From Undaria pinnatifida (taxonomy: Eukaryota; Sar; Phaeophyceae; Laminariales; Alariaceae): a stretch of 64,000 nt of DNA. This document shows positions 1-64,000 of the stretch, piece by piece; position 1 is the stretch's first letter, and the number at the start of each line of letters is the position of its first letter. The position numbers and the translations under genes are program-made. The stretch covers positions 7,709,919 to 7,773,918 of the forward strand of contig JABAKD010000016.1 of assembly GCA_012845835.1 (NCBI GenBank), given 5' to 3'. Below the pieces are notes generated by a model. That model was given only the letters and a program-made list of their open reading frames with translations. It was not told where the DNA came from and did not search any database.

Positions 1-2120
1 CGTTTGGTACTTGCACGGGTCGATGATATTACGGACGCTGCGTGAGGCAGGGGAAATAACAACACCTATTTTTTTTTTTTTTGCAAGGCTCTGCTCTTCT
101 TTCGGTTGAGGAGAGGAGCTCCAAGAAGGAAATCAAGTGTTTATCGTAATCACGCACACACGAGACAAACACGAATAGCAACGTGAAAACCAAAACGAAC
201 TTTTCTAACGACATTGAATAACAACGAAAAAAACAACTGGTTTTGCTAAACAATATTGGGCATAGTATGTTAGCAGCTTCTCGCAAATCAGTCCCGCATT
301 TGACCACAAATCGTAAAGTGATGTGCTTAGATCCCGAATCCACGCGCCACCTAAGGCATTTCTGGTTGACACCCGCAGCATCGCAGTCTTGTGATGGCTT
401 GCGGATATAAGGTCGGAGCATATAATGTGCGCGCGGGAGAGCAATCTATAATCTGGCGCGTTTTTGGCGGTTCCTCCTACTGTATAATGCGTCCCCTCTC
501 CCCTCCCGTACTCCACGTAGGCATGCTACTGTACTGCGTAAGGGTGCAAGCAAAATACAAGCTAAGGCTCTTTCCAAGCTTGAGGAGAGCTCCACACCAA
601 AGAACTGGCGTTGAGACAAAAGCTAAATCGCAACCGGACGAAGGATGCCTGTGGCCTAGGTGTATGCACAGGTATAAACTAGTCGTTGAGGGACCGCCAG
701 GCCCCGAGAGGGAGGAGAGAAAAAGAAAACCGAAGTGTTTGCGGCCGCCGATGACCTGGGGATGGTGGAAAGTTGATGGGGAATAGGGTGGATTATAAAG
801 CGGTATCTAAAAAGGGAAAAAAAATGTTGGCAGACAGGTAATGGGAGAAATAGATACTACTGGTTATTATGCGGAAGAATGTTCGAGAAGTTATATCGGA
901 GCGGAAATCTACGCTACGTCGTACATTGTCGGAGGGCAACAAAATAATTATCAATATAGTTATACAACGAACATGTATGTGTAAAAACACGAGAGGTAGT
1001 CCCGCGGAATTGGAAAGTTAAACTTTTTTTTTGCTCCGAGGCTCCTTCCTACAGTATATTGAGGAGCTCCAAATACCAAAATCCTTCACGAGGGTATACA
1101 CACTACCCCGTAACACGCGCGATCGAAGTATCACACGCAGCTTGCAAAGCTGAGGTTTTGATCAAAAACCTTTGTGGTCGATCTCACCGCTGAAGTGTAT
1201 TTTTTCATTTTTTGAATACCCCCACCGGACCAACGACTTTTGCGACAAACGAAAAAGTGCGACCTACCATTATGTCCGGAAAATACAAGCAACCTTTTGA
1301 CATTATCATTGAAATAAAATGTTGCTTAACGTATACTTTTCCGGACAGAGCAATAGGTGATAAAAACGACGAAAATATTGCCAATATTGCCAAAAACAAC
1401 GAGTAGCCAACGAGCTCTCTTCAGGGCTCTTGTATAGCGACGAACCTAAGGATACGTGAGCGCGTTCGTTGTCACGGTGTGAGAATAGCAGCACGCGTCA
1501 GCACAAGCTATGCACGTGTCTCGCAGGAAAACTTTCATTGGAGTTCGACAGGAAAAATCGGCGTCGTCACCTAACAATCAAGCTGCCCCCGGGGTTGTTT
1601 CGTTACGACAGATGCCGCAATGATCCTCAGTCTTATTCGTCGGGCGTTTTTTTTTCTTCTCACGTCAAAGCCTCAAAGTGTTTCAAGGAGCCCCGTCGTT
1701 AAACTCATCTCCAACTTCTAAAATAATCCTAGTCTTAGCTTCAAGTGTTTCGTCCCCATGTCGGAACTGCGCTGTTAAACGGGTGAAGGCAAAAAATGCT
1801 ACCTCTATTGTAAAACGCGTCAAGCATAATCATTACTTCAGGAATCCTACCAGTAAGAAACTCTTGTTGCCATAGAAGGGTTACCGTTGCCGTCGCACAT
1901 GTCCAGGGCATGCGTGACGCACACTCCCCTTCCCCCCCCCCCCCCATCCAACACGCATGAGGCACCCTGTATGGTCCCTTGGAGAACTAACTGACGACAG
2001 GTTCCGTCTCGAAAAGGGGTGCGTGGTCAACAGTCAAACGACCAGGGCAAACAACAAATGAGAACTCCCCCCTCCCCTCCCCCGCCCCCCGCTCCTCCCC
2101 GAAGCATGCATGAGGCACAC
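1..2120. other. No gene recognised; retroposon tail at the right end
   Basis: AT-rich sequence with short poly-T tracts at 70-82 and 1026-1033. Short frames on both strands (for example 205-516 minus) lack splice borders and family motifs. The next exon of gene 1 (phase 1) would be expected here or left of the window; none was recognised. Confidence 0.5.
1985..2097 (+). mobile_element. Minimal LINE 3' end with C tail
   Basis: Contains TTCCGTCTCGAAAAGGGGTG, GCGTGGTCAA and AACAAATGAGAACTCCCCCC, the same terminal block as the longer copies, followed by a C-rich tail. It is a very short, 5'-truncated copy. Confidence 0.6.
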
Positions 2121-2262
2121 CTTGTATGGTCTCTTGGAGGGCCGGAAATAGGAAGGCAGAAAGTACTTCGAGGTCCGTCAAAGTCAGCACACTCGCCGCT
2201 GGCTTGCGGCCGCTGCTGCCAGTCGCTGGACATGTTCTCGCCGAATCCGGCCTTAAAATGCC
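2121..2262 (-). CDS. Gene 1, tentative exon 13 (continuation of the DUF4062 module)
   Basis: Acceptor catcttgacag|GGC is phase 0, agreeing with exon 12; donor ATACAAG|gtgtgc leaves phase 1. The frame starts GILRPDSARTCPATG, passes a basic, Ser/Gly-rich linker, and reaches SVLTLTDLEVLSAFLFPALQ. In relatives the equivalent place holds a strand-helix S-V-T-E-L-E-I, which L-T-L-T-D-L-E-V resembles. All three minus frames are largely open here, so the frame is chosen on phase and this motif. No following exon was recognised in 1-2120. Confidence 0.4.
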
Positions 2263-5200
2263 CTGTCAAGATGGTGGAGCATGATTCCAGAGATTTGGAG
2301 GGGGGGGGGGGGGGGGGGGGGGGGGGAAGTGTACTAATTTGTTGCTTGCCTTATTCATCTGACCATTGACCACGCATCATCCCTTTTGAGACGGAGATGG
2401 GGATGGGGGGGGGAGGGGGGGGTTAGGCGCGAGAGAGAGTTGCAGGAAAGCATCCATGTGCGTGTGAGGTAAGGTAAGCCAGGTAAGGTAAGCCAGGGTG
2501 CTCGGGTTAAAAAAAAATGCGCGTGATAATGTTGCTTTGGGCCTTTTGGCTCATGAACAGTGCAGGTGTTCTTATTCTATTTCCTGCTGGGGTGAGGACC
2601 GCCAAAAAAAGAACTGTTTTTCTTGATTAAAAAAATAAATAAAAGCGAAAAAAAAAAGCGAAAAAAAAAAAAAATGTACCTCTACTCGTACCGCTCGACG
2701 GGCACCCCCCCATGACCTGCAGAAGTAGGGGCAGTAGGTAGGTAGTAGTAGTGCATACAACAGTACGTCGACTAAAATTCAGTGATACATAAAAAGGGAT
2801 GCCAGTGATTTTTGAGCGGCTTCGCATGAAATGATTCGAGGGAGCCTCCGCAAAAAAAACACCTACGAGGTACCACTCCATCGTATAACACGCGTCTGTT
2901 TAGAACCCGGGTACAGCGAGCTAGAAAGCGATAAGGCTGGACACGCGCCACGGCAGAGGTGCACTAGCTCTTGTTTTTTGCCTTCTGAGGGTGGTGGCTT
3001 GGTAACAATGGTCCATACGATTTGGAGGAAACCCGGAAGTTGGACCCGCCGATGGGCAATCGCTCGGCCCAGCTGCATCATTTGGAGAAAAGTTGAAACG
3101 TGCTACCCGACGCTGAGCAATCGCTTGGCGGCGCTGTGTATCTGAACGAAACTAAAATGTGCTACCCGCTGAGCAGCCGCTTGGCCTAACTGCAATATTT
3201 GGAGAAAATAAAAAACGTGCTGCTACCCGCTGAGCAATCGCTTGGTCTAAGCAGCTGTATACAGCGCAACGTATCGCAAACTAAGGACGACACTCCGGCG
3301 AAAAAAAAGCAAAAACGATTTGTCAACGGGGGACCACAGTAAATCCTATATACTCCTAATTTTTCACGGGCACTTTTTTCGTCCTGATTTCTATGTTTCC
3401 CTAAAATATTCAAAAGCTGCAGCCTTTTTATCGTAGCACGAGTCTACATGCTCTAAGAATAGTCTTATCCAGATGTTTTTAAAGAAGATCGTGCAGCAGC
3501 GTGCGTATGCGTTGATGCCGCCGCGCGCGTCGCAAACTCTCCCTACGGAGCCGCGCGCGCGTCGTGAAAATCTCCCCTACAATACGCTTCGGACACACAC
3601 CCTCTACCCCTCTAGCCCGGGCTGTTTTGTGCTACCCGATGCTATAATCGTAACTGCTGTGTTCGACGATTCCTTCGTCTGATGTCCTGATGTCTCAAAA
3701 GGAATGAGATGAATGAAGAAGAACATACCTCAGGGAGGCCGAGGTAGGGAATGGTGTTGTTTCAAGGACAATTAGGAACAGCATCAGTGGGCGGAGTCTT
3801 GTCTAATAAGGGTAATAGGTAGAACGGCCCCGGATGCTGCTGCGGCGACGGCAATCCCTAAAATGAGTGATCGCGCCACACATAGCGTATATCACGCCGG
3901 CGGTCGCTTTAGGCTACCCTGAGTTCGTTCTGCTTTCACCTCTCCTGCTGACAGTGTGCAGATAACGAAATGGCACTTTAGCCAACGAAACGGAACGTTT
4001 AGCCAACGAAACGGCACTTTAGCCCACGAAACGGCACAATAGCCAACGAAGCGGTGCGACAGCAGACAAAACGGTACATTGGCTAACGAAACGGCACGTT
4101 AGATGTTAGACCAACACCGAGCCCCGCTTGCCGCGGAACAGGCCGAACTGTAGTCGATCCCTCTGCGATTCACACCTTCAGCCAGGGGTTTTCATGGAGG
4201 ATAGAGGCGTTGACGCTACCCGCTTGAAGTTCAACGTCGTTCAGTTCCCCAAGGCAGCACACCAGGTAGGGCCGACACCTATTGATTCCGTCCTAAGAGA
4301 AAATATCGACAGGGGGGGGGTGTAATCATATCAAGCACGGCCGCAGACTTAGGCCATCATAGATCCTAGCATCCCTACATGCCGGGACGGAGCACGTCAG
4401 ATTTTCCCCGACCAAGCAGACTTCGCGTACAGTGCAGGGGGAGGGGGGGGGGGGTACTCGTTCGTGCATATAGCCGTAGTCGTATGACCGTAGACCTTGG
4501 TAGTCGTATGATGCATGGCCGTAGTCTTCAAAGCATAGACCCTCGCATCCTTGCAGTGCCGGGACGGAGCGCGTCGGGTTTTCACACCGACCAGACAGAC
4601 GTTGCTCACACCAAGCGCGAAGCGTCGTGAGGTTGTTCAGCGAGGATGGCTTGAAATTTACGTGTACCAGCTAAAAAGTTGGCCCCAAAAACAAAGTATG
4701 ACGACGACGCGGGGTCGACATGCTGTTCCAGACGTACGTATAATGCAATGATTTTTACGATTTTCACGTTTATTGGTAGTGTATATAGATGCACGCCTTG
4801 CCTTACTTCAGCTATATACGTGTATCAACTATCGCTTGTTTTTCATTTTTTTTGTGCATTCCTCAGTCGAGGAGCCTCGTAAAAAAGACAAAAACGCCAC
4901 CAAACCATGCCACCTCTGCTGTAACAACAACAACAACAATAACAACAACAACAATGTCGTGCGCGTTCAAGGGCTGGTTGAGCGGTACAATACGCACCAG
5001 CACTGAGTTAATACCCTGAGGAGTTTGGAGGTCCTCGACGGACAGGCCCCTGCGTACATCCATGTACCCAAAGGAAACCCCTCTCGAATCCAGGATCTCC
5101 TTCAAAGCAGGGGCCGCGACAGATTTGAAGGCCTCACGTTCGAGCACCATGTCCCACCGGGTAGACAGATACAGCGTGAACTCTCTCATGTGTCTGGACA

Positions 5201-8200
5201 GGAAAAGGTATACGACAACAACAAAAAGAGGTAACGGCAACACACACCAAAACTGTCAAAATGAAGAAACAAGAGGAATGCGATTTTTCAGTGCGAATTA
5301 GGCAGGAACAAAGAAAAAACGATTTTTCTTTACTTGGATTTAGTATGAACCCCTCCTGTCTAGGTCTAGAAAATAGAGGTGGCTTCGGGGCTTTTTTTTT
5401 CTTTTCCAGATACCCCGACGTGCGCGGTATGGACGGCCAAGAAAAAAAAACACTTCCACGCGGTCCGTGAAGTGTATTCAGCGCAAGGGTGAGAAAAAAA
5501 AAAAGAAAAAAAGTACTCTCAAGTTTTTTATACTATTCTTAAGAAGTCGGCTCTCGCAGTACGAGCCTTTTTTTTACATTATTCTGAACCCCATACTTAA
5601 CCTCAATAACCTATACGTCATTTCGGAGAAGGTGGCGCCTTTTGTCACCACATGTACGGACGGGACGTTTTTCACGCCTCAGACAGATGATCAACCCCTA
5701 CGTCATGATCTAGATATTTCAGGGAAGATATGTATGATCTGTATGATCTAGCTCATGGTGCCGGGTGGAAGGCGTGCGATCTACATGATCTAGCACATGT
5801 TTCCTCGGCTGGACATGTGCTCACTAGATACGGATCCAGCACAACAGATCATAACGGCAGGTACGGGATATACCGTCGATGACCTGCATACGATCTGTAA
5901 ATGATCTGTAGATGATCTGTACACGAAATGTAGCTGATCTGTAGCTGATCTGTAGATGGTCTAGATCATGATCTGTCCGAGGTGTGAATGTTTTTTCATA
6001 CTCTAAAAATGATACCACAGCAGTAGTAGTTCCGGGCGTGTGTTGTTCCCAAAAAAAATGTTGAGTGCGGTTCAAAAAAAAAGGGGGGGGGGGGGGAAAC
6101 CCTCGGTCCGATTTCTATTAGAATAGGCACATCTATAATGTGCCCACACAGGAAAAAAAACAAAAAACACACCGCACACCTGTTACGCTGCGCTTGGTCG
6201 ACGTCGAAGCCGATGACGCACTCGAAAATGCCGGAGGATCCCACGACGGCGTCGTTTGACTCTGTCAGGAAGGCGTGCACCGCGTACTTACCGGGGAGAC
6301 AGGGACCCTCCTCGAACCGTACCTGGGTGCGTCGAAACGGTGACGACACAAAGAGAAAAAAAAATCGCTTTTTCGAGAGCGGCAAGGAAGGAAGCCAATC
6401 ATATCAAGAAAGAACAATCCGTGGTTTGGCACGCGCTACTCGCACGGCAGAGGCGCACTGGCTCTTTTTTTGTTTTTTTTTGCCTACGGAGGGTGGTGGC
6501 TTGAAGAGCCTCTACATAATACACGCCTCGGCCAATTAAAAAAACTGGTTTGGTTTTTGAACAAACCGAAAGCGAAACCCCTGCCCTAGGTGTACAAAAA
6601 CAAGAAATGACGAATTTCCGAAGATTTTTTGGGGGTTGAGGAGCCCTCGTCATTCAGAAGAACACCTGCGCCAGAAAAAAAAAAATGGTATACCCGTTCT
6701 CGTTTTGGGTTGCGAGTGAGAACGAGACGTGTGCGGCCAGCTTCTCTGGCGGGCACGGGGGCTCCTCCTCTCGAACCGTGTATACCTGGTTTCGGAACGG
6801 TGACAATTCCGAATCGCGGTCACTGCTCAAAATTGAAATATAACCCGCATACCAAGCATTCTTTCGAATCGTTTTGCGCTAGTAAACGCCCCTAACGACT
6901 GCTGCCACATATGAGGAGGGGGGGCGGGGGAAGGGTGTACTCGATACCCATTATTAATAGTGGTCGTAGTCGTATGACCATAGACCCTTGCATCCGTACT
7001 GGAGCACGTCGGGTTTTGACCAACCAGGCAGACATTGCTTGCACCAAGCACGAAGCGCCGTGGGGTGTTCGGCGAGGCGCATGAAGGGTGAACTGCAACG
7101 TTCCAAGGACCGCTCGTGAGACGGACTTCGGCACCTTGTGCCCACTTTCTTGCTTATGGATGACAGCACCAATGAGTTACTTTGTTTTTTGGTGTGGTCA
7201 CTACAGAGAGGGGGGGGCGGGGGGGGGGGGGGGGGAGGGGTACTCAATTTGTGCATGGCCGTAGTCGTATGACCATAGACCCTCGCATCCCTACCGTGTC
7301 GGGACGGAGCACGTCGGGTTTTCACCAACCAGGCAGCATGAGGGGGAGGGGATAATTGGAATCATAAGAGTTTGGGAACAAAAAAATGCAGCGGTCAGAT
7401 TGGCCACTGTGTGTTCAACGTAGTCCGTACGCTTACGAAGAACAACGAGTTTCGCGTTTGTATTGGTGCAGTATTCCTGTTTCTTATTGGTGTACCGTAG
7501 GCATGTGTCAGGCGACTCACAGCCCTACCGCGTGCCATGACCTGAATGAAAATATTGCACATCAGCCATCACAACACACCGTTCCCGCGCTGGTCCCCAG
7601 AAAGTTCTTTCGAACGATGCACGTGCCGGCTGCAGGCTCCTCTCCCCAGGCGACGACGCCAAGCCAGTCCCCGTTCGGAGCAGCGGTGTCGTAATTGAAT
7701 CGGTACTCCACCTGATTGATGGTTGGGGAAGAGGCGACGATTAACGTGGGTGTAGCCTGACAGCCGGCGTCCATAAGCCCTGCAACAACTGCCTGAAAAC
7801 TATTTGACTGATTCTGCGACACCCCTTCCCCCCCCCAAACCCAGCGATAGTTTTTTAACGATCGTTCAATGGCTGCTCGACACGAGGAAGCATTCGGGTC
7901 CCTTTATAAGGGGCCTTGCTTTTGCAGCGTCCCGGGGTCACCAGCGCGAGTGACCCACCCCCCTGCTCTATGCAGCCACAGGGTTTCGCTTTCGGTATGG
8001 ATCCCCAACGGAGTGGTTAGCTACGCCGCAATCGCCAAGCAATCGCCAAACGTATCTTTTTGTCTGCGAGGTACAGAGTCACCCTGGGGGTGCGAGTGGC
8101 TCAGACTGTGGGTATTAAAAATTGGGGGTACCCCCTCCCCGTCGTAGCCTTGATCGATGCTAAAAAAAAAAAAAAAATCGAGTCGTTCTACGGTAGAGCC

Positions 8201-11200
8201 CTTCCCCCCCAACTTTTCTTTCACGAAATCGCCGGTTTTGAAACCAGCTCCCGGCCGTAACGCCTGAAACGCGGCGCCCCTTGCCCCCGCCCCCCCCGAC
8301 ATCATCGTTCGATAGTCCTTTGCAAAACAACAAAAATAAATGGAGATTGTATTTTTTCATAGAATCATTCCTCGTGTCGAGGAGCCAATAAACGTTCGTC
8401 AAAGAAATCGCCGGTTTTGGGGGGGGGGGGGGGCTATCGTAGAATCAGTCTCTCAGGGTTTTTTTCTTTGTGTGCGAAGGACTACATATATAACGATGAC
8501 GTCGGGGAGGCAAGGGACACCGTATTTCAGGATATCCGGCCGTGAGCTGGTTTCGAAACCGGCGACGAGAAGAGTTGGGGGTGTTGTAGTATAAGATGCG
8601 TGCAACGATAGAAGAAGCAGATAGCAGTTTTCGTCTGAAATGAACGGTTTTCTGAAGGACGGGGCCCGTCAACCCAAAGGACGGGGCCCGTCAACCCAAA
8701 GGACGGGGCCCGTCAACCCAAAGGACGGGGCCCGTCAACCCTAAATCGTCGGAAATAGGCCATTTTTTTTGTCTTCTTGCTTTTCATGACTCTCGTTGTG
8801 TTGTACCCTACCTAGGCCATGGGGTTTTATTCTTATTGTTATTTTTATTTTTTTCATTTTATTTATTTTATTTTATTTTATCCGGTAGAAGTTTTGATTT
8901 TGTCCAAAGCAGTTTATAGGAGAGGTCTTAAGCTCCCGAATCGAGGGGTAGTACTAGTAAAAAACAATGTTGCGCCTCTATCGCAGCCCGCGTGTGGACT
9001 AGAACGACGCATTTACGCTATTTTTTTTGTCGTCCGACAATGTATAGCATGATGAGTGTCAACATCGATCACCCGTAAAAAAAATCCCAAAAAGTACACT
9101 TAACTTACTGAAAATTCTTCTTCTTTTTTCTTCTTTTTTTTTTTGCTTCTTGCTGCACGGCGCAAATTTGATGCGGTCAAAAAAATCGGTTGGTTTATGA
9201 ATTTCGTTCGAACTTTTGTTAATGAATCGAGATTACCCAGCCCGAAACAAAAAAAACACATCGAAAACAAACAAAACAAGGATGCGTGCATTCACGCCGT
9301 ACATGATAGAGGACAGCGCCTCTCTAAACCCCCGCGTGACCATCTTGGGATTCTCAGCGGGGAAAAAAGCTGACGACAAAAAATGGTGATCCCAGCGTGG
9401 ACTACTCCGTGATTGGGGGGAGGATAAGAGTTGATGCCCGCACTAAACTGCAAGGATTCGTGCGACACGGGGACGCATGCAACAATAAGGATAGCATTTT
9501 TCGTCTGAAAATGATTTCTGAACGACGGGGCTTCTTTGCCCCCAAAAATCGTCGGAAATATACTATTTAATAGGCTCTTTTTTTTGTTTTTATTGCGCGA
9601 CTATCGTTTTGTGTACCTGAAAAATCGGCGATGGGATTTTCTCATCCGGTCAGCAGGTTTATTTTTCTCTAAAAAAACAAAAACCGTTTTTTTTTTGGGC
9701 CAAGACTTTTTTTTTTTTTTTTTTGCACAATTATCGATTCGTGTACCTGAAAAGTCGGCGATGGGATTTTCTCATCCGGTCAGCAGGTTTTATTTTTCTC
9801 CACGAAAAAAAAACAGTTTATTTTGGGCTAAGAAGGACGTGTCTATCGTGTCTTGGCGTGTCTTGATGTGTCTTGACGTGTCTCCACGTGTATTGTCGTG
9901 TCTTGACGTGTTTTGACGTGTCTTGACGTGTCTTGACGTGTCTTGACGTGTATTGACGTGTCTTGACGTGAGTTGACGTGAGTTGACGTGTCTTGACGTG
10001 TCTTGACGTGAGTTGACGTGTATTGACGTTTCTTGACGTGTATTGACATGTATTGGCGTGTATTGACGTGTATTGACGTGTATTGACATGTATTGACGTG
10101 TCTTGACCTCCCAAAGTGAGAAACCTCAGACAAAGAAGGGGTGAACCGCTATCGTAGCGCGCGCGTCCTCGCACCGCAGCATGCAGCATGGACCTGCCTA
10201 CCCGTACTGCTGGGCGCTCGCACGCATTGCCCCTACAAGTGGATGGTTGGAAACACCCTTTAAATATTTTTGTTTTTGTTTTATCGCTGCGAATCTGACC
10301 CAAAACCATTTCTGTTTTTTTTTGTTTTTTGTCATGTTTTTTGTTTTTGTTTTGTTTTTGCACCGCGCAACGCGGTCAAGCAAGTCGGTTGGTTGTGTGT
10401 GTTTCGTTTTTGGGCATGACAATTCGATACAACTCAGCCAAAAAAAAACGAAAAAGTGAAAACACAAAAAAAAAGGCATTCGTGCATTCACGTCGTGCAG
10501 AAGACGGAGATGGCAACTGCTCGTGGAGCTACAGGGTCGCCTAGACTCTTGCCACCTCCACCAATACCCGAGAGAACACGACGAACAAAAACCCCGATGT
10601 GATACCGTACCACACTCCCATTGCGACCTACCTGGCATAGACCAATAGAGCTATAAGTCGGCAGATTTTCACGACAAATAACTAGTTGCTAGTCCCCGTT
10701 CGTCAACTAACTGACTTTACTCAGAAAATAGGCTGGCAAAGCCGGTTGATTGATGGCCAGCCGACTTGCCGACTTAAGTCGGGCGAGCGAAGGGAGCCAA
10801 AAATTATCTCCTCCCCGGCGGAGGGGGCTCCGGCCCCGAAAAAAGAAAAAATGGCTTCCCGCATTAAAACAACTTTTCTACACGTATGGAAACCCAGTGT
10901 AAATCGGATAACCCGACACCTACGTGGAACCGACTAAACTATTTAGTCCGACTAGTAACTAAAGTAGTTTGTGACTTAGGGCGTTCCCACTCACAGCTTC
11001 GAAAAAAAAAAAAAAAAAAAGTAAACCTAAAAATGGTATAGCATTTTTCCGCTGCGAGGAACTTGTGCGAAGCAGGATACACCTGGTATCATATTGATGT
11101 TGCATGTGTCAAGTTGTCTGCGTTGGCGAATGATGGGAGGATTTGGCGAGCGGAAAGGACGAATTTCCAGGGCTTTAGCACGGATCATAAAAAACCGGCC

Positions 11201-14200
11201 CACGGATCAGATCGGGTCGGTTCACAACGCTTAAAAGGCTCGTGGGTCAAGTCGGGGCGGATCGAGAGGTGTTTGAGCCTCTCATGGGTCGGATCTGGTC
11301 GGGTCTGGTCGGGGCCGGGGCGGGCGTGGCGGGAGGTGTTTGAGCCTCTCACGGATCGGGGCGGGTCGGATCCGGTCGGGTCGGGTCGGGTCGGGTCGGG
11401 TCGGGTCGGGTCGGGTCGGGTCGGGTCGGGTCGGGTCGGGTCGGGTCGGGTCGGGTCGGGTCGGGTCGGGTCGGGTCGGGTCGGGTCGGGTCGGGTCGGG
11501 TCGGGTCGGGTCGGATCGGGTCGGGTCGGGTCGGGTCGGGTCGGGTCGGGTCGGGTCGGGTCGGGTCGGGTCGGGTCGGGTCGGGTCGGGTCGGGTCGGG
11601 TCGGGTCGGGTCGGGTCGGGTCGGGTCGGGTCGGGTCGGGTCGGGTCGGGTCGGGTCGGGTCGGGTCGGGTCGGGTCGGGTCGGGCCGGGTCGGGTCTCT
11701 TTGTAACATTACGGGTCGAACCGGGTCATCCTTACCCGATCCGACCAGCGAGACTTGATCCAACCCGTGAAAAAGTCCTGATCACTGAATTGCTGTCGGC
11801 GGGGCACGTTAAAACCTGTGCTTAAAACCGGGCTTCGGCCGGGTCCCTCCCGTTTTTATATTATTTTTACGTGCGGCGGAAATTACAGTAGAAGCTCTCA
11901 CTTTTCGCTCGCTTGCAATAAGACCGAAAGAAAAAGGCATATCTAACAAAAAAAAAAAAAAACTCTTGAAGGAATCCCAAGCCACCACCCTCTTCTACGA
12001 GTACGTATTAATAGTTTTTTTTTTTCAAATCCGACATGCATGGCGGCGAGTGTGTGGTGTCTCGTCGCTTTCTGTTGGATATTTACCTCCAGGGGCGAAC
12101 CACATTCCAGCCGTGGAAAACCCGGGTCGAGACCAGCGGCGGCACGACCACCGGGGGTGATAATCGGTGGATTTCGTTGACCGCGCTGGACGATCTTGAG
12201 GTCGACGTGGGCCATGTCAATCTTTTTTTGCACGGGGAAGAAAAGGACACACGCATACACGTGGCACACAAAGGGGGGGGGGGGGCGGCGTACACACATG
12301 CAAGGGTCAACTGTTAGGAATGCCGCCCTGTAATACCAGAACAAGGAAGAGCTTAGCCTTAGCCCGTTTAGAAGCGCGCCCCACGTTGTTTGCAGACAAA
12401 TCACTTGGAATTAGTACAGGTTGGATATGTACCCACCTTTTGGGAGACCAACTACTCGGGGTAATTAGTGTGGCTTTACTTTCGAGTCATCCCACGCCAA
12501 GGGCTGCAATTTTTTTGGGCCACATACTTCTGGCCCGTTGAGGTCCTCGACCGTTGTAGAAACATCGGTCAGAATCATAGTTTATTCGTGCATTCGTTCA
12601 TAAGGACGAGCGCATAGCGCGTAGAAAACCGAACGTTGGTCGGTTTTGCGCGAGCGAATGTCTTCGAAAGCCATTCTTCGGGTGAGATCATGAGCTAGCT
12701 CCTCTTCTTTTAGAGCCCAGTAACTTCTGCTTCACCCCTGGTGTGGCGACAAAATACCCGGGAGAAAAACTGTGGTTTCGTTTTTTTCCCGGTAGTTCAA
12801 GGATTAAGACGAAGCTAATTCATTGTGCATTGAGCTGACGGGGGGGGGGGGGGGGACGACCTGGGTAGACTGGCCGACGCTCATATTGTGGAATGGGACC
12901 GTGTGTTTCTGTCGAGTTCTATTTCACCCTGCCGACTGACTCCCCGGCGCTCAGAATCGCGGGTGGTCTAGGAAATCTGGTTGCTCATAACGCGGCACGC
13001 GATCGTGCGTTCTCATTTCCTTTTGTTTGTCGTCCTGCCGACTCTCCCCGCTAGGAGGTGGGGGCTATTTGGCTTACCACAAATGGTGGTCTCACGCGTT
13101 CCCTGTCCTCGTCACCACCTACAGGGACACATGCCATGGTTGGTAAAAGGGGGGGGGGGGGGGGGGGACTATTTTTCTTTCTGAATGTTCCCTCCTTTGA
13201 GAAACTCGCCTTTGAAAACTGAAACTGTGTAACCCCCAGCGAACAATCCCCAGGGCAAGGTATACAACTCCCATAGCCCAAGTATGCAACTCTCATGGCT
13301 TAGATATACATGTGTATATCGAGAAACGAGAACATCGCGAAAGCAAACGATAACTCCAGTTGAGATGGGGGTAGATTGCGAGTCTAATTGCGGAGTCTCC
13401 CCGTTAGCCAGAACGGGTTTTGCCGAAAAGTGCTGCACACCCTCGTAGCAGACCAAGGCTACCGTAGGCTCGGGGAGATGCTATGATGATGTTATCATGC
13501 ACCCCTTTTTCCCAACCGATTTTTTTAGTTTTTGTTTTTGAGCCACTCACGACGAGTGACTCGGTACTCACCGACAAAAGAAGACATTTTAGGCGATTTT
13601 CTCTTGGCGCGGCGTATAGACAAACCACGACGTTGCGGATTGCGTATCGCAAAATGAAAAGAGCAGCTTTAGCGCCGCACTCCCGATATGAAGACCAAAC
13701 ACTTGGAGTTAGACTGGTAAATGGGTTAAAACCGTCAAGGAACATGGAGGTCACTCGCGCGAGTAACCCCGAGCCATCATTGCCAAAAGAGTCCCCAAAA
13801 CATAGGCCCCCTACGATAGGTAGCCAGAACCTGGATGCGTTGGAGGGGGAGATAAGTAAATTAGACGTATGTGACATGGATTAGTTTGGTAGACTAGAGA
13901 GTAGCGAGAAAACGGTCGCGCTATCCTAGAAGATAGATGGTGGCCGCAGACGGCGAAACAGGACGGGGATAGGATAAGCAAACCTTTTTTATGTAATAAA
14001 TGGAAAAAGCGTACTGAGTGCCCAAAATGTTGGAGGTGTCCTCTACTAGCAGTAGGAACGGTGCTCCCGTCTCGAAAGGGATGCGTGTGGTCAATGTTCT
14101 AATGACTAAGGCAAGAGCAACAAATGAGTACGCCCCCCCCCCCTCACCCCCCCCTCCCCCCATCCCCTCCCCCCATCCCCCCCCCCTCATCCCCTCCCCC

Positions 14201-16263
14201 CATCCCCCCCCCCTCATCCCCTTCCCCCCCCCCCCCCCCCCCCCCCATCCCCCGAAGGTTGCGGTTCGTGAAGCGGCTCAACCTCTAGAGCTACAGCAGC
14301 ATTGTAATAATGTACCAGGAACGGGTCTTCCAGAATGGTGTGCCTGCCAACAGTCGCGATCGCAACCGAGACAAAATTTGGGCCACTGCAAACGCGCAAA
14401 TGGCGTCTGCAGGCTGTATGGATGGACGGTCGTTCGTTGCCGTGCACCTCCGGCCGAACATCGCCAGCTGGAGCGTGTCCGCTCTGACCCTGGGAGCGAG
14501 CGCACTGAAGTCGGGTATCTAGCGCCCAAGCAAGGATTAATGGATTAATGGCAGCGATGGAGGGCAGCCCCTCGGAGTCAGCGCGCTAGAGGTAGAAGTT
14601 TTCGGCTAAAACATTTTGTTTTGTTTCTTTTCGATAGAGGCAGCCCTTTCGGAGGCTATTTTATCCCAAAACCGTCGGAAAGTTACCTTCTTTTTTTTTT
14701 GCAATATAGCTTTTTTTGGGACACCTATGTCATGGTTTTTGTTCACCTTTTTTTTTGTATATACAAGCTTTCGGTTTGCTCAAAATTCAGCATTTTTTCC
14801 TTTGGGGGGGGTGGGGTATATATAGAGCTTTTTGCCAGTGCAGGGTCGCAGAAACCAAAAGGTGCAGCGGAAGTTTCTGTGCTCCTAACATGGTTGGAAA
14901 ATGTTTTTTGCGCGAAACATGGCTTCGAAGACACTTCGTTTCGCGCAAAAAACAGACCCAACAGTTTCTATGCACTACTCATAGTCCCAAGACAATATAT
15001 ATATACTATAGTGTTCTTCTGCTTCTCCTTTACTTGTCATTTATTGTAAGTGTTGGATTAGATGAGGCATCCTGCCGCAAGCAAAAGGTCTTCGCCCGGG
15101 ATAAACGCCCGCACTAAGCCCACAATCTCGAGCTTAGTACGGTACCGTAAATCCCTATTGGCAAAGATTGTGCCTGAAGACATTATTTTTGCCAATCTGG
15201 GTGGGAGGGAGGGTCAGATTATGTACCGCCACCTCAATTTGTTTCGCATTTGGTCCGGCGACAAAAACATTGCTTCGGAGGGGCGACAGCATACTCCGTT
15301 TATTATCGGATCTCAAATCATGGAAACATATTTTATTCGGTTTTAATTTCTCTCCGATTTTAGTATTATATAAAAATTTGAAGTACACTGCGGCTGTGAG
15401 ATCGAACGTTTCGTCGAAACTCATCTTCGCAACAAGCTGCGTGTAATACTCCGATCGCGCGCATTTTACTGGGTGCGTGTCCTCATTAAGGAGACGTAAG
15501 TCGGAGACTCCCTTTAGAACTACTTACAGCGTAGTAGCTTGTACCTGGGTCAACAGGGCGATGCCAATCAATCTGTCCACCGAAACTATAAAACCCGTTG
15601 CGGCAAGTGATTGAGACCCCCACTTGCCTTGAAAATCTCGCTTTGCGCCACACAACAGGTGCTCCCTCCCAAGAAATATCGCGCTACGTAGGCTCCCTCC
15701 TGCACCACAATGCCTTCGTTCACCTCCACCACTCCCTGAGGGGGGACAAAAAAGGGGTGCGCCCGTACGGGAACGTCATCAGTTGTATCGCGGGTTCCGA
15801 TTGTCATGGTCTTCCGCTGCATGGGGGGGCACAAACAAAAAGCGAAACAGGCGGATTCGGAAGAAATAGTCTGAATTCAGTCTGGCTCGGAAAGACTTTT
15901 TCCATAGGCACGTCGCCCGGCGTTTTACGCTCTCCGCGCCGTCGACAAAAAGACAAATAGCTTGGAATTTCTTCCCGGGGGGAGGGGGGGGGGGGGAGGG
16001 GGGGGGGGGGGGGGGGGGGGGGTCTTCGCTTGCGTGTGTTGTGCGGTGGCTTATTGCGCCTTTACCGGCTTTCGGATTTCATTCGACGGGGTGTAGTTTT
16101 CATGCGTGTTGTCATGCGGTGTGATACCCTGTTCACCTTTTGTTTCCCCCACCCACCCCGTCGTTCGACGCGACGCGGAATCACACACCATTTCGCGTGA
16201 CCACAGCACGTGTGTTCCCACTTCCAGACCCCCCTGAGCTCGTGTTGGGAATTTATTCTGTTT

Positions 16264-16346
<83 letters not shown>

Positions 16347-19300
16347 GCATTTTTCGCCATCCATTCAACGAGCAGCACAAGCTTCAACATCGATCACGCA
16401 CAAAACATTCGTCTAACCTTATTCTTGATTTTAGTTGCAATGTTCCCGGAGGAGTTCGGCTTTTTCTCTCTCTTTCTACATGCGCAGCAGGAGGCTTTCC
16501 CGACAAGGGGTCGCGCTGTGGGCGTACCCTATTTTCTGGTTTCGGCCTACCCAAAGGGAAACGAAGAAAATGTATACCTGGTATGTTTTAATGTTTTTTT
16601 TGTCATGAGTTAGCCATCTAACAGCAATGTACAGCACGACCTTCAACATCGATTTCCCAGAAAACATTCCCAGAAAAGTATCGTGCCCCCCCCTTTCCCT
16701 CCTCCTCCCCCAAAAATTTCTATGTAATAAATGGAAAAAGCGTAATGAGCGCCCAAATGTTGGAGGTGTCTCTATTGGGAGCAGAAACGGTGCTCCGTCT
16801 CGACAGAGATGCGTGGTCAATGGTCTAATGGCTAAGACAAGCAATAAATGAGCGCACCCTTTCCCCCCCCCCTCCCCTCCTCCCCTCCCCCTTCCCCTCC
16901 CCCCCCCGCCCCTCCTTCACCTCCTCCGCCCCCGTCCCCCCCCCCACTTCCCCTCCCCCTTTTCCCCCCCACCCACCCCCTCCCGCTACTTTTTCTCACC
17001 TCATTCTCCGGCGGCAACGTTCTCCATCCAACCATCGTTTCCCTGGGACTGCCACTACCGCTCTCCGGTTTTTCCCTCTCCGTTTTCTTCGTCTCCCTAT
17101 TGGTCTTCTCCACTATTGCAGTCGTTGCAACCGGCTCCTCCTTGCAGTGCTTCGGATCTCCACCCTGCGCTACTGCCCCTTCAAAATTCGGGGAACGTTG
17201 GTCAGACGCTGTCGTGGCGTCACGGTTACCGCGAAAACTCCCTCGCGTGTTTTCGTCGCCGTCCTTGATGCCCCCACTGCTCACGCAAATTTCGTGCTCC
17301 AAAAATAATTTCGATGCCTCTCCTCCTCCTCCTCCTCCTCCTCCTCCTCCTTCTTCTCCTCCTCCTCCTCCTCCTCCCGGCGCCATCTTTAATTCTCTGC
17401 TCCCCCTCCCTTTGACGCCACCGTCTTTGCTGGCATTGGCTGCTGTCGGATGGCTCGCCTGGGGCCCGACAGCAGTATGCGGCGCTGCAGTAGCAGTGCT
17501 AATAGAGGTGTTGTTTTGACCATCGGGATACCGGGAAGATTTCTTGCTGACGCGGTTCTGTGTTTCTGTAGTGGTGGTGGTGGTGGTGGGGCGGGGGGTG
17601 GCATCATGATGCTCGCGCGAGATGCTGGAGGCGTTACGATTGGCGGTGGCGGTGGTGGCATCATGGAGAGAGAACAGGCCTATCCAGTCCTTCGCCGGGT
17701 GTCGGTGGTCGGGGCTGTCCTTGTGACGATACCTGGTCATGAGGACGGGACACCCGGTACAGGGCATCGGAAAAAAAACAGAAAACAACACCAAAAGCTA
17801 GGTTTCTTAAAACAGAAATAACATCAAAGGCTGTTTTTTTTTTCTTGGCATACAGCACGAGACACCCATGAAAAACAGAAAGTGTCGGCATCGTGGAGGA
17901 GTCGTTCAACGGCAGTAGCCCCCTCCACCCCAACTTTTATCTAACGAAATCGTCGGTTTTTGAAACCAGCTTCCGGCCGTATCTCCTGAAACATGATGCC
18001 CCTTGCCACCCCGACGTCATCGTTTGATAGTCCGTCGCAAGACAAGAAAATAAATGAAGACTTTTTTTTTTATAGATCATTCTTCCTCGTGTCAATAAGC
18101 AGACATAAAACGTTCGCAAATGAAAATCGCCGTTTTTTTTTGTTTTGGGGGGGCGGGCGTACTCATTCGATGCTTGCCTTAGTCATCTGGCCATTGACCA
18201 CGCATCCCTTTCGAGACGGAGCACCGTTCCTCCAACGTTTGGGCGCTCATTACGCTTCTTCCGTACATTACACAGGAACTGTTTGCTTATCCTATCCCCG
18301 TCCTGTTTCGCCGTCTGCGGCCACCATCTATCTCCTAGGATGACAGCGATCGTTTTCTCGCTACTCTCGAGTCTACCAAACTCTTCCATGTCACATACGT
18401 CTAATGTTCTCGTCTCCTCCTCTAACGCAGCCCGTTCCTCTTTGTATATTTGGCATTCTCCTACTATGTGAGTCCTACTCTCTGTTGTTGTGCCACACGG
18501 GCACATATTTGTAGCCACGTCCTTCTCCTCCCGCCTACTGGTATATCTCTTTCTTCTTTCTGATAGGTCCAGGCCCCCTACACGAAGTCGCAGTATCAGC
18601 GTTTTCGCGTAGTCCATTGGGCCGTGCAGATACGTTTTCATTCCAACATCTTCCCTCAAATCCTCGCATATCCCTAAGTGTTTCTCCTCTTTCACGTTAT
18701 TTCTTAGCGCTAGCCTTTCCCTTTTTTATATTCCTTCTTTTACTTGTGTCTTAAATCCGCCAAACTTCTCTATAAACAGTACCTCTTCTTGGTCTGCCCC
18801 TACATCCTTCTATGCTTTCTCGACTACGTTATCCGATCTTATTCCAGCTCGCCCTTTTGTTGTTTTCTCCCATGCAGCCCTTTCAACGTTTTTTTTTTTT
18901 TGGGGGGGGGGGTATCGTAGAACCAGTCGGAGGAAGAACAAGACAATCCAGTTCTTAGCGGGGTGCCGGCGCTCGGTGTTTATCTCTGTGGCGGTATATA
19001 CCTTATCAAAAACGGAACATACAGCAGTCTAGGACACAGAAATAAAGAACCCGCCTGCGCGAAGCAATTGTTGTAGGCAATCTAGAGGGCAATCAGCACT
19101 ACTAACTCGACCCGCGCCATGTAGAGGGATCACTCCTGTACGGTATGGCCTTGCCAAAGCGGCTTCACGGGCGCTATAGCGAGGGCAACCTGCACCATTC
19201 AACCGGTAGTTACAGAGGGACCGCTGCTGTTGCAACCCAAATATGCGCTCACGAGTATCTGACGGTAAAGCGCTCTCCGAGAACACCGCTGGCCGCGGGA

Positions 19301-22300
19301 CCCAGCTCCACCGAAACAACCGCTCGGAAGTCCTCTTTCTTGGGGAAAGAGCTCAGCTGCCGCATGGACTCCTGCAAGACCTGCTAAAAAAATTAATAAA
19401 CTTTGTGTGAGGGGTTGTACTTTTTGGGCCAAGCGTTTCTGCACCTCAAAGTGAGGACCTACCGGCCAGTCGGGTACTTTTACGAGGCTGTTTGTTTCAC
19501 CAAGGGCTAGCGAATACCTGGGCTAGCGAAGTGTTTGTCGGATTGCGCGAACGAATGCCATTTTCGAATCCGTGGTTTCGGGTGACATGTTGAGCTGCTC
19601 TCCCCCCTTCCCCCCCCCCCCCCTGTGCGACAATGATGCGCATGCATGCATAAGCTTCAGCGACGATCACTCTCTTTGTCTCGGGAAGAAGAGGTCAAAA
19701 GCTACCTCTGTGGATGATTCCTGCCAAAACTTGCTGTTCATAAATAAAACACACAAATTACGACGCTCGCCAATGTATGGCAGAGGTACCAGGTTCGTAC
19801 GAAATACCTTCTTAGCGGGGGGAGGAAAAAAAGAAAAAAGCGTTTTCTGGATGGCGGGAAATTTCTTTTATTTTTCTCTATTTTCCTGAAACATATTTTA
19901 TCGTTGTATACCTTGGCCAGGGGATTGGTTATTTTATTTTATTTTATTTTTCTTGGGGGGGGGTACTTCTTTGTTGCTTGCCTTAGTCATCTGGCCATTG
20001 ACCACGCATCCCTTTCGAGACGGAGCACCGTTCCTACTCCTGATAGAGACACCTCCAACGTTTGGGCGCTCATTACGATTTTTCGATATATTACATAGAA
20101 ACTGTGTGCTTATCCTATCCCCGTCCTGTTTCGCCGTCTGCGGCCACCATCTATCTCCTAGGATAACGATCGCTTTCTCGCTACTCTCGAGTCTACCAAA
20201 CTCTTCCATGTCACATACGTCTAATGTTCTCGTCTCCTCCTCTAACGCAGCCCGTTCCTCCTTGTATATTTCACATTCTCCTACTATGTGAGTCCTACTC
20301 TCTATTGTTGTGCCACACGGGCACATATTTGTAGCCACGTCCTCCTCCTCCCGCCTACTGGTATATCTCTTTCTTCTTTCTGATGGGTCCAGGCCCCCTA
20401 CACGAAATCGCAGTGCCAGCGTTTTCGCGTAGTCCATGGGGCCGTGCAGATACGTTTTCATTCCAACATCTTCCCTCAACCCCCCGTATACCTCTTAAGT
20501 GTTTCTCCTCTTTCACGTTATTTCTTAGCGCTAGCCTTTCCCTTTCTTTTAATATTTATTTTGCTTCCGTCTTGTACCCGCCAAACTTCTCTATAGACAG
20601 TACATCTTCTTGGTCTGCCCCTACATCCTTCCATGCTTTCTCGACTACGTTATCCCATCTTATTCCAGCTCGCCCTTTTGTTATTTTCTTCCATACAACC
20701 CTATCAGCGATGGCTGGCAACCTCTTTTCAGGCGTATTCTCTACTTTATATTGCCATTTCAACTTTCTCACGTCTCTACTAATACTTGTTTTAAGTGGGT
20801 ACATTCCTAGTTCTGCTCTTAACACTGTATTACTCGTCGTACTTGAGCATCCTAGTATCTTTTTAGCTGCTGTCATCTGCACCGTTTCCAGTTGTTCTAC
20901 GAGCTTCGCGTTCCCTTCCCGTGCTCCTCCTGCATACTCCAACTTTGGCACAATCACATTCATCAGAATACATATTTTTAATCCTAGTGTCAAGATGCGG
21001 GTCTGTTAGGATCGCATCCCTGTGATTTACCCTTTCCCATTACTTTCACTTTGTGTGCATCCCAAAGAGCAGGACTTTCAGGTCATTTTGGGGGGGGGGG
21101 AGGGTTAACTCTCTTCCCCGTCAGTTTTTGGAGTTCAACGAAGGAACCTCAGACAAGAAAAAAACTGGCGAACCTCTACCCGCAGCATGCGTCACGTGTT
21201 TGTTATTGCTGCCCAGTCTCCCCAAAAAAGGCGGGGGGGGGTGCCAGAGCAAAAAAACCCACCGCCATCATTTCGTTCCAGGATATGAGCCAAAGTCATC
21301 GTGACCCGCCTTACATCGGTATGTATACCGTTTTACTCAGACCGCCTTGTTGAGGGGACCCTTCTACTGCTGTTGTGCTTCTTCTGTTTTTTTGCCATCC
21401 GACAATGATGAGTGCGATTCCCACGGTCGCGCCAGGCGATCGTGGCGACCTTATGTCGGGACAGCGCCTTACTCGGACCGCCTTATCGAGGGACCTCCTA
21501 CTGCTGTCGTTGTTGTCATCCGGCGATGGCGAGTGCAAGTTGCGCCAAGCGATTGTCACCGCCTTGTATCTGGAGACCGCCTTAGTCCTACCGCCTTGCG
21601 GAGGGACTCCCTTGCTATCTACCTGGTATTTGTCTTTGCCAACAGCATGGCATGAGCTTCAACGTCGATCACTCGTAACAAAAACATCCCCTCCCCAAAA
21701 AAAATAAAGCAGAAGAACGAACGCCAAGGGAAAAAGAAAAAAAAAAACTCCAAAAAAATAAGTGTTGGTGCTATTCTCGCCTTCTGGTCATGTGCCGCAT
21801 GATGAGACGTTAACGTCGGTCACTCGCACGAAACATTTTGACGAGTGCTACGATAGATAGAGGTGAGCACTTTTCCGGCCAGAAGTTATATTTGTCGGAA
21901 TGACGGGGCTCCTTAACGAAAAACTCGTCGGAAAATGTTCATTCTTGTTTTTTTTCGCAAAAAATATTCGTTTTTTGTAAATAACCTGGGACACGGGAGG
22001 GTTAGCTGATCGATTTTTTTGCACTTTCAGCTTGCTCAAAAAAATCAAATCAGTTTTCTTTTGGGAGGGGGGAGGGGCGAGGTGATAGAGCTCCTTTAGA
22101 GCCCCAAAATCTCTCCCTAGAGAAACTTCAAGAAAACCTGTCCAATCAAAGGGTTTCCAGTCGTGAAGGCATTAAGCCACCACCCTCAGAAGGCGAAAAC
22201 AAAAGTGGTACACTTTTACCGTAGAAAGTGGAATATAAATAAAAAAAAGTGGAAACCCTAGAAAACACTGTTGTGTGTGGTAGATGACGCATGGGATCCC

Positions 22301-25300
22301 GTATTCCCCGCTTCTGAAGAGCACTTACCTTCAAGGCTGCAGGGTTTCGCACGTCCCGCTCTAACGTGGTCATGCACGAGCGGGCGGCAAGGAGGTAGTC
22401 GTGTCGTTTGAGCGAAACTGTCGCCCGCTGTACCGCCTCGTCGGTGTTGAAACCCGCGCTGCCACCTGTGTCGTTCGGTTGGACCTGAAATGGGCACATT
22501 CGTTTGTGGCGGTTGGTGTTTTGCGAGAGGATCCAAACGCCGGACGGGACCATTCAGCGGAAGGAGGTGGGGGGGGAGAGGGGGAGGCGGGGCGGGAGGG
22601 GACCCATTTGTTGCTTGGCTTTATACCACTAATCTCTTTCGAGACGGTTCACCTCATGGCCCTATCAGGGCAACATACCTTAGGTCATAGAAACGCCGCC
22701 AGAACGTCAAGGGTTATTCCGCGGCAGCAGTTCTCTCAGAAAAAAAAATGTATACTTCTTTATATATACGCACTTGAGCTATCTATGCAGATCGAGGATT
22801 TCGTCTAAACTCGTCTTTGCAGACTGCGCGTGATACTTCGCTTGCGCGTGATGCGATAGCATATGACTCCTTGTGCAGGAGACAGCCCGCAAGCTGTTGC
22901 CCCGGATGGCAGGACCCACGCTCGTCAGAACATACCTCAGGATCGAAGAAACGAAATACTCTGGACCAAAAAAAGGAGATCGCCGTAATATCGCCAAGGG
23001 GCAATCCTCCGGCAACATTTTGTTGACGCAACAACGCCATCACGGGGGGGGTAAGACCTACACGCTCTTCAGAAACACACCTCAGGATCGAGAAACGAAG
23101 TTGTATGCCACAAGTTTGTAGGGTCGACTTTTTCCGCCCCCCCTTTCCCCCCCCCCCGTGCGCCTCGACCACCGCCGCCGCCGCTCCGCAAACCTCCTCC
23201 TCCCCCAGCATCCAGCTCTTCCGCGTCTCCATCGCCCTCCTCGAATATTTCTCCACGCGCGAAGGCGAGCTCCCTTTCGTGCACGCGTTGTCGTGCCCTG
23301 TCATCGGGGTGGGTTGGGGCGGCGTTGGGGCGGGTGAAAGCGTTGCCGTGCATGGATGGCCGTAGCCTGTCAGAGCTTAGACCCTCGCATCCCCTCTAAG
23401 ACCGGGACGGATCACGTCGGGTTTTCATCGACCAGGCAGGCATTGGTTGCACCAAGGGGGGGGGGGGAATCATGTCGTGCCTGGCCTTAGCCCTTAAGAC
23501 CATAGACCCACGCATCTCTTGGTGGGCGTGCAATACTTTTGCCTCTGTGGGCCAAAGGCTCGTGAACGCCTTTGCCACTGAAAACCCTTTTGGGGGGAGA
23601 AAATCACTTGAAGTTAGTATAGGGAGGGGTTTGGGGTGCTCTAAAGGGGCTAAACGGATGCGCTCCCCATGCGTGCAACTACCGGTTGGTAAGATAATTT
23701 TCATGAGCATGTGTTTGGTTTCGGACTGCTGCATGTAGCGCGTGGAAACGTTTGGTCGGGTTAAAACAACGAAGAGCGAAATGGTCTTCGAAGGCGTGTG
23801 TCGGGTGAGATGTCTGAGCCCCCCCCCTCATGGCGAGAGAGCCCTGAAAAAAAAAAAAAAAATCCGATTTGAACAGAACCCATGAACGGCCAGCGTAAGG
23901 TACACACACACAAAAAGAAACAGGTTGGAAAAGAAATAAGATCCGACGTTCCGACGATCTTGGGGTAACACCTTCACTACTGGAAACCCTTTTACTTGAA
24001 TTTAGTGTAGGGAGGGGTGAAGGGGGGTTAAGGAGCGTTAGGGAGGGTCAACGTGGGTATATAGGGGAAAAAAAACTCGTATGGACACGAGGCCAGGTGT
24101 GTATGTAACGAAGGCCGGCACAGGGGGGCTGTAGCTCACGGGTATGGAGCTTGGAGCTTGGCCCGCAGAATAGAAAGGAAATTTACACCAGAGCATGTAC
24201 GCGCAAGATGGTGTATATATGAGACGTGTCGGAATGGTTGCACGGTGGTACGTACGACATCCCGTTGCATGCAATCGGTATGTACGTAGAGTATATCGTA
24301 GAGTATAAACAAAAAAGTTGCACTCATATTAACGCATTTACATCTATCTGCAAACCCCCTTTTTTTTACAAATTTACTTGGAATTAGAATAGGTAGGGGT
24401 TTGGGGGCTCTAAAGGGGTTAATACCGCCATCGTAGCATGAAAGTGGTTGACAACTATTGTCTCCCTCAGCCAGATACAAAGTACTAACGTCTTGAAATA
24501 GTATCAATTAAGTCGTTGTCACCCCCCACCCTATATATATATACTCGTCTCGTCTTCCTCGAACGCGATGTTTTTTTTTGTTAGTATACCTCCCACGCTA
24601 CAGCACTGCTTATGATGTGGTATACATTCGCTTTAGCTTGCGCTCTTTCTCTGGTCAAGCTTATGTCGTTCAATATTTTGGGGGGTCGGCCAGTAAAGCG
24701 GTGGCGTGCGTGCTAGAGCAATATGAGCGCCTTATTGGGGGAAGCCGCCTTATTCGTGTCCACGTCATGAGTGATATTCCCCAGAACGTGCCAAGCGATT
24801 TTGAACGTCTTGTATCGGGATGCAGCCTTATGTAGGGATACCGCCTTGTTGGGGAATCCCCTACCACTGTACCGAAACCGCGCAGCTTCCTTGCAGGCAG
24901 TTGTGGACGTACTGACAGTGCAAAGGTTGATTGTATCGTGTTACGATTTAGTACTGACCTTGCTGTAGCTAAAAACAAGAGACATGAAAAAAAAAATTAA
25001 AACACAATAAATCTAGTGCTGGCCTTACTTGCCATTGGCCTTGTTCATAGTTGCGACCATTACAAAGCGCGATCAACAAAAGACAAACATGCGCTGGGGA
25101 TCTATCTACAACGAAACTCACCAGCACAGCCCCCTCCACGAGTAGTGTCCAGGAACACACACAATCGGCCATGGAAATTAAGTGTTAACGGGCGTTGAAA
25201 GGATAGGCAAAACAAGCCTTCAATCAAATATATGTATACTATACGAAGCATACGTAGCATTCTGTAGCACCATGTAATCGTGTGGGGATCATGTGAATGC

Positions 25301-26886
25301 TGTAGTACCAGGTATGAGCAAAGAAAAACTGAACCAATCATCAATCAAACAGAGGTGATACATACTACGGCAGTATGTGCTGTGGCGCCATGGAAAATCA
25401 ACAGGCCACGCGTGTTCGGATATTTTTTGCTGACCTCTCTGTTGCGAGCAGTCTTCGAATGTTTGCTTATTCCACACGTAGGTTCTAAATATGCGCTTTG
25501 TGTTCTGTGACGTTCTTGCTGCGATGGGTGTTTGGTTTTGGATTATTCTGCGTTGTTTGCTCTAATAGACTGTTCGATTATTCTGTGATGCTTGCTAGAC
25601 GTTCGTTATTTTAGTGATCATCTCTTCAACGATATTTGCTGGAATGTCTATGTATTCTGCGAAGTCTGCTAGATGTTTATTTTTCTTCGCACTTTACTGG
25701 TTTGTCGGCTGTAATGTGTGCTGGATGTTGCTTATTCTTCGATGCCTTTTAGCTAAATGTTTGCTTGTTCTGCGTTGTTTTTCGCCGAATGTTTGCTAAT
25801 TCTGCGATGTTTTTTTGCGGAGTGTTTGATTATTCTGCGACGTTCTTTGCTGAGTGTTTGCTTATCCCGCGATGTTTAACGTTTGTCACTGGTGTTCTTT
25901 TCTTGTCTTCGGTGACCTTTCTGCTTCGAGTTTTTTTTTTTTTTTATCCTCCGGCGGATGGGGAAAAATAAACCTTTAGAGCCCCCGAACCCCTCTTTAT
26001 ACTAACTTCAAGTAAATTTGTCCCCCAAAAAAGAGGTTTCCAGTTGTAAAGGCGTTAAGCTCACCACACTCTCTGCTTCGACGTTTTGTTGACTGTTCGC
26101 TTGTTCTGCGTATGTTTTGCCGGATGCTTCCTTTCATGTTTTGACTGACCTTTCCGCTGCGGGCTTGGCCCACTTTTGCAGAAGAAGGTTGACCAAGTCT
26201 GGTTCACCCTCTCCGGGTTTTTTTTTCGCCGACCTGTCCGTCTTGAACGTCCCAACCGCCCGTTCCAACTCCGATATCCGGAGTCCCACCGTGCGAAGGT
26301 GGAGCTGAGTTGGGTTACATGCAAAGGTCAGGGGTACACGCATCGTTAGATATCAGACAAAAAAGTGATGATTGATCGGGATCGTCTACGTACGCACGGT
26401 AGATCTTATTAAAGTTTTGTTGTGCTTCATTAATCTGGAATAGTTGATCGAACGTTGATCCTTTCGCTCTGCATCCAATCACACGACTATACTCTCTTAA
26501 TCTTCCACACTCTTGACGTATTCAATCCTCGTGCAATCCCTCCCCAAAGTACAGGCTTTCGCTTCAACTCAAACCCCTAACAAACATGCCTTCCAAGCAT
26601 ATTAAGATCCACTCCCGCCCCGAAAACCCCAGATTTCCTACGTTCAATCTTACACATGATAAAAGTTCTTTTGTCCCCCACATCGAACAAGGATGAAGTG
26701 GAAAAATGGGTTACAGCCATTTTACCACCACAAGCATTCCACACTAATTTCGAGTAGTTTTCTTTTTAAAAAAAACGAGAGCGGAGTACTAAAAGGGTTT
26801 TAATTAAAGACGAAGAAAAATACATTGTTTCCCTTGATAATTAAGGTCTGTACGAACTATAGGTAGTTGGCCAGAGGGGGAGGGAA

Positions 26887-26919
<33 letters not shown>

Positions 26920-29900
26920 TTATGAAGTTGGTTTTCTACCTCCGAGGGAGACGAAATTATATGGAATTTAGTTACTTCGGAACTGAATTGAATTATTGAA
27001 CACATGAACACATTATTCAATTTCAATCTTTTTCGAGACGATTATTTTATATAATAGACCAACTTCAACCTATTGAAGGTAAGGGATCATACAATGGGAC
27101 CCGAAGGGTGCGCCAGCTAGCGTTGGGCTGCGAAAGCAACTGAGTTAAATCGACACACGACGCGTATGAAAATACGTGGAAGTGTGGTGAGCTAAAGCTT
27201 TATTTTTCCCCATCCGCCGGAGGATAAAAAAAAAAAAAAAAAAAAAAGTAAGGGATCATGTGTCCCCTGCCAATTATATTGTAGGTAAGCCTTTTTCATG
27301 GGTCAAGACCCGGCCCGCGGGTCAAGGTCATAGGGTATTTTCAAGAACTCGCGGGTCTAGCCGGGTCGGGTCATGAGGTGTTCAGTTCGAAATCTCACGG
27401 GTCGGGTTGGATCGGGTCGACTCGGGACCGATTCAAAATATCACGGGGCCGGGTCGGGTGACGCTGACCCTGACCCGACCTGACCCGACCCGACCCGACC
27501 CGACCCGACCCGACCCGACCCGACCCGACCCGACCCGACCCGACCCGACCCGACCCGACCCGCGGGAAGTAATCCGGCCGATGAGAGGCCCTGATAATAG
27601 GTGCTGGGTTTTTTCTTGGGGTGGTCCTGACTTGAGGAGCTCTAAACGTTGATTAATAACCCAAGCACGAAAAGGTGACCCCGGAACAAGAAAAGGTTGA
27701 ACCCTCGATGAACATTCCCAAACATACATACATGTGAATGGGGGGAGACGAAAAATATTTACCCATGTATATGTTAATACTTCCTTGTTTTATTTTAATC
27801 ATCACTTTTGCTGTCGGGCCAACTCGTACAATGGTTGTCACCCACAGCGATCTTCCGGACGATGGATCGAGCGGTGGTCACAGGCAGGTGCCTTCCCTTC
27901 TCTCTCCCCCCCCCCCCCCCCGGGCACATGCCTCCATTTTTATCGCAATGGTTCATACCTGGCACCCGGTACTGTTTGAAAGACGTTACTTACTTTTTAT
28001 TGGGCAGGAGGGAGAGACCATTCATGTACGGGAGGCGGGGGTGAAAAGTTGATCTATTTTTACCATCAACAACTTAAGCCATTTAATTAAATCCCCAACG
28101 TTCGACGGAGACGATATATTGTATCCCTTTTACATCCAGAACAATAAATGTCTTGGAGCAGAGTATCCACTAACTAATTAACCCCCCCCCCCCCCCCCCC
28201 TCCCCCCCCCCCCCCCCCCTCCCCTCCCTCTTCGCCTCCCCCCCCCCCCCCCTCCCCTCCCTCTTCCCCTCCCCCCCCCCCCCAATATACAGCAAGAGTG
28301 CCCTACGAAGTCGACCTGAGTAAGGCGTTATCTCGATATAAGGTGGTATCCCTATATAAGGTGGTATCCCTATATAAGGCGGTGTCCCTATATAAGGCGG
28401 TGTCCTTATATAAGGCGGTGTCCCTATACAAGGCGGTCAAAGCCGCTTGGCGTGACTGACTGGGGAAGGAATTGCCCTCATAAACCTGGAACAAACAAGA
28501 CGGCTTCCCCTCATTAAGGCGGTCATATCGCTCTGGCACACACACCACCGCCTCTCTGGGAGACCCTTACTACTTTATCTACCTATCTATCATGGTCGTA
28601 TATCATCTTCCTCAAACGTGGAATTGATTGATGTCCTGAGTATATTATTATGTGCCCTCCCACACCAATTTCGCCTAACCTCCTCTAGCAAACCCCACCC
28701 CCCAAGTCAAACCCAATTACCATCACCCCCACCATATGTTATCCTCTTTTTCCTCCCAACCTCCACCCTTCCATTCTACGCCTTCCGCATTCCCCCCTCC
28801 CCACACACCAAAATAACAACGGGGGGGGGGGGGGGGTCAGAAAAAATACGGGGGGGGACTGCGGTCAGATTAAGGAGTTTCAGTACGTAGAATACGGGAT
28901 ACACACCTACCGCGTGCTATCTAGGAATCATATAGGCGTCAGAACTCGTCCCCCCCCCCCCACGCCCCGGCAAAGAACTAACAGAAACGAATAGTAAAAA
29001 AAAAGGATGTCCGAGGGTGCAGATAAGAGAGGCGTTATTGGATGCGATTACTCTTGGTTTTGTGGTGCCTTCGCTGCGTCACTCACCGAGCAACAGACCC
29101 TACTTCGTGCCGAAAAGGACGACACAAAGAAACCTGACACGGCCGTCACGGTTATATATATAAGTATGTAGGTGGTTGCCGGCTTGTTCGTTGGCGTAGA
29201 GCGTGAGCGAACAAAAGTAGGCCCTGTTTCACGGGTCCGGTCAAGTTTCGTCGGCTCGCATCGAATTACGTCTACCTACGCTGCTAGGCGCTCTCAGCAA
29301 TTGATTATTTTGAAAAAAATCGCAACAAAGTCTGAGACTCGACCCGCTTAGGATTTAAGCTGGAGGGCCAACTCTAGTAGCATTCGAGGATAACCAGTAG
29401 ACCACCGGGGTGACCAGTCGTAATTTATAAGTAGTTGGCGGCTGCATCGTAGTAGTATAGCGTGAACAAACAAAAACAATTCAGGTCACATTTGGTGCGT
29501 CGGGTCACGCCAGGTCGGGTCAGATTACGGTGATCCGACCCGACCAAGGAGTTTTGAAAACGTTTTGATCCGACCCGATCCGATCCGACCGGTGAGGTTG
29601 CGACCACCTCTTGACCCGACCCGACTATACCCGACCCGATCCGACCCGACCCGACCCGACCCGACCCGACCCGACCCGACCCGACCCGACCCGACCCGAC
29701 CCGACCCGACCCGACCCGACCCGACCCGACCCGACCCGACCCGACCCGACCCGACCCGACCCGACCCGACCCGACCCGACCCGACCCGACCCGACCCGAC
29801 CCGACCCGACCCGACCCGACCCAACCCGACCGGACCCGACCCGACCGGACCCGACCCGACCCGTGAGATATTGAAAAAATTGACCCGTGAAAAAGGGTGC

Positions 29901-30431
29901 AGACAAAAAACAACAAAAAATGGCAGCCAGCGTTCGTGCAAAGGAGAAGAACGGTATGTTTTGCCGGCACAGGGTCGGGAATGATGTCTGGGCAGCAAAA
30001 CAAGACATTTCAAGCAGCTCCAAGGGTTTTGGGAGGGGACAAAACAGACCTACAACTGAGGTGTCTTCTTTTTGTTTTTCTAGTATTTCCAACAGACGAC
30101 TGCCCTCGGTCTGAACGGATTTCCGAACAGAGGAGGGCATACACGTGCATACACGTACGTAGGCATCCAGAGTGCTACGTATGAGGTCGATGAAAAAATA
30201 TCTCTGTAAATCGAATCTTGAATCCGCGAGTCTGCGAGGGGCTCCGCCGCCCAGTTATAGGGCACCTACAGTACTCCCCGGGCAAGAATTCGATTTAAAA
30301 AAACTGCTGTGTATCACATTTCGAACCTGGGGATCTGCGAGCAGCTCCGCCGCTTCCTCCTGCCGTCCTCCTTGCTGAGCCTGGTAAACGTGCATCAAGC
30401 GCACTGCCGAAGCGCGTGCTTGGGGATGGTC
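2121..30431 (-). CDS. Gene 1: TPR-like / SKICH / SKICH / DUF4062 multi-exon protein (13 proposed exons)
   Basis: This is the overall gene model; each exon has its own entry. Exons on the minus strand, in coding order: 30327-30431, 26150-26304, 23081-23297, 22329-22484, 19253-19380, 17000-17732, 15628-15816, 12087-12221, 7580-7792, 6180-6322, 4998-5193, 4176-4292, 2121-2262. Nearly every junction is GT-AG, and phases agree across the chain. Together they give about 870 residues. Domain order is TPR-like helices, an acidic/Gly-rich linker, SKICH-type domain 1 (motif KDWIGLF) with a low-complexity insertion of about 200 residues, SKICH-type domain 2 (motif GDWLGVV), then the N-terminal module shared by NPHP3 and NWD1-type proteins (DUF4062). 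In known families DUF4062 usually precedes a NACHT or similar ATPase and repeats, so the true C terminus probably lies left of the window. The exons between 7.8 and 2.1 kb are secure; 30.3-23 kb are tentative. Whether it is one gene or two is inferred from phase only. Confidence 0.6.
2284..2422 (-). mobile_element. Minimal LINE 3' end, minus orientation, with G tract on plus
   Basis: The plus strand shows a G run (2298-2326), then GTACTAATTTGTTGCTTGCC and GACCATTGACCACGCATC: the reverse complement of the LINE terminus. A second G-rich tract follows at 2403-2422. It is in opposite orientation to the copy at 1985-2097, the pair forming an inverted arrangement around exon 13 of gene 1. Confidence 0.6.
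3038..3262 (+). repeat. About 65-bp tandem repeat, four copies
   Basis: Units share GCTACCCGCTGAGCAATCGC, TTGGC(G/C)... and TTGGAGAAAA. The first is diverged (GGACCCGCCGATGGGCAATC). The array lies in the gene 1 intron between exons 12 and 13. Confidence 0.75.
3955..4105 (+). repeat. 20-bp tandem repeat, about seven copies
   Basis: Unit AGCCAACGAAACGGCACTTT with variants. Adjacent to, but not in, gene 1 exon 12. Confidence 0.8.
4176..4292 (-). CDS. Gene 1, exon 12 (DUF4062 core: INRCRPYLVCCLGE)
   Basis: Acceptor gatattttctcttag|GAC and donor CTGAAG|gtgtga give 117 bases, phase 0 at both ends, 39 residues. The opening DGINRCRPYLVCCLGEL is the most recognisable strand of the DUF4062 module (E-I-D-R-C-R-P-Y-F-I-x-L-L-G-E in relatives). 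It ends SILHENPWLK, where relatives have a short helix before a second strand. The plus strand across the same bases also has a GT-flanked open frame, rejected because it lacks any family pattern. Confidence 0.75.
4313..4640 (-). mobile_element. C-tailed retroposon family B, two tandem copies
   Basis: Each copy on the plus strand is a G tract followed by a block containing CATAGACCCTCGCATCCCTA, GCCGGGACGGAGCACGTCGG and TTTTCACCGACCAGGCAGAC. Copy one is 4313-4437 (degraded), copy two 4438-4640. In transcript sense the element ends GAGTAC followed by C residues, the same terminus as the LINE. No coding domain recognised. Confidence 0.6.
4998..5193 (-). CDS. Gene 1, exon 11 (start of the DUF4062 / NPHP3-NWD1-type module)
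   Basis: Acceptor cttttcctgtccag|A (phase 2) and donor TGCTG|gtgcgt (phase 0), 196 bases. After RHM the frame reads REFTLYLSTRWDMVLEREAF, then an alpha-helix (SVAAPALKEILDSRGV) and GYMDVRRGLSVEDLQ. This follows the family pattern of a beta strand, S-S-T-F-x-D-M, E-R-E, a helix, R-G-V, and D-L-R-W-G. Here S-S-T-F has become S-T-R-W and D-L-R-W-G has become D-V-R-R-G. An earlier possible donor (CAGG|gtatta) would end the exon 17 bases sooner but breaks phase with exon 12 and removes the strand INSVL. Confidence 0.75.
5690..5985 (+). repeat. GATCTGTA-rich degenerate repeats
   Basis: Many copies of GATCTGTA, CTGATCTGTAG and CTAGATCATGATC, partly palindromic, between gene 1 exons 10 and 11. A similar GATC-rich cluster is at 46195-46320. 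Confidence 0.7.
6180..6322 (-). CDS. Gene 1, exon 10 (C-terminal half of SKICH-type domain 2)
   Basis: Acceptor tcgacgcacccag|GTA (phase 0) and donor CGTAACAG|gtgtgc (phase 2). The frame reads VRFEEGPCLPGKYAVHAFLT, then ESNDAVVGSSGIFECVIGFD and a short charged tail. The L-P-G-x-Y turn followed by V-V-G-S-S-x-x-F is the closing pattern of SKICH domains, so exons 9 and 10 build one complete domain of about 100 residues. The terminal AG and the first A of the next exon rebuild an arginine codon. Confidence 0.75.
6905..7345 (-). mobile_element. C-tailed retroposon family B, two copies
   Basis: Copies at 6912-7135 and 7206-7345, each beginning with a G tract on plus (long at 7207-7237). The first is longer, extending to TGAACTGCAACGTTCC and GACGGACTTCGGCACCTTGT, as do the copies at 46.9 and 57.0 kb. 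They lie in the intron between gene 1 exons 9 and 10, in the same orientation as the gene. Confidence 0.6.
7580..7792 (-). CDS. Gene 1, exon 9 (N-terminal half of SKICH-type domain 2)
   Basis: Acceptor aatagttttcag|GCA and donor GGAACG|gtgtgt give 213 bases, phase 0 at both ends. The 71 residues contain INQVEYRFNYDTAAPNGDWL and GVVAWGEEPAAGTC, matching the strand-turn-strand and W-L/I-G core of the SKICH-type fold (compare KDWIGLF in exon 6). An alternative acceptor at 7780 (gttgttgcag) would shorten it by 13 bases and break phase with the exon before. The sequence diverges from domain 1 apart from the core motif, so this is an old internal duplication, not a recent one. Confidence 0.72.
8160..8600. 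repeat. Dispersed repeat family C, inverted pair
   Basis: The forward copy 8195-8435 contains GAAATCGCCGGTTTTGAAAC, CATCATCGTTCGATAGTCC and AAATCGCCGGTTTTGGGGGG. The inverted copy 8490-8600 contains TGACGTCGGGGAGGCAAGGG and GAGCTGGTTTCGAAACCGGC. A third copy lies at 17930-18145. No coding capacity. Confidence 0.5.
8650..8748 (+). repeat. 22-bp tandem repeat, four copies
   Basis: The unit GGACGGGGCCCGTCAACCCA plus AA occurs four times, almost without change. GACGGGGCCCGTC inside each unit is a palindrome. It is embedded in a dispersed sequence (TTTTCGTCTGAAA ... AAATCGTCGGAAATA) that also occurs once each at 9500-9570, 21885-21950 and 40330-40390 without the amplification. Confidence 0.8.
9836..10112 (+). 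repeat. Decamer tandem array, TGACGTGTCT / TGACGTGTAT
   Basis: About 27 copies of a 10-bp unit with the invariant core TGACGTG and a variable tail (TCT, TAT, AGT). The unit carries an ACGT core as in CRE and ABRE type elements. It gives long open frames on the minus strand in all phases (QDTSRHVNTR type), which are artefacts of a 10-bp period without stops. Confidence 0.85.
10641..10996. mobile_element. Short non-autonomous (MITE-like) element related to the hAT remnant
   Basis: The right half, read in reverse complement, follows the left end of the 58.2-kb element closely: TTAGTTACTAGTCGG, AATAGTTTAGTCGG, ACTGGGTTTCC, then TTTTAATGCGGG. The left half has its own copies of AACTAGTTGCTAGTCC and ACTTAAGTCGGGCGAGCG. 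It encodes nothing. Terminal inverted repeats are imperfect, and I could not fix the ends or a target duplication. It sits in the intron between gene 1 exons 8 and 9. Confidence 0.45.
11365..11697 (+). repeat. (GGGTC)n pentamer array
   Basis: Roughly 60 uninterrupted GGGTC units with two or three single-base changes, and degenerate units upstream from about 11205. All six frames are open, so the RVGSG and DPTRP frames are not genes. The array has a strong strand asymmetry (G-rich plus strand) and could form G-quadruplexes. Confidence 0.9.
12087..12221 (-). CDS. Gene 1, exon 8 (inter-domain linker)
   Basis: The donor CTGGAG|gtaaat is excellent and leaves phase 0. The acceptor is gtgcaaaaaaag|ATT, with a pyrimidine tract just upstream of the A run; it is the weaker border. 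The 45-residue frame starts IDMAHVDLKIVQRGQRNPP and continues as a Pro/Gly-rich linker. The opening I-D-M-A-H-V-D-L would complete the last strand of SKICH-type domain 1 after SEIFK. Two other frames are also open through this stretch, and the plus strand is open too, so the frame choice rests on phase agreement with exons 7 and 9. Confidence 0.42.
12222..15627. other. Large intron of gene 1 (exons 7 to 8), LINE fragment and low-complexity tracts
   Basis: It holds the LINE 3' fragment with its C tail (13840-14250), G tracts at 12275, 12841 and 13149, and a dispersed repeat near 12640 (GCGAATGTCTTCGAAAGCC, GGGTGAGATCATGAGCT) that recurs at about 19540, 23770 and 32190. Nothing else supports a gene. 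It begins with the non-canonical GC donor. Confidence 0.45.
13840..14250 (+). mobile_element. LINE 3' fragment with long C-rich tail
   Basis: Plus-oriented. Starts in the segment encoding KLDVCDMD (compare TLDVCDMEEF in the longer copies), passes GRRRNRTG-type decayed frames, and ends with the family 3' terminus AAATGAGTACGCCC at about 14125-14140. The tail is then about 110 bases of C runs broken by T and A (14136-14250). Decay is shown by small indels relative to the 18-kb and 20-kb copies. Confidence 0.7.
15628..15816 (-). CDS. Gene 1, exon 7 (C-terminal half of SKICH-type domain 1; non-canonical GC donor)
   Basis: Acceptor cccccatgcag|CGG is phase 0, matching the exon before. The frame encodes 63 residues, including VVEVNEGIVVQEGAYVARYF and VAQSEIFK, the closing strands of a SKICH-type fold: an E/P-G-x-Y turn, a Y-V-A-R-Y strand, then S-x-x-F. 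The same pattern recurs in exon 10 (LPGKYAVHAF ... GSSGIFECV). The donor reads TTCAAG|gcaagt, a GC-AG intron start with otherwise perfect consensus. If it is not used, the frame ends at a stop at about 15586 with a Leu/Asn-rich tail, and this would be a terminal exon. Confidence 0.66.
15963..16022 (+). repeat. Poly-G tract
   Basis: About 60 bases of G broken by three A, in the gene 1 intron between exons 6 and 7. The flanks do not match the LINE or family B termini, so this tract is not explained by a C-tailed retroposon. Confidence 0.85.
16264..16347 (+). repeat. (GTT)n trinucleotide microsatellite
   Basis: About 28 perfect GTT units. The frames it opens (polyVal, polyLeu, polyGln, polyAsn) are artefacts; no splice site or protein-like flank supports coding. 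It lies in the gene 1 intron between exons 6 and 7. Confidence 0.9.
16715..16985 (+). mobile_element. Short LINE 3' end with C-rich tail
   Basis: About 140 bases match the terminal part of the LINE (TGTAATAAATGGAAAAAGCG, GCGCCCAAATGTTGGAGGTG, then ACAAGCAATAAATGAGCGCA), followed by a C-rich tract with T, A and G interruptions to about 16985. Antisense to gene 1; it abuts the donor of exon 6 at 16999, so the insertion lies almost at the splice site. Confidence 0.7.
17000..17732 (-). CDS. Gene 1, exon 6 (SKICH core motif KDWIGLF plus a 200-residue disordered insertion)
   Basis: Acceptor cctcatgaccag|GTA (phase 2) and donor AATGAG|gtgaga (phase 0) bound a 733-base exon, much the longest in the gene. 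The first 25 residues carry HPAKDWIGLFSLHD, the W-I-G core motif of SKICH domains. The rest is low complexity: an Asn/Ser/Thr stretch with a run of threonines, a Gly/Glu tract encoded by a (GGA)n-type repeat at about 17312-17377, then a Lys/Glu/Arg-rich segment ending in MVGWRTLPPENE. The insertion sits between the strand pairs of the domain, since the rest of the fold is supplied by the exon at 15816. An open frame on this strand runs past the donor into C-rich LINE-tail sequence; I end the exon at 17000 because of the splice site and phase. Confidence 0.68.
17930..18147 (+). repeat. Dispersed repeat family C, third copy
   Basis: Shares GAAATCGTCGGTTTTTGAAA, CAGCTTCCGGCCGTATCTCC, CGACGTCATCGTTTGATAGT and AAAATCGCCGTTTTTTTTTG with the 8.2-kb copy, ending where the LINE copy at 18148 begins. 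Confidence 0.5.
18148..18885 (-). mobile_element. 5'-truncated LINE, second copy
   Basis: Very similar to the 19.96-21.0 kb copy over the frame MKTYLHGPMDYAKTLILRLR, CPCGTTTESRTHIVGECQIY, and DRWWPQTAKQDGDRISKQFL. The 5' break is at about 18885, followed on the plus strand by a T tract and a G tract. The 3' end lacks about 20 bases found in other copies near the last 60 bases. It lies in the intron between gene 1 exons 5 and 6, same strand as the gene. Confidence 0.8.
19253..19380 (-). CDS. Gene 1, exon 5 (end of TPR region, first strands of SKICH-type domain 1)
   Basis: Acceptor tttttttagcag|GTC is preceded by a clean T tract; donor TACTC|gtgagc leaves phase 2. The frame begins VLQESMRQLSSFPKKEDF, a helix continuing the TPR-like region, then AVVSVELGPAASGVLGERFT and VRYS. 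The pattern of a beta strand, a G-E-x-F turn and a second strand is how SKICH and related Ig-like beta-sandwich domains open. The codon split across the intron rebuilds a serine with the G that opens the exon at 17732, a strong argument that the two exons belong together. The intron between them (17733-19252) carries a LINE fragment in the same orientation. Confidence 0.68.
19955..21005 (-). mobile_element. 5'-truncated LINE, longest copy (reverse transcriptase C-terminal region and 3' end)
   Basis: Two minus-strand frames cover it. The first (20993-20556) reads VIVPKLEYAGGAREGNAKLV, EQLETVQMTAAKKILGCSST and then LRAELGMYPLKTSISRDVRK, the usual segment after the polymerase domain of non-LTR elements. 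The second (20479-19934) contains CPCGTTIESRTHIVGECEIY, a C-x-C..H..C finger typical of LINE ORF2 C termini, then GDRWWPQTAKQDGDRIS. The two frames are separated by stops. The 3' end runs into the conserved terminal sequence and then a C tract (G tract on plus at 19957-19966). It lies in the intron between gene 1 exons 4 and 5, same strand. Confidence 0.8.
22329..22484 (-). CDS. Gene 1, exon 4 (TPR-like)
   Basis: Borders are strong: acceptor tgcccatttcag|GTC and donor TTGAAG|gtaagt, 156 bases, phase 0 at both ends (52 residues). The frame contains TDEAVQRATVSLKRHDYLLA and ARSCMTTLERDVRNPAAL. The spacing of small and aromatic residues (A-x-x-L..RHDY..AARSC...LE.D..NPAAL) follows the tetratricopeptide pattern, with NPAAL as the usual helix-A start of the following repeat. 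The following exon (19380) continues in phase 0 with a helix. TPR units bind protein partners; no specific partner can be inferred. Confidence 0.6.
22560..22660 (-). mobile_element. Minimal LINE 3' end, minus orientation
   Basis: A G-rich tract (22566-22603) precedes CCATTTGTTGCTTGGCTTTA and CTCTTTCGAGACGG, the reverse complement of the LINE terminus with a deletion in the middle. Another reduced copy is at 55035-55095 (CTCAGTCATTTGACCATTGA next to GTGGGGGGGG). Confidence 0.5.
23081..23297 (-). CDS. Gene 1, tentative exon 3 (acidic then Gly-rich linker)
   Basis: Acceptor cccccgatgacag|GGC opens in phase 2. The frame begins ARQRVHERELAFARGEIFEE, then an acidic patch (EGDGDAEELDA) and a glycine-rich tract, a composition typical of a disordered linker. 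Two phase-0 donors are possible: GAG|gtgtgt at 23080 (used here) or AAA|gtcgac at 23128. The first lies in a sequence that is partly repeated at 22920-22950, so the shorter exon 23129-23297 may be right. Either joins in frame to the exon at 22484. Confidence 0.35.
23335..23525 (-). mobile_element. C-tailed retroposon family B, tandem pair of short copies
   Basis: Two partial blocks: 23340-23453 (TTAGACCCTCGCATCCCCTC, ACGTCGGGTTTTCATCGACC) and 23454-23525, which opens with its own G tract and CCATAGACCCACGCATCTCT. Confidence 0.5.
24330..24430 (+). repeat. Retroposon family F body copy
   Basis: Contains CAAACCCCCTTTTTTTTACA, AATTTACTTGGAATTAGAAT and GGGTTTGGGGGCTCTAAAGG. Matches the body of the element at 25931-26085 without its 3' end. 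Confidence 0.55.
25505..25880 (+). repeat. Degenerate tandem array, unit about 35 bp (ATTCTGCGATGTTTGCT)
   Basis: About ten copies of a T-rich unit with core TTATTCTGCGATGTTTGCT. One more copy is at 26080-26130. The frames through it are hydrophobic artefacts. Confidence 0.65.
25931..26085 (-). mobile_element. Poly(A)-tailed retroposon family F, minus orientation
   Basis: In minus sense: CGCCTTTACAACTGGAAACC, ACAAATTTACTTGAAGTTAG, GGGTTCGGGGGCTCTAAAGG, then TTTATTTTTCCCCATCCGCC GGAGGATA and an A tail (T run 25931-25945). The 3' end is identical to that of the SINE at 27091-27247, but the bodies differ. Tail-less partial copies of the body occur at 22085-22180 (minus), 23565-23650, 23965-24030, 24330-24430 and 33095-33190 (plus). 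Confidence 0.6.
26150..26304 (-). CDS. Gene 1, tentative exon 2 (helical, charged)
   Basis: Acceptor aacccaactcag|CTC gives phase 0, matching the upstream exon. The proposed donor GAAAG|gtcagt leaves phase 2, which fits the G that opens the exon at 23297. The frame reads LHLRTVGLRISELERAVGTF followed by a Lys/Glu-rich segment and PDLVNLLLQKWAKPAAER, a helical and charged composition with good codon bias. The same frame is also open from an ATG at 26343 to a stop at 26134 (69 codons), so a small stand-alone ORF is an alternative. It sits between two inverted SINE tails (25931 and 27247), but the coding-like part is not part of either tail. Confidence 0.35.
26876..26918 (+). repeat. Poly-G tract
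   Basis: About 40 G with two A. Between the two poly(A)-tailed retroposons at 25.9 and 27.1 kb; the surrounding sequence is AT-rich and does not match the C-tailed families. Confidence 0.85.
27091..27247 (+). mobile_element. Poly(A)-tailed SINE with perfect 12-bp target-site duplications
   Basis: The element runs from ACAATGGGACCCGAAGGGTG to a run of about 22 A, and is flanked on both sides by GTAAGGGATCAT (27079-27090 and 27248-27259), a classical retroposition footprint. It is about 157 bases long. The head has a weak A-box-like (GCTAGCGTTGGG) and B-box-like (GAGTTAAATC) motif, suggesting a small-RNA origin. Its last 28 bases before the tail (TTTATTTTTCCCCATCCGCC GGAGGATA) also end the element at 25931. 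Confidence 0.75.
27360..27565. repeat. (GACCC)n / (GGGTC)n pentamer array
   Basis: A short array of about 17 CCGAC units (27476-27561) follows degenerate GGGTC units in the opposite orientation (27300-27470), so the locus is an imperfect inverted arrangement of the same pentamer. Flanks share CTCACGGGTCGGG with the other two arrays. Confidence 0.85.
28184..28284 (-). repeat. Poly-C tract with a 45-bp internal duplication
   Basis: C runs with TCCCCTCCCTCTTC(G/C)CCTCCC repeated twice. No LINE terminus is recognisable beside it. Confidence 0.8.
28322..28440 (+). repeat. 18-bp tandem repeat, about six copies
   Basis: Unit TATATAAGGCGGTGTCCC with the variant TATATAAGGTGGTATCCC. The same unit in looser, inverted form occurs in the stretches 21310-21610 and 24790-24860 (ACCGCCTTATCGAGGGACC type), so it belongs to a dispersed family. 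Confidence 0.75.
29335..29420 (-). repeat. tRNA-like sequence (SINE head or decayed tRNA gene)
   Basis: Minus sense reads CCCCGGTGGTCTACTGGTTA then TCCTCGAATGC and, about 40 bases on, GGGTCGAGTC. TGGTCTACTGGTTA is a good A box and GGGTCGAGTCT a fair B box. The opening CCCCGGTGG..T matches the SINE heads at 45.9 and 58.2 kb. Stems pair poorly, so it is unlikely to give a functional tRNA. Confidence 0.45.
29560..29870 (-). repeat. (GACCC)n pentamer array
   Basis: About 40 CCGAC units at 29636-29865 with degenerate flanking units. The downstream flank GATATTGAAAAAATTGACCC then CGTGAAAAAGG resembles AACCCGTGAAAAAG at the end of the 11.4-kb array, so the arrays are expansions within one repeat family. 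Confidence 0.9.
30327..30431 (-). CDS. Gene 1, tentative exon 1 seen here (TPR-like helices)
   Basis: The open frame encodes an amphipathic helical stretch containing AVRLMHVYQAQ and RQEEAAELLADPQ, which resembles the A and B helices of a tetratricopeptide repeat of kinesin-light-chain type. Codon use is G/C-ending. The donor is CCCCAG|gttcga, leaving phase 0, which fits the next proposed exon at 26304. The upstream edge is uncertain; several AG sites between about 30395 and 30431 are possible. A partial diverged copy of its 3' half lies at about 30215-30262 (frame AEPLADSRIQD), so the locus has a local duplication. It could belong to another gene. Confidence 0.35.
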
Positions 30432-32362
30432 TATCCCGAATGTCTGGAGTTTTTTTAATCGACGATTTCGCCCATGCAGAGCGAAGCGCACCGACAAACA
30501 ACGCGATGGACCCGCGTAGGTATATATATGCGCAGGTGGCAGGGATTTTGTTCGAAAGGGGACAGGGAGAGAGGGATAAGTTCATTTCACGAAAGCCCGT
30601 TCTTGAAGGGTTGTCTGCTGGTTATACAGCACTACACACTGAGCTACTTGATAACGTGACTGAGTAGCTCATCGGGGAGTTCTATATGAACAGTAAAACA
30701 TCGTCTGTCTCAAGCGTCTCAACTTTTCGATATAAAAAACACAACATGTGAGCGAGGCAAAGCGGCAAATCTCACGTCGCCCGCGTATACAGCAGTGGCA
30801 GGAAGTTTGAACGAAACGGGGAAGGGAAAGAGGGATAGCTTCAATTCGTGGAAGCGCGCGTTTGGGGGTGTTCTACCCCGAGCGTCAGAAGTTTTTCATT
30901 GATACCTCGCCATGAAAGCAAAGCACACCGACAAACGGCTTGCCACCCACTCGCGTGTATAGCGCGAGAGCGTGATGTGAGTTAGCAAAACTCGAATGAA
31001 AACCGACGGGTAGTTGCGGGAATGCTGAACCGTCGCCGCGATACTAAAGAAGGCACAGTACCGGGGGTGGGCGGGGTGCGAGAAAGGACGACGATACACC
31101 TGTAGCCACGGCTTGTCGAGAAGCTGGAAATTGAAAGGCGACTTTAAACATATTCTCGTAGCCTACCAGACACTCACAAAACGTTCCAAGAAAAAAGGAA
31201 GGTAAACCTTATTGTTGTGGGAGTTTTTGTTTTGTTTTTTTGCAGTTCGAGTTCTCACTCACCCTCGAGCGAATGACAAAAAAAAAACGCTTGCACAGAA
31301 GGGACAAAGTGTGGGCATGTTTTTTTCGCAGCTGTCAATAAATAATTGGTAAGGGCTACGTTTAAATGTAAGCTCACCCTCGAGCGAATAACAAATGCCT
31401 GCTGAAGAAGGACTTCCGCCGACAAGTAGTCCACCATAGAATCGTCGAATCTGACAAAACAAAACCAAGGAGTAAAAAAACACAAAAAAGTTAACAACCA
31501 GAGAGAGCATGTTGAGGGTATTCGCTATTTATGGAGCAGCGGGTCGGCCGGATTTTACCGGAAATAGCTAGTCGCTAGGTCCCGTTAGCCATATAATCGA
31601 AAAAATCGGACCCCAAATAGCAAGGATCAACGAAGAGAACAACAGCCAGCGAGAACATGTTGAGGACCAACCGCTAGAGCTGGGAGTCTCCAGAAATTCA
31701 GACAGTTAACTCAGTTTAACTAAACTCGTAATCGGTGGGTGCCGTCAGTCATAGAATCGTTGAATTTGATCCCAACTTGCCGGGGTCAACAACAAAGAAA
31801 AAAAATAACAGAACATCCAGCGAGAGCATAAATGTGTGGAAGGATCGAAAGCCTGCGGAGCCGCCAGCGATCGATTTCGACGAACTCGACAGCATACACA
31901 TCTTCAGCGTTATTGTTTGCCATCCTCCGATGTGCGGCGTGAGTTCCAACGCCACATCCCTGACAAAAGCATTCCCAGATGAAGAAAGTAAAAAAACCGA
32001 GGGGAAAAATATTTTTGCTGGTTGCTGATGCATCCCCACGTTAGGGGTTGCGGTTGTTAAACTAAGAGTTTGTGTGCGGTTGAGCTCCCTCGAGCGTGAA
32101 ACCATCCGTCGGTACGATAACTTTTACACGAGTACGTTTTGTTTTAGCACCACCATCGCGTGTAAAAATATTGGCTCGGGTTGCGCGAACGAATGTCTTC
32201 GAAGTCGTCGAGTTTCTTTCGGGTGAGATGTTGAGCTCCCCCTCTTCATCGTGCAGGAGTCCCGAAATTTCTGTTAGCACCCCAGCCGTGGAACAACTCG
32301 TTTAAACCTGTCCTGTAGCGCTACCCACAACAAGTCAACAAAGTCTAAGCCTTTATGATCGA

Positions 32363-32413
32363 CACCCACCCACCCACCCACCCACCCACCCGCCCACTCA
32401 CTCACTCACTCAC
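32363..32413 (+). repeat. (CCCA)n then (CTCA)n microsatellite
   Basis: About seven CCCA units followed by four CTCA units. Confidence 0.85.
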
Positions 32414-32572
32414 CGGTCTAAGAGGTTGATCCCAGATTTTCTTCCCAGCGCGATCATGGCCTCGGTCCCGCTGACCACCGCGGCGGTCCAGGTTGAAGGT
32501 GTAACGTCGGGTATGAGTTGCACCGGGGGCGGGGGGGGGGGGGGGGCGGGCAGAGTCAAGGAAAATCACGCG

Positions 32573-32843
32573 TTAAGCTATGCCGTTGTAGACGTTGCGT
32601 GGTAGCTTAACTCGTCCCCGCTGTAAGAGTTTGGGGTCAATGAGGCCTCTCTGCTGCGAATTACCGGAGCCTTTCACCCAGGATCGGTATGCCCGCGTTA
32701 GTTCTCTGGCAACCAACATCGCGCCTCGTATGATAAAGTTTAGAACGCGGGCCTTTGGACTGCGAATTTCAAGGATAAAGGAGTGTTGGTGCCCGATCCC
32801 CAGGATGCCGCACACGTATACTGAGAAATCCTGACGGAACGAA
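32573..32843 (-). CDS. Candidate terminal exon, unrecognised protein
   Basis: The frame is open from an acceptor gattcag|T (phase 2; an alternative gttccgtcag|GAT at 32831 is phase 0) to a TAA at 32573. It contains DFSVYVCGILGIGHQHSFIL, EIRSPKARVLNFIIRGAMLV and ARELTRAYRSWVKGSG, with a hydrophobic strand pattern and good codon bias. A gttaag inside the tail (after LLQRGR) could be a donor instead. Just downstream lies a poly-G tract (32524-32546). No family recognised. Confidence 0.38.
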
Positions 32844-33094
32844 CTGAATCGCGGTGCGCGAGGCCAATTCTTATCACCGCCTTTTGTTGTGTGCTCACAC
32901 GCCTTCGAAGGCATGTGTGAGACGCTATCTATCAATTTTTCCCGACATCCTAGATCCAGCGCCTTGTGCTAGGCTCCCCTCAGATCAATACCGTAACACA
33001 CGAGTACATGCATGCGGTCATAACCTTATGATGCGTGTTCGATAGAGATGGGTTACTATTCGGCAAAAAAAACGTTTCATGGATGAAGGGGTTC

Positions 33095-33190
33095 CTTAAC
33101 GTCTGTGCAGCTGGAAACCCGTTGTTTTTTACTAAATTTCTTGGAATTAGTGTAGGGAGGCGTTTTAGGGCTCTAAAGGGGCTACAATCC
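33095..33190 (+). repeat. Retroposon family F body copy
   Basis: Contains CTGGAAACCCGTTGTTTTTT, ACTAAATTTCTTGGAATTAG and TTTTAGGGCTCTAAAGGGGC. Confidence 0.55.
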
Positions 33191-33831
33191 AAAATTGTCG
33201 AAATGGTCATCATCCTTGTTTTCCAATAAGAATCATTTTTCCCCCAGGCCCATGTGTTTGGTCACCGGGTCGCACGCTCCGTTTTACTCAAAATAAGGTT
33301 CTGCCGCAGAAGGTATAGAGTTCCTCAAGAGACCCCTCAAGAGACCACTCAAGAGACCACTCTCAGAAAAAAAAAAGTGCACATTTTTCCGTGCGTGGCG
33401 TGTGTCTTATCACTTACCAGGTACAGATGATTACGTTAGCCATTTGACGATTTTGTCTTTTTGCTCGTCCCTCCCACATACTATCTTAGCGCTTTTATTT
33501 CTCCTTCTCCCTCCCTAGACGTTACTAACGCAGAATCTGGGGTCGCTTCGTACGCAGGCTCTTTCTTCCCCCCCCCCCGCCCCACTACGGCACGCGCCCT
33601 CGTGTTTGTCGCGATGAAGAGTCCAGCCCCTTTCTTTCCTCTCGAACCGTGCCGAATTGCGCCAATGTGCAGGCGGCTTGATGACGAGCTTCAAACATCG
33701 AGCAACTCACAATCGTTCCCCTCCCCCAAATAAAAAACAACAAGAAATTACAAAGAGGAGCACTGTCGATAGTGACACAGTGAGCTTCGCCCTTTCCGCC
33801 CGTGGCGTGTGTCTTTTTATCACTTTCCCAG

Positions 33832-33999
33832 GTATTACTAAGTTCCTCACCGGACAAGCTACAGCATGTTGACGATGATAAGCCTTCAAATTCATCGGGC
33901 ACTCCCAATCCTTCCCGCGGGAACCCAACAAGAAAACCCAACAGCAGGAAAAAAAAAAAGCGAAAAGGGTTGTTTGGTCACTACCGGTTGTATCGGTAG
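33832..33999 (+). CDS. Possible plus-strand terminal exon
   Basis: A strong acceptor (tctttttatcactttcccag|GTA) is followed by an open frame containing SPDKLQHVDDDKPSNSSGTP and a very basic end (RKKKKRKG) before a stop at 33999. A near copy of the acceptor region occurs at 33400-33428, so the signal may come from a repeat and not from a gene. The opposite strand is also open. Confidence 0.2.
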   Translation, partial: VLLSSSPDKLQHVDDDKPSNSSGTPNPSRGNPTRKPNSRKKKKRKGLFGHYRLYR

Positions 34000-34535
34000 G
34001 ATCGATCCTCCCTCCACCAGTGCGGTGTGTACGTGTTCACCACAAAACAATAAATAGCTGTATTTTGCCGCCGCCAGGGATACCTGTAACCCGTACATAT
34101 GGCCAGGGACACCTAGGTCCTGTAAGAACGGGCATATCGCCACATCTAAGCCCACAACAGCGGTGACCCCCTCGCGATTCCTATAGGGCTGGCCGTGTAT
34201 GCTCGCCCTGCAGAGTTTTGTTTGTCACGTTTACGATCTCGATCGGTACTTTAGTCAGCTTCCATCACCCACCGAAATGTGTTAGGTGCTGCCGATCATG
34301 TGCACGACACCTGGAACCTGGTACCTGGTGTTACTTGAACTATTAGTCATTCCGACAGCAGCGTACAGCAGTGCATAGTCCATTCCCATGTGCAGAGCAA
34401 ATGCTCGTGATGTATTTTGTGTCCCTTTCCGGCGGCATGTAAGGAAAAAAAACCCTGACGCAAAAATCTACCGAAGAAAAAGTCCTTCCATGCCCCCCCC
34501 CCCTCCCCACACACACCACCATTTTAATACCGTAC

Positions 34536-34662
34536 CTTGCTGTTTTTTTGGCCTTTAGCTTGGACAGGGTGAACTCCCATCCTGATCCAGCGTTAGACTG
34601 CTTCCGACCGGTGCCGCCGCGGTACGCCGAAGGCGGGGCGTTGGGGACGGCCTTACCTGCCG
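34536..34662 (-). CDS. Candidate exon, unrecognised protein
   Basis: Acceptor tctttcttcag|CG (phase 1) and donor CAGCAAG|gtacgg (phase 2). The frame reads AGKAVPNAPPSAYRGGTGRK then QSNAGSGWEFTLSKLKAKKT. G/C-ending codons and clean borders favour coding. In phase it would join the exon at 32843 through an AGT serine codon. The protein is basic and low complexity; no family is recognised. Confidence 0.38.
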
Positions 34663-34689
34663 CTGAAGAAAGAACGTTGCACGTTCTTG

Positions 34690-35040
34690 GTGGCGAAAAA
34701 GGCATTGAAAAAAGAATGCCACCGCGTCTGAGCGGGGTGGGTAATTGTTGACCGACATTGGCGGCAATCGACATTCGTTGTTGCGGTATCTCCGTTTCCG
34801 CTGTATTGCGTGGAGGCGGTAATAATATTACAAGATGCCGCGGGAGGCAGGTTGTCAGCCCCCGCGCCGGAGCGGAGTGGGCGGTCATTGACAGGCATTG
34901 GCGGCAATCGACGTTCGTGTTATGGTACCCCCGTTCCCCCTATGTTGTGTGGAGGCGGGACGGCGGTAGTGCTACTATCATCTTCCCATCGGAGACAGAT
35001 TCTCAGAGGCAGGTTGTCAACCCCCGTTGTTGAGATATTC
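34690..35040 (+). repeat. Diverged tandem duplication, period about 150-190 bp
   Basis: Blocks share GACATTGGCGGCAATCGACA / AGGCATTGGCGGCAATCGAC, then TGTTGTGTGGAGGCGGGA / TGTATTGCGTGGAGGCGGTA and GAGGCAGGTTGTCA(G/A)CCCCCG. Adjacent to the candidate exon at 34662. Confidence 0.65.
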
Positions 35041-35044
35041 CTCA

Positions 35045-37440
35045 TTTCAAGGGCAGAAACAAAGAGCTGTAATAATACACCGAGAGAACAATAATATGAC
35101 CCGTGAATGATCCTGCTTACTAGAGACAGCAACCTGCACGTTAGTAGTCGGGTCTAAAGCCGGAGCGGAAACACTCTCGCGAGGGTGTCTTCGACCTGCC
35201 AATAGCTTCGACGACCTCAGGACCATCGTTAATGGTAATCTGCAGGCCTAGTCTGAACGTAGAGAGGTCAAAATGCGGTCACTCTACAACCTGGATGACA
35301 CTCTGAGATGATGAAAAAAATCAGGCAAGAGCCTCTCTACAATACTATCATTATTTGTATTTTTAGCCGTCCGACAAAATAATAGCGCGGATGGGTTAGG
35401 CCTAACCCTAACCCTAACCCTAAGTTCCGATTTAAATCGAATATCTTTCCATATCTTTCCATAAAGTAGTAGCATTTCTCTCGTGACCTTCTGCCAACCA
35501 TTTCCCCATTTCCTTTCGCCACCTCTTCGTATTTTAGCTACAGCACCGCAATAGATGTAAACCAACGTTAGCAGGCCTTCTCCAACAAAGAGGCTACCAT
35601 GCAGTGACAAAGCAAGCGTGGATCTGCGTAGGATTGTGCAAAAGCAGTAAACAACAAAAGTGCGCCTCCTAAAGGTAGATGCGAGATGATAGCCGCAGGG
35701 CTGATGAAAAAGGACGACACATGCAGTCACACACACAAAAAAAAAAACGTGGATTGCACGGTCGTGCTAAAACATAAGCCAGAAAAGTGTCCCCCTTGCA
35801 GTGCAGAAGTAGTGTCGTCGTCTGCCTCGAATTAGGAAATTGATTCATCATTATGTTTGCCGAGCGACAAGGTCCGGCATTGGTGAGGTATTCGCCATTT
35901 CCTAACCCTGTTTGAGTTGGAAAACGTTTAATAAAAGTTATTGAAAATCGACCAACGCCATAACTCAAGGCCAACCAAACCACGAAAACATATTAATAGT
36001 GTTCAAACAGATATAAGTGGCAGGAAATATATACGAGGTACATTTTTATCGCCTAAGTTTTTGATGATTTTTCATGGGTTGAGGGTGGGCTTGGCTTGTG
36101 ATGTGCGACGGTTTTCAACGCCGTTATCGTCAATACAGGTTTTCCTACCCAAACTCTCGCCCAACCAAAGCTGGCATCTCGAAAGCACGCTATTTATAGT
36201 GTCCATCGCGAGGCATGACAATGAAAAAACATGAATTATAAGACCGGGACAAAATCGTAACAAAACGTACGACAGCTTTCTTCCACCCCCCCCCGCTAAT
36301 ACCACAACGTCGATTTATTTTTTCGTTTCGACGAAAATCGACAAGATTAAAAAAGCTGGAAAGTAGGAATGCTGAATGAATCCTATGCGCGACAAAAGTA
36401 AAGGCGGGTACCGGGGCGAGAAGAGAGAGACACCTGTGACCACGGCTTGCTTATCCAGAAGCTCGCTGAGGGTAAATGAAACATAAAACCTCTACGTAAG
36501 GGGTTGAGCTCGAGAATAAAAAATTATTATTCAAGAAAACAAAAAACAAACAAAAACTGTGCTGCGTGTGATGGGCATATTAAACTCACCACCAAACGAC
36601 GCATGTATTTTTTTTTATACCCTGGTCGCACATACGCGGTTGCGCTAAAACACAGGCCAGAAACGTGTAATCTATGACGGGGGATTATTGTCATGAGGTT
36701 TGCTTTGGGTAGGAAATCCTTACCAGGTAGGCATCTTATTAAAACGCGGTAATCAGGACCAAGCATGGTTAGTAATAGTAATAATAGTGCGGAATGTAAT
36801 AGTTTTTTGTGTGTATCGTGGGCCCTGATTACCACCTGGTAACAACCCCCGTAATACGATAGAAACAAGCACAATAAGGTGTGTTGTTTTCTCATCTCTT
36901 CAAGTGTTTTTCTTCAACTTTTCTGCGAATGTTTGATGAGTAATCGGCGTTGAAAGCTCATCATTCTGCACACCGTCTGCTTCGACCACGGCAAACAACA
37001 ACGAATGTATTTTAAATGAGTATTAGTCACTTCAGTTTGAGGGCCTTGTATCATAGGGCTGTGAAATGTGTTCATCGGTGGGCAGGCGAGCGGGCGCGCG
37101 AGCGGGTGTTTGCAGTAGTATTACAACGTCGATGCCTGAAAAAAGAAAAATGATTATAAACGTGTTGTCAGATACTGTCGCGGACGGCAAAATAATATTA
37201 GGTATATTACAGTCATAATCTCACCACCAACTGTCGTATCTTTCCGACGAGCGGCAGGTGCGCGGAGAAAGTCCCCATACCCTCCTCCGTTGCCCCCCGC
37301 ACGCCCCCATCCGATGCCGCGACTTCCCCGAACAGGCAGCCCCGCCTTGATGTTGCTGGTCGACTCACGCTGCAAGCGCGGTGAATGCACGAAATGCATG
37401 ACAAAGAGAAATGCTGATATTATTGTTAACATAGGCATGC
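35045..37440. other. AT-rich stretch, no gene recognised
   Basis: Contains the interstitial telomere repeat at 35.4 kb. Frames on both strands are short and without protein-like composition; the minus frame at 37213-37404 is Arg/Gly-rich and lacks splice borders. Confidence 0.5.
35398..35425 (-). repeat. Interstitial telomere-type repeat (CCCTAA)n
   Basis: TAACCCTAACCCTAACCCTAA lies inside AT-rich non-coding sequence. It is too short and too far inside to be a chromosome end. A shorter GGTTAGGGTTAGGGG lies at 54991-55005. This suggests the telomere repeat of the organism is TTAGGG. Confidence 0.7.
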
Positions 37441-37446
37441 TACCGT

Positions 37447-37521
37447 CGTCCCCGGTGATTCAATGGCAAACGGCGTAACTATTGAGGTCGAGGTGGCAGG
37501 TTCGAATCATCACAAGGGACT
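37447..37521 (+). repeat. tRNA-like sequence with good A and B boxes
   Basis: Reads CCCCGGTGATTCAATGGCAA and, 30 bases on, GGCAGGTTCGAATCATCACA then AGGGA. The B box GGTTCGAATC is perfect and the A box TGATTCAATGG is good; the first four bases of the acceptor arm can pair (TCCC with GGGA), but the T stem cannot. Probably a SINE head or decayed tRNA gene; no body or tail was recognised. Confidence 0.45.
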
Positions 37522-37647
37522 CGCTCTTACAAATCGACAGGCCGAAAGCGCGAGAGCGAAAGCTGGCAAAATTCGATGTCAATCAACGAAGCACAAAAAG
37601 CTAAAAACTGGGAATGCCGAACCCTATGCGCTGTAGAAATTAAGGCA

Positions 37648-37795
37648 ACTATTGGGGGGGGGGGGGGGGGGGTGTACTCAGTTTGTGCATGGCCGCAGTC
37701 GTATGACCATAGACCCTCGTATCCCTACTATGCCGGGACGGAGCACGTCGGGTTTTCGCCAACCAGGCAGACATTGCTTGCACCGAGGACCCTAA
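37648..37795 (-). mobile_element. C-tailed retroposon family B, single copy
   Basis: A G tract of about 19 bases, then GTACTCAGTTTGTGCATGGC, GACCATAGACCCTCGTATCC and TTTTCGCCAACCAGGCAGAC. The 5' break (transcript sense) is at about 37795. Confidence 0.6.
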
Positions 37796-38161
37796 CCCCA
37801 ACCCCGCTAATATCTTTAAAAATATTTCAAATACGTCAGCGGTGAGTTCGATCAATTTTAAGGGTCGATGCTTATCTTCGCAAGCTGCGCGATACTCCGG
37901 CGACCGCGTTTTTTTTTTTTCCTGACCCCGGTGTTATGTTTTTTTTTTCCACGTGTTTTTAGCCTCCGATAAAGTGCAGCATGAAGCTTCAACACCTCGA
38001 GAGCACTCTCAAAAACTATCGATACAAAGGACAAAAAATATAAATGGAGACCACGACCAAAGAAAAGGAAAGACAAGGAAAGACCAAACCGACCAAAGTA
38101 TATAAACTGCCACAAGCAATAAAAGGGAATGGGGGGCCGGGGGGTTTGGGTGCTCTCTCAC

Positions 38162-38284
38162 CCCCTTGCCGAGTCGCCGGCGGTGACGCCCTTTGTTGTC
38201 GTTTTCCCTGGAGAGCTGGTTGCTGATGCCTTTCGCGTACCAGGGGATGTCCTCCCCGAACATTACGGATGGCGATGCCCCCAA
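38162..38284 (-). CDS. Candidate exon, unrecognised protein
   Basis: Acceptor aacacccacag|TTG and the very good donor AAGGGG|gtgaga bound 41 codons, phase 0 at both ends. The frame reads LGASPSVMFGEDIPWYAKGI then SNQLSRENDNKGRHRRRLGK. Codon choice is strongly G/C-ending, in contrast to the AT-richer flanks. I recognise no family. Being on the same strand and compatible in phase, it could be an upstream exon of gene 1 or belong with 39744-40238. Confidence 0.42.
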
Positions 38285-38458
38285 CTGTGGGTGTTATTGT
38301 TTGAGGCATTTGAGGGTACAGCACAAGGTTAACCACTAACTTACCAAAAACGAAGTCTTTGCAACACAGGGGTATCGATAATGGTGACAAAAGTTCACAA
38401 GCTACTTGGCGCCGAGGGACATTAACCGCTGTTGAGTTTACGATAAATAGTACCCCGT

Positions 38459-38612
38459 ATTGTATGGTGTGGTATGGCATGGTATGGTATGGCATGGTAT
38501 GGTATGGTATGGTATGGTATGATATGGTATGGTATGGTATGGTATGGTATGGTATGGTATGACATGGTATGGTATGGTATGGTATGGTATGGTATGGCAT
38601 GGTATGGTATGG
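38459..38612 (+). repeat. ATGGT / TGGTA pentamer array
   Basis: About 30 GGTAT units with occasional GGCAT and GATAT variants. Flanking sequence gives no sign of a gene. Confidence 0.9.
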
Positions 38613-39074
38613 TTTGTTGGTAGTAGCGGGGGGACGTTAGTTAATACCGGTTTAAGACGGGAAGCGTTTTCGACCTTCGCGGAAGACGACTCACAACAAG
38701 GCAGATTTTTTGGCTTTAGCAGACTAGTTGTTCCATTTTTAGCCCTGTCGACGGCAACCTACGCTGCAGAGCCAGGTTGGAGAGCTCAGGTCTGGGCGAG
38801 ATCAGGTTGATGTGGGATGAGGGTGTCAATCGACACACTTTGGGATGAGGGTGTCAATCGACACACTTTGGGAAGAAAAGTAACCGCATGATAACGCCTG
38901 CAGAAACGACTTTCCTCGTCACGGGAACCAAGCGTTTTGCCAAAATAGAGATGCGCGTAGGAATGCGGACTGGCGCATGAGAAGGAGAAAATGAGAAGAG
39001 TAGGAACACCAGTAACCACATGACCACTCTGTATGAGTGCGCGTAGGAGAAGGGGCAGCGTAATAACGCCGAAT

Positions 39075-39490
39075 CAGCACAAGTTTCGCGCGCATATATA
39101 TATTTCACGCGCATACAAATTCAATTTTAGACGCGCGTACAAAATCATATTTCACGCGCATACAAGCGCACATTTCATACGCATACAAGCACGCGTTCGC
39201 GCGCACACAAGCACATAACTCGCGGACATACAAGCACACAATTCACGCCCATGCAAGCGCATGTTTCGCGCTCATGCAAGCACACTATTCACGCGCATAT
39301 AAACAGCTTTCTCGCGCATACAAAAACACACTGCACGCGCAACAGGCATTTATTGCGCATACAAGTGCACCTTTCTCGCGCATGTAAGCAATACTCCCAT
39401 GCTTACAAGCATACACTTGACGCGCATACAAGCACACATTCACGCGCATACAAGCACGCATTTCACGCGCATACAAACATATATATATAT
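39075..39490 (+). repeat. Degenerate tandem array, unit about 22 bp (ACGCGCATACAAGCACACAT)
   Basis: About 17 diverged copies of a unit with core CGCGCATACAAGCAC. Divergence between copies shows an old array. Minus-strand frames across it are Cys/Ala/Arg-rich artefacts. Confidence 0.75.
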
Positions 39491-39743
39491 CAAGCCCATA
39501 CAACCCACATCCCCGAGCAGGAAGCACTACAATAGATGGCGCCGACCAATTATGTGGCCACTACGACCTTGGGTGTAACTAGCTAGCCTGGCGCCCCACC
39601 CCCCTCCTTTATGACGCGGAAGTAGCCTGTCCACGATTACAACAACTAACCGTGTAGTCTATGCATCACACAAGGTTAACCCCAAACACATGCTCTCCAA
39701 AAATGAGAAACCCAGCCCGGGTCAGTGTTTTCGTTTCTTGCTA

Positions 39744-40238
39744 TTAATAGGCGCCGTATCCTGTACGATACATATCTCGCACCTCTTTCTTGATCCACAT
39801 CGATGCCTCTTCCCTGCGCTTCTCCACCGTAGAAGGGTCCACATGAGCGAGCTGGCGAAAGTCCGCTTCTCGCAGTAGCCATCGGGGGAAAATCGCACCA
39901 TGAACACCGCCTTGGTTGTGCCGAGTCACCTCACAGCCACCACCACCACTACGTGCAGCAGCATATTCGGACTCGATGCTGCCGGTGGCGATTCTCCTGG
40001 CTTCTTCTGCTGAGTTTGAAGCAACCCTCCCGTTCGTAGGTATTTGTACCCGGCCCGTCGCTGTTGCTGGTCTCTTTCTCGAATAGGTACTGGACGACCA
40101 AGCCGCGAGGGACGGGGCGTCGTAATGGGGAGTCTGCCTAGTCCGGCGATCAAAGAATTGCCTCCCCCTCTCCGGACTGTTGTTGTTGATCGTGGCTGTG
40201 TGTGTTTTCGGCGAGCAGTCGGTTGGGATAGCACACAT
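39744..40238 (-). CDS. Hypothetical ORF or exon, 164 codons
   Basis: An open frame runs from ATG at 40238 to a stop at 39744. The first third is Ser/Thr/Arg-rich and may not be coding. The last 100 residues look like real protein: SAEEARRIATGSIESEYAAA, a Gly-rich turn, then GAIFPRWLLREADFRQLAHV and a charged helix VEKRREEASMWIKKEVRDMY. A possible donor GAG|gtgcga inside the tail is phase 0, so it could be an internal exon that splices to 38284. No family is recognised. Confidence 0.4.
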   Translation of the reverse strand: MCAIPTDCSPKTHTATINNNSPERGRQFFDRRTRQTPHYDAPSLAAWSSSTYSRKRPATATGRVQIPTNGRVASNSAEEARRIATGSIESEYAAARSGGGGCEVTRHNQGGVHGAIFPRWLLREADFRQLAHVDPSTVEKRREEASMWIKKEVRDMYRTGYGAY

Positions 40239-40538
40239 TAGATAGACTCATTTTGGGAGGTCCCCGGGGGAAGCGGTATTGTGCGGTAGAGCCTTGACGC
40301 GTGATGCTACGATAGAAGTAGCGATTTTTTGGCGATTTTTTTTTTCTGAAGGATGGGATCTCCTTAACCCAATATCGTCGAAAAAAATGTCGTTCTTGTT
40401 TTGCAAAAAAAAAAAAGACGCTTTTGTATAGACTACATACCTCTAGGTCGGGTTACGCTTTCGTTTTTCTTTTCGTCAATTCCGTTGTTTATTCAGGTTT
40501 TAACCCCTTGGGAAGTTAAGACACTTGTCACACCCAAA

Positions 40539-40703
40539 ATGACGACGAAAACTGACGGAACCAGCATCGGTCCCGTAAATAAAGCAACCCGAGCTGCTGC
40601 TGGTGTAGTAGAAGATGCGTTTGAACTGCGTCGCCCCGGAAGCCGAGGGGCTAGCGTGAGGCATGCAGCTACTACCAGGATCATTGCCTCAAGCTCTTCC
40701 TAG
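40539..40703 (+). CDS. Small plus-strand ORF, 54 codons
   Basis: Starting at the ATG at 40539 the frame reads MTTKTDGTSIGPVNKATRAA, AGVVEDAFELRRPGSRGASV and a Ser-rich end before TAG. It has convincing codon bias in an otherwise AT-rich surrounding and could be a first exon or a short gene. No conserved domain is visible, and the opposite strand is also open over most of it. Confidence 0.25.
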   Translation: MTTKTDGTSIGPVNKATRAAAGVVEDAFELRRPGSRGASVRHAATTRIIASSSS

Positions 40704-41666
40704 ACGCTTGATTAGATCGCGTGCTCATCGCCTTGGGGTCTCTGCAGTAATGGGCCTCAGAAGGTATAGAGACTCTCCCCCTCAAGCGAGGCGCCACAGA
40801 GGCGTTCCAAGGTGGGCCTCTGCCCTAGCGTATGCGTCTCTTAAATATGTCGGTACATATCGGACTAAACACCACGTACAAAAGTACACGGCAGCAGCAG
40901 CAGCAGAGGCAGCCGCAGCAGCCAACGTTTCTAGCATGCAGATAGCAGTGGAGCCGTCGAAGTCCTTCTTCGCAATAAATACATATATATCTGAGCAAAA
41001 AGTCACCGCGATTTTTACCACTCACTAAAAGTGCATAACGGTCGCAAAATATCTGAGAAAAAAATCGCCGCGGTTTACTACTAACAAGATAGATATACAA
41101 AATATCAGAACACACTCATTCACACACGCTGCCGCTCGATCTCGCCTACATTTTGCTGTCTCGTCGTATTCCCACCTCCTTGCGAACGCTTGCCATATAT
41201 CGGTATACCGTTGCCACCGAAACATTGTGCAAGAGACGACTGCCCCAGCTGCTGGTGTCTGTTCGAGTGAGCCTCGCTTTTGGATACGTCCAGGATGCTC
41301 AATACCTTATCGCTAGGGCTCCGGTTGGAGGCCACCCACTGTAGGTGCGAAGGGCAGGTCGAAGCGTGGGCAACAAGCGAAAATTACACGAACACATATT
41401 ATATCAGGTACAGTATTTCGTGCCGGTACACCAGGTAGGTCAAGAGCAAATGTAGTGTGGGGAGTGACTACTACTGTAGACTAGTCTAAATGTTCGTGGA
41501 TTTCCACATTCGTTCCAGGGAGGCGGTATCAGCGTACGGCTTTTTCGGTCTGGTTACAATACGAGTAGTAGTAGCAGTGGTTCTTGTATAGCGGCGGTTA
41601 AGTAGTGCCGGTTGCCCGCCATTTTGCCTTTGAAATCTTGCTTCGCACAGATGGGAACACACAGCA

Positions 41667-42164
41667 GTGAGTGGCAACATGTGGAGTAGTGCCGGTTGCC
41701 ACTATAGACTAAAAAAAAAAAAAAAAAAAAAAAAACAGGTAGTGCCGGTAATCCCTGCAGGTACTGCCGGTAATCCCTGCTGGCAAATACCGGCACCATC
41801 ATATAAAAAAGGGGCCACTACTGCTATACCAGGTTGTACCCTTCTAGGTACTACGAGTACCAGGTATAGACTACTGCTGGGGAGGGATTACTGCCGGCGC
41901 TATATCTTGCATTCGCGTGTATCTGTCCACGATAAGTATTTTGATCTGGGTCCGTACACGCTAGAGCAAGCAAGCGCTAAGGTCGGATCGGTCGTGCTCG
42001 ATGAAGTATCGCAGTCTATTATGCACACGTCGCAATTATTAGTAGCAACGCGGGGTGTGCAGCCTGCGTTCACGTTGCTCGATACTCTGGTCTTTCAGAG
42101 TCTACTCAAGGTCTCAAGTACTGTGGCAGAGGCTGTAATTCTACGTTCTCAAGCGCCGCTCTAG
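41667..42164 (+). CDS. Possible ORF, unrecognised
   Basis: Only the last 75 codons look like protein: KYFDLGPYTLEQASAKVGSV, VLDEVSQSIMHTSQLLVATR, then a hydrophobic stretch ending in a stop at 42164. The first part runs across a poly-A tract at 41710-41735 and short repeats of the CGGTA type, and is unlikely to be coding. No good splice acceptor was found before the protein-like part. Confidence 0.2.
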   Translation: MSGNMWSSAGCHYRLKKKKKKKKQVVPVIPAGTAGNPCWQIPAPSYKKGATTAIPGCTLLGTTSTRYRLLLGRDYCRRYILHSRVSVHDKYFDLGPYTLEQASAKVGSVVLDEVSQSIMHTSQLLVATRGVQPAFTLLDTLVFQSLLKVSSTVAEAVILRSQAPL

Positions 42165-43944
42165 TAGCTAGCTGTCTCAAGAGTGAACATTGCACATTGC
42201 GATCTCATTTCGCACACCCCGGCTGCGGCTCACGCTACATGAAAGAGGGCGCGGGGTTACAGCAGCAGCAGCATCATATTCTGCTGCTGAGTCACACATC
42301 GTGCATGCATTGCGACACACAAATTCATGCTGAGACTTTCTAGGCAGCGGCAGGTGACATGTATGTGCGAAGAAGCAAGCAGGGTGGGTGTGAACAGAAG
42401 ATAGAGAGGAGAGGCTCTTGGGCGGACAAACGCAGGGGTGCGTGCTACGTACGTACGCGTTTTATCGAATGCAGAGCACAAACGAGTGGTGTGTCGACGG
42501 GGATGTAAACACGACATTCGCTCATCTCCACCCACCAGTCACTTCGCTCGTCTCCCTCTCCATTCGTGCCGGCTCGGTGCACTTGCATGGAGGAAATATG
42601 CTGCAAAGGCAATGAAAGCACTGCGTGCACCAAGCTGCGGTGGCTATTGTTACGTGCGTGTGTACTTCACCGGCACCTACCTGATACCAACAACAGTGTA
42701 CGACCTGGTACGATTATCTGATGGTCTGTACGGAAGTTGTATTGAGTTTGAGTCACGCCGTCATCGTATCGTGTCGTGATACCCGAAAAGTCAAGTCGTA
42801 CGGAGTATTCGAGGACAGAGGAAAGTGTTCATCCTGTTGTCACCTCGGCTGTGTTGGGAGTGTAGCTTGCGCCATCGGCCTTGTCGCAATCTCGCTTGAT
42901 GTTGCTCGATTGGTTCATGCAACCAATCCAACCACCGCTACCGCCGCTGCTGCCGCTGCTGTTGAATCGGTGCTTCCCTGACACGATCGCTACATCGTGT
43001 GACGTGCGGCGAGTTTATATGCTGCTTAATCAGCCTTGTCATGGAAGGTCTTTGCGGCGAAGGAACACCAGAGGTACGGCGCATATCAGGATTTGTCGGG
43101 ATGTCGAGGCTCACACCAAACCATCGAAATCAAGATTCACGTTACATAATAACGGGAAAAGATCCAAAATAATAATGCTGAATCCAAAATGCTGAATCCA
43201 AAGATACGATATCCAATTAGTCTAGTCTATTCAATAACCAACGAACGGTCAACGACGAACGACCAATGAACGATCATATTGGATGGATGTTCGCGTCAAG
43301 ATTTTTCACGTTATTATTATTAATAGTTTAGTCTAGACTACGCGTAGATATCTTTTAGATCGTGTTCGTTTCATGAGCGAGCGCGTACAGACAAGATCTT
43401 TGTGCGAGTCATTACCATCTACCGGGGACGTGTATGTCATGGTGCATGGTATCCTTGTTTCTGGATCATGGCCGCTATGCCTGTAACTACGCCGCTTTAC
43501 GAGTACATACATACAACAGCAGCAGTTCCGAAGGGATGGCCTCGATGCACGTACGGTATTAGTCTATATCACAATAATGAAAAAACGTTTCGAAGTCAGG
43601 ATTCATGACAAATAAATAATATCACGATTTGTGTGATAGTCAACTGTTGTCACGATTTTTGCCTGTCATGAACATAAACCCTCATTCAGTTATTATTGGT
43701 CAACTTTGCGTCGGCGGCTGATGATGATGCTTAATTTTTTTCACAGAACAGAGTAGCATATTATTATTCGTGCTGAGCTAAATCGTCAATTATACCCTGT
43801 ATAATATATACTATCAGGTATATATTTATCCAGCTGGCCTTGTATTGGCCAGTGGGAGCGCCGGCAGCGACGGCAGATCACGTGCAGCGGTGCTAAAGGC
43901 GCCGAATTTTTCCGTGCCCGACGGTGAACATACCCAATAATACT
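42165..43944. other. No gene recognised
   Basis: Short GCA/CTG-type trinucleotide runs (42255-42290, 42935-42965) and overlapping open frames on both strands, none with motifs or splice borders that I trust. Confidence 0.45.
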
Positions 43945-44235
43945 TCCATGGAAGCTTCCACGGAAGCTTTCGTGATGAGCTACTTCCATGGAAGCTTTTG
44001 CTTCCGTGGAAGCTTCAGGATTTTTTTTTCCATGGAAGCTTCCATATCTTCCATGCAAGCTTCCATGAAAGCTTTCATATTGCTTCCATGAAAGCTTCCA
44101 CCGCTTCCGTGGGAGCTTCCACCGCTTCCGTGGGAGCTTCCACCGCTTCCGTGAGAGCTCCCATGGCTTCCGTGGAAGCTTTCATGGAAGCTATGGAAGC
44201 TTCCATGGAAGCGGTGGAAGCTTCAACGGAAGTTT
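43945..44235 (+). repeat. HindIII-rich array (TTCCATGGAAGCTTCC units)
   Basis: A degenerate array of a 12-18 bp unit built on GGAAGCTTCC and TTCCATGGAA, both palindromes, so the array can fold or mutate as many nested inverted repeats. In its right half the unit becomes TTCCACCGCTTCCGTGGGAGC, repeated three times. Confidence 0.8.
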
Positions 44236-44634
44236 TTTATGAACTTCCCACGCAAAAAACAAGTATTATTATTATTAATACCAGGTAGTGCAGGAGACCC
44301 AGAAGACCGGGTACACTCTTAAGGTATTAGAGGGCCTGCTCATAGTAGTCCGTTTGCCTTCGCATTGGTAAACGGTTTTTCTATCACCTACTCAGAGTAA
44401 AGTCTTTCAACGAACACGTGGAACGCTGACCAACTGCCACGACGACCGACCGCATTCGACGAGCGAGTACATTGATTGGACACAACGCAGCTGCGCACAG
44501 CTTTTTTCGTTCTGTTTTTCATCGTCACGTTTACTTTCCAGCTCAACTCGTAGGAGGCTTTGCCCTCAGCAACCTTCTGGACAGCAACGGCGGTCACAGG
44601 TATCTTTCATTTCTCCCGCTGTGCATGTGTTAAG

Positions 44635-45015
44635 GTATTAGTGGGGTATTGGTCGGTTTGACCACTTGCAAAAGGTTAACCAATAGCTTACCCAAACTAA
44701 GCCATATTAACACTCCCCCCCTGAAACGACGGGATACCAGGTCGGCCGGATGTACGGGCGGACCTGTCAATACCCAAGCGGTTTCATTTCCTGGGGATAC
44801 CGGGGAGAGTATTTTTCAAGTTCGACGTGGGGAAAGTCTGAAAAAGTTTGTTATTGTGGACCAGTACATGGTGGGATTTGAAATCACGACCGAAAAAAAC
44901 CATGGTCTGTCGACGACGCCATTTGTTAAGGTATTAGTGGCTGGGGTATTAGTCGGTTTGACCACTTGCAAAAGGTTAACCAATAGCTTACCCAAACTAA
45001 GCCCTATTAACACAT
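44635..45015 (+). repeat. Pair of about 85-bp direct repeats
   Basis: 44635-44715 and 44928-45015 share GGTCGGTTTGACCACTTGCA, AAAGGTTAACCAATAGCTTA and CCCAAACTAAGCC, about 290 bases apart. A fragment (AAGGTTAACCACTAACTTAC) is also at 38323-38345. It could be a solo-LTR-like pair or a simple duplication. Confidence 0.7.
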
Positions 45016-45179
45016 GCCCTTCATTTGTATCGCGCGTAGAAATCAGTCTGCGTCAAAAAAACAAAATGTGTGTGTCAGGTGCAGAAGGCGGCCGCTATGA
45101 ACAGCTAAAAAGAGCGTCAAGAGACTTGGCATCGAGGCTTGGACGATTTGCTCTAGTTTTAGTTGCTACCACTCATTGA
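44649..45179 (+). CDS. Possible ORF between two direct repeats
   Basis: The open frame of 176 codons contains a protein-like middle (SIFQVRRGESLKKFVIVDQY, MVGFEITTEKN). On each side lies the same segment VGLTTCKRLTNSLPKL, because it spans the two copies of a direct DNA repeat (44635-44715 and 44928-45015). The middle may be a real exon or the inside of a decayed mobile element. The G-F-E-I-T-T pattern recalls jacalin-like strands, but that is too little to name it. Confidence 0.22.
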   Translation: MVGLTTCKRLTNSLPKLSHINTPPLKRRDTRSAGCTGGPVNTQAVSFPGDTGESIFQVRRGESLKKFVIVDQYMVGFEITTEKNHGLSTTPFVKVLVAGVLVGLTTCKRLTNSLPKLSPINTCPSFVSRVEISLRQKNKMCVSGAEGGRYEQLKRASRDLASRLGRFALVLVATTH

Positions 45180-45692
45180 GCACAGGCTGCTATTATATGG
45201 GATATAGTGTAGCACCGATCCTGAGCACCTTTTTTTTTTTCTTAGGTCAACTTTCTTATTTATCGTAAGAAAACGAGCCTCAGCTTCTTAAGAACGAATT
45301 TCTCAAGAGCCTTGCGCCCTCTGTCCTGGATCAACAATCAGCGGGCGTACTACTGTATTGCGGTGTGCATTTTCTCGCTTGGGTTGCGCACAGGCCGATG
45401 ATAGGTGAAGCTATCACAACGCGGAGGTGGTGATAAAACTGGGGCCCCCCTATAATTAATGCCGGTTGAGTGATAAGGGCCTACTTGTATTGCCGGTATA
45501 GTGCCGGTGAAAACGTGGAACCTGCTATACTATGTAGTATCAGTATCGGCACCCATACCCGATAGCGCTGGTGTGCGGGACACTGCCGGTACTGTTGGCT
45601 GGGACAAACCGGCACTATTAGAAGATCACCACGTTACGCAAGACAAGGATTCACACATCTGGCGTATCATGAGCTAGACCATCTACAAGTAC

Positions 45693-45993
45693 TTTTTTTT
45701 TTCACACATACTTTCCAGCTCCTGGACAAGCTATGGTCACAGGTGTCGTCATTTCTCCCCCCCCGGTTCTTGCCTTCAATTTATATCGCGCATAGGGTTC
45801 AGCAATCCCACTGCTCGTCGATTTTTCATCGAGTGTTGCTAACTCACGCTCTCGCTCTTTCCGCAAGTCAATTTGTGCACAAGAAAAAGTCCCACGAATT
45901 TATACGGGTATACACTCGGGGCGATTCGAACTCACAAAACTGACCTATACCAGGCTCGAGGATAACCTGATACGCCACCGGGGCGACCGGTAT
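45693..45993 (-). mobile_element. tRNA-headed SINE, copy 1
   Basis: In minus sense the element starts with a tRNA-like head: A box TGGCGTATCAGG (45966-45977) and B box GAGTTCGAATC (45923-45933), as in RNA polymerase III promoters. It continues through an about 215-base body and ends in an A run (T run 45693-45702). It is nearly identical in plan to 57897-58215. The head would not fold as a complete tRNA, so this is a SINE and not a tRNA gene. Confidence 0.7.
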
Positions 45994-46150
45994 ATCGTTG
46001 TGAGATGTTGTGCAAGGCAGATCTCATGAGCTAGACCATCCACAAGTAGCTCCTAAATACGTCATTATTAGGAGATGTTGTGCAAAGCAGATCACCACCT
46101 GGACCATCTACAAGTGAATCCTACATATAAATGCACCGTTATGAAATGTT
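45990..46150 (+). repeat. About 65-bp tandem repeat, 2.5 copies
   Basis: Units share GAGATGTTGTGCAA(G/A)GCAGAT and GACCATC(C/T)ACAAGT. A further copy of the second half lies at 45660-45690, to the left of the SINE at 45693, so the SINE may have inserted into this array. Confidence 0.65.
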
Positions 46151-46879
46151 GTGCAGAATCTGTATCGGAGAATACATATCCAACCCAGGAATCGTGTGCT
46201 AGATCATGCAGATCGTACGGATCCCACCCGATAACATGAGTTAGACCACACAATTAGACCACACAGATCTTCCCTCTGAAAGATCTAGATCATCAAGTGG
46301 AGATCGTTGATCTGTCTGACGTGGGCAACGTTTACACACACATTTTTCCCTCTGAACCGCGTTACCCTTTGGTAACTGCACCCACTTGTCTAGGGGCTAG
46401 GCTATATTACTTGGAATTAAAGGATACTACTTTTCGCAGTACTCAAAAAAGTTAAAACTCACGATACAAAAGCCAAAAACCAACAACTGCACAACTTCGA
46501 TAGCGAAACATATGCATATCATAACAAGTGAACGGTTTTTTTACCATCCCAAACCATCCCAAACTCAAGAGTCCCCAGGGTTACCGGCGAACTCCAAAAA
46601 CGTAGCGTCCCCCTCTCGGGTGAGAACAGTCGCACCCCAAAACTAGAGTCCTCGAATCACGCCTGCCGCTCCTTAAAACACGCCCTCATACTATCACCAA
46701 CATAAACACGCCACACCAAGCAATACACCGCCGCAAACCTCGCGTCACCGACAGGTACAACCAAAAAACAAATTGAGATAACTTGGAACACAACCCTTGA
46801 AAAGCGCTTTTACGCGCGTTTCCCTAAAGCCGTTGTTCGATGCGTCATCCACAAACCGAAAAAAAGGACGGCACAAGGT
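46150..46879. other. No gene recognised; GATC-rich cluster
   Basis: 46195-46320 holds several GATC-containing palindromes (AGATCT, CTAGATCATC) similar to 5690-5985. The rest is A/C-rich unique-looking sequence without a supported frame. Confidence 0.45.
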
Positions 46880-47105
46880 GAAAAAACGGAGTCCACTTCA
46901 CAAGCCGTCGTTTTTAGCAGGATGCAGTTCACCCTTCATGCGACTCGCCGAACACCTCACGGAGCTTTGCGCTTGGTGCACAAAACGCCTGCCTGGTCTG
47001 TGAAAACCCGACGTGCTCCGTCCTGGCATTGTAGGGATGCGGGAGTCTATGGTCTTACAAACTACGGCCATCCACGACAACGAATCCCCCAGCCCCCGCC
47101 CCCCC
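46880..47105 (+). mobile_element. C-tailed retroposon family B, plus orientation
   Basis: Reads GGATGCAGTTCACCCTTCAT, ATGCGACTCGCCGAACACCT, GAAAACCCGACGTGCTCCGT and ends in a C-rich tail at 47085-47107. It shares its 5' part with the 57.0-kb copy. Confidence 0.6.
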
Positions 47106-48030
47106 TCCCTCAAGCCGTTACGTACATCTGTTGCTACGTCCTATCCAACGTGCGCTGTCGATGCAAGCCACTATATGGCGTTTTTTTCGCGTAAAAATTA
47201 TCGGAGCTACTACACTACATGGCGGTTCTGGCAAGCAATTTTCGGGGCTGCTAATATACTACTTAAGTTTCTACTGATCCGCGCCATAGTACGTTCTTGC
47301 CAGGCGGGTGTATTCTTCCTTGAACATAAACATAAGAACCTGAGAAGCGAAGGCGGCACGGCGGGAAACAGGTCAGTCAGAGACGCAACGTGTTACGCTC
47401 AGGAACCAGAATGTATGGGTGAGACAACGACGAGGGGGAGATATCGGACCCCAGTCCCATGGACAACAGGGAATACAACAGATTAAGAAAATACGGGCAG
47501 GAAAACTGCCTCGAGCAGGAGGCCTCAAACATAATGGGTATCTCGATTCAAGAGCGCCCAAGACAAGAGCATTCGATACTTAATCGCGTTTAAATCGGCA
47601 TGTCCCGCCATGCTAAAAACAATAAATTTGTCCACTACAGATGGCAGCATCGTGTACCTAAGAGCACTTGTTTTGGCTTGTCACGGGGCGGTTTTGAATC
47701 GGGGTACCCACTGTAATCCAACGTTTTCTGTAAAATGATCGGTGAAGGCCCAGAAGTATACACAAGAGTGTCGCTATCGCTTGGAGCTCGCGGACCACGA
47801 TGCTTGTAACCGTGTTACATTTGTGTGTGCTGTTGGTCGACGGCAGCGGCCGAACACAAACCCGGCCCCACTAGGGGCTCTCGAAAGCATTCCAAATTTC
47901 TCGGCACGGTGCAAATTGAAAGCTTCGCATTCTCGTAACGAAGCAAGTACCTGGTAAAACAAGCAGTAAAAGAGCGCGGGGAAAACCGGAACACAAAACA
48001 TAGACGTCGCGCGCATCGATCGCCTCCCAC

Positions 48031-48195
48031 CGTGTGCGTGCCGGATCGCGCGAAGTACGGGGTGAAGCCCTTCCAAAGGCTGGTGACGCCCTCCGCCTTC
48101 ACCACGTACGACAAGGTCTGCAACGTCGACCTGTACTTCAACGGCGCCCCGTCCTTGCTCGGCGCCTGGCTCTGCATCCGAGTCTTGGCCGAGTC
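48031..48195 (-). CDS. SLC25A11: Carrier gene exon 6 (third signature and matrix loop 3)
   Basis: Acceptor gcaaccacctacag|GAC and donor CACACG|gtggga, phase 0, 55 codons. Following PL in exon 5, the opening DSAKTRMQSQ completes P-L-D-S-A-K-T-R, the third carrier signature. A longer loop (APSKDGAPLKYRST) leads to the matrix helix YVVKAEGVTSLWKGFTPYFA and ends RSGTHT. In relatives this is followed only by the last half of helix 6, so one short terminal exon is missing. A candidate at 44396-44440 (frame FHVFVERLYSE) has the right look but the wrong phase. Confidence 0.9.
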
Positions 48196-51100
48196 CTGTA
48201 GGTGGTTGCGACAAAATTGAGTCCAAGCACGGGTATGGGGTCGGCTGGGTGAAGGCTTCGGTTGATAGGCTTCGGTTATAGGCTTCGATTTATAGGCTTC
48301 GGTTTGTAGGCTTCAGTTTATAAGCTTTCGTCTGCATGCCCGGCATGGGTTGTCGGTAGGCCGTTGGTCAGGGAGAGATGCACTGTTCTTCGTTGGGGCT
48401 CGGTTCTCATGGTCGGCATGGGTTCCCTCCCGCCAGGTCGTTGGTCGCTGGTCGGGGACCAGCAATACAGGAAGGACGCACTGTTTGTTGCAGGGAATAT
48501 ATTCGCCCATGCCCTCCCGCGTTGCTGCCAGTTGTCGACAGACTTCTGTTCAGAGCTTTGTGCTACTCTACCGCTAGACGTGCGACTAGTTTGACGAGAC
48601 CATATGTCGTGCAAGGTACCACGTATTACTCAGCGAGGAGAAGGTGAGGAGTGAGCTAGCGGTGGCGATGGCGATGGCGGCGGCGGCTGCGGAAGCGAAG
48701 CCAAGGCATGGCTATATATGGCTCATGTCGGATGGCGCGCTTTAGCAGATCATCTACATACGTTGAAGCTCATTGGTTCAGGTTCCGCCGCATTTGCCTC
48801 AGGTTGCACTGCACTTCTTTGTACAACGTATCTACTAGATATCCGCGAGTGAAGTTCTTGGTAGGATATCTAGGGCAGCTGCGGTTTCACCAACACATAC
48901 GCAGATACCTTGGACTCCTCCTTGTTGGCAGCTACACACAAGGACCACACAGATTCATATAATATCGATGACAACAAGTAACCGGCTACCAAAAAGGATG
49001 CAACGCAGGATCTGGAAAAATGAGCAAGTACGAGGCGTAATATTTTTGCGACTCAGTGGGATTTCGAGTGGCTTTTAGTGGTTTTATGCGATTTCGTGTC
49101 ATTTTGCCTCGCGGCACCGTGCTACCCTCGTAAATGACCATTTATGACATAGACATGGTTTAACGAGTATCCGGCTATTAACGAGGAAGTTGCGTAGGAC
49201 CCGGAAACGGCGAGGGCGCAAAGTGAGCACGTGTCTGCCGCTGTCCAGAATAGACAGCGTTCGCTCAATGGCAGCTGAACGAAGAGTAACGTCCCAACAA
49301 AGCATTGACGTGTCTGGATAGATCGCCTCCGGCTAAAACCCTTGACATCATCCCCCTTGCTCGGAAATGGTATATGGATATCCATCCGCACGCGTATCGC
49401 TGCATTGTCAAGATTCGACTGGGGCAAGTGCGATATTTACAGATCTACACAGTAGGTCTAAACGTGCAGTCAAGTTGCTAGCCTTGTCGTACAGTGCTGC
49501 CGTCGCAGCGGCGTCAGCGGTAACACTTACACTTGCGCCAATCGAACATCAATTAGACAAGGTCGTGTCGAGGCTTTTGTCTCTGTGACAAGATCTGCAG
49601 AGGTGGCACCGAAGTGTCTGTGAAGATCACTTGTGATGCGGAAGAAAAAGAGAAGATACTTCGGAAAGTGGCGCTTATGGTCAAATTATGACGACAAACG
49701 AGAGAACGAAGATAAATGGAGAAAAAAGGAGAGACGTGGAGAGGGGAAGGAGAAGAGAAGGAGCGGCCGACGTGGGGCTGACCATCACCTGGTCTTGACG
49801 GGGTAATGCCCGTGCTACGGGCAGACGTACTCTATGGGTTGTCGTACTGGCCGACAGTCCGTCCTACAGTAACATTTCTGGCAAAATTCCAAGGTTGTGT
49901 TCTGTAGGGTACGTACAAATCGTACCCGGGGTATTTTCCCCGGGTAATACCCTACAAAGAACTTCTGCAAGTTCTGTAGGGCATTCATACCTGTACCCGG
50001 AACTTCTGGAAGTTCTGTGCGACATTCATACCTGTACCCGGAACTTCTGGGTGTTCTGTACGCCCGTGCCCACCATACCCGGGGTACGGGTACTGCAAGT
50101 TTTGTACCCGCTCGGAACTTCTGTGAGTTCTGTACGCCTGTGCCATAATACTCGGAACTTCTGGAAGTTCTGTAAGATCCTCATACCCTTACCCGGAAAT
50201 TATGTGACTTCTGTAAGACTGCTGTGGCACAATACCCGGGGTACGGGTATACCTTCGTTACAACACCCGGGGAGCTCCGTAGACTAGTCTATTCATTCAG
50301 GTTTAATCCGAAAAGCGTATTTTGCATTAATTAGGATGTCGTCATGTTTTGTCAGTCACACAAACCGAACAAACACAGCGGTACGTATCATACAACAAGA
50401 ACACCTGTTGTTGATGTTTATTTCGTTTTCTAAGGGCACGTGTTAGCGCATTAACGAAGGACACTTTTGAATCGAAATTGTTGTTGTTTATTAATCGAAT
50501 TGAATTCGATTCGATTTGTTTGAAACAACGATTTTTTTTCCTCCTGTTGGGGAACCACGTATGGCGTATTGTCGACGTTTTTTTTTTCCGATCGGAATAC
50601 TGAAGATAGATCTCGCTATCATATCATCGAAGTCTTGAACTATTCTCTGTGATTCGGTGGCTTTGATTCTTTGTCGTCGCACTTGGCTTAGCAAGCTAGT
50701 GGAAAAATTAGGCTTGCGACCGCTATTATTTTTTGGGGGGCGCCACAGCCGGGGTACGCTATGGTATGACCTGTGGTATGAACTGTGCTGCAGAATAACA
50801 GTAGTAGTAGATGTAATGTGGTATTTCCTATGAGTGCATCAGTGTAAGCAGTATGCCAATCGCGGTAATTGGAAATGCGTTGACAATTGAGTCTTTTTTT
50901 GACCAGTCAAATTGTTTTTGTCGCCTCGTTTGAGGCGGGTATTTACCCGGGAACTACCCGTACCCGGGACTTCTGTGAGTTCTGTACAACCCTACCCGTG
51001 CCCGAAACGTCTGTGGGTTCTGTACGACATTCATACCCGTACCCGACCCTTCTATTTTCGTTTGTGTCTGTAGGGTACACACAAAACCATACCCGGGGTA

Positions 51101-54100
51101 TTTACCCCGGGTATTACCCTACAATTTACTTCTGTAACTTCTGCAGGACAATCATACCCGTACCGGGACTTCTGGAACTTCTGTATGCCGGTGCCACAAA
51201 GACCCTGGGTACGGGTACAGCATATTTACACCTGCCCGGAACTTCTGGAAGTTCTGTACGCCCGTGCCACAATACCCGGAAGTTCTGGAAGTTTTGTAAG
51301 ACTTCCATACCCGTACCCGGAACTTCTGGAAGTTCTGCAAGATTTTCATACCCGTACCCGGAACTTGTGTGAGTTCTGTGAGACCCGTGCCACAATACCC
51401 GGGGTAATGGTACAGCATGTTTTGTACCCGCCCGGAACTTCTCTGGGTTCTGCAAGCCTGTGCCACAATACCCGGAACTTCTGGAAGTTCTGTAACACTT
51501 CCATACCCGTACCCGAAACTTCTGGAAGTTTTGTAAGACTCCCATACCCTTACCCGGAACCCACAAACCCTACAGAACTTAAGCGTGCGATATTCCCTAC
51601 AAAGTTACCAGATATCGATACTTATGGTGATAGCTATTAATCATTAAAAGTCGAATATACAATACATCGCCGGGGAGGAACAACCCGAATTTCCTCGCAT
51701 ATTGTATTTATCCGCATCTAGAATAAGATACTTAGTGTACTTAGAGTAGTGAATACAAATCAACTAGATACTAGTGGGCTGCAGAGTCCATATTTCAATA
51801 GTCAACATTGACATCAACATCAACATCAACAAGCAGATACAGCAGGCGTTAGTTCGAGGCTCACCCAGCGATTAAGGGGGCCAAGCCGCGACCCGCGAAA
51901 TATCCACCATAACAATTACACAGCTGTGCCGGCAATAGCTGTGGGTCTCCCACTACCAGCGAGGAGCTGACCAGTGGTACACCAACCGCAAGCCGTGTCA
52001 GCAATAAATCAACCGCGAGCCGCGGAGAAATCGAGAAAGCTCCCGATCATACCGCGGCCGAGGGGTCCTCGACGTGCATCTGGCGTCACGGTAGTTATGG
52101 TTATATCAATTACGCTGGCATAGCATTCGGCTTGATTGGGATTCTTTATAAACACATAAAGTAGCACATATACGTAGCATAAACACAGCAGAATTGGGCG
52201 TTTTGAGGTGTACAACAGGCACGACGGGGTGAAAATTAAAGAATATATAAAGCACAATAGAAAAAAAAAGCACAACAGTTTGAAGAAACAGAGCAGGATC
52301 GGTAGTCGATACCTGGTAAAGGCTAACGGTACATCATTAGTTGACACTCACCAACGGTAGAGACGCGAAGGAGTAGACTACCGCGGCTGTCAGCGCGGAA
52401 GCTAGATGGGTCCCCTTGTTATCCCCCAGTATTGGCGTGAGCATGGTCTTAGCCTGGTCGTACGTCCCCAGCTGCGTCATAGACACCACCATGGCGCGTG
52501 ACACTTCCATCCATAACCCGCAGGAGAAGGAAAAAGAGAAAACACGTCACAAAAATCGTAACAAAAAAGAAGGGGGTTAATTCCGGTGTGTTACAGCAGT
52601 CGATGTGCGTGTGCGCATCAAATTCGGGCAAAAAGAAAGAGAGAACGGAGGAGAGAGGAGGAGTTGCTGTGCCGTGTACGTAATAAGTTTAAACAACCTG
52701 AAGAGAGAGAGAGGGGAGACAGAGAAGGAGGTACACAAGGAGAGAGGGAAGGAAAGAGGCGAAGCCGAAACGCGGGGAGACAAGAATACATCGATCGGGC
52801 TGTAAGACAGGGGTTGTTTGCGCAGGGCTGACGCGCGCCATGGCGCAATAGCTGAATAAAAAGAACGACCACAAAAGAACCCCAGAAAGGATGTGAGACC
52901 TTCTTACCATGGTTCCGGAGAGCGATACACACTAAAACACCATCCCACGATAGACGCGACAGGGTGGTCACACATTAAAGCCGTGGATCAGTCAGTTGCT
53001 CGTCAAAACACCACAGAAGAGGCGATGAGGTGTCCAAAATATGGGTGTTATTTCGAGTGTGTTTTGATTGTCCAACATTCCTGATATGCAAGACGCAATT
53101 TAGAGAGCCACGCTCGTACCCCTTCCCCCAAATTACTCCACTCGGCACCAACGTCAACGCCGTACCACACCGCACAGAACCTTCCTCCATTTGAAGACAA
53201 CGCGGGCCGGCTGAGACCGTCCATAATCGATCACAAGTACAATAAACTGCCTCACGTCAACGGAGCGGAACACCCCCACTAAAAACCCAGCTACATCGGG
53301 GTACGACCATCTACTTTTAGACTTTTTCGAGAGACGAAAGACCAGTTAACTCGGCTTATCACGAAACCAAAAACACAAAAGCGGCTTCTCTCCTGCACCC
53401 AAAACCCGGCCTTATCTCGGGACTGTAACGCCTGTACACCTGCACGTACGTACGTAGATCTACACCAGGTACTAAAAACGACCGCACACCCTAAAAATTC
53501 GGAGGCTTGCCGAGCAAATTCGCTCAACACTCCTGACGGCACGGCAGCCTCGAACACGCCAAACCGGAAGAATGGCGATCCGAGACTGTCACCCGGGAAA
53601 CTGTTGCGCCGCAAAAGCATCGACGGCGCCAGAGCAGGGCAAACCGCAACATTTTCCCGCAAAAAAGCGCGAGCCCCCAAAAACATCTGCGATTTCCCTC
53701 CCACCAACGCCAGTCCCCCGAAAACTGCCTCCTCGCGTAAAGCGAGCTACCAACACACTTGCGACGAAGCTCCCACCAACGTGCCACGGTTCCCCAAAAC
53801 TGCCTTCTCGACAAAAACGAGTCCACCAAAAACACTCATACATCACACAAAACACTTCACCCTTCTGTCTATGGATCAATACATTACAGGACATCTGGTA
53901 CGAAGCAGCACTACCACTAACCCCAGGCTGGGTTTTCTAGTTGGGAGGGGGTGCGTTTTGCACTTAAAACATCACTATAACGGCTCCCGGATCTATTTTA
54001 ATTTCAGCAAAATACCAGCCTGTCTTTTCTTGCTATCCTGTTTCTTATTTCGGTGTCCCGTGTCGACGCATGCTACCAAGGGTTAGATACGGGTGCACCT

Positions 54101-57100
54101 GCAACATTCCGAGGCTTTTCAGTTCAGGAACTCTATACAGTGCCTCGCCCAAACCTTGGCTTTTCATCAAAGCGGAAGAGCAATCCGATTGAACAAACCC
54201 GCGACCTACCGTACAACGACAGATAAATCTGGTGGAAAAATACACACATCAACATTAAAGGCATTCCCACGAGGGGCCTCGCCAATCAGAAACATCTCAT
54301 GGAAAAAAATGATACCGTACAGCACGCAAGATAACACACACAAACCCCCCACCGATGAACAAACCCCATGGCCTACTGAATAACGACTACTATATCGGAA
54401 AAAAGCATAAACATAAAGGCATTCCAAGGAGGAGCCCCGCCGAACAGAATCAATCACATCTTGACCCAAAAGAAATGCTACAGTACAGCACGCAAGATAA
54501 CACTCAAAATCTCCCAGTCGGAAAATTTCTCATACTCGCTGATTTTTTGTCTCCAAAACGGGCAAGGAGAGTGCAAACGCCGAGCGATGCGTCTCCTTAT
54601 GGACAAGATCCTGACGATATCCTAGTAAAAAATGCCACCATCTTCGATGCGTGCCCCCCCCCGCCCCCGCCCCCTCTTGTCTTGAAAAAAAAAAAACATA
54701 TTCCAAAATATCGTACCAGGGGTGTGCTATCTCTGCATGTTTTACGGTATGACGCCCCTATCATAGCCCGCGTCTAAAAAAAAACTGTATCTTGCTTACC
54801 CGTCGGCGTAGCTCCCCGCCAATAAGTCCGCACCCCCTCCTCTTTGGCAATGCGAAAGAGGGCGTCGCCGATGTGCTTGTAGCCCAGTCGACTCGCCGCG
54901 GGAAGACGGGCGTCGCCCTGCATCCGCACCATACACACCTGAGCTCATGGAGTCGTATTGCAGTCAAACGTAACGAAGCGTTTCGATGCACGGTTAGGGT
55001 TAGGGGTGTAGAAGAAGTGCGCAAGGAGGTGTGGGGGGGGGCGCCTCAGTCATTTGACCATTGACCAAGAACCCCTTTCGAGACCGAGCACCGCGCGGGG
55101 GGTGGGGAGCACTTGGGGGTTGCCCCTCTCAGCCGTTACAACTCACGTCTCGCGCATCGGTGAAGCAACGAGCACAAGTTAACGGCCATTCGGAGCGGGT
55201 TGCAACAGGAAGTCGTGGGACGGGGGGGGGTGGAGGACAGGAAACGCGATGTGTGGTAGAAAATAGACCAAAACCAGCTTGCGTGTATGTATGCAAGCGA
55301 GGATTGACAAACTGGCTAGCTGGGATTACCGTTCGGAGCCCGGTTCGGGAAACGCCGTCCGCAATCCAAAAACAACCTCGGCGTTCCTTTGCGTTCGGCG
55401 TTGGTCGACAAAGTACAAACATCAGCCCGGCGGAAGCACAGCCGGGAATAGCAAAAATCGGAAGCAGCCAGATCGGATCTAGTGCTGAAAAGACATAGCG
55501 ACATAAAGAAAACCCTGACTCATTTTTGACCGAAGACCTGTCGCATTCATACCTCGATGGGACAGCACATGAAGGACGCGATAGCGCCGGCGGTGAGTCC
55601 GACTCCGGCCCTGTAAAAAACATTCATGTCTGCCGGCTTTACGAACCTGGAGACGACGGCGTCCTGAGGAACGCCGGTTTCGATACGTGCGGTCGATTAG
55701 GGGATTAACGCGGAGGGTGAGCGAGTATAGAGTTACGAGAAGCAAGCAGCGGGCGCAAGCATTAGCTTTGAACGCTCATCTCTGCACCAAAATCACAAGC
55801 CCACGGGCTAAACACTACAACCTTCTGGGAAATAATACGTAAAAAGTTACTCTGAGCACAACTCTGCAGCGTTCACATGGCCTCGCTTGGCCCCCGCCGC
55901 GACTTGCACGAGATAAAGGGTCTCAAGGCGTAACAGCAGCACCAGCACTACTTCCACCTGCCGCAATATCCCTATTCCTACATTGCTATACATTGGAAAC
56001 CCGGGGAGGGAACCAGGATTTCCTCTCCCGGGGATGGAACAAGGATGTCCCCTACAGGGGATGGAACAAGGATGTCCCCTTCAGGGGGTATAATAAGGAT
56101 GTTCCCTACAGAGGATGGAACCAGATCATCCGCTGACGCCCACAGATAATAGCGACCCGTACTGCCGAGTACCACGCAAGATTTTCCAGCTAACGTAATC
56201 TCGACAACGGGGAAAGTGCGAAAGCTGAGCGATGCGCCAACGTAACAATACCGACGAGGTATTTCCAAAGCCACCCCTTTCATTGGGTGTGGCGCTCCTG
56301 GTTTGGAGACAAACCACCTCGGAAATTACTTACCATTAAAATATCAGAGCGCTGTTTTGTCGTCTAGCGTGTCATGCCGTCTACGGCTGTCAGAACCAAG
56401 AAACCTTCAATTCACTGCGTTCTCACCCGTATCCAGTCGTACAGGCCCACCCTCAGCGTGGTGTACACAGCCTGCCTGGTGACGGCCGCCGACAGCCCCG
56501 CGTACATGCCGGTCATGCCAGACTCTCCGTACACAAGTTTCGCAGCCTTCATGGGATTCCCGCCGCCAGCACCGAGCTGCATTCGGACCTGGAGGATTTG
56601 GAGAAGGGTGGGGGGGGGGGGTAAGGGACCACCATTATCGAAGTGGCCGCGCGACAAAGGATAGGATTTGTCCGTGGACGCAGTAGCAGCAACGGCCTCC
56701 GCAACCGCAGTAACGGACAAACCGCGGTTTATTGGGCAAAATGCAATTAGGTACGTCTTGTGTCGGGGATCTGGGTCGGAATGAGAGGAAAAAATTAACA
56801 GAGCCAATCAGTCTTGCATCAGCCGTCACGTGTAGGTCAACAAACCCACGCCGAGCGCCGGCGAGTAGGGGATTTTTGCTGAGACCGTCAGCAGACACAA
56901 AGTAGTCGCAGGGTTGGTCAGGCAAGACAGAAGTATGAGCCTCTTCTGCTCCCCCCCCGGGAATACCAAAGTACCTGGTAGGCACAAAGTGCCGAAGTCC
57001 GTCTGACGAGCGGTTCTTAGTAGGATGCAGTTCACCCTTCATGCGACTCGCCGAACACCTCACGGCGCTTCGCGCTTGGTGCAAGCAATATCTGCCTAGT

Positions 57101-60100
57101 TGGTGAAAACCCGACGTGCTCCGTCCCGGCATTGTCGGGATGCGAGGGTCATACCACTATGGTCATACGACTACGGCCATGCACAAACCGAGCACACACA
57201 CAGTACGCCCCCCCCCCCTCCCCCCGCCCGGGAATACCCGTAACCGTGGAGCTTGCAGCAGAGGAACTACGAGGATAGCGGCGGAACGTGAACGCCTTCG
57301 TCGGAAGCGTCGCGAAAATAGAGCTTGAACGTCTTCCAGGATCCAGGAAACTTCTGGCGAAATCAAACTTTAATGGGGTATATCAAGACTGCTCCTGCGA
57401 ACGCTTCTGTACCGCTATTTCTTGGTTCGGCGCCGCCTCGTGGTATTGCCTCAACAAGGAAAGCAATTATCGCCTGAATGTCCCACGATAATTGGTTTCA
57501 GTTGTAACATGGTGCCCTGGTCATGATAAAAACAGCAGTGACTATTCACTTCCCTGGAAGTTGACCTCGGACTACGGCTATGGGTGCTGTGCTGCCGTTG
57601 TGCGATAGCCGTCGGCGTTGGCTGTAATCGCCTCACCATGAATACGGAGATAATTGTTCGCATTGAGGTCGGTGCACGAAACAAAAAGAAGACGCCATCG
57701 ATTGTTGTTGGCGTTTTGCTCGATTTGGTGCTGGCGATTTGGTGGCTGGCTGCGGCTATTGAGGTGGGGTCTCGGTGCTAATTAGGACCTTACGGCGGCT
57801 AATTCTACTGTATATCCAGGGTATATCATACCGGGTACCTAGTACTACGGCTGGCCCTACGAATGTCTGCTGTATCATCGTATACCCATGCTGCCATTTT
57901 TTTTTTTTTTTTTTTTTTTCTCACACTTTTACTTTCCAGCTTCTGGACAAGCCGTGGTCACAGGTGTTCTTCCCTTCTCCCCCCCGGTTCTTGCCTTCAA
58001 TTTTTATCGCGCATAGGGTTCAGCAATCCCACTGCTCGTCGATTTTTCATCGAATGTTGCTAACTCACGCTCTCGCGCTTTCCGCAAGTCAATTTGTGCA
58101 CAAGAAAAAGTCCCAACGAATATATACGAGTATGCACTCGGCGGGGCTCGAACTCACGAAACTGACCTATACCGGGCTCGAGGATAACCTGATACGCCAC
58201 CGGGGCGACCGGTATGCCATACCTAGGGCTGTGTGTCGGCACGACTTAAGTCGCTGGCTAGTTATTAGTCGGGCAAATAGTCAGTCGTGAAACGGAGGTG
58301 CCGCCTTTCCGACTTACTGGGTTTCCTTAACTGTAGGAAGGCTTTTTTAATGCGGGGTACAGCTTTTAACGTGAATTGCTGCGGGCTGTGGATACCTCTC
58401 ACATGTCCTGTGACACTGCAGCGCACAGCGGGAGATACACACACGCACACATGGCGGAACAGCCCATCTCTCTCGATGGTGCCGAAGGCGTCAGCCCACC
58501 CGAAACGCTGCTCAACCGCGTGAAGCATGAGAAGAGGCGCAGCAAGCCGCTCAGATCCAGCAACCCGCTGTGGAAGTTTCTCACGGTCTACCTTAAGGAC
58601 TCGCTCCCTGGCATCGCCGTGTGCAAACTTTGCGAGGCGGAAGGCGATTTCGCCGATGCCGAGAATAGGTTCGGGCCCCCTCCCCATTTGAGGCAGCACC
58701 TAGACATGCAGAGGAGAGGGCATCGCGAGGCCCTGAAAGGACATGAGGCGCATGGGGCGGGTAGCAAAGGCGAAGGCAGTGGCGGGACCTCGAGCGAGAA
58801 GGATGCGGGTAGCATAATCGCATAAACAGACGGCGTCAAGCCATTCACGAGCAACATGGTTCGGTTCATCGTCGACAGCTCTAGTAATCGATGGTTTAGG
58901 ACTTGCGGTCGTCATCGACGCGCGCGTTTCGCGCAAGGTTGGGAGAGACACTAATACGCGAATAACATCACCGAGGGATCCAATGTCGGATTGAATGTAC
59001 ATTCAAACATGCTGTTACAGCAGCGATTAGCTGTAGAATACGTGGACATCGCATTTTGTTTAGTTTGGCGTCCCGGTCTCAGCCGTCAGCCCTGTTACGT
59101 ACATTGCACGTAGATGTGCCTTGTCTTCACATTAAACCGTTATTTCTACCCAACGATATCAGTACACCAAGAGCCCGTAGTAGGCCTCAGGTATCAATTT
59201 AGGGACAATACCAAGACCAAACAACAAAGTCACTTCGACCGACCCTTCCATTGTCCGATGGTTTCGGAGTCGCGATGACTTAGCGTTCCGCGTCAGCGCA
59301 GAACTTGTAATGAGGATTTTATAGCCGAAGGAGAGCTAGCTCCGAGGATTAAAATAATTATCTTCCTAATTGGGTCGTGCAGGTACAACAGTACATACAG
59401 TTAGTAGACGCACACGCAAGGAAGTGCAGAGGGTACTTGTAAAAAACCGGGAAAAAAAAGGTTGAGGGTGTCGATATTTTTTTTGCAAAAAATGACAACT
59501 ATCTGTCTGTCTGCATGTCTGTCTGTCGCCGAGCTCAAACACCCGTTGCACGACAGAGACGTAACTGATCGCAACGAGCCCAAGGTTGGATGACCGGGCC
59601 AAACAGGGAGAAGACGCTCTCGCCAGTTCGAAATCAAGGCGTCGAGACTTCGTATAGGGAGCTCGATTTGAGTCGTGGGCATCCTACTTCTCATCTTATC
59701 ATCTCCCGTCGCATAAAAAAAGAAATTAAGTACTTGGAGGGATTTCGATTGAAAAAAAAACAATTTTTAGGAATGGGGGTGATAATATCACAGACTCGAG
59801 CCATCGAGGAGAGCGCAGAAATGTTCCCCATCGCGGCGCCCACAAGCCCTTCCACTGCTTAATACTTGCAGTACTTGCAAGGTCGTTCTGGAGTATTTTC
59901 GCCCCCGTTCGCGGCACTTGCTTGGGTCTCGTGGCACTCTGTGGGCGGGATACTCATGGTACCGGCGGGTGTTTTTGTTTAGACCGTTTTTGGGTTTTCA
60001 AACATCACCAGATACTAGGTTTGATCGAAATAGAAGGACATCTTTCACTTCATTGCCACGAGTGTCACAAGCAACAACACTAAGGGAGACGTTGCAGGAG

Positions 60101-62259
60101 ATGTTGCAGGCATCCTGCCACTGATCTGGGTTGAGCCCGGAGCACGCATGTTATCGTAGCCGTGGGTTTCCATGGCTGCGACATCGTTCGTGTCTCCGTC
60201 GCTCTACGAAATCGAGTGCTCGTATAGTACGAACAAATTTCAAGATTTTGACCTTTTCAATCGCGTACCAAACAAGCAGCCCCAAGCCACGCAAATATGC
60301 ACATGGTGCGCAAGTAGCCCTCGCTGAAAACTAGCACGCATGGGTGGTGCGTCGTGTGTTTGGTGTGTGGAGTCAGTGTGGTGTACTCATGCCCTCTTTG
60401 GTGTGTGGAGTCAGTGTGGTGTACTAATACCTTGACCCCTGACTGGTTCGATATAATACATAAACTGCGGCCTTGGTGCTGCTGCTGCATACGAGGCACG
60501 CACATACATATTATACATGCGTGTATCTGTGTACGACGAACTATTTGTGTTGCGTATCAGGCACACCGTGGGGTAGAAGAACCTGCATACCTGGTACATG
60601 ACAACATTTTTCACAATACTACCCACATACGAAGTATGCTTGCTGCTGCTGCTTTCGTCCTGTTTCCAAGTACAGCAAACGGCAGTATGTACCCTGCAAA
60701 TCGTGAGATGTACTCCTTGCAAGTTGGCATTTGCCGTCTATAGGAATGACACGACATGCACGCAGAAGTAAACATCGGCACCGACGATAACGCCAGATCC
60801 GCGAGGGGTCGGTGAAGTGTGTAATGTGTAGGGCATGAGTGGTCAGTTTGGCCTAATGCAGTTATGCGGAAAATCCCACCGTGCACGCGGGCTGAAATAA
60901 TTGCTCCCATTCTTCTTAATGAGGTTTTGAAACCGATAGAACGCAACTGCCGAGGACTCAGAAAATCCTGTTCCTAATTGGGTCGCGCAAGGACAGGAGT
61001 GTATAGGCGCACACGTAAGGAAGTATTATACGAGAGGGTAAAAAAACGAAAACAAAAGTTTGAGGGTCTCCAGTTAATTGTTTATTTCCAAAGTTGCCAT
61101 CTACGCTGTCCGTATATCATATATGTATGCATGTGTGTGTCGCCGGGCTCAAACGCACATCGCACGACGCACACCGAACCGATCGCGACGAGCCCGGGGT
61201 CGGATGAACGAGCAAGATAGAGAAAGGGTGCTATCGCCGGTTTCACGTCAAATCGTCGAGAGTTCGTTGAGGGAGGGAGCTCGATTTGAGTGGGTGTTGC
61301 GTGGAGTCTGTGTGGCCTAATGCAGTTATATTTCCACCGTGTACAATGAAAATCCCCGTTACTCCCACTCTTCTACTTAAGTACGAAGTAATATCTACCA
61401 CACGTACTGGTACACAGTACAAAGCAGTAAAAAGTCACTTCGGCTCATTTCACCCCGTGGCACAACAGCCAGTATCCCGTCTTCCAGTATCATACCCTGT
61501 ATTCAGCAGTATCCAGCAGCAGTACCAGGTACATTGACTACGCCGACTGCTGAACATGACTCTCGACGTATACAGGACATTGTCGATCCCTTCCCCCCTG
61601 CGTGTGATAGTGTGTGGGGGTTTAGTGGCTAACGCCGTATGGTGTACCTGCATATCAGTACGAGCGTCTTAGCCCCTTTTGCAAATTTGGTATATGTGAC
61701 ATAGTGCCGAGCCAAATTCCGGCCCATGACATAAAAAAACGCGGCGGAATAAAAAAATGGGTGATGTGAACACCTGCAACATACTACCAGTATGCTTCCA
61801 TTGCTCGTCACTCGACTTTTGCTCATATTCTGTCTGGCTGTTCTCTCGACTCTCCCGGCGAAGGCGATCACTAGAAGCACAACTAACACCTGACGGCACC
61901 CTTGACTGACCATGACTACCCGAAGAAGACAGAAAACCACCGAGCCACTCTGATCGAGATGCTATCGGCATCGAACCGCACAATGGTCAAAAAGAGAGCA
62001 GACTGCAAACACCACCGCTATGGAGGTAAATATAAAGACCATTTGATATTAATACTAATACAAAACTATCCTTACATTTATGCCTGAATTGGACGTTGAA
62101 ATTGAAAGTAAAAAGTTCAGAGCACCAGCGTAGTAGTACCTTGATCACGTCCATTGGATGGACGAACATCCATGCAGAGATACCGCTGGCACCAGCGATG
62201 CCGAAGCTCACAGCCGTGGGAATCCTTACGGGGGAATCAGGAGGAGATTTGGTCGCCAT
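48031..62259 (-). CDS. SLC25A11: Gene 2: mitochondrial 2-oxoglutarate/malate-type carrier (SLC25 family)
   Basis: This is the overall model. Exons on the minus strand: 62140-62259 (start ATG at 62259), 56427-56588, 55553-55663, 54800-54938, 52352-52503, 48031-48195, joined in consistent phase to give about 283 residues. Mitochondrial carriers have three repeats of about 100 residues, each with P-x-D/E-x-x-K/R at the end of the odd helix. All three are present: PMDVIK, PIEVCMVR and PLDSAK, each cut by an intron at the same place in repeats 1 and 3. The segments VCMVRMQGD...LP, WRGATPTVSRAMVV, QLGTYDQAK, DSAKTRMQ and LWKGFTPYFARSGTHT match the oxoglutarate/malate carrier subgroup (plant DTC, animal OGC), which exchanges 2-oxoglutarate for malate across the inner mitochondrial membrane. 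The final exon (about 15-20 residues) was not found. Confidence 0.88.
48238..48330 (+). repeat. About 14-bp tandem repeat, six copies
   Basis: Unit TTATAGGCTTCGGT with small variations, just upstream (coding sense) of carrier exon 6. Confidence 0.75.
49880..50290 (+). repeat. First array of the CCCGGAACTTCTGGAAGTTC unit
   Basis: About ten diverged copies of a 25-55 bp unit with core TACCCGGAACTTCTGGAAGT and the following TCTGTA(A/C)G. The core is a near-perfect palindrome (GAACTTC TG GAAGTTC). It lies in the carrier gene intron between exons 5 and 6. Confidence 0.8.
50935..51570 (+). repeat. Second array of the CCCGGAACTTCTGGAAGTTC unit
   Basis: About 15 copies of the same unit, several with the 35-bp spacer CCATACCCGTACC between dyads. 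Separated from the first array by 645 bases of unrelated AT-rich sequence. Open frames through it (GTGMEVLQNFQ type) arise from the repeat. Confidence 0.8.
52352..52503 (-). CDS. SLC25A11: Carrier gene exon 5 (helices H4 and H5)
   Basis: Acceptor tatggatggaag|TG (phase 1) rebuilds a valine with the last G of exon 4; donor CCGTTG|gtgagt is phase 0. Fifty codons read SRAMVVSMTQLGTYDQAKTM, then a loop LTPILGDNKG and helix 5, which ends SFASLPL. R-A-M-V-V-x-M-x-Q-L-x-x-Y-D-Q-A-K is the fourth helix of this subgroup, with the R-Q-like contact-point residues in place. The polypyrimidine tract before the acceptor is poor. Confidence 0.88.
53700..53850 (+). repeat. About 75-bp duplication
   Basis: TCCCACCAACGCCAGTCCCC CGAAAACTGCC is repeated as TCCCACCAACGTGCCACGGT and CCCCAAAACTGCC, each followed by a variant of TCGCGTAAAGCGAG or TCGACAAAAACGAG. 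In the carrier gene intron between exons 4 and 5. Confidence 0.6.
54235..54505 (+). repeat. Diverged tandem duplication, period about 165 bp
   Basis: Two blocks share AAAGGCATTCC, AGGGGCCTCGCC / AGGAGCCCCGCC, then GTACAGCACGCAAGATAACA. The reading frames also match (TLKAFPRGASP against KGIPRRSPAEQ), but stops and codon use do not support a gene. Confidence 0.6.
54800..54938 (-). CDS. SLC25A11: Carrier gene exon 4 (matrix loop 2)
   Basis: Acceptor catgagctcag|GTG (phase 0) and donor ACGG|gtaagc (phase 1). The frame reads VCMVRMQGDARLPAASRLGY, then a matrix helix GDALFRIAKEEGVRTYWRGA and TPT. After PIE in exon 3 this completes P-I-E-V-C-M-V-R, the second carrier signature, and then R-M-Q-x-D-x-x-L-P, a hallmark of oxoglutarate/malate carriers. 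E-E-G-V-x-x-x-W-R-G is the second-repeat version of the conserved matrix motif. Confidence 0.92.
55020..55100 (-). mobile_element. Minimal LINE 3' end inside the carrier gene
   Basis: GTGGGGGGGGGC is followed by CTCAGTCATTTGACCATTGA and ACCCCTTTCGAGACCGAGCA, matching the reverse complement of the LINE terminus. It sits in the intron between carrier exons 3 and 4, in the same orientation as the gene. Confidence 0.5.
55553..55663 (-). CDS. SLC25A11: Carrier gene exon 3 (inter-repeat loop and helix H3, PIE)
   Basis: Acceptor ggcgttcctcag|GAC and donor ATCGAG|gtatga, phase 0, 37 codons. It reads DAVVSRFVKPADMNVFYRAG and then helix 3, VGLTAGAIASFMCCPIE. An internal ttttttacag|G acceptor and a gt at 55646 could suggest a 17-base micro-exon followed by a 36-base intron. 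Since those 36 bases are in frame and encode the expected loop, I read one continuous exon. Confidence 0.88.
56020..56118 (+). repeat. About 31-bp tandem repeat, three to four copies
   Basis: Unit GGGGATGGAACAAGGATGTC plus CCCTACAG. In the carrier gene intron between exons 2 and 3. The minus-strand frame through it (DILVPSPVG) is an artefact. Confidence 0.75.
56427..56588 (-). CDS. SLC25A11: Carrier gene exon 2 (matrix loop 1 and helix H2)
   Basis: Acceptor ccaaatcctccag|GTC and donor ATACGG|gtgaga, phase 0 at both ends, 54 codons. It begins VRMQLGAGGG, directly after PMDVIK, the place where the carrier signature is followed by R-x-Q. It continues through the matrix helix (NPMKAAKLVYGESGMTGMYA, with the conserved G-x-x-x-x-Y-x-G) and the second transmembrane helix (LSAAVTRQAVYTTLRVGLYD). 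The R-Q-x-x-Y-T-T-x-R-x-G-L-Y pattern is typical of the oxoglutarate/dicarboxylate subgroup. Confidence 0.9.
56985..57230 (+). mobile_element. C-tailed retroposon family B, longest copy
   Basis: Starts near GGCACAAAGTGCCGAAGTCC, continues through GGATGCAGTTCACCCTTCAT, CTCGCCGAACACCTCACGGC and CATACGACTACGGCCATGCA, and ends in GTACGCCCCCCCCCCTCCCC. It is antisense to the carrier gene, in its first intron. Confidence 0.6.
57897..58215 (-). mobile_element. tRNA-headed SINE, copy 2
   Basis: Same layout: head with TGGCGTATCAGG and GAGTTCGAGCC, body with GTTTCAGCAATCCC-type sequence (plus: GGTTCAGCAATCCCACTGCT), and a 23-base poly(A) (T run 57897-57919). It lies in the carrier gene's first intron, same strand. 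A fragment of the body's 3' part (TTTACTTTCCAGCT, GGTCACAGGTATC) is found at 44530-44605. Confidence 0.72.
58222..59010 (+). mobile_element. hAT-like element remnant carrying the BED-finger pseudogene
   Basis: The left part, 58230-58355, contains subterminal motifs (repeated TTAGTCGG and AAATAGTCAGTCG, then ACTGGGTTTCC and TTTTTTAATGCGGG). These match, in reverse complement, the right end of the short element at 10641-10996. That shared end plus the transposase fragment suggests an autonomous-type hAT remnant and its non-autonomous derivative. The right end was not located and is set loosely. It lies in intron 1 of the carrier gene, antisense to it. Confidence 0.45.
58451..58825 (+). pseudogene. 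BED-type zinc finger of a hAT-like transposase (decayed)
   Basis: The ATG at 58451 opens 124 codons. After a charged start the frame has SNPLWKFLTVYLKDSLPGIA, VCKLCEAEGDF and PPHLRQHLDMQRRGHREAL. W-x-F, C-x-x-C, and H-x(5)-H after an L-x-x-H-L pattern form a BED zinc finger, the DNA-binding domain at the N terminus of many hAT (Ac-type) transposases. The frame stops at 58823-58825, but another frame just downstream reads FTSNMVRFIVDSSSNRWF, which resembles the segment that follows in hAT transposases, so a frameshift has broken the gene. No catalytic core was found. An alternative is an exapted BED protein. Confidence 0.6.
59361..61290 (+). repeat. Diverged direct duplication of about 310 bp (59361-59680 and 60965-61290)
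   Basis: Both blocks have CCTAATTGGGTCG, CGCACACG(C/T)AAGGAAGT, GAGGGT, a run of A, then TGTGTCGCCGGGCTCAAAC / CTGTCGCCGAGCTCAAAC, GATCGCAACGAGCCC / GATCGCGACGAGCCC and GGGAGCTCGATTTGAGT. The unit does not code. Both copies are in the first intron of the carrier gene. A further short pair (TTCACATTAAACCGTTATTT) occurs at 59131-59175 and 63281-63325. Confidence 0.7.
62140..62259 (-). CDS. SLC25A11: Carrier gene exon 1 (start codon, repeat 1 helix H1, PMDVIK)
   Basis: The ATG at 62259 is followed by 40 codons: a short Pro/Ser-rich N terminus (MATKSPPDSP), then the first transmembrane helix (AVSFGIAGASGISAWMFVHP) ending in the carrier signature PMDVIK. The donor is ATCAAG|gtacta, phase 0. There is no cleavable presequence, as is usual for this family. 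The ATG is the only one near the right distance before helix 1, and an in-frame stop lies not far upstream. Confidence 0.85.
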
Positions 62260-64000
62260 GGTCAGCCGTGAATCGTGGAGTCGTGAGGTGCACCTTGGCT
62301 TATGCGAGGCTGTTGTGTCGATGTTCTTGTGCTTTTTGGTTTTTCTTGAGTCTGAGAGTTCACTCAAAATTGTGGCGTGTTTGTGAGGGGTTGGATGAAC
62401 GCTGGCCCCGGCGAAAAAGGCTCCATGAAAATATATCTAGGATAAATAATGGAATGAAAAGTGCCGTATGTACTACAGCAGTACCGACAACGTTGCCAAC
62501 TCCGCAGCCCTCACGATTCTGCCGCATCTCCGTAGTTTCGTTTGGTTCGCCTCATACATAAGCTCGTAAGTCTCGTCGCTGACAGGGGCAGCAGGTGCAA
62601 TGGCGGGCACGGGTACACGGCGCAATGCGAATTAGTGCGGACAAAAGCATGGGTACGGGCAGCACGGATGCACGCCAACTCCACCTCCGCCACGCTCAGC
62701 TGTCACCGCCACGACCATCAGCACCACCTCCACAGCAGCAGGGAGCGGGCGAGGCGATCTTCACCTTCACGGTGCAAACGGTAACGGTGGACTCGAAAGA
62801 GCTATTAATAGTGGTGGTGTAGCTCGCCGAGCTTCGGCTTCCACTACTACTGTATCGGAGCCATGGCGCGAGCCAAGTACTCAACACAAACACGGCGGGC
62901 AGTCTGCGGATGGGAGGTCTGCTAGCAGCACAAAGCGCAGCAGGAAAAACGCTTCGCGTACCCGACGAGGCGCAGCCTGTGTACTACTCCGGAGTACAAG
63001 GCAAGACGCCTGCTGCACGCAAAAGAAACTTTATCCTGTGGATCTATTGACAGCACGTGAGCGGTGGGTCTGCGGGAGACACATGGAGCTGGACACATGA
63101 GAGGGAAACACGGCTTCAACCCTGGCATGGGCCGGAAGAGCCGTTTGCACAACAACATATCATACCGGGCGGCAAATGCGGCTGTCCATCGTGAGTGCTT
63201 GCGCCTGAAGTATAAGCCCCGCATAGTGTTGCGGCTGTACTCACGTGGCGAGACATGAACCTGGAGGTGTGTGTGTTGTCTTCATATTAAACCGTTATTT
63301 CTACGCAACGACATCAGCACACCCCGTGTCCGTGCTGATTCTTCATCCTAGAGAGATACTCGTACAAATTAAAATCGTCAGACTGCAAATTATGTGGTCA
63401 CAGACTGTGGGAGGGTAAACCAAGCAATCTCAATTAATCCAGGTAAAGCAAGTGAATTGCTAGCGTACCGGATACGATAACACAACAAAACAAGCCAGAC
63501 CATAAAAATAAGAAAAAAAGACAGAAAGAAGACAAACGACGGGGGGTTTGAAGAATGTGATGCAAGAAGACCAGAAAGGCTGCTAAAGAAGAACAACATA
63601 CGTGCTGAAGAGGAACAGATAGCTGCTGTTGCACGGACGAAACAACACAAAGAGGACGGAGATACCGGCATAAGGCTGGCCGGGCGGGGAGGGAAACAAA
63701 GCAAAAAACAAAACAAAAAAACAGGCCAGACAATAACCGTCAATACTGCCGGTTTCGTGCTTTCCCCATTGAACTCAACGAAAACAACAAAGCAAACTAC
63801 CACTCACTGCTGTAGGGTTCAGGGCTATAGTAGCACACGCTCCACTTATTAGTCGAACCGGTACCTTGCCACACGATCTACCATTTCGTTTCTGCATCGG
63901 TCGATAGCTGTATCAGTACGCCCGCCCCCCCCCCCCCCCGCTGTCCCCCCGGTTTCTCCTGGTTGCTGCTCTTCGCGTTCCACTGCTGCTGCGTGGCGTA
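62260..64000. other. Upstream of the carrier gene; no gene recognised
   Basis: This stretch should hold the carrier promoter. I see no TATA-like box at a convincing distance. A plus frame at 63064-63258 (HNNISYRAANAAVHRECLRL, then KYKPRIVLRLYSRG) is protein-like at its end but unrecognised. Purine-rich sequence with many A runs covers 63480-63725, and a C tract lies at 63924-63941. Confidence 0.4.

Follow-up and report, generated by a model that had tools for sequence, protein, structure and literature searches.

The window analysed here, a 64,000-nucleotide stretch of the genome of the brown alga Undaria pinnatifida, carries ten minus-strand exons (E1-E10, from 22484 down to 2121) that a first-pass annotation had proposed to form one gene. 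Splicing in silico confirms them: the splice joins are in phase and contain zero stops. With E6 taken from its AG at 7792, E1-E10 encode 690 residues, and the addition of E11, which lies beyond the window, extends the stop-free translation to 728 residues; the joined E8-E12 are likewise free of stops.

Table 1. Exons and candidate exons of the kelp gene, in order of transcription.
Feature	Position	Strand or location	Content and remarks
E0, possible first exon	23081..23350	minus	ATG, MHGNAFTRPN...; doubtful
E1	22329..22484	minus	helical, TPR-like by eye (DYLLAARSCMTTLERDVRNPAAL); splice sites and phase; assigned frame top of six
E2	19253..19380	minus	opening strands of SKICH-like copy A (FTVRYS)
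E3	17000..17732	minus	copy A core motif KDWIGLF and low-complexity insert of ~200 residues
E4	15628..15735	minus	final copy A strands (GAYVARYFLGG...SEIF); GC donor AAG|GCAAGT
E5	12087..12221	minus	linker, doubtful; acceptor poor (aaaaaaag); assigned frame not top of six
E6	7580..7792	minus	SKICH-like copy B; core motif GDWLGVV
E7	6180..6322	minus	final copy B strands (GKYAVHAFL...SSGIF); end is phase 2
E8	4998..5193	minus	DUF4062 start (LYLSTRWDMVLERE ... MDVRRGLS)
E9	4176..4292	minus	DUF4062 (INRCRPYLVCCLGE ... HENPWLK); without conserved RYGW stretch
E10	2121..2262	minus	DUF4062 helix with predicted catalytic Glu (LTLTDLEVL)
E11	C22:7706368-7706256	outside window	last DUF4062 strand
E11b	C22:7705038-7704891	outside window	possible linker exon
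E12	C22:7704287-7703542	outside window	P-loop-like stretch

For 10 of 13 exons, a codon model derived from other genes scored the assigned frame highest of the six; E0, E5, and E10 were the misses. When compared with 2,000 random open stretches of equal length, codon scores were good for most exons but not for five, which were equalled by 165 stretches for E5, 199 for E3, 215 for E0, 387 for E10, and 513 for E12; those of E10 and E12 are ordinary. E0 belongs to a longer open stretch (23395-23081) with an exon-scan score of 23.3, and its phase-0 end suits E1; the codon model from other genes gives another frame of this region a higher score than the assigned one. The annotation had also listed TPR-like repeats in the protein. 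Pfam finds no TPR family in E1-E2 or in E0-E1-E2, and the N-terminus appears to be short and helical, resembling TPRs by eye only.

The assignment of E8-E10 to DUF4062 is supported by a profile of 43 bacterial rows, which gives the spliced exons 34.8 bits, a score that 0 of 20,000 shuffles equalled (best shuffle 11.8). Since Pfam's own DUF4062 (PF13271) does not match the spliced domain, this profile was built from bacterial loci: a scan of genome contigs with one L002 protein returned 107 stretches, 93 of them relatives, and from the 80 that were kept 44 were picked by hand and one was dropped as short, while a longer profile was made from 32 of the 80. Among the 2,019 ORFs of at least 20 residues in the window, the bacterial profile ranks the E9 frame first (E 0.0047) and the E8 frame second (E 0.16). 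E11, 5.7 kb beyond E10 and phase-compatible, was initially a weak match (E 2.2 among 557 ORFs) and was then read by eye; adding it raises the score to 40.2 bits and completes the domain. The start motif sits where it had been annotated, but its spacing is S-x-x-x-D-M (STRWDM) rather than S-x-x-D-M. The match to the bacterial DUF4062-STAND proteins (L001, L002, and L006-L085) spans the kelp domain. LRWG and Q/E-R-x-G-W, which are conserved among the bacterial rows, are VRRG and ELND in the kelp protein.

Searches for further relatives with the kelp DUF4062 gave chance matches or none among PDB sequences, and among plasmids 5 of 72,556 records matched, all with E values of at least 3; viral contigs yielded seven pattern stretches and no relatives. 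Over the host genome, Pfam DUF4062 hit no place (its control was positive in 3 of 14 genomes), and a TEP1 query found no second DUF4062 gene, neither empty search being proof of absence. The one place picked up by a bacterial query (E 0.19) was rejected as a chance match, its frame containing stops and the profile giving no match.

DUF4062 adopts a TIR-like NADase fold. Human TEP1 and a bacterial DUF4062 system have demonstrated NADase activity, and none was seen for human NPHP3, NWD1, and NWD2 (PMC13174449, a preprint of May 2026). The DUF4062 of TEP1, a vault protein of DUF4062-NACHT-WD40 organization (PDB 11gz_A), aligns with the kelp sequence over the domain. The catalytic glutamate (TEP1 E1008, in TEMEV), which all 43 bacterial rows carry, is kept in kelp TDLEV, as are S-T, D-M, E-R, and D-x-R-x-G, and this predicted catalytic residue speaks for some enzyme function. 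By contrast, the TEP1 pocket arginines R908, R954, and R976 align with kelp W, Q, and L, the RYGY stretch of TEP1 is absent, and SKICH-like domains stand in front. At the position of R976, all 43 bacterial rows have Arg and kelp has Leu; the loss of R908 says little, since 41 of the 43 rows have Asn there.

These residues bear on whether the same architecture might instead be that of an active TIR-like NADase effector, in which an NTPase-like module or the sandwich domains would cluster DUF4062 and NAD+ would be cut as by TEP1 and bacterial Swarozyc. The activity established for other DUF4062 proteins and the retained glutamate and motifs make this conceivable, but the leucine at R976, the missing RYGW, and a methionine in place of the Walker A lysine (see below) speak against it, as does the finding that alanine at R908 or R976 reduces TEP1 activity (PMC13174449). 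Because all three pocket arginines are replaced although the glutamate is kept, we favour a STAND-shaped scaffold of the NPHP3 kind and regard an active NADase as unlikely.

Upstream of DUF4062, both core motifs singled out in the first-pass annotation, KDWIGLF and GDWLGVV, are in place, one in each predicted beta-sandwich (copies A and B). The closing S-S-x-x-F pattern ascribed to both holds for copy B (SSGIF) but not for copy A, which has QSEIF instead. Against a profile built from two SKICH chains, copy A shows a resemblance (10.9 bits; 1 of 10,000 shuffles did as well), but copy B on its own does not (609 of 10,000). In pairwise comparison with each of the two chains, 0 of 2,000 shuffles were as good for copy A and 79 and 275 of 2,000 for copy B; hhalign against SKICH returned a probability of 29 across 28 columns. 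Pfam SKICH (PF17751) is the sole family reported for the untrimmed protein at E ≤10 (E 0.17) and improves to E 0.0089 when copies A and B are joined with the insert removed, and its gathering score of 23.4 bits is not reached by the whole protein (12.9), trimmed copy A (14.6), or the joined copies without insert (17.0). Profile searches thus bear out the DUF4062 call, through the bacterial profile, but leave SKICH under the Pfam cut-off. Over 4,561 raw ORFs, the top match of the SKICH profile is an unrelated ORF (E 0.13); E3 comes fifth (E 9.8), with E6 and E7 not among the matches listed, and a PDB sequence search with either sandwich domain gave chance matches or none.

In the SKICH domains of CALCOCO2/NDP52 and TAX1BP1 (7eaa, 4nlh) the core reads KDW(I/V)GIF, close to KDWIGLF of copy A, and the preceding strand is also alike; copy A differs by its insert and, by eye, by the absence of the YYTFxW and QFCYV stretches, and the likeness of copy B is not significant. 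A SKICH identity of the sandwich domains is therefore plausible, not proven. As to further SKICH exons in the genome, Pfam SKICH hit no place, with a control that was positive nowhere, and the DNA pattern DWIG-x-(F/Y) occurred at 38 sites as against 29 with a reversed control; of the 30 sites inspected by eye, the gene's own exon aside, none was convincing, L110 and L114 being equivocal.

The uneven likeness of the two copies raises the question of whether two same-strand neighbours have been joined, one encoding a SKICH-like copy A protein (E1-E4) and the other copy B, DUF4062, and the rest. The 7.8 kb between E4 and E6, bridged by a weak E5, would fit such a split, as would a copy B that alone is unlike SKICH and only weakly like copy A. 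On the other hand, the phases of E4 and E6 agree whether or not E5 is included, copies A and B are a similarly built tandem pair (equalled by 85 of 5,000 shuffles), and the 5.7-kb gap between E10 and E11 indicates that long introns occur in this gene. We consider two genes improbable: judging from strand, order, and phase, the SKICH-like part and DUF4062 probably belong to one, and it is on these three features only that the proposed junctions E1-E2, E4-E6, and E7-E8 are based.

The annotation's guess of a STAND-type protein holds in part: beyond the window edge, a possible linker and a P-loop-like stretch come after the final strand of DUF4062, but the lysine is absent. The E12 stretch that aligns with Walker A, GxxxxGK(S/T), reads QPGTGMTT, with Lys replaced by Met. 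It is a weak match, ranking third of 4,561 ORFs with the profile (E 9.2), and 38 of 2,000 shuffles do equally well against L085. With neither the lysine nor profile significance, the ATPase switch is therefore only putative. The exact Walker A motif is absent from 42 kb of minus strand, and four patterns for Walker B and later NACHT (sensor) motifs found no match in ~26 kb of minus strand, where exons may be missed; over the genome, the NACHT query of L085 hit one place (E 2.1). E11b, second by score among the linker-exon candidates, links E11 to E12 in phase through a junction codon G|AC, giving ...MVLEDLSRAIEEMHPL...; at about this position, VLGDL is found in bacterial L001 and VFDHL in L085. 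A loose linker motif occurs in 24 of 352 phase-fitting candidates, 9 of those with other donors, and 1,139 of 2,000 shuffles are as good as the linker region against L085.

Of the eight 10-kb stretches downstream, three had their minus-strand frames compared with Pfam, as did window positions 22300-32298. The only families reported were CDC45 (0.026) and a pentapeptide repeat (0.33), both below cut-off, with no WD40 family in the three downstream stretches, and seven single downstream exons or candidates matched no Pfam family. An ORF at 30255-30581, reminiscent of NAA15, has no Pfam support.

A partial copy of E12, 66% identical, lies ~0.2 kb upstream of it. Between the two, over 35 codons taken as alignable, dN is 0.19 and dS 1.10, and differences fall 9/2/17 by codon position, which argues that the E12 frame was under protein selection. 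Decay of a formerly canonical DUF4062-STAND gene into a pseudogene would account for the lost RYGW and Walker A lysine, a partial exon copy in which the corresponding site has no acceptor AG, and the failure of genome searches to find a second DUF4062, but is quite improbable given stop-free E1-E11 and E8-E12, in-frame codon use in most exons, and the low dN/dS between the copies of the E12 start.

We therefore put at roughly 0.5 the probability that a single gene of ~29 kb or longer encodes a STAND-shaped scaffold or sensor of the NPHP3 kind with two SKICH-like domains, DUF4062, and a P-loop-like module. All exons would lie in one transcript, and the predicted order would be a short helical N-terminus, two SKICH-like beta-sandwiches, TIR-like DUF4062, and a linker leading to a P-loop-like module that lacks the lysine. 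Animal SKICH-type docking domains recruit selective-autophagy machinery. The kelp sandwich domains may tether their protein to membranes or partners, and the role of DUF4062 and the P-loop may be less enzymatic than one of interaction or oligomerisation, the whole acting as an NPHP3-kind scaffold or sensor. In NPHP3, NWD1, and NWD2 (DUF4062-NACHT), a P-loop module follows DUF4062, as in the kelp protein; none of them is known to have paired SKICH-like domains. The remark that no described protein has this order agrees with a literature search of one open-access collection, in which the order did not turn up. It would be a long shot to see here a seaweed receptor for immunity or quality control, with tandem docking domains of SKICH type fused to a catalytically active TIR-like NADase in a STAND framework, that would convert cargo or damage recognition into NAD+ depletion.

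The identification of DUF4062 as a TIR-like NADase is very recent, with activity established for human TEP1 and a bacterial system (PMC13174449). A brown-algal DUF4062 with a different N-terminus, in which the glutamate is kept and the arginine pocket lost, would help to separate the features that make an enzyme from those that make a scaffold, and the gene would be a further candidate among the receptors of kelps, of which little is known.

The gene is encoded on the minus strand and extends beyond the left edge of the window, which spans C22:7709919-7773918 (genome position = window position + 7709918). Spliced in silico, exons E1 to E10 (E6 from 7792) join in phase with 0 stops to give 690 residues; the ten exons of the first-pass annotation are present. 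Splice sites are ordinary apart from a GC donor at E4 (AAG|GCAAGT) and, at E5, an acceptor in which an A run precedes the AG. Since E4 also joins E6 in phase, E5 is dispensable to the gene model. A codon-usage model built from 533 codons of other genes in the vicinity (mitochondrial carrier, myosin and ankyrin exons) ranked the assigned frame first of the six in 10 of the 13 exons scored, from E0 to E12 without E11b; the exceptions were E0, E5 and E10. Compared with 2,000 random open stretches length-matched to each exon, codon scores were high for E1, E2, E4, E6, E7 and E11 (equalled by at most 31), fair for E8 (69 as good) and E9 (96), and ordinary for E5 (165), E3 (199), E0 (215), E10 (387) and E12 (513). 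E0 is a possible first exon unsupported by codon use. By eye, E1 resembles a TPR helix pair (KRHDYLLAARSCMTTLERDVRNPAALKVL); the TPR-like repeats proposed earlier found no match when the N-terminal exons were compared with Pfam.

The proposed DUF4062 domain proved correct. From a fragment of the human vault protein TEP1 we reached three plasmid records, the N-terminus of one (L002), 80 bacterial loci and finally a profile of 43 rows, against which spliced E8-E10 scored 34.8 bits (top of 20,000 shuffles, 11.8). The E9 and E8 frames ranked first and second among 2,019 ORFs of the window and kept these ranks (E 0.011 and 0.36) when the set was widened to the 4,561 ORFs of 144 kb; Pfam's own DUF4062 model gave no match to the kelp domain. 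The window ends before the domain's final strand, for which a longer profile pointed to a weak match (E 2.2, ranked second among 557 ORFs downstream) reading ...TDHAFFYTRAP.... This match sits 5.7 kb past E10, in an exon (E11) that continues E10 exactly in phase; with E11 the domain scores 40.2 bits.

A preprint (PMC13174449) shows DUF4062 to be a TIR-like NADase that acts in bacteria as an antiphage system. In human TEP1, according to the same work, the catalytic residue is E1008 and the pocket contains R908, R954 and R976, and no activity was seen for purified human NPHP3, NWD1 or NWD2. All four residue numbers land on the named letters when counted along PDB chain 11gz_A. The kelp domain retains the catalytic Glu (TDLEV versus TEMEV), whereas R908, R954 and R976 lie opposite W, Q and L in the alignment. 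The R976 position is Arg in 43/43 bacterial rows and the R908 position Asn in 41/43. Because these pocket positions are changed and the RYGW stretch is replaced, we consider a scaffold role for the kelp domain more probable than NADase activity.

An exon scan found E12, of 746 bases, as the next exon after E11, and their phase mismatch is resolved by an intervening 148-base exon, E11b, picked by eye and second by score among the candidates listed. The E11b-E12 junction codon G|AC encodes Asp and the junction reads MVLEDLSRAIEEMHPLRTAPDRLDD, which we take to be a linker of the kind found in DUF4062-NACHT proteins; roughly the corresponding position is occupied by VLGDL in the bacterial DUF4062-STAND locus L001 and by VFDHL in L085. 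Since a loose form of the motif arises from 24 of 352 phase-fitting candidates in the E11-E12 gap (15 of the 24 via the same donor) and the linker region matches L085 no better than chance (1,139 of 2,000 shuffles as good), E11b is only likely to be a true exon. About 0.2 kb upstream of E12 lies a partial copy of its start (C22:7704500-7704387 on the same contig, 66% identical), which lacks an acceptor AG at the corresponding place and is a decayed or alternative exon. Comparison of the two across the 35 codons judged alignable gave 9 first-position, 2 second-position and 17 third-position differences (dN 0.19, dS 1.10), so the E12 reading frame was under selection at the protein level. E12 contains LADYLGDTSTIGMVVVDQPGTGMTTALLGFL, which the longer profile aligns to its Walker A, with Met for the lysine; the match is weak (third of 4,561 ORFs, E 9.2), and 38 of 2,000 shuffles were as good against L085. 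An exact Walker A motif is absent from 42 kb of the minus strand, and searching about 26 kb of that strand with four patterns revealed no Walker B. The protein is likely STAND-shaped, with at most a hypothetical ATPase activity.

The two SKICH domains of the first-pass annotation fared unequally. With an E-value ceiling of 10, SKICH was the sole Pfam family to match the untrimmed protein (E 0.17; 12.9 bits, under the cut-off of 23.4). Copy A (E2-E4), trimmed, reached 14.6 bits (E 0.048), copy B (E6-E7) by itself matched no Pfam family, and the two joined with the insert removed gave 17.0 bits (E 0.0089). Against a profile of two PDB chains, CALCOCO2 and TAX1BP1, copy A was equalled by 1 of 10,000 shuffles and copy B by 609 of 10,000; 85 of 5,000 shuffles were as good as copy A against copy B. 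With hhalign, A and B against CALCOCO2 and TAX1BP1 gave a probability of 29 across 28 columns, and a raw-ORF scan with the SKICH profile did not single out the gene's exons (an unrelated ORF came first, E3 fifth). The motif KDWIG(L/I)F carries a large share of the signal and had also drawn the original call, so the match is not independent support. DWIG motifs also occur in other sandwich families, such as purple acid phosphatases, compared here by Pfam scan alone.

Neighbouring features are listed in the table. The joined mitochondrial carrier exons match Pfam Mito_carr at 2.3e-41. The near-identical intronic ORFs and their neighbour look by eye like a retroelement tail; the second of the pair and the neighbour had no Pfam match. 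Long arrays of a 5-base unit contain several open frames on both strands, and a dispersed element often adjoins poly-C tracts.

Features in and near the window (window positions unless stated)
Feature	Position	Strand	Remark
Mitochondrial carrier exons	near 62.2 kb, 56588-56427, 55663-55553, 54938-54800, 48195-48031 (within 48031-62400)	minus	Pfam
Near-identical ORFs	18183-18725, 19934-20494	minus	in introns of the studied gene
Neighbour ORF of the pair	20556-21005	minus	
CGGGT/GACCC arrays	11352-11697, 27466-27562, 29613-29863		
Dispersed element, several copies	e.g. 4380-4640, 6980-7100, 7280-7340, 23400-23500		gatgcgagggtctatggtc- and aaaacccgacgtgctccgtcc-like stretch, by eye
Ankyrin-repeat exons	same contig, about 50-55 kb left of window	minus	neighbouring gene
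Myosin-head exons	same contig, about 77 kb left of window	plus	neighbouring gene

In the assembly (511,146,479 bases, 68 contigs), all three places found with the DUF4062 part were the gene's own exons, as were six of seven found with the sandwich part (the seventh at E 7.2), and the four found with E11b-E12 all belonged to the gene or to the partial E12 copy. In the open-access library searched we found no paper on DUF4062 together with SKICH or on a SKICH domain in a brown alga, and by title none on the combination in a stramenopile among the matches listed. Exon shuffling in candidate immune receptor (ROCO) genes of brown algae is the subject of a 2024 paper (PMC11378527). The least secure steps of this account are the assignment of all exons to one transcript and the naming of the sandwiches as SKICH. 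The likeliest reading is a STAND-shaped scaffold of the NPHP3 kind whose N-terminal half is new.
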